A DNA stretch of 37,571 bases from Sneathiella sp. (GTDB lineage: Bacteria; Pseudomonadota; Alphaproteobacteria; Sneathiellales; Sneathiellaceae), in contig NZ_NZMB01000012.1 in the NCBI RefSeq assembly GCF_002694385.1, positions 1 through 37,571 on the forward strand, in the 5' to 3' direction. Under the pieces are notes generated by a model, which was given only the letters and a program-made list of their open reading frames with translations, had not been told where the DNA came from and did no database searches. The position numbers and the translations under genes were made by a program. Below, piece by piece: positions 1 through 37,571 of this stretch (its first letter is position 1; each line of letters begins with the position of its first letter).

Positions 1-31
1 CCGAAGGCCAGCCGCGATTTTTCCCCGATGG

Positions 32-931
32 TCACGCGACGTCGCTTATCTCTTCGACGACAGGCTGAAGCCCATGCAGGAAATCTGCGGCACGCTGGGC
101 ATGTGCTGCGGCGCTGAAGATCGCCCGTTTGTCGTTTTGCAGAACCTTGAGCCAGCTCTGAATATAGGCCGCATGATCGGCGCGCGGTTCGGGTGCGAGT
201 TCAAGATCAGCGCAGAGGAATGCTGCGCCGAGTTCGGCGACAAGCTCTTCTCGGGCATAGCCTTCATCGCCCCAACGCTTGCGGCCAAATTCGCGGTAAA
301 GGCGCTTGGGGTGTTTGGTCCAGTGGGTCAGCTCATGCGCCAAGGTTGCATAGTAGCTTTGCGGGCTTCTGAAGGTTTCGAAGTACGGCATTTGCACATG
401 GTCACTGCCGCCGCTGTAATGCGCCGAGTTGCCGCCGTGGCGGATATCAGCGCCCGTGCTTGTAAAGAATTCCTCTGCATGCTGAATGCGCCGCGCGGGA
501 TCGATGATCGCTTTAGGCTTGGTGTAGTAGTGCTCGGGCAAGCCCTCGATCTGCTCGACGTTGAAAACGCTGTATCCCTTCATAAAGGGAATCTTGCGCT
601 CCTCCTCGCTGCCGTCGTCCTGCTCTTCCGTTTTGGTGATCGTGTTCGCATAGACAACCAGATTGCCGCGCTCGCCCTTGCGAACATGCGCGCCCAGCTC
701 TTTCGCCTGTTTGAAGGTCATCCAGTACGGAGACAGAAAGCCTGCCTCGATGCTCGCACCCCAAAGCATCAGGATATTGATGCCGCTATAGGGCACGCCG
801 TTATGGCGGAGCGGCTTGGTGATTTTGCCTTCCATGTTGCCCGCGCTCCATGGCTTCAGCCATGTCAGCTCGCCTTGCTCAAGGTCGGCAATGATCTTGT
901 TGGTAACCCTTTCATAAATGTCGGTTTTCAT
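32..931 (-). CDS. ArdC-like antirestriction protein with zinc metallopeptidase motif
   Basis: A 299-residue protein with the two-part ArdC layout: an N-terminal ssDNA-binding type domain (about 1-125, beginning with MKTDIYERVTNKI) and a C-terminal zincin-like domain with HELTH at 199-203 and acidic residues E229/E233 as possible third zinc ligand. ArdC-family proteins are carried by conjugative plasmids and ICEs and protect incoming DNA from host restriction; that role is inferred from the family. The start at 931 was chosen because AAAGGGGAC sits just upstream and the family N-terminus begins here. The reading frame stays open to 1084, but that extension is low-quality and covers inverted repeats. 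It is the left-most gene in the window, on the same strand as the defence operon but separated from it by 331 noncoding bases, so it is probably expressed from its own promoter. Confidence 0.85.
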   Translation of the reverse strand: MKTDIYERVTNKIIADLEQGELTWLKPWSAGNMEGKITKPLRHNGVPYSGINILMLWGASIEAGFLSPYWMTFKQAKELGAHVRKGERGNLVVYANTITKTEEQDDGSEEERKIPFMKGYSVFNVEQIEGLPEHYYTKPKAIIDPARRIQHAEEFFTSTGADIRHGGNSAHYSGGSDHVQMPYFETFRSPQSYYATLAHELTHWTKHPKRLYREFGRKRWGDEGYAREELVAELGAAFLCADLELAPEPRADHAAYIQSWLKVLQNDKRAIFSAAAHAQRAADFLHGLQPVVEEISDVA

Positions 932-1262
932 CTTTGTCCCCTTTCTTGGGTAGTCGGTTGCGCATGCAACCGGACTAGGCCCGCGCCGATGAGCGGGGGG
1001 ACGGCCGTCCAGACCGAAAGCCATGGAAGAGGTGCGGGCGCAGGCGCAGCCGAGCCACGGGCCATGGCTTTCGCCCGAAGCCATAGCGAAGGGCTTGGTC
1101 TTGACGGAGGACGGGGCCGCAGGCCCTCGAAACGAAAAGGAGGAGGTCAGCCCGCGAGGGCTGTCAGATGATGCGCAAGGGATCGAAGCCGAATGGCCGA
1201 GACAGCTTGCTGGCTTGGTTCACGAGAGCCTGGGCCGTCAGGATGCGCCCAATGCCATGAGA
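932..1262. other. Noncoding, palindrome-rich leader between ardC-like gene and DUF2779 gene
   Basis: No gene is supported here. It contains several self-complementary elements: CGGTTGC/GCAACCG around a GCAT loop (955-972), a perfect 12-base palindrome (999-1010), a 12-base inverted repeat spaced by 35 bases (1015-1073), GGGCC/GGCCC (1114-1126), and CAGCCC/GGGCTG around a GCGA loop (1148-1163). The hairpin at 955-972 lies just upstream of the ardC-like ribosome binding site and could be an operator or mRNA leader structure. No clear U-tract terminator follows the DUF2779 stop. Confidence 0.5.
1015..1073. repeat. 12-bp perfect inverted repeat
   Basis: CGAAAGCCATGG at 1015-1026 is repeated exactly in reverse complement as CCATGGCTTTCG at 1062-1073, 35 bases apart. 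Located about 85-145 bases upstream of the ardC-like start. Possible paired binding site or long hairpin; function unknown. Confidence 0.7.
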
Positions 1263-2672
1263 CTATAGCGCTGAAAGAAACTTGTAGATTTCCACCATCG
1301 CAAGCGTATCTCGCTCACAGTATCGCAGAAGCGCTTGAGCAATAGATTCTGCTTCATCGGACTCAGCAGAAACCATACGCTGCCACGCCTCCATGGCCGA
1401 CGTTCCATCTTGAACGTCCAGATCGTCATACTTCAGCTCTGGACAAAGAATGGGCAACACCTTCTTGATCGAAGTCGAACCATCAAATTCAATATCAACG
1501 TAATCCGATTTGAAGACATCTTCTAAGTCAATCATTCGCGCATTTAGCGCGTCTAAAAATGCTGCCTTTTGCGGAAAATCTACGGCTAGCTCTCTGTTCC
1601 TTGTCTTCTCAAATGAAGCGTGCCAGGACACAACACTTCCCTCGGGACCGATATCGTCTTGCATTCGTTCAATAAGCTCTAGCGGTAAACGCGCTTCCCG
1701 CTCCAAAAAATCGCGATGAACTAGAACTCCATTGGCTTCAAGAACGTGAAGTGAGTACTGCACAGGGAATTGCCGATGCGGGCTAGCGCCATCAATCAGC
1801 GGTACAGCTGAAGCGTAAGTCTCAAAATCGAAGAAGTACACAGGAAATTCAATTTTACTAAGAAATGACCTTATCTCTGGGACCTTGATAATCGGCTTGC
1901 CACGTTTCGCCGACTGGACGACCAAAAGCTGACCCTCCGATAGATCGCAATCATCTGGGACATCCCGAAGATCGAAAATGCCGCGTGACACAAACTCAGT
2001 CCTAAGCTTGGCACTGAGTCGAGGAATACTGTAGATCGAATGGCGTGGTACAAGTGGATTGAAGATACGAAATGTATCGCATTGTTTGCCCCGAGACTTA
2101 TACAGACAGGGACACCCGTCTCGATCAATAAACTCTTTCTTGGAAAGCACCAAAGCTTGATCGATTTCCAAGGCTGTCTCGCGTTCAAGATCGACAACCT
2201 GCTCGGTAACATCAATAAACGTAAGCAACTTTTCAGGTTCGATTGGACCATCGCGCTTATAGCTCGCGTTGAGATGTACGATGAAAACCCGATCAATATT
2301 TTCTCCCGCACGCTCAGCACAAATCTTCTGAAAACAAGCGTCCTTGAGATGGTTGGCTGACTGGTCAGTCTTGACGCTCGTGGAGGATTTGACCTCGTAA
2401 AGGATTTTTTCACCAGACGCCGAGCGTTCGATGACATCGGCGCGAGCGTATAAACCTTCGCTGGTCTCGAACACTTTCTGGAAAGTCACGTCACGTCCGC
2501 TGTTCTTGAAGAAGCTACGGACGCATTCCTCAACCTCAAAGCCCTCCCGAGTGATCTTTTGTAGAAACAGGCTAAAGTCCCCAGGTGGATACTGGTCGGG
2601 TTGTCTCTTCAGAACCCAAAATGACTTCGGGCAGTTAAGATAGTGTATGAAATCTGTCTTCGTAACACGCAT
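1263..2672 (-). CDS. DUF2779 protein: Cas4-like PD-(D/E)xK nuclease fused to DEDD-type exonuclease-like domain
   Basis: A 469-residue protein. The N-terminal half looks like a RecB/Cas4-type nuclease: C14 in the NCPKSFW segment, D79 (RADV), E93-V-K95, and C187/C189/C198, a one-plus-three cysteine pattern like the iron-sulfur cluster of Cas4. The C-terminal half is the DUF2779 region, with DFETY at 282-286 and YCERDTLAMVEIY (D455) near the end, resembling a ribonuclease-H-fold 3'-5' exonuclease. The start at 2672 has AGGA seven bases upstream; the longer frame to 2753 runs over the candidate ncRNA and is rejected. It is the last gene of the minus-strand operon, downstream of drt3b and the ncRNA, with its stop followed by the noncoding leader of the ardC-like gene. 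Nucleic-acid degradation or processing in defence is inferred; its link to DRT3 is unproven. Confidence 0.75.
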   Translation of the reverse strand: MRVTKTDFIHYLNCPKSFWVLKRQPDQYPPGDFSLFLQKITREGFEVEECVRSFFKNSGRDVTFQKVFETSEGLYARADVIERSASGEKILYEVKSSTSVKTDQSANHLKDACFQKICAERAGENIDRVFIVHLNASYKRDGPIEPEKLLTFIDVTEQVVDLERETALEIDQALVLSKKEFIDRDGCPCLYKSRGKQCDTFRIFNPLVPRHSIYSIPRLSAKLRTEFVSRGIFDLRDVPDDCDLSEGQLLVVQSAKRGKPIIKVPEIRSFLSKIEFPVYFFDFETYASAVPLIDGASPHRQFPVQYSLHVLEANGVLVHRDFLEREARLPLELIERMQDDIGPEGSVVSWHASFEKTRNRELAVDFPQKAAFLDALNARMIDLEDVFKSDYVDIEFDGSTSIKKVLPILCPELKYDDLDVQDGTSAMEAWQRMVSAESDEAESIAQALLRYCERDTLAMVEIYKFLSAL

Positions 2673-2691
2673 CACTTGATCCTGCTCGATT

Positions 2692-2860
2692 GCACCGCAG
2701 GAATAAAGCGGAGCGTGTAGCTTCCTGGTGCCTTCGAGAAATAGGGGTGGCACGCCAAGACCACCCTTTGTGCAAAGAGCCCGGTTTGAATTCAGCCTCC
2801 CCGCCGCGCATGTGTGTGTAGCTGCATACAGCCATTAACTGCCTGACGAAGCGCGTGTGC
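2692..2860 (-). ncRNA. Candidate DRT3 noncoding RNA with ACACACACA template tract
   Basis: This gap between the drt3b stop and the next gene is the only large one in an operon whose other junctions overlap or nearly touch. Read on the minus strand it holds GCTG-TATG-CAGC (2832-2821), a hairpin that abuts TACACACACAT (2820-2810). Next comes GCGCG, which can pair with CGCGC upstream. Then follow a GGGTGG/CCACCC hairpin (2766-2745) and a long closing stem, GCACC-AGGAA with TTCCT-GC-GGTGC (2731-2692). From memory of recent work on DRT3, Drt3a copies an AC-repeat in the system's ncRNA into poly(GT). The repeat, its position and the structures are seen; the RNA itself and its ends are inferred. Confidence 0.62.
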
Positions 2861-4993
2861 TTAGTATACCTCTTGACTTCGCTTGGCGTCCAGCTCTTTG
2901 GCGAAGTCGAACTCCAGCCAATTTGTGAACCACCGCTGAGGCTTAGAAGCATCGTCGGAGTATCCAATCATATCAGCGGCAAGTGCTGGATCAGAGACCC
3001 CAAATATCTTGAGCGCCTCCTCTTTCTTGTCGGACGGTACGTACGGGCAGGAGATCAGGTCGAACAGCAGCAAGACTAGCTCTGAGTCTTTGTGACAGGT
3101 CTCAGAACGATCACGAATACGCTTGATTGCGGTGTCCACCACATGCTCACGCAACTCATTGTACCGCACCTTATCGCGCATATAAAAGAGCGACACAGTG
3201 ATCGAAAAATAGTTTAACGAGTCCCCCGTAGCTCCTCTTCCTCCGACGGAAGCCAAATCGATGCCTAGGTACTCGGACAACACTCCTTGCTCCAGCCAAT
3301 AATCACGGCCCAATGCGGTTAAAGCGATAAGCAAATACAAAGTCTCAACCTGAACATGCTCCGATGACTTGTTCTTTTTCAGTATGAAGCAGATGTTGTC
3401 ATAAATGAGCTTGTGAACAATTTGAACTTGCGCGCGGTCGAAATGCCCCTGCCTCAAGAATGAATTGAATACTTCAAGAATTCGGCAAAGCCGAATAGTT
3501 GTATTAACCCTTGGCGATACAGCATATATGAAAAATAAAAATTCTACGATATTTGTAATGGCGTTTGCCATCTGCCTGGGTGAGCGATTGTCTGTGTCCA
3601 CCTTCATGTAGTCTTCGACAAGACTACGGCTCTTCCTCTCAACAATCGAAAGCGTATAGTTGAGCATGTCTTTATACTCTACAGCGCAAGTCTTGATGAT
3701 TGTCTTGAATGACGTAATCAATGCATTGGAATTGACGAAAACGCTACCATTAACCTCCTGTACTTCACCATTCTCATCGACGACCTCATCTAGATTAAAA
3801 TTTATCCTTTTTTCTAGAAGCTGGGCGATCTGCTGTTTAGCCATAGTAATTTCTGTGATGATAGGCTTCTCGTAGACAACCGCTTTCGCAGAATTCAAAG
3901 AAAGTTTGTAGCGCCGCAAAGCATGTTGGAGCTCGTCAACGATACGCGTCCTATCCTCGTCTCGGTTATAGAACACAAAATAGTCATCCACATACCGAAA
4001 CACTTCATAGTCGACTTGGTGCTCTAGCCGTGAGCCTCCACTCCGTAGAGTGTGTTCAACCTCACGGTCGATGCTTTGAAGTATGATCTCAGCGAAAATT
4101 CGGGAGAACTCTGGACCAATTATGATCCCATTGGTCTCACCCATATTCATACGCTGCATCAGTCTATCGAACCGATCTGGGAAGGAACCACCGCTCTCTG
4201 CCAAGGCTTCCTTTTGAGCGTCTTTCCCAATGGTTGCCCAACCAATTGAGTGCGTATAGATGCTATCGAAGCACTTGGAAACATCGAGTTTGATCAGGTT
4301 ATTGTATTTCTTTTCGCATCGGTGGTAGCGGTAAGATTCGTAGAACTTATAGATATTACTGTACTCACGATACACGAAGAATGAGCGAAGACTTTCATAC
4401 TCACTATCTATCACTTCGATCTTAGATGGTTCTACTGACAATCTCTCCTTATGAAGTTTGTCGTTGTGAAATGTGAATTTAGCAACTTTTGACGGTGCCC
4501 GGATCGAAAACGGGCTCAAGGAAGTGTAGTAGAGTATTGCCTCTTTGCATCGGTCATAGAATTCTGAGACGAGTAGCTGGCTACGGGGGTGCGGTATGCA
4601 AAGCTCTCTGAACTCAGCTTCTTTGTGATTAATCTTGTAGCAAAAGGGAACTAGGAATCCCTCTGGTCTCGGCATTCTATTTGGCTTTGGGATGCCGCTG
4701 TCATTTAGTTGATATCTTCTAAAATCTAATAAGTTCTCGCCAACCAATCGTTTGACATCAGATAGTCGATGAGGATTGTTTGGAAGGCAGAAAAGCATAC
4801 ATACAAGGCGATCCAATGCGGGCGTTCCTTTGAGCCAAACAATCTCCTTGTTGTCATTCTTCTGAATTCGATGGCGCAAGATGAATGCGTACAGGTGACG
4901 GTTCGAAAACGAGACCGGAATCTCATACGGCAGAACATCCGAAAGTAGGCTGCGTTCCTTTTTATATGGCAGGAGAATCTTTTTAGGAGGCAT
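2861..4993 (-). CDS. drt3b: Antiviral reverse transcriptase Drt3b (UG8-like)
   Basis: A 710-residue reverse transcriptase. The palm is at about 230-400, with KLDVSKCFDSIYTHSI (D237) as motif A and FRYVDDYFVFY (YVDD at 334-337) as the catalytic motif; IIGPEFSRIFAEI (291-303) fits the preceding motif B region. A conserved-looking LPYEIPVSFSNR stretch sits at 21-32. The C-terminal 300 residues are helical and carry no second known domain, as in the UG/Abi class. In DRT3 this enzyme partners Drt3a and makes the second, poly(AC) strand; this is from recollection of the literature. The start at 4993 has GGAGG nine bases upstream. The ancestral drt3a stop overlaps this ATG, so the two were translationally coupled before the IS3 insertion. 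Expression now depends on read-through of, or a promoter in, the insertion sequence. Confidence 0.87.
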   Translation of the reverse strand: MPPKKILLPYKKERSLLSDVLPYEIPVSFSNRHLYAFILRHRIQKNDNKEIVWLKGTPALDRLVCMLFCLPNNPHRLSDVKRLVGENLLDFRRYQLNDSGIPKPNRMPRPEGFLVPFCYKINHKEAEFRELCIPHPRSQLLVSEFYDRCKEAILYYTSLSPFSIRAPSKVAKFTFHNDKLHKERLSVEPSKIEVIDSEYESLRSFFVYREYSNIYKFYESYRYHRCEKKYNNLIKLDVSKCFDSIYTHSIGWATIGKDAQKEALAESGGSFPDRFDRLMQRMNMGETNGIIIGPEFSRIFAEIILQSIDREVEHTLRSGGSRLEHQVDYEVFRYVDDYFVFYNRDEDRTRIVDELQHALRRYKLSLNSAKAVVYEKPIITEITMAKQQIAQLLEKRINFNLDEVVDENGEVQEVNGSVFVNSNALITSFKTIIKTCAVEYKDMLNYTLSIVERKSRSLVEDYMKVDTDNRSPRQMANAITNIVEFLFFIYAVSPRVNTTIRLCRILEVFNSFLRQGHFDRAQVQIVHKLIYDNICFILKKNKSSEHVQVETLYLLIALTALGRDYWLEQGVLSEYLGIDLASVGGRGATGDSLNYFSITVSLFYMRDKVRYNELREHVVDTAIKRIRDRSETCHKDSELVLLLFDLISCPYVPSDKKEEALKIFGVSDPALAADMIGYSDDASKPQRWFTNWLEFDFAKELDAKRSQEVY

Positions 4994-5127
4994 GTTTCCA
5001 AACCTCCACAATGTCAAAGAGGTTGCGGGCCGAGAATTTACTATACCGTTTTGTCTGATATCCGTATTTGAACGACTGACTTGCTAAGCGATTCTTCAAG
5101 CGACCAGGTGGCAATGATGCAATCTTC
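4983..5127 (-). pseudogene. drt3a: Detached 3' tail of drt3a, cut off by the IS3 insertion
   Basis: If bases 5131-6355 and one copy of the GTC duplication are removed, the drt3a frame continues without a stop through these bases for 47 more codons. It ends in a TAA that lies inside the drt3b start (ATGCCTCCTAA). The recovered tail has aromatic and basic residues in a plausible pattern (for example SFKYGYQTKRYSKFSARN) and a WKHAS terminus. It has no start of its own and is not expected to be translated now. The ancestral Drt3a would be 454 residues. Confidence 0.85.
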
Positions 5128-5130
5128 GTC
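5128..5130. repeat. Target site duplication GTC, left copy
   Basis: GTC directly precedes the left IS end TGAATAG; the identical GTC at 6356-6358 directly follows the right end CTATTCA. A 3-bp duplication fits the IS3 family. Confidence 0.8.
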
Positions 5131-5156
5131 TGAATAGCCCCGTGTTTTCTAGACAC
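5131..5156. repeat. IS3 left terminal inverted repeat
   Basis: Begins TGAATAGCCCC and ends CTAGACAC; pairs with 6330-6355 at 21 of 26 positions. The orfB stop codon lies inside it. Confidence 0.85.
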
Positions 5157-6024
5157 CCTGGGGTTTCAGTTTTTGCTGTCTTTCGAACTCGGTGGGTGAC
5201 AGCATCCCATTGCTAGTGTGTTTGCGTTTTGGATTATAGAACATCTCGATGTAGTCGAATACGTCTGATCTTGCCTCCTCTCTGGTCTTATAGGTTCTGC
5301 GCCGAATACGCTCTCGCTTTAGCAGGCTAAAGAAGTTTTCAGCGACAGCATTGTCATGACAGTTTCCCCGTCGGCTCATGCTGTGTTGCAGATTATGTTG
5401 CTTCATAAACGAAGCCCAGTCGATGCTGGTGAATTGCGACCCCTGGTCTGAATGGATCAGGACCTTTTCCTTTGGCTTCCTGCGCCACACCGCCATCAGT
5501 ACGGCCTGCAGGACCAGATCCGTCGTTTGACGGCTCTGCATCGACCATCCAACGACTTTACGGGAATATAAATCAATCACCACGGCCAGATAGGAAAACC
5601 CTTCATAGGTTTTGATGTAGGTGATGTCAGTGACCCATGTGCTATCTGGTGCTGCGACATCAAACTGCCGATCCAGGGTATTATCGACTGCAGTTGAAGG
5701 CTTGCCGCCATACTTGCCAGGGCGGCGTTTGTAGCCGATCTGAGCCTTGATACCTGCCATTCTGGCCAGCCTTGCCACCCGGTTTGGACAGCATGTCTCG
5801 CCTTGATCTCTGAGGTCATCGTGCAGTTTGCGGTATCCATAGACCTTGCCGCTGTCCTGCCACGCATCCTTGAGCAGTTCCGTCTGACGTTTGTCCTCGA
5901 TAACCCGCGTGCAGAACGGCCGCTTCAGCCAGGCATAGAAGCCACTCGGATGAACACGAAGCATCCGGCACATCGCACGGACAGTGAATACCGGACGATG
6001 CACTTCGATGAACGCGTATCTCAT
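5149..6024 (-). CDS. IS3-family transposase, OrfB (DDE integrase domain)
   Basis: A 291-residue rve-type integrase. The N-terminal HTH_21-like region (about 25-85) precedes the catalytic core, with the first aspartate in WVTDITYIKTYEGF, the second in HSDQGSQF, and the glutamate in CHDNAVAENFFSLLK, that is, an intact DDE triad. The ATG overlaps the orfA stop (ATGA). The active enzyme is expected to be the OrfAB fusion made by a -1 frameshift at the A7 tract in orfA; from that tract the orfB frame has no stop. OrfB alone could also arise by translational coupling. It catalyses strand transfer at the IS ends. Confidence 0.93.
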   Translation of the reverse strand: MRYAFIEVHRPVFTVRAMCRMLRVHPSGFYAWLKRPFCTRVIEDKRQTELLKDAWQDSGKVYGYRKLHDDLRDQGETCCPNRVARLARMAGIKAQIGYKRRPGKYGGKPSTAVDNTLDRQFDVAAPDSTWVTDITYIKTYEGFSYLAVVIDLYSRKVVGWSMQSRQTTDLVLQAVLMAVWRRKPKEKVLIHSDQGSQFTSIDWASFMKQHNLQHSMSRRGNCHDNAVAENFFSLLKRERIRRRTYKTREEARSDVFDYIEMFYNPKRKHTSNGMLSPTEFERQQKLKPQGV

Positions 6025-6296
6025 TTTGCATCCCTGGCGAAATACGCGGTGGCTTTTTTTAGGATGTCACGCTCCTCAGTGACGCGCGCCAGTTCCTGCT
6101 TTAGTCGCCTTATCTCGGCGGATTGATTGTCCTGCTCAGCACTGCCAGGAGGTGTGGAATAACGCTTCATCCAGCCATAAAGAGAATGTGTGCTGACACC
6201 TAAACGCTTCGATACATCTGCAACAGCATATCCCCGTTCGGTTACCTGCTTGATTGCATCCAGTTTGAATTCTTCCGTGAAATTGCTCTTGCCCAT
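6021..6296 (-). CDS. IS3-family transposase, OrfA (helix-turn-helix)
   Basis: A 91-residue protein with a Tnp_IS3 helix-turn-helix (about 8-45, containing VADVSKRLGVSTHSLYGWMKRY) followed by a leucine-zipper-like helix (about 58-82, IRRLKQELARVTEERDILKK). It binds the terminal repeats and, fused to OrfB by frameshift, forms the transposase. The C-terminal segment ILKKATAYFA is encoded over the slippery tract. It is of normal length for the family. Confidence 0.92.
   Translation of the reverse strand: MGKSNFTEEFKLDAIKQVTERGYAVADVSKRLGVSTHSLYGWMKRYSTPPGSAEQDNQSAEIRRLKQELARVTEERDILKKATAYFARDAK
6054..6060 (-). promoter_or_regulatory. Programmed -1 frameshift slippery tract (A7) in orfA
   Basis: The minus strand reads CTA AAA AAA GCC in the orfA frame. 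Slipping back one base gives an uninterrupted path into orfB. This is the usual IS3-family device for making the OrfAB fusion; use here is inferred. Confidence 0.75.
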
Positions 6297-6329
6297 AATC
6301 TTCTCCTTGCCTCATTTCTAACGGACAAA

Positions 6330-6355
6330 GTGTCTACAAATCTAGGGGCTATTCA
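6330..6355. repeat. IS3 right terminal inverted repeat
   Basis: Reverse complement begins TGAATAGCCCC and continues to GTAGACAC, matching the left repeat. The truncated drt3a frame ends on a TAG supplied by this repeat. Confidence 0.85.
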
Positions 6356-7575
6356 GTCTGAAGATACGCATCCAGATCATCAAGATCCTCGACTGTGTTT
6401 AAAAGTGGATTCGAGAAGTAGATACCTGAAACGACGTTTTTCTTGTTGTTCACAAGCCGTGTGTTACCCGTAAGAAAGCGCACCCGACGTTCGAGTAGCC
6501 GTCTAGCGCGTGGCTCTGAAGAAGTCGCGCTCTTGGAGTAAGCATCGAATGTCAAATCCATTCTCTTCTTGTATCGAGCGATCTTCTCGACGGACATTCT
6601 CAAGTCGACCTCCACGGGGTCATTTGGAGCCTTAGGTCCAACCTCAAATCTGTAGCCAAGGTATGTCAGTTGATAAGGCGCTTTGGATGCCACCTTCAGT
6701 ATCTGAGTCTTGGCGCGATTCCTCTTAAGCCCCATCCGTCTGAACGAGCGCCCGACTAGCTGTCGAAAAATTCTTGTTCCCACGTTGGGCGGGAGACAAA
6801 AAATGATAACTATGTCGTCCACGTATCGTGCATAGTACAGCACCCCAGGATGGTTGCGGATACTGCTGTCGATATCGCGCATATACAGTTCTGCCAGATA
6901 GGCGCTTATACCAATGCCGCGAGGAAGTCCTGCATCCCGTCCTGTAATCTGACTATACTCGTATAGAATTCGACGAATTATCTTCTTTGATTGCAAAGTC
7001 AGAAGTGGATCATTTCGCAGTTTTCCAAGAAGGATGTCTCGCGGAATGCTTTCGTAGAATGATGATATGTCCGTACGAACAATGTACTTTGGCATCGCAT
7101 CCGCGAGCAATTCCCGCAACTGGCAGATGATTTCATGCCTATTGGCCTGTTTAACCTTATAGAGACGTCTTATGTTGTGCTGAATTTGCTTGAGCGCGAA
7201 GTGTGTCTCAGCACTTCGTTCGGCCACAAAAACTTTCTTGGGCCTGCCGATGTCAACCTCCCGAATGCCAAAAGAAAAGTCATTTGCACATACGTTCGAG
7301 CTTACTTCTTCAAGCTTTGCGTGGAGCATCTCCTCACGTTCTTTTCGCAGTGTTTCCAATTTATCCGAAAGACTGATGCGTGCGGTCTCATATTCTTCAG
7401 GAGTGTGATTGTCTTTTTCAGTTTTGAGAGAGCGAAGCTCGCCAATGCATGATTGCACTTCCTGGCTTTTGCTTTCAATTTCTGGAAAAAATTCACCTTC
7501 GAGATAGTTTCCCTTTCGGTTCTCGATATCAAAGATTTTTCTAAAGTTTTCTGCTGAGAATGACTGATCAAGCAT
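6349..7575 (-). CDS. drt3a: Antiviral reverse transcriptase Drt3a (UG3-like), C-terminally truncated by IS3
   Basis: A 408-residue reverse transcriptase. A charged, coiled-coil-like N-terminus (about 30-95) precedes the palm: YIVRTDISSFYESI (D169, motif A), GLPRGIGIS (216-224, motif B) and YARYVDDIVIIF (YVDD 251-254). The family role is RNA-templated synthesis of a GT-repeat strand from the system's ncRNA, working with Drt3b in anti-phage defence (family knowledge, partly recalled). The ATG at 7575 overlaps the upstream nuclease stop by eight bases (ATGCTTGA) and has GGAG upstream. The last residue (E408) and the TAG stop come from the insertion sequence; 47 native residues are lost (see 4983-5127). 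The palm is intact, but loss of the C-terminal domain may abolish function. Confidence 0.87.
   Translation of the reverse strand: MLDQSFSAENFRKIFDIENRKGNYLEGEFFPEIESKSQEVQSCIGELRSLKTEKDNHTPEEYETARISLSDKLETLRKEREEMLHAKLEEVSSNVCANDFSFGIREVDIGRPKKVFVAERSAETHFALKQIQHNIRRLYKVKQANRHEIICQLRELLADAMPKYIVRTDISSFYESIPRDILLGKLRNDPLLTLQSKKIIRRILYEYSQITGRDAGLPRGIGISAYLAELYMRDIDSSIRNHPGVLYYARYVDDIVIIFCLPPNVGTRIFRQLVGRSFRRMGLKRNRAKTQILKVASKAPYQLTYLGYRFEVGPKAPNDPVEVDLRMSVEKIARYKKRMDLTFDAYSKSATSSEPRARRLLERRVRFLTGNTRLVNNKKNVVSGIYFSNPLLNTVEDLDDLDAYLQTE
6356..6358. repeat. Target site duplication GTC, right copy
   Basis: Matches 5128-5130 and immediately follows the IS end CTATTCA. In the gene it supplies part of the codons for Q406 and T407 of Drt3a. 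Confidence 0.8.
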
Positions 7576-8788
7576 CGTTGGTTTTGCTCCGCGACTTTTC
7601 TGTTCGGGGAGTCAGGCGCGCTTGCTGCGGATCGTACACGTAGTCCTTGATGCTACCGTCTTTGATCCGCTCGACGGCTTCATCGACCACATTGAACGGG
7701 ACAAGAAACCACTCGCGAGGGACAACAGGATTGCCAAAGCGATCCTTGATCTCGATGTCGAGACGGGCCGGATCGAAGATGCGGTGAATCAGGTTTTCGA
7801 GCTTCGTTCGGTTGATGTTGTAGAGTTCATAGGTCGCAACAACCTCGACATCAGCCAGCAAGAACGTGGCGTCTATCTTTGCATTGGCGATGCGCCGCTC
7901 GACCTTTCCACTTGTTACGCCGATCTTGTGGAGCACGTTGCGATGCTCCTTCACAATCGGAAGATCGGACTTGCTGCGGAGGACGTAGATCGTGCCGCTC
8001 GCCTCATCGCCGTCAGCCGTATGGTCGGCGAAGAGCGGTCCTGCCGAGGAGTCCGTAATTCGACGGCCTGCATCATCCTTATGAAGCGCTCTCTGTAGGG
8101 AGCGCATGAGCATATTGCTCTCGGTGCCGTTGTCGAAGATCACGCGCAAACGGGCATCGGTCATGCCTTGCGCCGTCAGGAACGCTTCGTCCATTTCTGC
8201 AACATAGGCTTTTTGTCCGCCTACGATAAAAAAGCGTCCTGGCGCGATCTCGGCCTTGCGTTCAAAGGGCCGTGTCGTTCGCATGCCTGTATCAATTTCG
8301 TTCTGAACCTGCTCGAACAACGGCTTGAACCGTTCGAAGTCTTCACACTTCTGGCGATTGGCGATCTCTTCCGCCGCCTTCTTTTCAGCGCTGGACCTCA
8401 CATGACGTAGTTCGGTGATGTCCGAAGTTTCCGCCTCGACGCCGAGTTCGGCCAGAAGCGCTTCGTCATCAATGTCGTCGTCGATGGACGTGGCGACTGG
8501 ACCGCTAGCGTCCAGCAGACCGTCTTTGTCAATCGGCTCTAGGAGCTGCCTGAACTCGCCAAGCTCTCTCAACCGATCAAGACGAACCGCGTAGAGCCGT
8601 TCGAAGATGTTCTTATCTTCGCCGTGCTGCGGTGGATGACCGTGCTCTTCGACGAAGCGTTGGATTTCTTCAAACCCCGCGATGACACGTTCTTCCTGCG
8701 GCGTTCTCGCAGCGACCTTCTTGGCCTCGACCTCGACCCCGAGTTCGGCAAGCAGCGCATCGTCTTCTTCAGTGAACTGCTTAGCCAT
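7568..8788 (-). CDS. GIY-YIG nuclease family protein (T5orf172-type domain)
   Basis: A 406-residue protein. The GIY-YIG fold is C-terminal, about 264-375: GTIYVLRS (265-272), HKIGVTSG (287-294), R299, E331 in KLENLIHRIF, and a REWF segment (358-361), all typical of the T5orf172/MUG113 subgroup. The N-terminal 130 residues contain a duplicated motif, DDALLAELGVE (9-19) and DEALLAELGVE (108-118), perhaps docking peptides. It is coupled by 8-base overlaps both to the helicase upstream (ATGGCTGA) and to drt3a downstream (ATGCTTGA). GAGG lies seven bases before the start. It is the only visible nuclease of the methyltransferase-helicase module and so the likely DNA-cutting subunit; that assignment is inference. 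Confidence 0.82.
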   Translation of the reverse strand: MAKQFTEEDDALLAELGVEVEAKKVAARTPQEERVIAGFEEIQRFVEEHGHPPQHGEDKNIFERLYAVRLDRLRELGEFRQLLEPIDKDGLLDASGPVATSIDDDIDDEALLAELGVEAETSDITELRHVRSSAEKKAAEEIANRQKCEDFERFKPLFEQVQNEIDTGMRTTRPFERKAEIAPGRFFIVGGQKAYVAEMDEAFLTAQGMTDARLRVIFDNGTESNMLMRSLQRALHKDDAGRRITDSSAGPLFADHTADGDEASGTIYVLRSKSDLPIVKEHRNVLHKIGVTSGKVERRIANAKIDATFLLADVEVVATYELYNINRTKLENLIHRIFDPARLDIEIKDRFGNPVVPREWFLVPFNVVDEAVERIKDGSIKDYVYDPQQARLTPRTEKSRSKTNDA

Positions 8789-10832
8789 CAGCAGCCTCGG
8801 ATTTCATGCGAGCCAGATAGGCTACACCTTCGGCCATGCGCTTCTCCCACGCATCGGGCGAGGTGATCGACGGCAGCCTGCCGCGCTCCTGTTTGAACTT
8901 CAGCGCCCGCTTGGCCAGATCACGCGCTTCTTCAGGCGTTAGCTGCACCTTTTTCGCGGAGATGATGGCCGCAACCTGTTTCAGACTTTCCTCGCTCATC
9001 GTCTTGGCGAGGATCGCGTAGGCTTCACTGAATGGATTGATGCGGTCGATCAGGTCGATGTCGAGTTCACGAACATCCATCGCGAACTTCCGTACTCCAT
9101 CGATCAGAGCCGTGTTGGCTTTGTCTTCGCCGTCGTCTTCCTTGAGTGCTGCTTCTTTGGCTTTCTGGGTCAGATTGAGAGCGGCGATGGCGTGCTGGCG
9201 GACAGCTTCCTGATCTTCGTCATCCAGCTCGGGGTATTTGTCTTTGATGATCTTGCCCATGCGGACCTGCGTCAGCTCTTCGGGCACAAGCTCTTCGTCG
9301 AACATTCCCCGTTCGACCGTCGGTTTGTCCTGCACGAAGGCGGCGATCACCTCGTTCAGGTCCTCCTGACAGATGCGCTCGGCTTCTTCGCTCTTTGGCT
9401 CAGTGAGCCCCTTGATCTCGATCTGGAACTGGCCGCTCTCTTCGTTGAAGCCGACATTGCATTCGCCTTCTTTGTAACCGCCTTCACCATAGTCGAAGCC
9501 CTCGACAGGTCCACTGTCTGCGCGTTTCGGGGTAAAGTTGAAGCGAGGGGCGAGAACCTGCTCCATTAACAGGCTTGCGGCGATGGCCTTGAGCGTATCG
9601 TTCACCGCTTCGGTAACGGCATCTTCCGATGCGTCCGGTTCGGCAATCAGGTTGGTGAAGCGGGCGCGGCTCTTTCCAGGGGCGTCGCGGGTCGCTCGCC
9701 CAATGATTTGAACGATCTCGGTCAGGCTAGCGCGATATCCGACCGTCAGGGCATGCTCGCACCAAACCCAGTCAAAGCCCTCTTTGGCCATGCCAAGCGC
9801 AATGATGATGTCTATGTGGTCGCGGTTGTTCTTCTGGGCGGGGTCTTTCAGCGCAGCTGAAACCTTGTCGCGCTTGGCGGCTTCGTCATCGACCAGATCG
9901 GCGATCCGCAGGATGCGTCCGTCCGATGTCTTGACCAACTGGAAGCCCGTCGCAGGGTCCGTACCTTGCCAGTCGCCCAACTCGTCGATGATGTGCTCGA
10001 CTTCGCGGTGCTTGTCCTTAGTGCTCTCGCGGGAATTGACACTCGGGATGTGGATGATGGTCTTCTCGTTCGGATCGAGAACCTTGAGGATGTCATCCGC
10101 ATACGCACCCGAGTAGAAGAAATAGCCGATATCGAGCTGCTTCAGATACTTGTAGCCGTTTAGCTGCTCATAATAGGTGTAGGTAACCGTATCAAACCTG
10201 GCCTCGTCATGCGGCATCAGAACAGGCTCGGCGTCGCCTCGGAAATACGAGCCCGTCATCGCAACGACATGAACCTTGTCCCGTCCGATCAACTCGGTGA
10301 GTTGCGCGCCAAGCTTGTTCTCAGGGTTTGCGGAAACGTGGTGGAATTCATCCACGGCGATCAGACAGTCATCAAAAGCCTCAATGCCGAACTTCTCAAT
10401 GGCGTTTCGGAACGTCGCGTGCGGACATACCAGAACTCGATCATCACCCTTTAGGAAGGAGCCAACCGAGTCGGCCTTGCTGCCGTCCGACCCTGGCGCG
10501 TTGCAAAGGTTCCATTTCGGCTCGACATGCCAGTCGGTCCAGAAGCCGAACTTGGATAGCGGCTCGTCGGCAAAGCTCGACCCGATGGATTTCTCTGGGA
10601 CGGTGATGATGGCCTTGCGCAGGCCCTGATTGTGCAGTTTGTCCAGCGCTACGAACATCAGCGCACGGCTCTTGCCCGATGCGGGCGGTGACTTGATCAG
10701 CAGATACTGCTCGCCGCGCTTCTCATAGGCGCGTTCCTGCATCGGTCGCATGCCCAACTCATTCGATTTGGTCGAATTGCCATTCTGGGCGTAGGTGACT
10801 GATACGGAGGGGGCGGTTTTCTCGCTGCTCAT
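8781..10832 (-). CDS. DEAD/DEAH-box superfamily 2 helicase
   Basis: A 683-residue protein with SF2 motifs in order: Walker A SPPASGKSR (48-56), Walker B VDEFHH (DEFH 161-164), motif III MTGS (192-195), and motif VI QIIGRATR (375-382). The layout resembles restriction-type translocases (Res subunits). The C-terminal 290 residues are acidic and helical, with no recognised nuclease motif. It would use ATP to translocate on DNA for the restriction complex. It starts three bases after the methyltransferase stop with GAAGG upstream, and overlaps the GIY-YIG gene by eight bases, so the three products are probably made in fixed ratio. Confidence 0.85.
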   Translation of the reverse strand: MSSEKTAPSVSVTYAQNGNSTKSNELGMRPMQERAYEKRGEQYLLIKSPPASGKSRALMFVALDKLHNQGLRKAIITVPEKSIGSSFADEPLSKFGFWTDWHVEPKWNLCNAPGSDGSKADSVGSFLKGDDRVLVCPHATFRNAIEKFGIEAFDDCLIAVDEFHHVSANPENKLGAQLTELIGRDKVHVVAMTGSYFRGDAEPVLMPHDEARFDTVTYTYYEQLNGYKYLKQLDIGYFFYSGAYADDILKVLDPNEKTIIHIPSVNSRESTKDKHREVEHIIDELGDWQGTDPATGFQLVKTSDGRILRIADLVDDEAAKRDKVSAALKDPAQKNNRDHIDIIIALGMAKEGFDWVWCEHALTVGYRASLTEIVQIIGRATRDAPGKSRARFTNLIAEPDASEDAVTEAVNDTLKAIAASLLMEQVLAPRFNFTPKRADSGPVEGFDYGEGGYKEGECNVGFNEESGQFQIEIKGLTEPKSEEAERICQEDLNEVIAAFVQDKPTVERGMFDEELVPEELTQVRMGKIIKDKYPELDDEDQEAVRQHAIAALNLTQKAKEAALKEDDGEDKANTALIDGVRKFAMDVRELDIDLIDRINPFSEAYAILAKTMSEESLKQVAAIISAKKVQLTPEEARDLAKRALKFKQERGRLPSITSPDAWEKRMAEGVAYLARMKSEAADG

Positions 10833-10835
10833 TGG

Positions 10836-13604
10836 TTATGCCTTCATTCGAGTATTCGTTCTTTTCAAATCATTTGCTGTCGTCATCTTTGTGTAGAGTT
10901 CGAACAACTTTTCCAAACGCTCAGTATCGTTCCTGAAACGACGGCCTATATAGACGCGTTCGAGCACTTCATCATTGCGATCATGGGCGGCGCGCAGATC
11001 AGGTGGCATCATGGCTTCACCATCCTTCACTTCGTAAAGGTCGGCGATGGTTGCAGGGAAATGCGCCTCTCGCGCCAAAAGGATGTCCTCCGCGCAGCGC
11101 GCCAGGTCGGCTTTGTTTTTCTCTGTCAGTGATGGAAGTGGGAACGTGTTCCACCCAAGCGTATTAGAGTATGAATAGTCAGTACGCAGACGCCCGCAGA
11201 TCGTATCAATCCATGACAAATGCAGCTTTGAAGAGATTACTGAAAGTGCCCAAAGAGGGCCATTAGAAATAAAGAATGCCTTGTTAGTCGGAACAACTGT
11301 TGCATCAGCTAGGCCAGCCGGAAAGTACTCGCGATTTTCGGAAGATACTATGGGAACGAATATTTTTGATGCGTCATCTCCCTTCCGTTCTCGGAATTGA
11401 TGAGGTTTGGCCGCGAGCTTATTCACAGCCTTGTCATCCGTTTCCAACCTGTCGCGCCGGACACTTTCAATCCTTTGCCGGACACCAACATATTTAGAGA
11501 CCTCTTCCAACTCGTTGTCGTCAATCCACAAGCAAAACCGTTCTTTGCCATTGATGAACTCAGTTGATCCAAGGAAGCGCCGAACAAAATGAAGCGGCAG
11601 CCCTTCTTGCCGCAACGTGTCCTTATCCTTTGAGTCGAGAATCAAACCACCTGACTTTGAATAGTAGACGCCATAATCCATCGCGACCTTAGAAAAGATC
11701 GGCCTTCTGGAAGCTGGGACAACAGAAATATTATGCTCGGTAAGGTAGGGGTTAATGTTTGCTACTTCGCGGCGGTTCTCGCCGGAATAAATCCATCGCG
11801 GTCCACCCGCTTCGCGGTCAACGCCCGTCACGACAACCGTGACACCCGCCTTGTTGGCCGCGAGGTTTGACCATGTGAAGGATGTATGAGCGAAGCGGAT
11901 ACGAAACCCTCTCTTCAGAAGCAAATCCCATGTTATAGGGACTTGCTGACCTTGGCATATGCTGTTGGTAGCCACGAACGAGAATGGTGCATGGCATACG
12001 TCGTTGAAGAGTGCGGCTTTCATAAGCCACGCTCCTACATAGTCAACGTTCTTCCATTTCGATGTAAGTCCACCAAATACCTGTTGCAGGTCTTCTTTTT
12101 CATGCGGCTTTTGTTTGCGCGTCCCCTTGAACGGCGGGTTTCCGCAAATGTAGGTCTCTCCACCTTCATTCTCGAAGTCGATCTCGGCTTGATCGATGGG
12201 TGACATAAACAAGTCGTCGGCATGGTGCTTCACCCCAGTCCCAGTCGGTGGGCAAATGCTAAGCCAGTCTAGCCGCAAGGCGTTTCCGCATGTTATCCAG
12301 TTCATGGCGTCGAGTGGGAGGAAGTCACGAAGGGCTTCACGTTGCCCGCGGTAAAGCACGTCGCACTGATATTCAGCGATTATGAGCGCGAGGCGGGCAA
12401 TCTCGGCTGGGAAATCACGGAGTTCAATCCCTCTAAAATTTGTCAGCGGGATTTCGGATCGTCGATCCGTCTCGTTGCGTCTTTCGTTGATCTCGGCCTC
12501 GATGGCGCGCATTTCCTTGTACGCGATGACAAGGAAGTTGCCCGATCCGCAGGCGGGATCGAAAACCCTGATCTTGGCCATGCGGTTGCGAAGATTGAGC
12601 AGCTTGCGGGCATTGTCGCCCGCCTCTTCAAGTTTCTCGCGTAGATCGTCGAGAAACAGCGGATTGAGGACCTTCAAGATGTTCGGAACGCTGGTGTAGT
12701 GCATGCCTAGAGCGCCGCGCTCTTCGTCGTCGGCGACGGCCTGGATCATCGATCCGAAGATGTCAGGATTGATCTTCTTCCAGTCGAGATTGCCAATATG
12801 AAGGAGGTAGGACCGTGCGATCTTGCTGAAGCGTGGGACGTCAACGCTCTCTGAGAAGAGCCCGCCGTTCACGTAGGGGAAGCTGTTGGCCCAGCGAGCG
12901 ATACCTTCCTTCTCACGGTCAGCAACTTTTGTGTTCATGGATCGGAACAGCTCGCTGATGATTTCATGCGTATTTGAGCTGTCTTTCTCGCTCATCCGTT
13001 CGATGGTGGCCGTGAACTGATCAGCCTCAGTGAAGATGTCAGTGTCTTCCGCGAAAAAGCAAAAGATCAGCCGCGCCATGAAGTGGTTCATGTCGTGGCG
13101 GCGATCCGCCGTGCCCCATTCAGGGTTGTCCTTCAGCAATTCGATATAGAGACGGTTCAGACGACCCGTCGCCTTGATGTCGAAGGCGCTTTCACGGATT
13201 TGTTTGACTGTGCTGATGCCCGCGAGCGGAAGGAAAAAGCCAAAATGGTCGGGGAAGTCGGGGTAGTTGCAGACGATGACCTCGCCGCTGTTCAGGTCTT
13301 CAGCCTGAAAGTCCTTCCCATCGGTGGCGAGAATGAATTTTGCGCGGGCTTTTGTCGTCGCAGGACTGGCCTTGAGCGCCGCAAGGGCTTCTACGACCGC
13401 GCCATTTTCAGCAACCATGAGGTGGATGTTGTTGGTCTGAAGAACGCCGCCAACATCCGACTTGTTGGACGTGCCGGAACGTAGGCGTTTGATCGTCGTG
13501 GTCTTGTTGCCGAACGCCTCCAAGAACGCGAAGGGAAACTCTTCCGCGTCGAACGGCTGCTCGGCAAGCTTGGATATGGCCTCTTCGATCTCAACGGCGT
13601 TCAA
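10836..13604 (-). CDS. MmeI-like N6-adenine DNA methyltransferase
   Basis: A 922-residue protein with the MmeI-family order: N-terminal domain (about 1-160), helical spacer (about 170-310, MNHFMARLIFCFFAEDTDIF), methyltransferase core with SAM motif I FDPACGSGNFL (348-358) and catalytic NPPF (489-492), then a C-terminal target-recognition domain (about 600-850). Classical MmeI enzymes carry a D...ExK nuclease at the N-terminus; I see no such signature in this one, which fits a separate nuclease subunit. The start is a TTG at 13604 with AAAGGA seven bases upstream, overlapping the end of the small regulator gene by 14 bases. It should modify self DNA and may confer target specificity on the helicase-nuclease partners. 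Confidence 0.85.
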   Translation of the reverse strand: MNAVEIEEAISKLAEQPFDAEEFPFAFLEAFGNKTTTIKRLRSGTSNKSDVGGVLQTNNIHLMVAENGAVVEALAALKASPATTKARAKFILATDGKDFQAEDLNSGEVIVCNYPDFPDHFGFFLPLAGISTVKQIRESAFDIKATGRLNRLYIELLKDNPEWGTADRRHDMNHFMARLIFCFFAEDTDIFTEADQFTATIERMSEKDSSNTHEIISELFRSMNTKVADREKEGIARWANSFPYVNGGLFSESVDVPRFSKIARSYLLHIGNLDWKKINPDIFGSMIQAVADDEERGALGMHYTSVPNILKVLNPLFLDDLREKLEEAGDNARKLLNLRNRMAKIRVFDPACGSGNFLVIAYKEMRAIEAEINERRNETDRRSEIPLTNFRGIELRDFPAEIARLALIIAEYQCDVLYRGQREALRDFLPLDAMNWITCGNALRLDWLSICPPTGTGVKHHADDLFMSPIDQAEIDFENEGGETYICGNPPFKGTRKQKPHEKEDLQQVFGGLTSKWKNVDYVGAWLMKAALFNDVCHAPFSFVATNSICQGQQVPITWDLLLKRGFRIRFAHTSFTWSNLAANKAGVTVVVTGVDREAGGPRWIYSGENRREVANINPYLTEHNISVVPASRRPIFSKVAMDYGVYYSKSGGLILDSKDKDTLRQEGLPLHFVRRFLGSTEFINGKERFCLWIDDNELEEVSKYVGVRQRIESVRRDRLETDDKAVNKLAAKPHQFRERKGDDASKIFVPIVSSENREYFPAGLADATVVPTNKAFFISNGPLWALSVISSKLHLSWIDTICGRLRTDYSYSNTLGWNTFPLPSLTEKNKADLARCAEDILLAREAHFPATIADLYEVKDGEAMMPPDLRAAHDRNDEVLERVYIGRRFRNDTERLEKLFELYTKMTTANDLKRTNTRMKA

Positions 13605-13776
13605 GGTTTCGTCCTTTGTTTTTATCGTTGGCTATGGTCTGCTCGTTGCGCTCGATATACTCACGCATGAACTCTCGGATCACTTGGGATGCGGGCCTGT
13701 CCTGCTCGCGGCAAAGTTCAAGGAACTTCTCGCGGAGCTGACGCTCGACCCTGATGCGCAGTCCTGAGTCTTTCAT
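13591..13776 (-). CDS. Small ribbon-helix-helix (CopG-like) regulator
   Basis: A 61-residue basic protein. LRIRVERQLREKFLELCREQDRPASQVIREFMREYIERN (5-43) fits a beta-strand followed by two helices, the ribbon-helix-helix fold. It is first in the defence operon, and its end overlaps the methyltransferase start. Such proteins usually repress their own promoter; a 7-bp inverted repeat overlapping the predicted promoter just upstream is a candidate operator. No ribosome binding site precedes the ATG, and the predicted transcription start falls on or next to it, so the message may be leaderless. The open frame extends upstream to 14016 but that part runs through hairpin-rich DNA and is not credible protein. 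Confidence 0.72.
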   Translation of the reverse strand: MKDSGLRIRVERQLREKFLELCREQDRPASQVIREFMREYIERNEQTIANDKNKGRNLERR

Positions 13777-13782
13777 GCGATG

Positions 13783-13815
13783 AGTGTAGCCGTTGGATAC
13801 ACAATGTGCCAACGG
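13783..13815 (-). promoter_or_regulatory. Predicted promoter and overlapping operator of the defence operon
   Basis: On the minus strand TTGGCA (13812-13807) and TACACT (13788-13783) are separated by 18 bases, a reasonable sigma-70-type pair. CCGTTGG (13790-13796) and CCAACGG (13809-13815) form a perfect 7-bp inverted repeat over the -35 box and spacer, where binding of the ribbon-helix-helix protein would block transcription. Function is inferred. Confidence 0.45.
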
Positions 13816-13848
13816 TATTTCGAGGATTCCTCCACAGACCATCGCCGC

Positions 13849-14011
13849 ATCCAAGGGCGCTCCCCTTGGTCGAAATCCAGTGGCGAAACGGTGACGCCCA
13901 TCCAACTTGCGCAAGGTTGGCCCATGTATCCAAAGAGCACGGGGAGACTCTTGGTCGTAGGTATCGGGGCGCGACAGACTTGATCGGCATCCAAACCGCG
14001 CAGGGTTGGTC
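13849..14011. repeat. Four dispersed hairpin repeats of form ATCCAA-N-TTGG
   Basis: Units at 13849-13871, 13900-13922, 13928-13956 and 13989-14011 each begin ATCCAA and end TTGG followed by a pyrimidine and C. The bases between differ from unit to unit yet stay mostly self-complementary (GGG/CCC, CTTG/CAAG, GAG/CTC, CC/GG), a covariation-like pattern within one sequence. Spacing is irregular (51, 28 and 61 bases start to start). Confidence 0.6.
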
Positions 14012-14264
14012 TCCATGAAATGGTCATGGGGGTATCGGTGGGAGCAGGAACGCTCCCCCGATTGGCAGGTGTCGGGGGCTATTACCCTGACGAGTGGATT
14101 TCACAAGGGGCGCGATAGCCCCTTTGATCGATGGGTGCAGGGAGAGCGAAGTCTCCCGCGAGTGATGGAACGGCGAAACGTTCTGATGGCTCTGGATGGG
14201 TTCAATGCCCAGGAAGAGCCAAGGCCGGAGGGATGCAACGGGAGCGCGCAGCGGGCTCCCTTGC

Positions 14265-14296
14265 CAAGATTGCGGTGTAGTACACCGCACATCTTG
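14265..14296. repeat. Near-perfect 15-bp stem inverted repeat
   Basis: CAAGAT-TGCGGTGTA, one central G, then TACACCGCA-C-ATCTTG: fifteen base pairs with a single bulged C. It is the strongest hairpin of the region. No T-run follows on either strand, so it is not a standard terminator. Confidence 0.75.
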
Positions 14297-14388
14297 CGGG
14301 TCGGACTTATTGATAAAATTGGGAAAAAAGGTGTTTCGATTTGGTCGATGCGGAAAGAGTGATTTTGTGGCGTGCTAGGGGCTGTTGC

Positions 14389-14742
14389 TCAGAGGGCGTT
14401 CTCTGGGGGCTGAAACATCGCCTCCTTCAGATACCCCGCGATAACCTGATCATTGCGGGCATTTGCGTGTTCGATGGGTCGTCGGTCCATCTCATCTCGT
14501 ATCCATGCGACTTGGGGATGTATCTCCATGGATACCCGAACGAAGTCAGCGTGGCCCAACGCCGCCGCCACGTGCACGGGCGTCATCTTATCTGGCTCTC
14601 GCTGATGGTCTAATCGTTGTCCGCTTTGCAGCGCAAACGCCAACTCCTCTAGATCATTGTTTTCAGCAGCACGAAATATATCTGGCGGCACATGTTCTGT
14701 GCCCGATTTATCGTTCGGCATTACATCTTTTATTTTACCCAA
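14389..14742 (-). CDS. Small ankyrin-repeat protein
   Basis: A 117-residue protein. DIFRAAENNDLEELAFALQSG and TPVHVAAALGHADFVRVSME are recognisable ankyrin helices, followed by a third degenerate unit (RRPIEHANARNDQVIAGYL). No signal peptide is visible, so it is likely cytoplasmic and acts through protein binding. Its ATG overlaps the stop of the 378-residue gene upstream by eight bases (ATGGGTAA), so the two are probably co-translated and functionally linked, for example as effector and partner. The specific target is unknown. Confidence 0.75.
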   Translation of the reverse strand: MGKIKDVMPNDKSGTEHVPPDIFRAAENNDLEELAFALQSGQRLDHQREPDKMTPVHVAAALGHADFVRVSMEIHPQVAWIRDEMDRRPIEHANARNDQVIAGYLKEAMFQPPENAL

Positions 14743-15871
14743 AACTGTATCCCCTTACAAACTTTGCGATCTCCGAGGGGTCGATATCTGTGCGTATTAT
14801 CGAGTGCTCTTCGTTTTGGATTTGATGATGGTTGAACATACCAATTTCACCACTAGACATGCGAGGCGTCTCCCCTTTGCGAAAAGGCTGAGACCAAAGT
14901 ATGAGATAAATACCCTTTATCGGCTGCTCGAAAACGAGTGGTAGGGACTCCTTAATAGTACGATGATCTCGACGAGCAACGATGCTGAATGACCAGTTCA
15001 TGGCATCGAGTTCGTCATCGAGGTCTTCGATGTAGCAGGACGTTTGAAACGCATATCCCGTAACAAACGTGCTGAGCTTGTCTCTTTGCCAATCATATCG
15101 CTTCAATAATTCCGCAGGCAAAGTATCACCGTCGGCAATCTCATGATCGATAAGTTGATCGGCGTAAGCTCTACTCCCGAAGACCAGCGTGATGGGCGCT
15201 ACACCCTGCTTGAACTCCTCGATCAAGAGAAGAAAATGGTAGCCCAGCGTTGGATCATCCTTACTGGTGTGAAAATCATCTCGAATGCAAAGCCATACTG
15301 AGTTTGATATTTCGGCCCGCTGCCATGCTGTATCCGTAGTTTTGCTATGGCTTGCGAAGTCACGAAACGCTTGAAGCTGATATTGACGCTTCGAATCCCT
15401 GATCGAAGCATCGAGCGCCTGACGTTGCTCCACAGGAATCTTTGTCTCGATGAACCGATCTACAAAGTAGAACTTATCATCGCCTATTTGGTGCGTTGCG
15501 TTTTCCCCAAGCCAGTTTTTCAGATCGGCACGAGAAAGCAAACGGTCCTCCCGTGGGGGAGCGGCGTTCTTCCGTTGCGGCTTCCAGCCTGAAGCCTCAA
15601 TTAACGCAGCGTCTTCGCGCTCCATAATTTCATCGCGCAGAGCTTGTGGGGAAAGCGCCTTTTCCGACATCAAGCGTCGGAGCAAATTACGAGCGTATTC
15701 CTTCTGAGCATCTGGATAATATCTAACGGTGCGCATCTCCAAAGTATTATCAGGTTCTGGTTCTCGATTTGCGGCAAATTCCTTGCCGCTATTGTTGAAC
15801 ACATCTCTTGGAAACAGCGGCAACACATTGCCCTGCAAGTTCTGATCATTCGTTTCACTATCGTCACACAT
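14735..15871 (-). CDS. Unrecognised 378-residue protein, coupled to ankyrin gene
   Basis: I do not recognise this protein. It is soluble with no membrane segment or signal peptide. It has a basic helical region with a NLLRRLMSEKALSPQALRDEI segment, where the second part resembles a small regulatory helical motif, followed by a mixed alpha/beta C-terminal half containing NSVWLCIRDDF, GIYLILWSQPF and other hydrophobic strands. The start is uncertain: ATG at 15871 gives a clean N-terminus, while a GTG at 15964 would add 31 residues; neither has a good ribosome binding site. It is transcribed divergently from the 146-residue gene at 15991. The tight 8-base overlap with the ankyrin gene suggests a two-gene unit on the island. 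Confidence 0.65.
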   Translation of the reverse strand: MCDDSETNDQNLQGNVLPLFPRDVFNNSGKEFAANREPEPDNTLEMRTVRYYPDAQKEYARNLLRRLMSEKALSPQALRDEIMEREDAALIEASGWKPQRKNAAPPREDRLLSRADLKNWLGENATHQIGDDKFYFVDRFIETKIPVEQRQALDASIRDSKRQYQLQAFRDFASHSKTTDTAWQRAEISNSVWLCIRDDFHTSKDDPTLGYHFLLLIEEFKQGVAPITLVFGSRAYADQLIDHEIADGDTLPAELLKRYDWQRDKLSTFVTGYAFQTSCYIEDLDDELDAMNWSFSIVARRDHRTIKESLPLVFEQPIKGIYLILWSQPFRKGETPRMSSGEIGMFNHHQIQNEEHSIIRTDIDPSEIAKFVRGYSFG

Positions 15872-15990
15872 ACCGTGTCTGCCGGAGGGTTCGTCTGAAA
15901 TATGCCTTCCGACAGTCTCGGCGGAACCCGCCCCGTCGTCAATCGAACGCAGCGATGACCACACGGGCTGAAGTGACAGGAGCGAAGATC

Positions 15991-16431
15991 ATGAAGTATT
16001 CCCTTTGCGTGCATTGCCTTACCTTGGGCTACTGCAAAAACAGCACACGCCAGCTTGTTCGTGATGCGCAACTGGAAAACCCAGAATACCTACGCGACCT
16101 GCGTAACTTTGCTGCGAGTTTGGAGATCAGTGCAGACCACTTCCTCGACTATCTGTTGAACCTGTACAGGGACTATAGAGGGCGGATCGTCTCGAACGGC
16201 AACGAGGTGTTTCTGAACACCGAAGAGTTCGAGACGGACAGCATACGTGAATGGTTTCGCGACTGGGCCTGTACACCCGTGCCTGACGGAGTTCGCCCCA
16301 GACTGCGAGAAGAAAGTCGCGAGCGCATCAGACTCCTGGGAACGATCCTCTCAACACGCTTCGCGTTCGAAGCAGAGTTGTGGGGAGTGCGGGCGGCGAA
16401 CGACAATAGACCTCCGTCAGCTCAGAACTGA
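15991..16431 (+). CDS. Unrecognised 146-residue protein
   Basis: ATG at 15991 with AGGAG eight bases upstream; a longer open frame to 15808 is rejected. The protein opens with MKYSLCVHCLTLGYCKN, a cysteine cluster (C6, C9, C15) that could hold a metal. It is otherwise helical (DNA-binding-like NPEYLRDLRNFAASLEISADHFLDYLLNLY) and ends with a basic tail NDNRPPSAQN. First gene of the plus-strand mobility block, with its promoter likely in the 119-base divergent gap 15872-15990. Function unknown. Confidence 0.65.
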   Translation: MKYSLCVHCLTLGYCKNSTRQLVRDAQLENPEYLRDLRNFAASLEISADHFLDYLLNLYRDYRGRIVSNGNEVFLNTEEFETDSIREWFRDWACTPVPDGVRPRLREESRERIRLLGTILSTRFAFEAELWGVRAANDNRPPSAQN

Positions 16432-16546
16432 GGGCGTGCTGATGAACTATACAAGAAAATCGATTTACTCCCCCTGATCAGCATTCGGACTTTGGCAGGA
16501 TGCAATCGTCGGCAATCAAGTTCGACGGCAACATCAAGGTCTACGA

Positions 16547-16843
16547 ATGTCATTTATGAAAAAGCATCAAGATGCAGGCCGGTCGATCTTCATGTCGTCC
16601 ATCCAAGGCCTCGCAAACACATTGGCGCTGCTCGTCACCTTTTTGGGCGCGCCACCTCTCTACAGCAAATCAATCGGCTGGGTGCAGGCCTTTGCGGCTC
16701 GTCACTATGGCTACGGCTTCGAAGATGTGACGGCCCTCGTCTGGGGCGGTGTTTGTGCCGCCCTGGTCTTCTTCATCTCCCGCGCATCGATATCGACGGC
16801 GCTGGTGATGGGCGGGCTCGCACTCGCGACCCGCTTCCTGTGA
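16547..16843 (+). CDS. Small membrane protein of the mobility block (98 aa)
   Basis: Two or three hydrophobic segments are visible: SSIQGLANTLALLVTFLGAPPLY, ALVWGGVCAALVFFI and TALVMGGLALATRFL. The start at 16547 has AAGG seven bases upstream; an alternative ATG is nine bases later. It lies upstream of two further single-span small proteins and a coupling ATPase that lacks its own transmembrane helices, so it may help anchor or organise that ATPase. No family recognised. Confidence 0.65.
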   Translation: MSFMKKHQDAGRSIFMSSIQGLANTLALLVTFLGAPPLYSKSIGWVQAFAARHYGYGFEDVTALVWGGVCAALVFFISRASISTALVMGGLALATRFL

Positions 16844-16863
16844 ACCACGAAAGGAGTTCGACA

Positions 16864-16986
16864 ATGTTCACGAAGCATCGCCGCGTCGGCGGCATCTACA
16901 AGAAGGAAACCGATTGGGGAGCCGTCGTCGGCGTCGCATTTTGGGTCTTTGTGATCCTCGCGATCCTCGGCTCGCTCGGCGGCTGA
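16864..16986 (+). CDS. Very small single-span membrane protein (40 aa)
   Basis: A 40-residue product with a basic N-terminus (MFTKHRRVGGIYKKETDW) and one hydrophobic helix (GAVVGVAFWVFVILAILGSLGG). AAGGAG sits just before the ATG with good spacing, and the gene starts 20 bases after the previous stop, which supports it as real. Probably inserted in the inner membrane with its N-terminus inside. Function unknown. Confidence 0.65.
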   Translation: MFTKHRRVGGIYKKETDWGAVVGVAFWVFVILAILGSLGG

Positions 16987-17008
16987 AAGAGTACCCCAGT
17001 TGGATCAA

Positions 17009-17038
17009 TGCCTGAGCTTTGGAAACAAAGCTCAGGCA
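17009..17038 (+). other. 13-bp perfect hairpin with GAAA tetraloop before a ribosome binding site
   Basis: TGCCTGAGCTTTG (17009-17021) and CAAAGCTCAGGCA (17026-17038) pair perfectly around GAAA, a stable GNRA loop. There is no U-run after it, so it is not an intrinsic terminator. It ends two bases before the GAGGAG ribosome binding site (17041-17046) of the next gene and could control translation or protect the downstream mRNA. Confidence 0.7.
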
Positions 17039-17053
17039 ACGAGGAGAACCCCT

Positions 17054-17233
17054 GTGCAAGACGATCTGATCACCCGAATCTTCCGTGCCTACGAGGACTT
17101 TCAGGACAGCAAGAAGGCCTTTCTGGATGAACTCGAAAGGAAGCTCCATCCGTTTCTGGAAGTGCTGGGCGCAATCATCATGCTGGCACCGATCCTGTGG
17201 ATATTTTCTCTTCTTCTGGGAACGAACAAATAA
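17054..17233 (+). CDS. Small protein with C-terminal membrane anchor (59 aa)
   Basis: The GTG at 17054 was chosen because GAGGAG lies seven bases upstream; the frame also opens at a TTG at 17000, but that would cover the hairpin. The product has a charged helix (DLITRIFRAYEDFQDSKKAFLDELERKL) and a C-terminal hydrophobic segment (VLGAIIMLAPILWIFSLLLG), that is, a tail-anchored layout. It lies two bases before the next gene. Possible partner or membrane tether of the coupling ATPase; inference from context. Confidence 0.6.
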   Translation: MQDDLITRIFRAYEDFQDSKKAFLDELERKLHPFLEVLGAIIMLAPILWIFSLLLGTNK

Positions 17234-17235
17234 CA

Positions 17236-17520
17236 ATGAACACTATTCAGATTGATTTTGTTGAGCCGGAAATGAAGCCAATATTTGAGCGCTTCAAACT
17301 TCTCTTCGCGCCAACATCCTCCAAGTCGGACATTCCCTCAGACGTCAAGGTCTGTGTCTGGATACGGATGATCAACGCGTTTCATCCGACCGTGAAGCCC
17401 CGTGAAATCCGCTCACACTTCATCAAGTGCTTCCATCCCGATGCGGGCACGCACGTCCTCACGATTCCCGAAAAGACAAAAGTCATGGCGACACATGACC
17501 GTATTTTCAAAGGAAAGTAA
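17236..17520 (+). CDS. Small protein with HPD motif, possibly J-domain-like (94 aa)
   Basis: A soluble 94-residue protein. Near its C-terminus EIRSHFIKCFHPDAGTH places an HPD tripeptide at the end of a basic helix, followed by a second helix (EKTKVMATHDRIFKG). This is the arrangement of helix II, HPD loop and helix III in J-domains, which stimulate Hsp70. The N-terminal half is not a standard J-domain. It starts two bases after the previous stop and ends two bases before the coupling ATPase start, so it belongs to that operon. J-domain identity is tentative. Confidence 0.6.
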   Translation: MNTIQIDFVEPEMKPIFERFKLLFAPTSSKSDIPSDVKVCVWIRMINAFHPTVKPREIRSHFIKCFHPDAGTHVLTIPEKTKVMATHDRIFKGK

Positions 17521-17522
17521 TC

Positions 17523-19130
17523 ATGATGAGCAATGAAGAGTATCGGTTCGGATCAGCATCTTGGTCTGACGAGAGCGAACTCAGGCGGGCCGGACTGCTA
17601 AGCGCTCGCGGTCTACAGATCGGCTATAGCGCGAACAAATCGATCTGCCTCGAAACCGACGCGCCGATTATCACGGTCGCAGGCGCAGGCTCAGGCAAAA
17701 TGCGCGATCTCCTCGCGCTTGCGGTGGCCCGCAATGCAGGCAACCGAAATTTCATCCTCGACCCGCGCGGCGAGATCGCCGCCGTTACGATGGTGAACTT
17801 CGCTCTCAATCGGAGCTACCTTTATTGCTGGAACCCGACGGGCATGCGTGGCCTCCCGCAGCATCGCATGAACCCGCTCGATATCCTTCGCCTGAACGAT
17901 CCGCACTTCCATGCGGACTGCAAGTTCATCGCCGAAAGCCTGATCCCCACAAGCGGCGCATCGAACGGTCGTTACTTCGAGCTGCGCGCCCGCGAGTGGA
18001 TCGAGAACATCATCAAAATGCTGGTCGAACGGGACGGCAAGGTCAGCTTCCCGGCGCTCTACCGCGTCATCAACTGGATCGAGGCTGACTCGAATGCCTG
18101 GGCAGACTGTCTCGAAGCCATGCTCGGCTCCTCGATGGACAGCGTCAGACGAACTGCTGGCGAGATGCTGGCAAAGCAACAGGAAAGCGAGAAAGAGTTC
18201 GGAAGCATTCTCGGCGAAATCTACGCGCACCTGAACTTCCTTGATGATCCGATGCTTCAGGCCGCGCTGGACGGGGCCGATGCCTCGTTGGCGGATACCT
18301 GCAATTCGGGCCAGCCAACGAGTTGGGCGATCAACGTTCCCATAGAATACGTAGGTCTGTGGTCTCCGATCCTGCGCACAATGTTCACCGTGCAGATGCT
18401 CTACAAGTCGCGAGCACCTTCCGCCCCACGCGTCACGATGATCATCGATGAGGCGGGCCAGCTCGGAAACTTTGAAGCCCTGCTACGCGCCTTCACCTTT
18501 GGTCGCGGCGCTGGCGTTCAGGTCTGGGCGTTGTTTCAGGATGTCGGCCAGATCGTTCGTAACTTCGGCGCACCCGCCCTTCAGGGTTTCATGGGTTCAT
18601 CCGCATTACGCCAGTTCTTCGGCGTGCGCGACTACCAGACAGCGCAGATGGTGTCCTCAATGCTGGGCACCGAAACGCTCGAATATGACGACAGCCTGAG
18701 ACAGGCGGACTCCAAACGGCAAAAGATGAATGCCGCCATGAGCATCATGAATGGCGGCGATCCGTTCTCGGCCTACGCCGACATGAAATATCACGCCTAT
18801 GGCGAAGAGCATCGCACCAAACAGGCGCGCGCACTCATGATGCCAGAAGAAATCCTTTCGATGCCAGAAGACAGGCAAATACTCTTCATTTCGGGCAAGA
18901 GCCTTAAACCCATCTTCGCCGAAAAGCATCCCTACTACGAACGGTCAGACTTTGCTGGGCGCTTCCTGCCCAATCCGTTTCATCCGCCCCACGATTCCGT
19001 GCTTACCCCCTCAAGATGGGGTCGCCGTTGTGCGAGGGTCATCGTTGAGCGCGTGCCGCAGCAATTCTCGCACTACCCGCAATATTCGGACGGCATGTGG
19101 TCCTACGTCGAAGGCTTTCGCCCTTCATAG
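17523..19130 (+). CDS. TraG/VirD4-type coupling ATPase, no membrane anchor
   Basis: A 535-residue type IV coupling protein. Walker A is AGAGSGKM (53-60), with methionine in place of the usual Ser/Thr or Gly after the lysine. Walker B is VTMIIDEAGQLGNFEALL (IIDE 307-310). The surrounding FILDPRGEIAAV, LRAFTFGRGAGVQVWALFQD and LRQFFGVRDYQTAQMVS segments are typical of TraG/VirD4. No N-terminal transmembrane pair is present, unlike VirD4. The protein would bring DNA-relaxase complexes to a secretion channel; no relaxase or channel gene is in the window. AAGGAAAG precedes the start; an in-frame ATG three bases later is equally possible. Confidence 0.88.
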   Translation: MMSNEEYRFGSASWSDESELRRAGLLSARGLQIGYSANKSICLETDAPIITVAGAGSGKMRDLLALAVARNAGNRNFILDPRGEIAAVTMVNFALNRSYLYCWNPTGMRGLPQHRMNPLDILRLNDPHFHADCKFIAESLIPTSGASNGRYFELRAREWIENIIKMLVERDGKVSFPALYRVINWIEADSNAWADCLEAMLGSSMDSVRRTAGEMLAKQQESEKEFGSILGEIYAHLNFLDDPMLQAALDGADASLADTCNSGQPTSWAINVPIEYVGLWSPILRTMFTVQMLYKSRAPSAPRVTMIIDEAGQLGNFEALLRAFTFGRGAGVQVWALFQDVGQIVRNFGAPALQGFMGSSALRQFFGVRDYQTAQMVSSMLGTETLEYDDSLRQADSKRQKMNAAMSIMNGGDPFSAYADMKYHAYGEEHRTKQARALMMPEEILSMPEDRQILFISGKSLKPIFAEKHPYYERSDFAGRFLPNPFHPPHDSVLTPSRWGRRCARVIVERVPQQFSHYPQYSDGMWSYVEGFRPS

Positions 19131-19146
19131 AGAAAGGAGAATGATT

Positions 19147-19476
19147 GTGAGCGACAAACCTGAATTTACAATCCGCGATGGGTCAGTCAAAGCAACGACA
19201 TGGCGGAACGCTGGCGAGAATGGCGACTACTTCACCACGTCTTTCAGCCGCACCTACCGCGACGAGAAGTCGGGCGATCTGCGTGACACGAACGCGTTTT
19301 CAGGGGCCGACCTTCTGAAAGTCTCCGCCCTGGCACAGGAGGCCTATCAGCAGTCGCGAGCGCTTCGCCAAGAAGAGCGCCTTGCGCAAAGGCGCAACGA
19401 ACAAAGCAACGGCGACAGGCTGGCGGAAGCGCGGAGCGGAAGCCGTAAAAGAAGCCGCGACAATCGAGAGCGATAG
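19147..19476 (+). CDS. Conserved-type small protein downstream of coupling ATPase (109 aa)
   Basis: The start is taken as the GTG at 19147, seven bases after AAGGAG; the ATG at 19141 is only one base from it. The N-terminal half (PEFTIRDGSVKATTWRN, FTTSFSRTYRD, DTNAFSGADLLKVSALAQEAY) looks like a small beta-strand domain plus helix of a type I recall beside mobility genes in alphaproteobacteria. The C-terminus is a long, very basic and polar helix ending KRSRDNRER. It may bind nucleic acid. No functional assignment. Confidence 0.65.
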   Translation: MSDKPEFTIRDGSVKATTWRNAGENGDYFTTSFSRTYRDEKSGDLRDTNAFSGADLLKVSALAQEAYQQSRALRQEERLAQRRNEQSNGDRLAEARSGSRKRSRDNRER

Positions 19477-19481
19477 CACGG

Positions 19482-19751
19482 ATGTCGTCGAGAGATGCTC
19501 ATTCATCGATCTGCACCAAGCAGGAGCTGTTGCGGCGATTGCGCGAGAGCAGCAAGCCCGTGTGCGCCGCTACCCTTGATCTTGACGGCCACCTTGGAAA
19601 CGAGGTGAGACGACAAGGCAATGAAGAGAGGCACTCTCGCATAGCAAGGCTGCGAAACGCACTCGCCAGCGCTCAAAGTAGGCTGGAAGCTCAGCACACG
19701 TTTGCGCGGCTCAGCGGATACGCGAAAGCGCGATTTAAGAACGAACGATAG
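19482..19751 (+). CDS. Hypothetical basic protein, last gene before terminator (89 aa)
   Basis: Starts five bases after the preceding stop and ends 32 bases before a strong intrinsic terminator, which argues that it belongs to the same transcript. Helical and basic, rich in Arg, Leu and Ala. No clear ribosome binding site and no recognised family, so it could be a chance frame. Confidence 0.4.
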   Translation: MSSRDAHSSICTKQELLRRLRESSKPVCAATLDLDGHLGNEVRRQGNEERHSRIARLRNALASAQSRLEAQHTFARLSGYAKARFKNER

Positions 19752-19783
19752 CGGAATTAGGAAAGAATATCCCTCTTTGATAT

Positions 19784-19819
19784 GGCCCGATCCCGAGCAA
19801 TAGGATCGGGCCTTCTTTT
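19784..19819 (+). terminator. Rho-independent terminator of the plus-strand mobility operon
   Basis: GGCCCGATCC (19784-19793) pairs perfectly with GGATCGGGCC (19803-19812) around a 9-base loop and is followed by TTCTTTT (19813-19819). It separates the coupling-protein operon from the recombinase unit. Confidence 0.92.
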
Positions 19820-19964
19820 GCCCGAAACCCTTGCTGAGTTTGCGTTTCAGGACACAGGTAAGGTACAATTAAAGTATATATTCAGCTCGCGCAGAAATAT
19901 CGGCGCTAATCACCCCTGATGGGGTAAAGAGCTAATTTATTGTCCAAAAAGGAAATGAAACTGA

Positions 19965-19986
19965 TCAGCATGCAGTGCATTGCTGA
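19965..19986 (+). promoter_or_regulatory. Inverted repeat upstream of the recombinase unit (candidate operator)
   Basis: TCAGCATGCA and TGCATTGCTGA are inverted around one G with a single bulged base, ending 20 bases before the start of the small gene that precedes the recombinase. Likely a protein-binding site controlling excision genes; unproven. A second short hairpin ACCCC-TGAT-GGGGT lies at 19912-19925. Confidence 0.4.
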
Positions 19987-20006
19987 AGGGAGGGGAATTT
20001 GCCCTC

Positions 20007-20267
20007 ATGAAAGATATTATCAAAAAGCATCGCGATGCTGTGACGAAGCTTGGTTACTCTAAAGAGCAAGCCGATGATGTTATCCACAGAGTTTCGGCGA
20101 TCATGAATGCATTCATAGATGCCGCTTGGGGAGTCCATCCTGCTCAGTTGGGAACGAAACCAGAAGGTAAGAAAGTCCTTCTCCCAAAGGCTCAGTGTGA
20201 TAAGCTGAGAACAAAGCAAAAACAACGTGGCGAAGAAGAAACCGCAGCGCCGCTGACGGAAGGATGA
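20007..20267 (+). CDS. Small helical protein coupled to the serine recombinase (86 aa)
   Basis: ATG at 20007, with GGGAGGGG about twelve bases upstream. The product is soluble, with two helices (MKDIIKKHRDAVTKLGYSKEQADDVIHRVSAIMNAFIDAAWG) and a basic, charged tail. Its stop overlaps the recombinase ATG (ATGA), so translation of the two is coupled. By position it could be a recombination directionality factor or regulator of the recombinase, but no family signature is visible. Confidence 0.6.
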   Translation: MKDIIKKHRDAVTKLGYSKEQADDVIHRVSAIMNAFIDAAWGVHPAQLGTKPEGKKVLLPKAQCDKLRTKQKQRGEEETAAPLTEG

Positions 20268-22051
20268 AGGATTCGATGAAAGGCAAGAATGGAAGCAGCA
20301 AAGCCGTAATTTATTGTCGTGTGTCAGACACCAAGCAGACCACGCGCGGCACTGGCTTGCACTCTCAGGAAACACGGTGCCGAGAGTATGCATCCTTCCG
20401 TGGCCATGACGTCGTTCAGGTGTTTACTGATGACGCCTCCGGCGGCCTGATCAATCGCCCAGGCATGCAAGCTATGCTGTCTTTCCTACGTCAGAACCGA
20501 CGCCAGCCGCATGTTGTGATCATCGACGATATCAGCCGCCTCGCCCGTGGCATACAAGCCCATCTCGAACTTCGTGCAGCGATCAGCAAAGCGGGCGGCA
20601 TCCTTGAATCCCCGACGCTTGAATTCGGCGAAGACAGTGACAGCCAGCTCATTGAAAACCTGCTCGCAAGCGTTTCTCAGCACCAGCGCCAGAAGAACGG
20701 CGAACAAACTCTAAACCGCATGCGAGCGCGCGCGCTCAACGGTTACTGGGTCTTCCATGCCCCCGTTGGATACAAATACGAGCGTGTCAGTGGACAAGGG
20801 AAGGTCCTGCTTCCCGACGAGCCCTGCGCATCAATCCTGAGAGAGGCTTTGGAGGGTTACGCCTGCGAGCGTTTCTCGACGCAGGCTGAAGTGAAACGTT
20901 TCCTCGAAGCACAACCCGAGTTTCCGAAGACACCGCGCGGCGAGGTCACGAACCAACGGGTCAATGATTTTCTGACGCAGCCGCTCTACGCGGGCTACTT
21001 GGAGCTTCCGAAATGGGATGTCTCATTCCGTCCTGCAAAGCACGAGGGCCTTATCAGTCTTGAAACATTCAAGACCATTCAGAATCGTTTGAACGGCACC
21101 GCCCGCGTACCTGCGCGCAAAGACATAAGCCAAGATTTCCCGCTTCGCGGTTTCGTCCTATGCGGCTGCTGCGGGACGCCCCTTACTGCGAACTGGTCAA
21201 AGGGGAAGGCCGCTCACTACCCTTACTATCTCTGCCGCCAGAAGGACTGTGCAGCGAAGGGCAAGTCGATCCGCCGCGAGCTTGTTGAAGAAGAGTTTGA
21301 AGCGCTTCTAAAGGCGCTGAGGCCATCAGCAGAGCTTTTCGAGTGGGCTTCGTCTTTGTTCCGTGACCTGTGGGATCAGCGTGCCAAGACGATGAAAGAA
21401 CAAGGCAAGTCGGTGAAGGCCGAGCTTTCGCAGATCGAGCGCAAGATCGCTCAGCTTATGGATCGGCTTGTGGAAGCTGACAGCGAATCCGTTATCCGAG
21501 CCTATGAGAAGCGCATCGGTGATCTAGAAACGGATCGCATGATTATCCGCGAGCGGATCGAAAAATGCGGCACACCGCTGGCTACCTATGAGGAGACGTT
21601 CGAACACTCGATGACGTTTCTGGCAAACCCTTGGAATATTTGGGAAAACGGCAGCATTGAGCACCGTCAAACGGTCCTCAAACTGGCCTTTGCGGACCAA
21701 CTGGCGTATGACCGCGAAAGCGGTTTTCGAACACCAGAAATATCCTTACCATTCAAGATGTTAGGGGATATTTGCAGTGGAAATTTGGAAATGGCGCACC
21801 GGGGAAGATTCGAACTCCCGACCCCCAGATTCGTAGTCTGGTGCTCTATCCAGCTGAGCTACCGGTGCTTACTCTCGTTGATGGCGGGGCAACTTGTTGC
21901 TTGCGGCCGCCTGCGGATCGGGAAATTAATCAAAAGGGGGGGGCATTGCAAGCGATTAAACCGCATTTGCGTAAAAAGTTGCCGCGAAATCGGTTCTTGT
22001 CGCCACGCTGTACATTGGATACTATCGGCCCTGATTTCCGGTTACCCGTAA
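20264..22051 (+). CDS. Large serine recombinase (site-specific integrase), C-terminus read through tRNA-Arg
   Basis: Resolvase-type catalytic domain at about 13-160, with nucleophile S21 in YCRVSD and the DDISRLARG arginine segment. A Recombinase domain follows (about 190-290), then a zinc ribbon with CGCCG and CRQKDC cysteines (about 300-330), and a coiled coil (about 365-440). Large serine recombinases integrate and excise mobile elements. The frame has no stop before the tRNA gene: about the last 86 residues are translated from the antisense of tRNA-Arg and chromosomal DNA, so the native island-encoded part ends near residue 509. The tail therefore depends on where the element is integrated. 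ATG at 20264 or 20276 are both possible starts; AAGGA is better placed for the second. Confidence 0.9.
   Translation: MKDSMKGKNGSSKAVIYCRVSDTKQTTRGTGLHSQETRCREYASFRGHDVVQVFTDDASGGLINRPGMQAMLSFLRQNRRQPHVVIIDDISRLARGIQAHLELRAAISKAGGILESPTLEFGEDSDSQLIENLLASVSQHQRQKNGEQTLNRMRARALNGYWVFHAPVGYKYERVSGQGKVLLPDEPCASILREALEGYACERFSTQAEVKRFLEAQPEFPKTPRGEVTNQRVNDFLTQPLYAGYLELPKWDVSFRPAKHEGLISLETFKTIQNRLNGTARVPARKDISQDFPLRGFVLCGCCGTPLTANWSKGKAAHYPYYLCRQKDCAAKGKSIRRELVEEEFEALLKALRPSAELFEWASSLFRDLWDQRAKTMKEQGKSVKAELSQIERKIAQLMDRLVEADSESVIRAYEKRIGDLETDRMIIRERIEKCGTPLATYEETFEHSMTFLANPWNIWENGSIEHRQTVLKLAFADQLAYDRESGFRTPEISLPFKMLGDICSGNLEMAHRGRFELPTPRFVVWCSIQLSYRCLLSLMAGQLVACGRLRIGKLIKRGGHCKRLNRICVKSCREIGSCRHAVHWILSALISGYP
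21792..21868 (-). tRNA. tRNA-Arg (anticodon ACG), intact, CCA encoded
   Basis: Read on the minus strand: acceptor GCACCGG/CCGGTGC, D arm GCTC...GAGC, anticodon stem CCAGA/TCTGG with loop CTACGAA, variable loop, and T arm GGGAG-TTCGAAT-CTTCC (a G-T closing pair is tolerated), then discriminator G and CCA. Anticodon ACG is read as Arg (A34 becomes inosine). The 3' end faces the island, so the tRNA is the likely integration target and was left intact. Confidence 0.95.
21923..21951 (-). promoter_or_regulatory. Predicted promoter of tRNA-Arg
   Basis: On the minus strand TTGCAA (21951-21946) and TAATTT (21928-21923) are 17 bases apart, about 55 bases upstream of the mature tRNA. The spacer contains a run of eight identical bases (G8 on the plus strand, 21936-21943). 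It is on the chromosomal side, so island insertion does not disturb it. Confidence 0.5.
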
Positions 22052-22127
22052 CCGCCCGGCCCGGATGGGGGATTTCCCTGCCGCTTCGGGATATTGCGCG
22101 CATAGAAACAAAGAGTGTTTTACAACC

Positions 22128-23318
22128 ATGGTATTCAACCTTACCCGCCCCGTTGCCATCAGCGCCGCTCTCCTTCTTGCGAGTTGCTCCTTTATAGATG
22201 AAACGTTGCTTCCTCCGCTCACCGGTGATCCGGCGCCGTCGCAAACGGTGGCGAGTGAGGCAGAAAAAGCAGACGCCGCGGCGAAGCTATCGCCGGAAGA
22301 CATCCGCGCCATGAAACCCTCCGGCCCGATTTCGAGCGCTTCCGGCGCGTCGGCAGACGCGGCCGCCCCGGCGCCCGCCAGCAGCGTCGCCGGACGGTTC
22401 GATCTGCCGCCCGTCACCTCGGCGCCTGCAACGGGGACGGTTGTCGGCCAGCGGGTCGAAACATTGCGGGGCAATCTTCGTGCCCTGCAAGCGCGGATAG
22501 ATCAGGGCAGCAGCGAGTATGAAACCATCGAGGCGTCCACCACCACCACGTCACAGCGCTACCACGGCACCATGGCCGCCATTAACCAGCGCCTGCAAAT
22601 TGGTACAACCAAAGGCAACCCCATTCTGATCAATCAGTGGAACGAGGCGCAAAAGGATCTGGAACGCATCGCCGCGGATGTCTCCCGGATGAACAGCCTG
22701 GCCAATACCGTCGCGGAGGATGCGGGTGAAGTCGGCTTCCTGCTCGAATCGGTGCAGTCCGCTTTTGATCTCAGCGGCGCGATCGAGGAAGACCACCGTC
22801 AGCTCACCATCCTGGAAGATGAGACAAGCCGCACGTCGGTGCTGGCCAACCGGCTGCTGTCGCAACTGACCAATGATATCAACCGCCAGACCGCCTATGT
22901 GGGGACGGAGCGGATGAATCTCACCAACACGTCGATTGCCATCAAGAATGGCGGCTTTCTCGGCAGCAGCGCCAGCACGCGCAAAGGCCTTGAAACAGCC
23001 AAGCTTGACCAGCCCGCAAGGGACGGGCGGCAGGCGCTTGTCATTATCCGCTTCGACCGGGATGACGTGGCCTATGAAAACGCGCTGTATGACGCCATCA
23101 GCCGGGCCTTGCAGGAACGGCCGCAATCCAGCTTCGATGTCGTCTCCATCGCCCCTCTCTCTGGCGATCTTGCCGGCAATCAGGCGCGCGCCGCCCGCAA
23201 TGCCGAGCGGGTGTTGCGCTCTCTGACGGATATGGGGCTTCCGGCCTCTCGCGTGGCGCTGTCCAGCACGGCGAACGCCAATGTCGCCTCTAACGAAGTG
23301 CATATCTATCTTCGCTGA
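22128..23318 (+). CDS. OmpA-like outer-membrane lipoprotein
   Basis: A 396-residue precursor with a lipobox AALLLASC near residue 20, so it should be lipid-anchored. A Pro/Ala/Ser-rich linker (about 30-110) is followed by a long helical, coiled-coil-like central region (about 110-290). The C-terminal segment GNQARAARNAERVLRSLTDMG with RVALSSTANAN resembles the end of an OmpA/MotB peptidoglycan-binding domain, although the usual TDxxG core is weak. The start at 22128 gives a proper signal peptide; the frame to 22065 does not. Probably a cell-envelope structural protein; specific role unknown. Confidence 0.72.
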   Translation: MVFNLTRPVAISAALLLASCSFIDETLLPPLTGDPAPSQTVASEAEKADAAAKLSPEDIRAMKPSGPISSASGASADAAAPAPASSVAGRFDLPPVTSAPATGTVVGQRVETLRGNLRALQARIDQGSSEYETIEASTTTTSQRYHGTMAAINQRLQIGTTKGNPILINQWNEAQKDLERIAADVSRMNSLANTVAEDAGEVGFLLESVQSAFDLSGAIEEDHRQLTILEDETSRTSVLANRLLSQLTNDINRQTAYVGTERMNLTNTSIAIKNGGFLGSSASTRKGLETAKLDQPARDGRQALVIIRFDRDDVAYENALYDAISRALQERPQSSFDVVSIAPLSGDLAGNQARAARNAERVLRSLTDMGLPASRVALSSTANANVASNEVHIYLR

Positions 23319-23468
23319 TCCAACCACCGAAGACGACTCCTGCGAAATATCATCGCCAATGTAAACGGCGGGACGGCCACCTTCGACCGCTAACATATTG
23401 CCGGAAAAGGGATAATTTTATCCATCCCGCCTCTTTCCTTTTTCAGTTAAAATAATTCTAAAAATTAC

Positions 23469-23496
23469 TTGCACAAAATATTCAGGCAATTATATG
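23469..23496 (+). promoter_or_regulatory. Predicted promoter of the Prx-Grx gene
   Basis: TTGCAC (23469-23474) and TATATG (23491-23496) with a 16-base spacer in a markedly AT-rich stretch, about 40 bases upstream of the start codon. No OxyR site can be asserted by eye. Confidence 0.45.
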
Positions 23497-23536
23497 TAGG
23501 GCATCGTTAATCACAAATTCATTGGAGCTGTTAGAG

Positions 23537-24265
23537 ATGAAAAATATGGAAGGCCAGAAAGTCCCGAACGTCACCTTTAAAACCCGCGTAGGGGACGCAT
23601 GGTGTGATCTGACCACGGATGAACTGTTCAAAGGCCAGAAGGTCATTGTTTTCGCCCTTCCCGGCGCCTTTACACCGACCTGTTCTTCATCCCATCTGCC
23701 CCGCTATAACGAACTGGCGCCGGTTTTCAAGGCCAGCGGCGTTGACCGCATTGTCTGCCTGTCCGTCAATGACACCTTCGTCATGAATGAATGGAAAAAG
23801 GACCAGAAAGCGGAAAACATCACCTTTGTTCCGGATGGAAGCGGCGAGTTTACCGAAGGCATGGGCATGCTTGTGGGTAAGGAAAACCTCGGTTTCGGCA
23901 AGCGGAGCTGGCGCTATTCCATGCTGGTCAATGACAGCGTTGTTGAGAAAATGTTTATCGAGCCCGACGTTGAAGGCGACCCGTTCGAGGTTTCCGACGC
24001 CGACACGATGCTCAACCACATCAATCCGTCGGCCGCCAAGCCGAAGGCCGTCACTGTCTTCACCAAGCCCGGCTGTGGCCATTGCGCCCGCGCCAAGGGG
24101 CTGCTGGAAAAAGCAGGCCTGCAGTATGAGGAAATTGTACTTGGCTCCGGTGCGACATTCCGTTCGCTCCGCGCCGTTGCGGGCGCCCTGACCGCGCCGC
24201 AGGTTTTCATTGATGGCCAGAAGATCGGCAGCGCCGACGATCTGGAGAAATACCTCGCCGCCTGA
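23537..24265 (+). CDS. Peroxiredoxin-glutaredoxin fusion (hybrid Prx5)
   Basis: A 242-residue protein with an N-terminal Prx5-type peroxiredoxin (about 4-160), peroxidatic C49 in [12 protein letters not shown], fused to a C-terminal glutaredoxin (about 170-242) with the CGHC pair C180/C183 and a [13 protein letters not shown] cis-proline segment. The fusion reduces peroxides with glutathione as electron donor, the glutaredoxin part recycling the peroxiredoxin; it acts in the cytoplasm. ATG at 23537 has GGAG nine bases upstream; an in-frame TTG at 23522 is unlikely. Monocistronic, with its own promoter and terminator. The two-domain length is normal for the family. Confidence 0.95.
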
Positions 24266-24330
24266 TGCAGACGGCCCGCGGGGTCCGTTCCCGCGATGAA
24301 GGACGATTGTCGTCTCGATCCTTCAGAAAG

Positions 24331-24361
24331 AAACCCGCTGGTTTTCACCAGCGGGTTTTTT
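24331..24361 (+). terminator. Rho-independent terminator (possibly bidirectional)
   Basis: AAACCCGCTGGT (24331-24342) pairs with ACCAGCGGGTTT (24347-24358) around TTTC, giving a 12-bp stem and a T-run on the plus strand. The minus strand also has a T-rich tract beyond the stem, so it can serve the convergent ABC-transporter gene ending at 24390. Confidence 0.93.
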
Positions 24362-24389
24362 GTTTGCCTATGATATCAGAAGCGACGGA

Positions 24390-25868
24390 TCAGTCGCTCC
24401 AGCTCATGCGGGCCACATCGGTTGCGAACAGCGGCAGGTCCTTCCAGACGCCGTTCAGCCCCTGACGGGCCACGATAATCCGCGGAAGCTGGAAGACATA
24501 CCCGTTCACCGCATCCTCGGCGAGGATCTTCTGTGCTTCCTGCAACAGCTTCGTCCGCTCTTCCGGGGACGCCGCAGATTCGGCCGCCGCAACAGTTTCA
24601 TTCAACTTCGGATTCTTGTAGTTGAAATAATAGTTGTCGCGGGTATAGATGCCGATATCCATCGGCTCCACATGCGCGACGATGGAGAGGTCATAATTCT
24701 TGTTCTTGTAGACTTCATCGAGCCATTTCGGCCAATCAACATTCTCGATATTGATCTTGAAACCGGCTTTTTCAAGCTGGGCCGCGATAATCTGGCCACC
24801 CTGACGGGCGTAGTTTTCAACGGGAGGCAGCTTGAATGACAGCTCAAGACCATCCGGATATCCGGCTTCGGCCAGCAGCTTTTTGGACAGCTCCGGATCA
24901 AACGGATAGGTGCCGGTCAGATCGACATAATCGGGATGATGCGGGGCGAAATGCGTCCCGATCGGCGTGCCATATCCGAACATCGCGCCATCAATTACTT
25001 CCTGCCGGTTGATGGCATGGGCAATCGCCTGACGCACCTTCAGCTTGGAAAGGGCCGGATTGGCATTATTGGTGCTGACGATCACCTCGCCGTTCGTATT
25101 GCCGATGATGACATTGTAACCATCTTTCAGCGCATCATTGGACAGCAGCTCCGGCGGGACATCCGTTGCATCCACATCGCCCGACAGCAGCGCCGCAAGA
25201 CGCGCCGTGCCATCCCCGATGAAACGGATCGTCACTTCCTTGATCGGCAGGTTGTCCTTGTCGCGATAGGTGTCCGCGGCGGTCAGCTTCAGATTATCGC
25301 CCTTGGTCCAGCTTTCAAACTTGTAGGGGCCTGTGCCGACAGGGGCCGTTGCGTTATTTGCGTCGGTCGCCGGATCAACGATGACAGCCGTGGATTCGCC
25401 AAGCTGCTCCAGCAGATCGGGGCGGCGCTCCTTCAGCGTGATGACAACCGTATTGGCGTCGGGCGTCTCGATGCTTTCCATCACCTCGAAGCGGTCTTTG
25501 CGCTTGTTCTGGCTGCCTTCGGCCTTGTTCGCTTCAAAGGTATATTTCACGTCGGAGCTGTCAAAATCTGCGCCGTCATGGAATTTAACGCCCTCTTCCA
25601 GCTTGAAGGTATAGGTCAGGCCATCGTCGCTGATCGTCCAGCTTTTGGCGAGCAGCGGCTGCACCATGCCGTCGCCGTCAATCCGGGTCAGCCCCTCATA
25701 GACATTGTAAAGGGTTGTCAGTGAAATCGCAGCGGCGGCGCCGGTGCGCGGATCAAGCCCCGGGGGCTCCAGTTGCTGGGCAAAGACAACGCTGTCCTTT
25801 GCAGCCATGGCCGAAAACGGAGCCAGAATGGCACCCGCAACAGCGGCGGCGATAAACATTCTCTTCAT
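24390..25868 (-). CDS. Peptide-type ABC transporter substrate-binding protein (SBP family 5)
   Basis: A 492-residue precursor with a signal peptide (MKRMFIAAAVAGAILAPFSAMA) and the family-5 layout of DppA/OppA-type periplasmic binding proteins (PLLAKSWTISDDGLTYTFKL, VGTGPYKFESW, NPALSKLKVRQAIAHAINR). GGGAGAAAG precedes the ATG at 25868. The permease and ATPase genes are not adjacent. It follows a P1-type peptidase by 34 bases on the same strand, which suggests that uptake and intracellular hydrolysis of small peptides or amides are co-regulated. Substrate unknown. Confidence 0.9.
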   Translation of the reverse strand: MKRMFIAAAVAGAILAPFSAMAAKDSVVFAQQLEPPGLDPRTGAAAAISLTTLYNVYEGLTRIDGDGMVQPLLAKSWTISDDGLTYTFKLEEGVKFHDGADFDSSDVKYTFEANKAEGSQNKRKDRFEVMESIETPDANTVVITLKERRPDLLEQLGESTAVIVDPATDANNATAPVGTGPYKFESWTKGDNLKLTAADTYRDKDNLPIKEVTIRFIGDGTARLAALLSGDVDATDVPPELLSNDALKDGYNVIIGNTNGEVIVSTNNANPALSKLKVRQAIAHAINRQEVIDGAMFGYGTPIGTHFAPHHPDYVDLTGTYPFDPELSKKLLAEAGYPDGLELSFKLPPVENYARQGGQIIAAQLEKAGFKINIENVDWPKWLDEVYKNKNYDLSIVAHVEPMDIGIYTRDNYYFNYKNPKLNETVAAAESAASPEERTKLLQEAQKILAEDAVNGYVFQLPRIIVARQGLNGVWKDLPLFATDVARMSWSD

Positions 25869-25902
25869 AGACTCTTTCTCCCTAAAATGAAGCTTTGAAA
25901 GG

Positions 25903-26898
25903 TTACGACATAAATCCCGGTAGCCCGCCCAGACTTCTGGCGTGATAGACAGCGCGGGCAACCGAACGGGCAACACAATCTGCGGCCATTGCGCCGATCT
26001 TGGCTATGATATAGGGCCGCGGCCCCGACAGTTCTTTCTTCTCTGTCGACAATGCAAAAATACTATCGCCGTCAAAGGGGGTATGTACAGGCCTAATTGC
26101 GCGGGCGAAGCCGTCATGGGCCATAATCGCGATGCGCTGCATGTCTGATTTCGTAAGGGCGACATTGGTCGCCACAACGCCAATGGTCGTATTTTCCGCA
26201 AGGCGTGATTCTGCGGGCATGTCGAGCGGCAGATCCCCGCGCAAGTCCGGCGCTCCGAACCCGCCGAACTCCCCCTGCTGCTCAAACGGCCAGGCCCAGA
26301 AATGCCGGGTGCCGGGAATGAGAACGCTGCCGACCGGATTGACGGCGATGACCGCACCCACCTGAAGGCCATCCTCCGTAACGAGCGAGGCGCTGCCAAG
26401 GCCACCCTTCAGCTTGCCCGCCATGGCGCCGTAGCCCGCCCCGATATTGCCAAGATCGAAATCCTCACGAACAGTATCAACCGCCTGCTTGCCCAGCTCA
26501 CGATAGGGCGGCATGTCGCCCCAGTCCTTGTTCCCCGCATTGACCAGATCAAACAGAATGGCGGAGGGGACAATCGGCACACGCACGCTGCGGGTCTCAA
26601 ACCCCCGTCCCTGACGCGCCAGCGCCATGATCGCGCCGGAGGCCGCCTCCAGCCCATAGACGGACCCGCCGCTTAAAACGATGGCATCCACCCGATCCAC
26701 CAGGCAATCGGGATTGAGAACTTCCGTCTCCCGCGTGCCGGGACCGCCGCCGCGCACATCCACCCCGGCAACCGCAGGCGCATCCGGCACGACCGCGGTC
26801 ACCCCGGTCATAACCTCCGCATCTTCGGCATTGCCGATTTTTATGCCGTCCACATCTGTGATAAGATTTCTGGCGCCGGGCTTGCTCATGTGTTTCAT
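25903..26898 (-). CDS. P1 family peptidase (DmpA/S58-like aminopeptidase)
   Basis: A 331-residue enzyme of the L-aminopeptidase/D-esterase type. Visible family landmarks are the N-terminal NLITDVDGIKIGNAED, the glycine-rich GVDVRGGGPGTRE and VLSGGSVYGLEAASG, then ATNVALTKSDMQRIAIMAHDGFARAIRPVHTPFDGD, which contains the region of autoproteolytic cleavage and the N-terminal nucleophile. These enzymes self-cleave into two chains and hydrolyse N-terminal residues from peptides, amides or esters. ATG at 26898 is followed by another in-frame ATG nine bases on; the upstream ribosome site is weak. First gene of a two-gene unit with the substrate-binding protein. Confidence 0.88.
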   Translation of the reverse strand: MKHMSKPGARNLITDVDGIKIGNAEDAEVMTGVTAVVPDAPAVAGVDVRGGGPGTRETEVLNPDCLVDRVDAIVLSGGSVYGLEAASGAIMALARQGRGFETRSVRVPIVPSAILFDLVNAGNKDWGDMPPYRELGKQAVDTVREDFDLGNIGAGYGAMAGKLKGGLGSASLVTEDGLQVGAVIAVNPVGSVLIPGTRHFWAWPFEQQGEFGGFGAPDLRGDLPLDMPAESRLAENTTIGVVATNVALTKSDMQRIAIMAHDGFARAIRPVHTPFDGDSIFALSTEKKELSGPRPYIIAKIGAMAADCVARSVARAVYHARSLGGLPGFMS

Positions 26899-26990
26899 CT
26901 TTTATGTTTATTTCCGAAACGTTAGCCTTGGCATGCCAGCGGGTCAACTTATCTTCGCACCTGCCGCAAAAACAGGAAAAGGATTGTTTT

Positions 26991-28694
26991 ATGGGAAACA
27001 GATATATCTCCCCCCGCCTGCTGTTACCGGTCGTGATCCTGTTTGTTGCCCTGCACAAAGCCCCCGTGGCGGCGGAGACGGGGACATTCATGATCGCGGC
27101 CGCCAACCCGCTGGCGGCCGAGGCGGGGCGTGATATCCTTGCGCGCGGCGGCAGCGCCGTCGATGCGGCAATCGCAACGCAGATGGTCCTGACGCTGGTG
27201 GAGCCGCAATCCTCCGGCATTGGCGGCGGCGCGTTTATGCTGCATTTCGATGCGGCTGATAAAAAACTGGAAACATATGATGGCCGGGAGACCGCCCCGG
27301 CCAGCATCCGGGAAGATCATTTCCTGACCGCGGAGGGGGAGGCGAAGAAATTTTATGAGGCCGTCGTCGGCGGTGGTTCCGTCGGGGCGCCGGGCGTCCT
27401 CGCCCTGCTGGAGATGGCCCATCGCGATCACGGCAAACTTGAGTGGCGCGAGCTGTTTGAGCCCGCAATCCGGCTGGCCCGGGATGGCTTTCTGATCTCG
27501 CCGCGGCTTTATTTCCTGCTCGACCGGGATGAGCATCTCAAAACAAAATCCGCCGCCCGCGCTTACTTTTATGACGGGGAAGGCAAGGCCAAAGCGGTCG
27601 AAACCCGGCTTAAAAACCCCGCACTTGCGGATACATTCACGGTTATCGCGGAAGAAGGTGCCGCGGCCTTTTATCAGGGGGATATTGCCGCGGCGATTGT
27701 CGATACCGTGCAGCAGGATGCGGAAAACCCCGGCCTTCTCTCTCTCGATGATCTCGCAAGCTACCGCGCCGTCAAGCGCGATCCGGTCTGCGCCCCCTAT
27801 CACGCCTATCAAGTCTGCGGCATGGGGCCGCCCACCTCCGGCGGCGTTACGCTGCTGCAAATGCTCCGGCTGCTGGAGGGGCAGAATATCGGCGCTCTGC
27901 CCCCGGCCAGCGCCGAAGCCATTGACCTGATTGCACAGGCCAGTGCGCTTGCATTCGCCGACCGGGGGAAATACCTCGCAGATGCGGATTTCGTGGATGT
28001 CCCGGTCACGGCATTGCTGGCGCCCGGCTATATCAAACAGCGCGCCGCGCTGATCCAGCCGGGCGAATCGCCTCTCCCCTTTGCGGCCGGCACACCGCTG
28101 GAAAGGCAGGGGTCTCTCGGGATCGACGATGCCATCGAGCTCCCCTCCACCAGCCATTTCAGCATCCTCGACAGTTTCGGCAACGCCGTTTCCATGACCA
28201 CATCGGTGGAGAATGCCTTCGGCTCCCGCCTGATGACAGGAGGCTTCATCCTCAATAACCAGCTGACGGACTTCTCCTTTCACCCGAGAACGGAAGACGG
28301 CCCCGTCGCCAACCGCGTTGAGCCCGGCAAACGCCCGCGCAGCTCCATGTCACCCACGATGGTCTTTGACGCCGACGGCAATCTGGAAATGGTCATCGGC
28401 TCTCCCGGCGGCGGGCGGATCATCGGCTATGTTCTGAAAACGCTGATCGCCGCGCTCGACTGGAAGATGGATATCGGCGCCGCCATTGACATGCCGCATT
28501 TTATCAACCGCAATGGCGCCCTGGAACTGGAGAAAGACACCCCCGTCGCCGATTTGCAATCCGCGCTCGAAGAGATGGGATATAAAGTCAATGTCCGCCC
28601 CCTCAACAGCGGGCTGCACGCCATTCGCATCACGCCGGACGGCGTGACCGGCGGCGCGGATCCGCGACGTGAAGGCGTCGTTCTCGACAGATAA
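26991..28694 (+). CDS. ggt: Gamma-glutamyltransferase
   Basis: A 567-residue precursor with a signal peptide (about 1-30, LLLPVVILFVALHKAPVAAE). The conserved opening AAANPLAAEAGRDILARGGSAVDAAIAT, the GIGGGAFMLHFD segment, the catalytic Thr in STSHFSILD (T387, N-terminal nucleophile after autocleavage) and PGGGRIIGYV are all present. It transfers or hydrolyses gamma-glutamyl groups of glutathione in the periplasm. ATG at 26991 has AAGGA eight bases upstream; the frame open to 26904 is not needed. Divergent from the P1 peptidase, convergent with the methyltransferase three bases downstream. Confidence 0.95.
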   Translation: MGNRYISPRLLLPVVILFVALHKAPVAAETGTFMIAAANPLAAEAGRDILARGGSAVDAAIATQMVLTLVEPQSSGIGGGAFMLHFDAADKKLETYDGRETAPASIREDHFLTAEGEAKKFYEAVVGGGSVGAPGVLALLEMAHRDHGKLEWRELFEPAIRLARDGFLISPRLYFLLDRDEHLKTKSAARAYFYDGEGKAKAVETRLKNPALADTFTVIAEEGAAAFYQGDIAAAIVDTVQQDAENPGLLSLDDLASYRAVKRDPVCAPYHAYQVCGMGPPTSGGVTLLQMLRLLEGQNIGALPPASAEAIDLIAQASALAFADRGKYLADADFVDVPVTALLAPGYIKQRAALIQPGESPLPFAAGTPLERQGSLGIDDAIELPSTSHFSILDSFGNAVSMTTSVENAFGSRLMTGGFILNNQLTDFSFHPRTEDGPVANRVEPGKRPRSSMSPTMVFDADGNLEMVIGSPGGGRIIGYVLKTLIAALDWKMDIGAAIDMPHFINRNGALELEKDTPVADLQSALEEMGYKVNVRPLNSGLHAIRITPDGVTGGADPRREGVVLDR

Positions 28695-28697
28695 GGC

Positions 28698-29471
28698 CTA
28701 TCCGCCCGCCACCTGAACGACAATAAAGAGGCGGGAGAAAGGATAAATGGTCGCGCCATCCTGCCGCATCGGGTAGGCCTGCAGCAGGCGCTCCGCATAC
28801 TGACTTTCGAAAATCGCCGCTTCCTCGGGCTTAAGCGCGGCAAGAAACGGCCGCAACGCCGTGCCCCGCGTCCATTCCAGCACCGCATCCTTTCCCTTCA
28901 ACACCTGAAAATAGGTTGTCTCCCAGATATTGATTTTCTCGACCAGCGGCGAGAGCAGTTCGAAATACCAGTCGATCTTGTGCACGGGCGCGGGGCGGAC
29001 AAGGGAGCCAAGGCGATCATACCATTCGGGGGAGCGCGCGAGATCGTAGAGATTTTCATGGGACGGGGCGTTGAAGTTATTCGGCATCTGCACCGCCAGA
29101 ACCCCGCCCGGACGAAGCTGCGTCAGCAGTTTTGGAAACAGGATCTCATGATTATCCAGCCATTGCAGGGCGGCATTGCTGAAAATCAGATTGGCTTTGC
29201 TGGTCGGGCTGAAGCTGCCGATATCCTGCTGCTTCCATTCAAGGGACGGATGATCCGCCCGTGCCTTCGCCAGCATTTCCGCGGAATTATCAACGCCCGT
29301 GACGATTGCCTCGTTCCAGTGCTGCGAGAGAAGGGATGTGATATGACCCGTGCCGCAGCCAAGGTCATAGATGAATGTCGGGGCATTCAGCGGCACCTGC
29401 GATAACAGATCGAACGCCGGGCGCAGCCGATGATCAGAGAACAGATTATATTGTTCCGGGTTCCATGTCAT
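28698..29471 (-). CDS. tam: Trans-aconitate 2-methyltransferase-like SAM methyltransferase
   Basis: A 257-residue class I methyltransferase. SAM-binding motif I is IYDLGCGTGHITSLL (about 34-48), acidic motif II TGVDNSAEML, and IFSNAALQWLDNHE is the characteristic Tam segment. Tam methylates trans-aconitate, a by-product of the TCA cycle. The start at 29471 has AAAGGAG upstream; the upstream ATG 39 bases earlier is not preferred. Substrate assigned by family resemblance only. Confidence 0.82.
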   Translation of the reverse strand: MTWNPEQYNLFSDHRLRPAFDLLSQVPLNAPTFIYDLGCGTGHITSLLSQHWNEAIVTGVDNSAEMLAKARADHPSLEWKQQDIGSFSPTSKANLIFSNAALQWLDNHEILFPKLLTQLRPGGVLAVQMPNNFNAPSHENLYDLARSPEWYDRLGSLVRPAPVHKIDWYFELLSPLVEKINIWETTYFQVLKGKDAVLEWTRGTALRPFLAALKPEEAAIFESQYAERLLQAYPMRQDGATIYPFSRLFIVVQVAGG

Positions 29472-29562
29472 TGTGCGCTGCTCCTTTTCTGCCTGTGCAT
29501 AAGGTAGCAACTTTATGAGAGGATTTCACGATGGTTTCCTGAAAAACCGATAAAGAGGCAAA

Positions 29563-29943
29563 TCAGTCCTCTGTCTTCCAGTCAATTTCCTCGGCCTTCA
29601 GACGCTGATATTCCGACGCGCTGACATAAGGCGCGCCCATGGAGGCGAGCGGCGGGACTTTCCGGACCCTGGGCGAGCGTTCATTCAGATAGGGGTTCGG
29701 CTCACTGTAGCAATCCACCGTACCAAGCGACCGGTAACAATAGAGTGGTGCCTGAACCACGGCCTCACCCTCCACCTCGGGGCAGAACTCCTTGCCCTTT
29801 GACAGATGCGTGAAGGAACAGGTTTCACCGAACGCACCGGCGACCTTCTGATCCGCCGATTTGAACATGTCGCTGGAACAGCCCCCTGTCGATATCGCAA
29901 AGGCCAGTAGCAGGACGACTGTCCATAAGCGAGATTTCCCCAT
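29563..29943 (-). CDS. Small putative lipoprotein (126 aa)
   Basis: The signal sequence WTVVLLLAFAISTGGC has a lipobox cysteine at 22, so the product is probably lipid-anchored. The mature part has several further cysteines (FGETCSFTH, KEFCPEV, LYCYR, VDCYS), possibly disulfide-bonded in the periplasm, and a C-terminal ASEYQRLKAEEIDWKTED. No family recognised. Monocistronic. Confidence 0.75.
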   Translation of the reverse strand: MGKSRLWTVVLLLAFAISTGGCSSDMFKSADQKVAGAFGETCSFTHLSKGKEFCPEVEGEAVVQAPLYCYRSLGTVDCYSEPNPYLNERSPRVRKVPPLASMGAPYVSASEYQRLKAEEIDWKTED

Positions 29944-30016
29944 ATATAAAGTCCCTGTCAGGCGGAAATAAACAATTGAACCGCAAACAGATTATTTTGA
30001 CGCCGTTTAAATTGTG

Positions 30017-31408
30017 TTAATCGGGCAGATCAATGCAAAAAATGGTGCCGGATGGCCCCGTCCGTTCCAGCGTGATTTCCCCGCCATGCGCGATGACAAG
30101 TTCGCGCACGATGGAAAGCCCAAGCCCCGTCCCCCCGGCCCGCGCCGATCCGGAAAAGGGCTCGAACAAATGCGCTTTCGCTTTTTCAGGGAGTCCCGGC
30201 CCGGTATCCATAATCCGGATCAGGGTGCGCGATCCGGCCCTGAGCGCGTGTATTTCAAGCGTCCCCTTCCCCTCCATCGCCTGAACGGCATTGCGGCTGA
30301 GGTTAAGAAGAATGCGGTAGAACTGCTCACGATCCGCATTGAGCATCATGCCCGACGGTATTCTGTTTCTCCAGTCAATGCTCTCGCTCTCGCGCAAACC
30401 CACCGAGGCCTTCACCTCATTGACCAGCGGTTCCAGCAGAAACCGTTCCTTGCGTGGCTCCCGCTCATCCGCCCGGCCGAATTTGAGGGTTTGCGTGCAA
30501 AGGTCAATCGCCCGGTCAATACTGGTCATCAAACGCGGAACGATTTTCTGCACTTTCGGATCCTCGATCCGGGCCAGGCTGTCGCTGACGATCTGCGACG
30601 TGGACAGAATGTTCCGCAGATCATGGCTGATCTTGGTAACCGCCGTTCCCAAGGCGACCAGATGCTGCTTCTGCTTCAACGCGGCGCGAAGGCGGGTCTG
30701 CATGATCTCAAGCTCCCGCTCTGCAATGCCGATTTCATCGCTCCGCCCGGAGGGAAGAAAAGCGGTGCGCACATCTTCCGGTGCCCGGCGAAAGCTGATC
30801 ATACTCTCGCTCAAGCGGCGCATCGGCCGGACCATCAGCCAGTGCAGGGCGAAATAGACAAGAATGGCCGTCAGGGTCGAAATCAGCAGCGAAACCCAGA
30901 AAATATTCCAGGCATATTTATACATTTCCCGAATCAGCGGCGCCTCATCAATCACGACTTCCAGCTGGGAATTGGGTTCATTCTCAATCGGGCTCAGGAT
31001 CCGGATAATCCGGCCCGGCCCGCGGATCAGGCTTGCAAAGGCATCCTCAATCAGGCCGAAGGGGTTGTCCTCCGCCAGGTTATACTCCGCGTCGATGATA
31101 TAGGGCATATTCTCGCGCAGGATCAGCAGGCGGGTATTCGCGCCATGCAGGACAACGCTGCGGGCGCCAACGCGGAACAGCAGCTCCTCACGCAATTCCT
31201 CGGATACCATATTATCCGGCGACGCCAGCAGGGAAAGGGTGGCGAGGTGGGCAAAATCGACCTTTTTTTCAAGATAATTGAGACGGAAAAAGGCAATGGA
31301 GGGCACAAAGATCAGAATTTCCGCCAGCATAACGAACAGCAGCGTCAACACCAGCAACCGTGCCGAGAGGCTGCGAAAAGGCGCCAATATTTTATCCCAG
31401 AATGCCAT
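30017..31408 (-). CDS. Membrane sensor histidine kinase, orphan
   Basis: A 463-residue kinase with transmembrane helices at about 18-42 and 168-190 enclosing a 125-residue periplasmic sensor, then a HAMP-type segment (about 190-245). The dimerisation domain carries SHDLRNI (phosphoacceptor H262), and the ATPase domain has N-box NLSRNAVQAM, G1 DTGPGLP and G2 GTGLGLSI. No response regulator lies next to it, so its partner is elsewhere. The ATG at 31408 is chosen over a TTG six bases upstream; the ribosome site is weak. Confidence 0.92.
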   Translation of the reverse strand: MAFWDKILAPFRSLSARLLVLTLLFVMLAEILIFVPSIAFFRLNYLEKKVDFAHLATLSLLASPDNMVSEELREELLFRVGARSVVLHGANTRLLILRENMPYIIDAEYNLAEDNPFGLIEDAFASLIRGPGRIIRILSPIENEPNSQLEVVIDEAPLIREMYKYAWNIFWVSLLISTLTAILVYFALHWLMVRPMRRLSESMISFRRAPEDVRTAFLPSGRSDEIGIAERELEIMQTRLRAALKQKQHLVALGTAVTKISHDLRNILSTSQIVSDSLARIEDPKVQKIVPRLMTSIDRAIDLCTQTLKFGRADEREPRKERFLLEPLVNEVKASVGLRESESIDWRNRIPSGMMLNADREQFYRILLNLSRNAVQAMEGKGTLEIHALRAGSRTLIRIMDTGPGLPEKAKAHLFEPFSGSARAGGTGLGLSIVRELVIAHGGEITLERTGPSGTIFCIDLPD

Positions 31409-31493
31409 TACCAACGATAAATCAAAACATCGGCCCGCATCAACTTAATGATACCTCTACCTGAAGAGGAGGTCCGGAAACATCCGTTTCCAT

Positions 31494-32924
31494 TTAGCCG
31501 AAGAGAGACAGAAAGCGGACAAGTGCCCGGGTGCGCGGGCTGAACAGACCGGGCGTGTAATAGGAGCCAGCTGCCCGCTTGCCAATTTCGCCAAGCGTGG
31601 GGTAAGGCGCGATATAGCTCGCCATGGCGGAAATTTTCAGACCGCCGGAAATGGCCAGCACCCAGGGATGAATGAGTTCCCCGGCATGCGTTCCGACGAT
31701 GCCCGCGCCAAGGATACGCCCCCTACGGCCGGTGACGACCTTGATCAGTCCTGTCTCCAGCCGGTCGGTCCGGGCGCGGTCAATGTCGCTGAACGGGCAG
31801 GTCAGAACCCTGATTTTATCGCCATGACGTTCGCGCGCCTGATCTTCGGTCAGACCGACGCTGGCAAGTTCCGGATCGGTATAGGTGACATGCGGCAGCG
31901 CCTCGTAACTCGCCTTCGCTGGCAGCCGGAACAGGGCGTTGCGGATCACGATGCCTGCCTGATACCCCGCCGCATGGGTAAACTGCGGACCCCCCGCCAC
32001 ATCGCCAATGGCAAAAATCTTTTTGTTTGTCGTCCGTAACCTGGCATCGGTTTTTATTCCGGAGCGCGAATATTCGATGCCCGCCACTTCCAGGTTAAGA
32101 CCCGCAACTGTCGCCCCTCTGCCGGTCGCGACCAGCAGATGCGATCCGGCCAGCACTTCTTTTCCATCCGTCCCCTCCAGCGTAACGCGCAATTCTCCGC
32201 CCGCGTCCTGCTGCACTGACGAGACGCGCGCCCCCTCCCGGATATCCCCCCCTTCCCGCCGGAGGGCTGCAAGAACAACTGCCGTCAACTCCGGATCATC
32301 CCGCGCGAGCGCCGTTGCGGCCTCCAGCACCGTGATCCGTGAGCCCAGACGCACAAAAGCCTGCGCCATTTCAAGCCCAATCGGCCCGCCGCCGATTATG
32401 ATCAGGTGAGAGGGGAGTTCCGGCAGATCGAACAGGGTCTCATTGGTGAGGTAGCTGATATCGGCAAGCCCCGGAATGGGCGGGATCACGGCATGGGAAC
32501 CGGTGGCAATGACAAACCGGCGTGCAGTAATGCGATCCGCCCCGACGGCAAGCTCGCGTTCTGAGACGAAGCTTCCCTGCCCCTCAATTACCGTAACGCC
32601 CAGGCCTTCAAACCGCTCCACCGAATCATGAGGAGCAATCGCGGCAATGACCGCAGCGACGTGATCCATGACTTTCGGAAAATCCACGGTCGGTGGCGCG
32701 ATCCTGATTCCGAAAGGCCCGGCATTCTGCGCCTCGGCGGTTTTTTTCGCCGCCGCCAGCAGCGCCTTGGACGGGACGCAGCCATAATTGAGACAATCAC
32801 CGCCCATTTTCGCAGCCTCAACAAGGACGGTTTTAGCGCCCATCTGGCTGGCCCCGGCCGCGACGGACAAGCCGCCCGATCCCGCACCGATCACACAGAT
32901 ATCCGCTTTGATCTTTCTTCCCAT
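31494..32924 (-). CDS. FAD-dependent disulfide oxidoreductase (dihydrolipoamide dehydrogenase/mercuric reductase-like)
   Basis: A 476-residue class I pyridine nucleotide-disulfide oxidoreductase: FAD-binding GAGSGG (13-18), redox cysteines in GGDCLNYGCVPSK (C44, C49), NAD(P)-binding IIGGGPIGLEMAQ, FAD motif IFAIGDVAGG, and a C-terminal dimerisation domain. The usual C-terminal HPT-type histidine-glutamate pair appears only as THAGELIHPW, as in the group often annotated mercuric reductase-like. It lies 14 bases downstream of the TVP38-family membrane protein, a pairing I recall from other proteobacteria. Substrate unknown. Confidence 0.88.
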   Translation of the reverse strand: MGRKIKADICVIGAGSGGLSVAAGASQMGAKTVLVEAAKMGGDCLNYGCVPSKALLAAAKKTAEAQNAGPFGIRIAPPTVDFPKVMDHVAAVIAAIAPHDSVERFEGLGVTVIEGQGSFVSERELAVGADRITARRFVIATGSHAVIPPIPGLADISYLTNETLFDLPELPSHLIIIGGGPIGLEMAQAFVRLGSRITVLEAATALARDDPELTAVVLAALRREGGDIREGARVSSVQQDAGGELRVTLEGTDGKEVLAGSHLLVATGRGATVAGLNLEVAGIEYSRSGIKTDARLRTTNKKIFAIGDVAGGPQFTHAAGYQAGIVIRNALFRLPAKASYEALPHVTYTDPELASVGLTEDQARERHGDKIRVLTCPFSDIDRARTDRLETGLIKVVTGRRGRILGAGIVGTHAGELIHPWVLAISGGLKISAMASYIAPYPTLGEIGKRAAGSYYTPGLFSPRTRALVRFLSLFG

Positions 32925-32938
32925 GGCGACCTTTTCTC

Positions 32939-33778
32939 CTATTGCCGGGGCCTGCGGAACTTTTTGAGGACGACCGGTAGCAGCGCGATAGCCCCGAGGG
33001 CGGCGAGCGCGACGAGAATCTCCCCCGTCACCAGCGAGGAAATCTGAAAATCCAGCACACAGTCCGCCCGGTCCGCGTCGAGACAGGCCTGATAGACGGA
33101 TTGCTGCTCCCGTATAATACTATCAAGACTCCCCCCGAGATACGCAAAGGCGAATGTTCCGGGAATGATGCCGACCAGCGTCCCGATGATATAGGTCCCG
33201 AGACCAACCCCCAGAAACGCCGGCGCGATATTGACCAGCCAGAAGGGAAATAACGGGACAAGGCGCAGGAACAGCATATAACTCATGGCATTTTCGGCAA
33301 AGCCGTCTTCAAGCTTTTTCAGCCATGGTCCGGCCTTTTCACGCAGCGGCGCCCCCAGCGAGGTTGCGGCAATCATGAATATCAGCGTTGCACCGGCCGT
33401 CGCGGCAAAGACGGTCATGGCGCCGGCCGCGATCCAGCCGAACAGAAAGCCCCCCGTTACCGTCATGAGAAGGCCGCCCGGCAATGAAAGCGCCACAACC
33501 ACTACATAAAGCGCCATATACAGCAACGCCGCAATGACATAGTTATCGGCAACAAAATGCAGCAGCCGGTCGCGATGATCACTGAGCGCGCGAAATGTCA
33601 GATAGCTATCAAGGTCAAAGATGAAAAAAGCCGCGATGGCGGCCAGAACGGCGCATAACGGGATCAGCCGCCCAAAGCTGAATTTTTTAGGCGCGCGCGC
33701 CCCATTCCCGGACAGGGGCGATTTAGACGAATCATTCCCTTCGTCACTATCGGCTTTTCCCCTGTTGAAACCTGCCAT
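32939..33778 (-). CDS. TVP38/TMEM64 family membrane protein (VTT domain)
   Basis: A 279-residue integral membrane protein with a charged cytoplasmic N-terminus, then hydrophobic segments and the VTT-domain core (GGLLMTVTGGFLFGWIAAG, LRLVPLFPFWLVNIAPAFLGV, GIIPGTFAFAYLGGSL). DedA/VTT proteins move lipids or ions across membranes; the exact role here is unknown. AGGGAC lies seven bases before the ATG. First gene of a two-gene unit with the FAD oxidoreductase. Confidence 0.9.
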   Translation of the reverse strand: MAGFNRGKADSDEGNDSSKSPLSGNGARAPKKFSFGRLIPLCAVLAAIAAFFIFDLDSYLTFRALSDHRDRLLHFVADNYVIAALLYMALYVVVVALSLPGGLLMTVTGGFLFGWIAAGAMTVFAATAGATLIFMIAATSLGAPLREKAGPWLKKLEDGFAENAMSYMLFLRLVPLFPFWLVNIAPAFLGVGLGTYIIGTLVGIIPGTFAFAYLGGSLDSIIREQQSVYQACLDADRADCVLDFQISSLVTGEILVALAALGAIALLPVVLKKFRRPRQ

Positions 33779-34043
33779 GAATATGTCCCTGTGAATGAAG
33801 ATGGCAACGGAGATCCGGCGGAATATTGCTTTAATTTATAATGCGTAACTTATCCGATCTTGACGCCCGGTGATAGCCGGGTAAATCCGGCCTCAAGCGA
33901 ACGTGAGCCGATTTGACCTCGACCCTGCGACAGATAGGCGCAAAATTCATCTCCTGCATTGACTTCATGGGGGAGAGACCTTATACAGCGGGGCTTGTTT
34001 TCCCTTCGCGCGAGACTGCGCGGATGATCGACGGAGAAGTCTC
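33779..34043 (+). promoter_or_regulatory. Intergenic region with probable rpmH promoter
   Basis: No gene is seen. TTGACG (33860-33865) and TAAATC (33882-33887), 16 bases apart, are a weak promoter candidate for the plus-strand rpmH cluster; the spacer contains a CCCGG/CCGGG hairpin. The resulting leader would be about 150 bases. The minus-strand TVP38 promoter must also be here but is not distinct by eye. Confidence 0.35.
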
Positions 34044-34178
34044 TTGAAACGTACATATCAACCGAGCAAACTTGTTCGCACGCGCCGCCATGGGTTTCGT
34101 GCACGCCGGGCAACGGTCGGTGGTCGCCGGGTTCTTGCCAATCGCCGGGCAAAAGGCCGCAAGAGCCTGTCAGCCTAA
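34044..34178 (+). CDS. rpmH: Ribosomal protein bL34
   Basis: A 44-residue, highly basic protein, [18 protein letters not shown] through to GRKSLSA, matching L34 along its whole length. The start is a TTG at 34044 with GGAG upstream. It is a component of the large ribosomal subunit. Three bases separate it from rnpA, the usual order. Confidence 0.98.
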
Positions 34179-34181
34179 ATC

Positions 34182-34556
34182 ATGCCGATTGGCGTCGAGC
34201 GGTTGAAAAAACGCGCGGAATTCCTCCGTGTTGCCTCTGTTCGTCGCAAATGGGCAGCACCGGGTATGGTGCTGCAGGCCGCCCGTGGCGCACAAACGAG
34301 TGAAGCAGATGTTTCGCGCGTCGGCTTTACCGTGACCAAAAAGGTGGGCAATGCGGTTGTCCGCAACCGGATAAAGCGTCGCCTTCGCGCGGCGGCGGAT
34401 CAGGTTATCCCGCATCATGCCCAAAGCGGATGGGACTTCGTACTGATTGGCCGCCAGGGCTCTCTCGGGCGGGATTTTACCGATCTGACATTCGATCTGA
34501 GACGGGCGCTGGAGAAAGTCGGCGCGAGCACAGCAACAGACCGGGGGACAGCGTGA
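34182..34556 (+). CDS. rnpA: Ribonuclease P protein component
   Basis: A 124-residue basic protein with [22 protein letters not shown], the RNR signature of RnpA. It binds the RNase P RNA and helps remove 5' leaders from pre-tRNAs. The gene follows rpmH closely and its stop overlaps the yidD start (GTGA), the typical bacterial cluster. Confidence 0.97.
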
Positions 34557-34837
34557 TCATCAAAGCCGCTGTCTTCCTGCTGATGCTGCCGATCAAGGCG
34601 TACCAATATGTCATCTCGCCCCTGCTACCGGCGAGTTGCCGTTACTATCCAAGCTGTTCATCCTATGCTATTGAGGCGCTGGCGACACATGGCCCGATGA
34701 AGGGAAGCTGGCTGACGCTGCGACGGATCGCGCGATGCCACCCTTTCGGCGGGCAGGGCTTTGATCCCGTCCCCGAAAAGCATAAAAACTGTCATCATGG
34801 CGCGGTAGACCTGACATCCCGCGCCCATACTGATTAA
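34553..34837 (+). CDS. yidD: Membrane protein insertion efficiency factor YidD
   Basis: A 94-residue protein with a hydrophobic N-terminus and the cysteine-rich YidD core [20 protein letters not shown] followed by [14 protein letters not shown]. The start is a GTG at 34553 overlapping the rnpA stop. It assists YidC-dependent insertion at the inner membrane. Confidence 0.96.
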
Positions 34838-34853
34838 CATTGGGACTGTAACC

Positions 34854-36599
34854 ATGTCAGACCAGAAAAACCTGATCCTCGCGATTGTTCTTTGTTTCCT
34901 GATCATTTTCGGGTTTCAGTATTTTGTCGAAGGTCCGCAGATAGAACAGGAGCAGCAACAGGCGGAACAGGCCCAGTCCGGCGCCGCTGACGGGTCGACA
35001 CCTGTCCCCTCCGCCTCTGGCGGCGATGCGGCCATACCCAATGCTCAGCTTCCGGCTACGCAAAACACCATGAGCCGGGAACAAAGCCTGCAAAAAGCTG
35101 ATCGGGTGCGGATATACACCCCGACACTGCATGGATCGGTTTCGCTGACCGGCGCACGGCTCGATGATCTCACCCTGATCGACTACCGGGAGACTGTTGA
35201 TCCGACAAGCCCCGAAATCAAGCTGCTGTCCCCGGCCGGCAGCCCGCGCCCCTATTATGCCGAATTCGGCTGGAGCCCGGCTCCTGGCACAACCGTGGCT
35301 CTACCCAACGCGCAGACCCTCTGGAGCACGGAGGCCGAGGAGCTGACCCCGGAAAAACCGCTGAAGCTGACCTGGGACAATGGTGAAGGGCTGATCTTTC
35401 ATCGCACCATTTCAATTGATGAACATTACATGTTCGCCATTGAACAGACGGTCGAAAATAACAGCGGAAACCCGGTTACCCTTTATCCTTACGGCCTGAT
35501 TTCCCGGCACGGTACGCCTGATACGACAGGTTTCTACATCCTGCATGAAGGACCGGTCGGCGTCTTCAACGACACGCTGGAAGAAGTGGATTATGACGAT
35601 CTTGAAGATGGCAAAGCGCAAAACTTCACCTCGACCGGGGGCTGGCTGGGCATAACCGACAAATTCTGGCTGACCGCCCTCGTCCCCGATCAGAACGCCA
35701 ATATCAAGGCGCGCATGTCCTATGCCCCGCAGGGCGCCCGTTATCAGACGGACTTCCTGAACCAGCAGGGCGTGACCATTGCCGCCGGTGAAACGGCCGG
35801 TGTAACCAACAGGATTTTCGCGGGCGCCAAGGAAGTCTCCGTTCTCGATGCCTATGAAGAACAGTATAAGATTTCCCGCTTCGATCTCGCCATTGACTGG
35901 GGCTGGTTCTATTTCCTGACCAAGCCGATCTATTTCGCCCTTGAGTTTCTGGACAAGCTGATCGGCAACCTCGGCCTTGCCATCATGGCGCTGACCGTCA
36001 TCATCAAGGTTATCCTGCTCCCCCTCGCCCATAAATCCTATGTGTCGATGAGCAAGATGAAAAAGCTGCAGCCGGAAATGCTGAAGCTTCGCGACAAGTA
36101 TGGCGATGACAAGCAGAAGCTCAATCAGGAAATGATGGCGCTGTATAAAAAGGAAAAGGCGAACCCGGCGGCGGGCTGTCTGCCGATCCTGTTGCAGATC
36201 CCCATTTTCTTCGCGCTCTACAAGGTGCTGTTCGTTACCCTGCTGATGCGCCACCAACCTTTCTTCGGCTATATCAAGGACCTGGCGGCGCCCGATCCGA
36301 CGACCGTCTTCAACCTGTTCGGCCTTATCCCCTGGGATCCGCCGCAATTCCTGATGATTGGCTTCCTGCCGATCCTGATGGGTGTCAGCATGTTCCTGCA
36401 ACAGAAGCTGAACCCGCAGCCGGCCGATCCGGTGCAGGCGAAGATTTTCCTCTTCATGCCTTTCTTCTTCACCTATCTGCTGGCAAGCTTTCCGGCAGGC
36501 CTTGTCATCTACTGGACATGGAACAACATTCTCAGCATGGCACAGCAGTGGCTGATCATGAAGCGGATGGGCGTCTCCGTTTCCGGGGACAAGAGCTGA
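34854..36599 (+). CDS. yidC: Membrane protein insertase YidC
   Basis: A 581-residue insertase: N-terminal transmembrane helix (about 6-24), a large periplasmic domain (about 60-350), then the conserved five-helix core beginning near WGWFYFLTKPIYFAL, with NPAAGCLPILLQIPIFFALY and FPAGLVIYWTWNN as signatures. It inserts and folds inner-membrane proteins alone or with SecYEG. Length and order are normal for a Gram-negative YidC. Confidence 0.98.
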   Translation: MSDQKNLILAIVLCFLIIFGFQYFVEGPQIEQEQQQAEQAQSGAADGSTPVPSASGGDAAIPNAQLPATQNTMSREQSLQKADRVRIYTPTLHGSVSLTGARLDDLTLIDYRETVDPTSPEIKLLSPAGSPRPYYAEFGWSPAPGTTVALPNAQTLWSTEAEELTPEKPLKLTWDNGEGLIFHRTISIDEHYMFAIEQTVENNSGNPVTLYPYGLISRHGTPDTTGFYILHEGPVGVFNDTLEEVDYDDLEDGKAQNFTSTGGWLGITDKFWLTALVPDQNANIKARMSYAPQGARYQTDFLNQQGVTIAAGETAGVTNRIFAGAKEVSVLDAYEEQYKISRFDLAIDWGWFYFLTKPIYFALEFLDKLIGNLGLAIMALTVIIKVILLPLAHKSYVSMSKMKKLQPEMLKLRDKYGDDKQKLNQEMMALYKKEKANPAAGCLPILLQIPIFFALYKVLFVTLLMRHQPFFGYIKDLAAPDPTTVFNLFGLIPWDPPQFLMIGFLPILMGVSMFLQQKLNPQPADPVQAKIFLFMPFFFTYLLASFPAGLVIYWTWNNILSMAQQWLIMKRMGVSVSGDKS

Positions 36600-36612
36600 C
36601 AAGGGCGCATCC

Positions 36613-37275
36613 ATGACAGCCCCGACAGACCCAGCCGATGAAGGCCATGCCCGGTTTATCGAAGCCGGGCGGCTGCTTTTCGCCAGGGAATGCCGGTTCA
36701 TTGCGGGCGCGGCGAGTTTTGACATGCTGCCACCGCCCGGCATTACCGAAGTCGCCTTTGCCGGGCGTTCCAATGTCGGGAAATCCAGCCTGATCAATGC
36801 GCTCACAAACCGCAACACCCTTGCCCGCACCTCCAATACGCCGGGACGGACGCAGCAGATAAATTTTTTCGACCTCGGCGGCAGGCTCTATCTCGTTGAC
36901 TTGCCCGGTCATGGCTACGCCAAGGCTTCGAAAGAAAAAATTGATATCTGGACGGATCTTGTGAACAGTTATCTGCGCGGACGGGCGGCATTGCGCCGGG
37001 TGCTGCTGCTGGTGGATTCGCGGCACGGCCTCAAATCCTCCGACCGCGAGGTGATGGATATGCTGGATACCGCCGCGGTCAGCTATCAGATCATCCTGAC
37101 GAAGGTTGACAAGGGCAATAAAAGTGACGTGGAATCACTGACAACAAAAATCGGGGAGGAACTTGCCAAACGCCCGGCATCGCATCCGGAAATACTGGCA
37201 ACAAGCTCCGCAAAGGGATACGGCATAGAGATGCTCCGTGCGGAGCTTGCAGCATTGGCGGAGGAGGCGGGTTAA
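36613..37275 (+). CDS. engB: Ribosome biogenesis GTP-binding protein YsxC/EngB
   Basis: A 220-residue GTPase: G1 GRSNVGKSS (51-59), G2 region TSNTPGRTQQ, G3 DLPGHGYA, G4 TKVD, G5 near ATSSAKG. It acts in assembly of the large ribosomal subunit. It starts 13 bases after the yidC stop and is followed three bases later by argB. Confidence 0.97.
   Translation: MTAPTDPADEGHARFIEAGRLLFARECRFIAGAASFDMLPPPGITEVAFAGRSNVGKSSLINALTNRNTLARTSNTPGRTQQINFFDLGGRLYLVDLPGHGYAKASKEKIDIWTDLVNSYLRGRAALRRVLLLVDSRHGLKSSDREVMDMLDTAAVSYQIILTKVDKGNKSDVESLTTKIGEELAKRPASHPEILATSSAKGYGIEMLRAELAALAEEAG

Positions 37276-37571
<296 letters not shown>

What the first reader, a model, noticed from the sequence alone, without database searches (positions are those of the whole stretch)
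2692..2860. AC-repeat ncRNA of a DRT3 reverse-transcriptase system, sitting downstream of drt3b
The only sizeable gap in the operon after drt3b carries ACACACACA on the coding strand (2819-2811), held directly behind a GCTG-TATG-CAGC hairpin and closed at its 3' end by a long stem. As I recall it, DRT3 systems use an AC-repeat in their ncRNA as the template for GT-repeat DNA synthesis. This would place and delimit that RNA in an alphaproteobacterial DRT3, where the repeat is one unit longer than a plain ACACAC.
Basis: partly seen in the sequence, partly recalled or inferred. Interest (0 to 1): 0.85.

Follow-up and report, generated by a model that had tools for sequence, protein, structure and literature searches.

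The report
Compact template RNA of DRT3 defence
Just behind an anti-phage reverse-transcriptase gene lies a small RNA gene whose AC repeat is the likely template for GT-repeat DNA; it is a compact, knotted version of a recently described RNA and seems to have its own promoter hidden in the last codons of the neighbouring gene.

Summary
The AC repeat is real (2819-2811, minus strand). It lies in a conserved RNA directly behind drt3b, better delimited as about 2858-2735. All 107 related loci counted carry an AC run of 6 or more nt within 250 nt of the drt3b stop (shuffles 12%).

Beyond the papers I could read: (1) This RNA belongs to a compact class carried by one Drt3b clade (88 of 88 rows on one side of a branch); EcoDRT3b lies on the other side. 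(2) Its fold covaries, including a 6-pair pseudoknot between the 5' end and the loop of the 3' hairpin (97.7% paired). (3) In Pseudomonadota the last drt3b codons are synonymously constrained to hold a sigma70-like promoter (28 of 30 clusters, same position), whose -10 box overlaps the codon of the DNA-priming tyrosine; the RNA probably has its own promoter.

In this genome an insertion sequence has cut the last 46 residues off Drt3a, so this copy may be inactive. No experiment was done, and the main DRT3 paper (Deng et al. 2026) could not be read.

The parts
2735..2858 (-). DRT3 ncRNA, compact class (predicted limits)
   Evidence: Model R1 matches 2859-2734, 84.7 bits, E 1.7e-19 (the window is one of the rows the model was built from); limits from P1, P4 and the promoter position
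2811..2819 (-). AC-repeat template ACACACACA
2851..2855 (-). P1 closing stem, 5' strand
   Evidence: 96.6% of cells paired for the helix, 3 of 5 pairs with two-sided changes
2805..2809 (-). P1 closing stem, 3' strand
2820..2833 (-). P2 hairpin abutting the template (likely 5' template boundary)
   Evidence: 95.8% paired, 5 of 5 pairs with two-sided changes
2772..2804 (-). P3 hairpin
   Evidence: fold of the window; this segment folds with z -1 or lower in 66 of 68 rows against simple shuffles
2745..2766 (-). P4 hairpin, terminator-like
   Evidence: 98.0% paired, 6 of 6 pairs with two-sided changes; terminator-like in the scan
2844..2849 (-). pseudoknot, 5' strand
   Evidence: 97.7% paired, 6 of 6 pairs with two-sided changes; in the window one of the six is a U-U mismatch
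2752..2757 (-). pseudoknot, 3' strand in the P4 loop
2887..2892 (-). -35-like element TGGACG inside drt3b
2863..2868 (-). -10-like element TATACT over the last Val and Tyr codons and the first base of the stop codon
2861..4993 (-). drt3b (likely ATG start at 4993; the ORF is open to a TTG at 5017)
6349..7575 (-). drt3a, cut short by the IS: 407 native residues
4983..5130 (-). separated 3' end of drt3a
   Evidence: comparison with L015
5131..6355 (-). IS3-like element in drt3a, target repeats GTC at 5128-5130 and 6356-6358
1263..2672 (-). DUF2779 gene directly behind the ncRNA
   Evidence: same position in L015, L017, L021 and L022; whether it belongs to the system is not known

Best explanation
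Positions 2858-2735 (minus strand) encode the DRT3 ncRNA of a compact class. Inferred: RNA polymerase starts at about 2858-2854 from a promoter inside the end of drt3b and stops at or after hairpin P4. [quoted passage not shown] Drt3a copies the loop over and over into poly(GT), resetting on the AC register. Drt3b makes poly(AC) without a nucleic acid template, primed from its C-terminal tyrosine; the strands anneal and drive abortive infection, as published for EcoDRT3. Shown here: place, conservation, fold, pseudoknot, synonymous constraint, gate residues. Inferred: transcription start, boundary role, activity. In this isolate Drt3a has lost 46 C-terminal residues to an IS, so poly(GT) synthesis is doubtful here.
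For: Drt3a and Drt3b families; mechanism published for EcoDRT3. AC run in 107 of 107 loci counted against 11.8% of shuffles. Fold: 97.1% of cells paired, 20 of 22 pairs with two-sided changes, 0 of 500 shuffles as high; pseudoknot alone 97.7%, 6 of 6. Model R1 finds 15 of 20 short-type loci left out of it at E 0.05 or better and none of 23 long-type loci up to E 1. In 385 class genomes its only hits at E 1e-5 or better are the 4 short-type drt3b loci; in 398 phylum genomes its 2 hits are the 2 drt3b loci. Equivalents of E22, R71, R241, YVDD and Y666 are present. Promoter: 28 of 30 clusters at one position, 0 of 200 synonymous resamplings as good; GTA at the last Val codon in 60 of 63, expected 11.8.
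Against: No transcript data. Drt3a of this copy is truncated. P1's outer pair is not standard in 10 of the 64 rows with letters, and RNAalifold does not draw P1. I found the pseudoknot by eye; the automatic test on 19 left-out loci found it in 11 (26% with swapped loops), partly because P1 or P4 was misread. For the count of pairs with two-sided changes in the pseudoknot alone, 21 of 500 shuffles were as high. R1 misses 5 of 20 left-out short-type loci. The promoter signal is weak in Bacteroidota and absent in the long clade.
Confidence: 0.93

Rival explanations
1. The ncRNA is real but has no promoter of its own: it is cut out of the drt3 operon mRNA, and the codon bias at the drt3b end serves something else, such as translation termination or the 5' end of the RNA.
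For: The RNA starts 4-5 nt behind the stop in most A2 rows, and a DUF2779 gene follows on the same strand in the window and four other loci. Serine and leucine codons outside the two boxes are also skewed.
Against: The strongest single-codon constraints fall on the -35 and -10 positions, 18 nt apart, while most codons between and around them are free. Other Val-Tyr pairs in the same genes use GTA in only 23 of 114 cases in Pseudomonadota. The site recurs at one position in 28 of 30 clusters.
Confidence: 0.15
2. The element is a terminator or leader that controls the DUF2779 gene, and the AC repeat does not template anything.
For: P4 is terminator-like and DUF2779 follows in the window, L015, L017, L021 and L022.
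Against: Most short-type loci show no DUF2779 hit behind the RNA yet keep repeat and fold. In EcoDRT3 mutating the repeat region abolishes poly(dTdG) and defence (PMC13174585).
Confidence: 0.03
3. Chance AC repeat in an ordinary intergenic gap.
For: 6 of 100 shuffles of the whole window contain an ACACACACA; the fold energy is average.
Against: 107 of 107 related loci counted carry an AC run at this place, inside a covarying fold.
Confidence: 0.005
4. The locus is a dead remnant in this genome: the RNA is made but has no active partner.
For: IS insertion removes 46 C-terminal residues of Drt3a that all 100 relative rows measured have in some form, 43-67 residues.
Against: drt3b, its gate residues, the promoter-like site and the RNA are intact. 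The insertion may be recent: near-identical L015 lacks it. Activity of the shortened Drt3a is unknown. This is compatible with the best explanation for the kind of element.
Confidence: 0.6

Closest known systems
EcoDRT3 ncRNA (PMC13174585; protein PDB 26cz)
   Same: Directly downstream of drt3b; AC repeat in a loop with a stem-loop beside it; partner Drt3a and Drt3b with the same gate and priming residues.
   Different: In its close relatives L098, L117 and L118 the repeat lies far behind the drt3b stop (128 nt in L098) inside a larger fold. Model R1 does not find them. Their Drt3b lies on the other side of a branch with support 100.
DRT3 of Deng et al. 2026 (proteins PDB 9z6y, 9z6z)
   Same: Drt3a, Drt3b and an ncRNA with ACACAC, according to the review PMC13314766 (passages).
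   Different: Its Drt3b is nearest to the long-type L099 (491 bits) and scores 258 bits with the window. Its ncRNA could not be compared: the paper is not held.
DRT10 ncRNA (PMC12632851, passages)
   Same: Short repeat template placed directly behind a stable stem-loop that is suggested to set the 5' template boundary.
   Different: Different RT family (UG17), template varies between systems, SLATT partner, RNA upstream of the SLATT gene.
Telomerase RNA (works like; from passages in PMC12632851, and general knowledge)
   Same: Short repeat template with a stem-loop or pseudoknot boundary element.
   Different: No homology was tested or claimed.

Membership tests
DRT3 system | Drt3b (UG8) reverse transcriptase | tested here: met
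   PADLOC PDLC03784, E 1.8e-205
DRT3 system | Drt3a (UG3) reverse transcriptase gene next to drt3b | tested here: met
   PADLOC PDLC03768, E 4.1e-110; the gene is interrupted by an IS near its 3' end
DRT3 system | Drt3a complete enough to work | tested here: inconclusive
   46 C-terminal residues lost; activity cannot be tested here
DRT3 system | ncRNA directly downstream of drt3b with an AC-repeat template in a loop | tested here: met
DRT3 system | Drt3b gate and priming residues E22, R71, R241, YVDD, Y666 | tested here: met
   E32, R137, R306, 342-345 and Y718 in the window
DRT3 system | Poly(GT)/poly(AC) synthesis and phage defence | not testable with these tools
   needs experiments
EcoDRT3-type ncRNA (long class) | Match to the published covariance model | not testable with these tools
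   the model is not held
EcoDRT3-type ncRNA (long class) | Same fold: the compact model should find long-type loci | tested here: not met
   R1 hits 0 of 23 long-type loci up to E 1
Rfam families | Any Rfam family at its gathering score | tested here: not met
   only a tRNA in the window

The most novel reading that the evidence does not exclude
A whole clade of DRT3 systems uses a compact ncRNA built like a minimal telomerase RNA core (boundary hairpin, short repeat template, pseudoknot tying the terminator loop to the 5' end), expressed from its own promoter whose -10 box is the codons for the last Val and the DNA-priming Tyr of Drt3b. The same few bases would specify the protein primer of one DNA strand and drive the RNA template of the other.
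Probability: 0.6. Interest if true: 0.75.

Novelty: new variant of a known kind. Interest (0 to 1): 0.6.

Why it matters
It extends a newly described DNA-synthesis immune system to a large clade whose ncRNA is built differently and more compactly than in the relatives of EcoDRT3. It gives a covariance model and exact testable elements: pseudoknot, boundary hairpin, promoter. If the promoter overlap is real, one short stretch of DNA encodes the protein primer for poly(AC) and drives the RNA template for poly(GT).

Tried and rejected
Rfam at gathering thresholds gave only a tRNA. Chance AC repeat: rejected by conservation. Single-sequence folding energy was uninformative (z -0.18). A first free search for the pseudoknot over 78 nt was too loose (own mean score 16.5, swapped 14.6) and was replaced by alignment counts. 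A DNA search of plasmids with the RNA itself found only one weak match of about 26 bases, E 5. L099 DNA found nothing in E. coli genomes. Twelve R1 hits at E 8.7e-5 to 0.009 are taken as chance; the two best (L126, L127) show no AC run of 6 or more on the strand read, and the other ten were not looked at. The Leu codon of the -35 region shows no clear preference for CTT (20 of 69, expected 14.4). Serine AGC at codon -5 is over-used too, but changes between AGY and TCN need two steps, so I give it no weight.

Deng et al. 2026 (PMC13533446) and Mestre et al. 2022 are not held, so I cannot say whether they show this class, the pseudoknot or the promoter.

Full report
OBSERVATION. The minus strand carries ACACACACA at 2819-2811, once in the window. 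It begins 42 nt behind the stop of a gene that PADLOC calls Drt3b (E 1.8e-205); upstream is Drt3a (E 4.1e-110). The gap ends at a DUF2779 gene with a weak Cas4-like N-terminal match.

WHAT IS KNOWN. PMC13174585 (abstract, passages, and the sections on DRT3b structure and Discussion) reports that the EcoDRT3 ncRNA lies in cis downstream of drt3b, that a conserved ACACAC in a loop templates poly(dTdG) by DRT3a, that DRT3b makes poly(dCdA) guided by E22 and R241 and primed by Y666, and that a stem-loop lies next to the template. Its ncRNA model came from EcoDRT3 and close relatives (32 unique hits in the methods, 41 systems in a legend). The word pseudoknot does not occur in it (count 0 in the listing), and 'promoter' occurs twice, both for pBAD. 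The review PMC13314766 (passages) describes a 6:6:6 complex from Deng et al. 2026, which is not held.

RELATED LOCI. Drt3b loci came from viral contigs, plasmids, whole genomes and GTDB species contigs, later E. coli. Of 116 loci examined, 111 have an AC run of at least 6 nt within 320 nt behind the drt3b stop. The other five are L027 and L109, whose drt3b frame ends early or runs on, and L114-L116, which match only part of Drt3b; in L027 the RNA model still finds the RNA at 7132-7256. After dropping those five and four near-duplicates (L001, which is the window, L003, L004, L015), 107 of 107 have 6 or more nt and 97 of 107 have 7 or more within 250 nt, against 11.8% and 3.4% of dinucleotide shuffles.

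TWO CLASSES. In one set the repeat starts 24-77 nt behind the stop ('short'), in the other 101-239 nt ('long'). In a quick maximum-likelihood tree of 111 Drt3b rows, the 88 short rows are one side of a branch with support 100 and the 23 long rows the other; nine loci were left out (L001, L003, L004, L009, L027, L109, L114-L116), and the tool warns of long branches, mostly on the long side. The EcoDRT3b structure 26cz matches L118 (1308.7 bits over its whole length) and L117 (1438.9 bits over 646 residues); 9z6y matches L099 best of those tried (491 bits). All three loci are long-type. Window Drt3b scores 285 and 258 bits against the two structures. The short clade holds Pseudomonadota, Bacteroidota and single loci of Acidobacteriota, Verrucomicrobiota, Nitrospirota, Campylobacterota and Margulisiibacteriota. 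Most short loci were fetched with a short-type alignment, capped at 80 of 276, so the numbers do not give relative abundance.

FOLD. A2 holds the window and 67 loci; 19 short-type loci of other lengths were left out (L002, L007, L008, L026, L035, L037, L039, L040, L047, L050, L056, L064, L068, L080, L085, L087, L093, L094, L097), as were duplicates and L027. Structure named by me: P1 closes the template loop; P2 is the hairpin directly 5' of the template; P4 is the 3' hairpin; PK pairs six bases behind the 5' strand of P1 with the P4 loop. In 66 distinct rows 97.1% of cells pair, 20 of 22 pairs have two-sided changes and 0 of 500 shuffles reach any of the five measures; slid versions pair 29-45%. 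PK alone: 97.7%, 6 of 6 pairs with two-sided changes; 21 of 500 shuffles reach that last count and none the other four measures; slid versions pair 31-53%. RNAalifold, which draws no pseudoknots, shows only P2 and P4. Between P1 and P4 a further hairpin P3 folds with z -1 or lower in 66 of 68 rows (mean z -3.63, simple shuffles). An automatic search for PK in the 19 left-out loci gave a helix of score 11 or more in 11 of 19 (26% with swapped loops); in the core set 57 of 68 (48% swapped, inflated by related loops). In the window PK has five standard pairs and one U-U mismatch.

SPECIFICITY. Model R1 (without PK) found 15 of 20 short-type loci left out of it at E 0.05 or better (12 at 0.01 or better), missed L008, L039, L040, L056 and L087, and hit none of 23 long-type loci up to E 1; three off-target hits had E 0.1-0.45. 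In 385 class genomes the Drt3b profile found 5 loci and R1 found 4 at E 1e-5 or better, exactly the short-type ones; 12 further genomes had weak hits. In 398 phylum genomes, some of them the same, R1 (to E 1e-4) and the Drt3b profile found the same 2, the window's own and one new. The new locus (L138) shows promoter boxes, P1, P2, template, PK and P4 by eye.

EMBEDDED PROMOTER. The scan of 2600-3200 found two promoter-like sites (mean 0.3 in shuffles), one of them TGGACG-18-TATACT at 2892-2863, ending on the first base of the drt3b stop. In short-type loci of Pseudomonadota and phage contigs the last Val codon is GTA in 60 of 63 (11.8 expected from the same genes), and in 24 of 25 at one locus per 60% cluster (5.5 expected). 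Other Val-Tyr pairs in these genes use GTA in 23 of 114. The Asp codon that makes the -35 part is GAC in 57 of 58 (21.7 expected). At one locus per 70% cluster z is 6.8 for GTA and 4.2 for GAC; Ser AGC (6.1), Leu CTG (3.3) and Gly GGA (2.4) are skewed as well, the other codons tested are not. A sigma70-like site of 9 or more of 12 lies at exactly this position in 28 of 30 clusters (not in L007, L097); resampling synonymous codons never reached the mean score (0 of 200). In Bacteroidota, whose promoters differ (recalled), GTA is 9 of 16 (4.9 expected), the site is at this position in 5 of 14 clusters, and 2 of 200 resamplings reach the mean; the long clade (16 clusters) shows no excess (88 of 200). 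A start 5-9 nt behind the -10 box (recalled spacing) would fall at about 2858-2854, where P1 begins (2855). That the promoter works is inference.

PROTEINS. Equivalents of E22, R71, D182, F187, R241, YVDD and Y666 are present in the window (E32, R137, D245, F250, R306, 342-345, Y718, numbered from the TTG at 5017; I matched the positions through the alignments). In the 88 short rows E22 and R71 are present in 87 with one gap, and D182, F187, R241, both Asp of YVDD and the priming Tyr in 88; in the long rows there are single exceptions. The product should therefore again be poly(AC).

DAMAGE. An IS3-like element (5131-6355; target repeats GTC) interrupts drt3a. The window ORF keeps 407 native residues; the near-identical L015 has 453 and an empty site. 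All 100 relative rows measured (a few duplicates among them) have 43-67 residues beyond this point. A related element, 69% identical, lies on another contig of the genome. Activity of the shortened Drt3a is unknown.

NEIGHBOURS. A DUF2779 gene follows the ncRNA on the same strand in the window and in L015, L017, L021 and L022, 176-248 nt behind the drt3b stop. Helicase and GIY-YIG-like genes related to those of the window lie upstream of drt3a in L002, L015, L017, L020, L028, L053, L063, L070 and L088; many loci hold too little upstream DNA to tell.

VERDICT. The compact class, the pseudoknot and the embedded promoter are the new parts as far as the papers I could read go (searches; PMC13213688 seen in listings only; PMC12632851 in passages).

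Noticed in passing
5131-6355: IS3-like element (transposase ORFs 6021-6296 and 5149-6024) cuts the last 46 residues off drt3a; near-identical L015 carries the empty site.
   Followed up: yes
1263-2672: DUF2779 gene with weak Cas4-like N-terminal match directly behind the ncRNA, same strand; same arrangement in L015, L017, L021 and L022.
   Followed up: partly
7568-13604: MmeI-like type IIG enzyme, DEAD helicase and T5orf172/MUG113 protein upstream of drt3a on the same strand; helicase and T5orf172 relatives recur upstream of drt3a in nine other loci.
   Followed up: partly
32-1084 and 17523-22051: ArdC-like antirestriction gene on one side; TraG-like coupling protein and a serine recombinase overlapping a tRNA-Arg on the other: the defence genes may sit on an integrated conjugative element.
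   Followed up: no
L119:2671-6055: E. coli GYB01 carries a short-type DRT3 with both genes annotated; 9 of 5,426 complete E. coli genomes hold at least 80% of the query.
   Followed up: partly
L098-L110, behind drt3b: In several long-type loci a TTGAAA- or TTGCGA-like element in the last codons stands 17-18 nt before an AT-rich hexamer by eye; the test showed no excess.
   Followed up: partly
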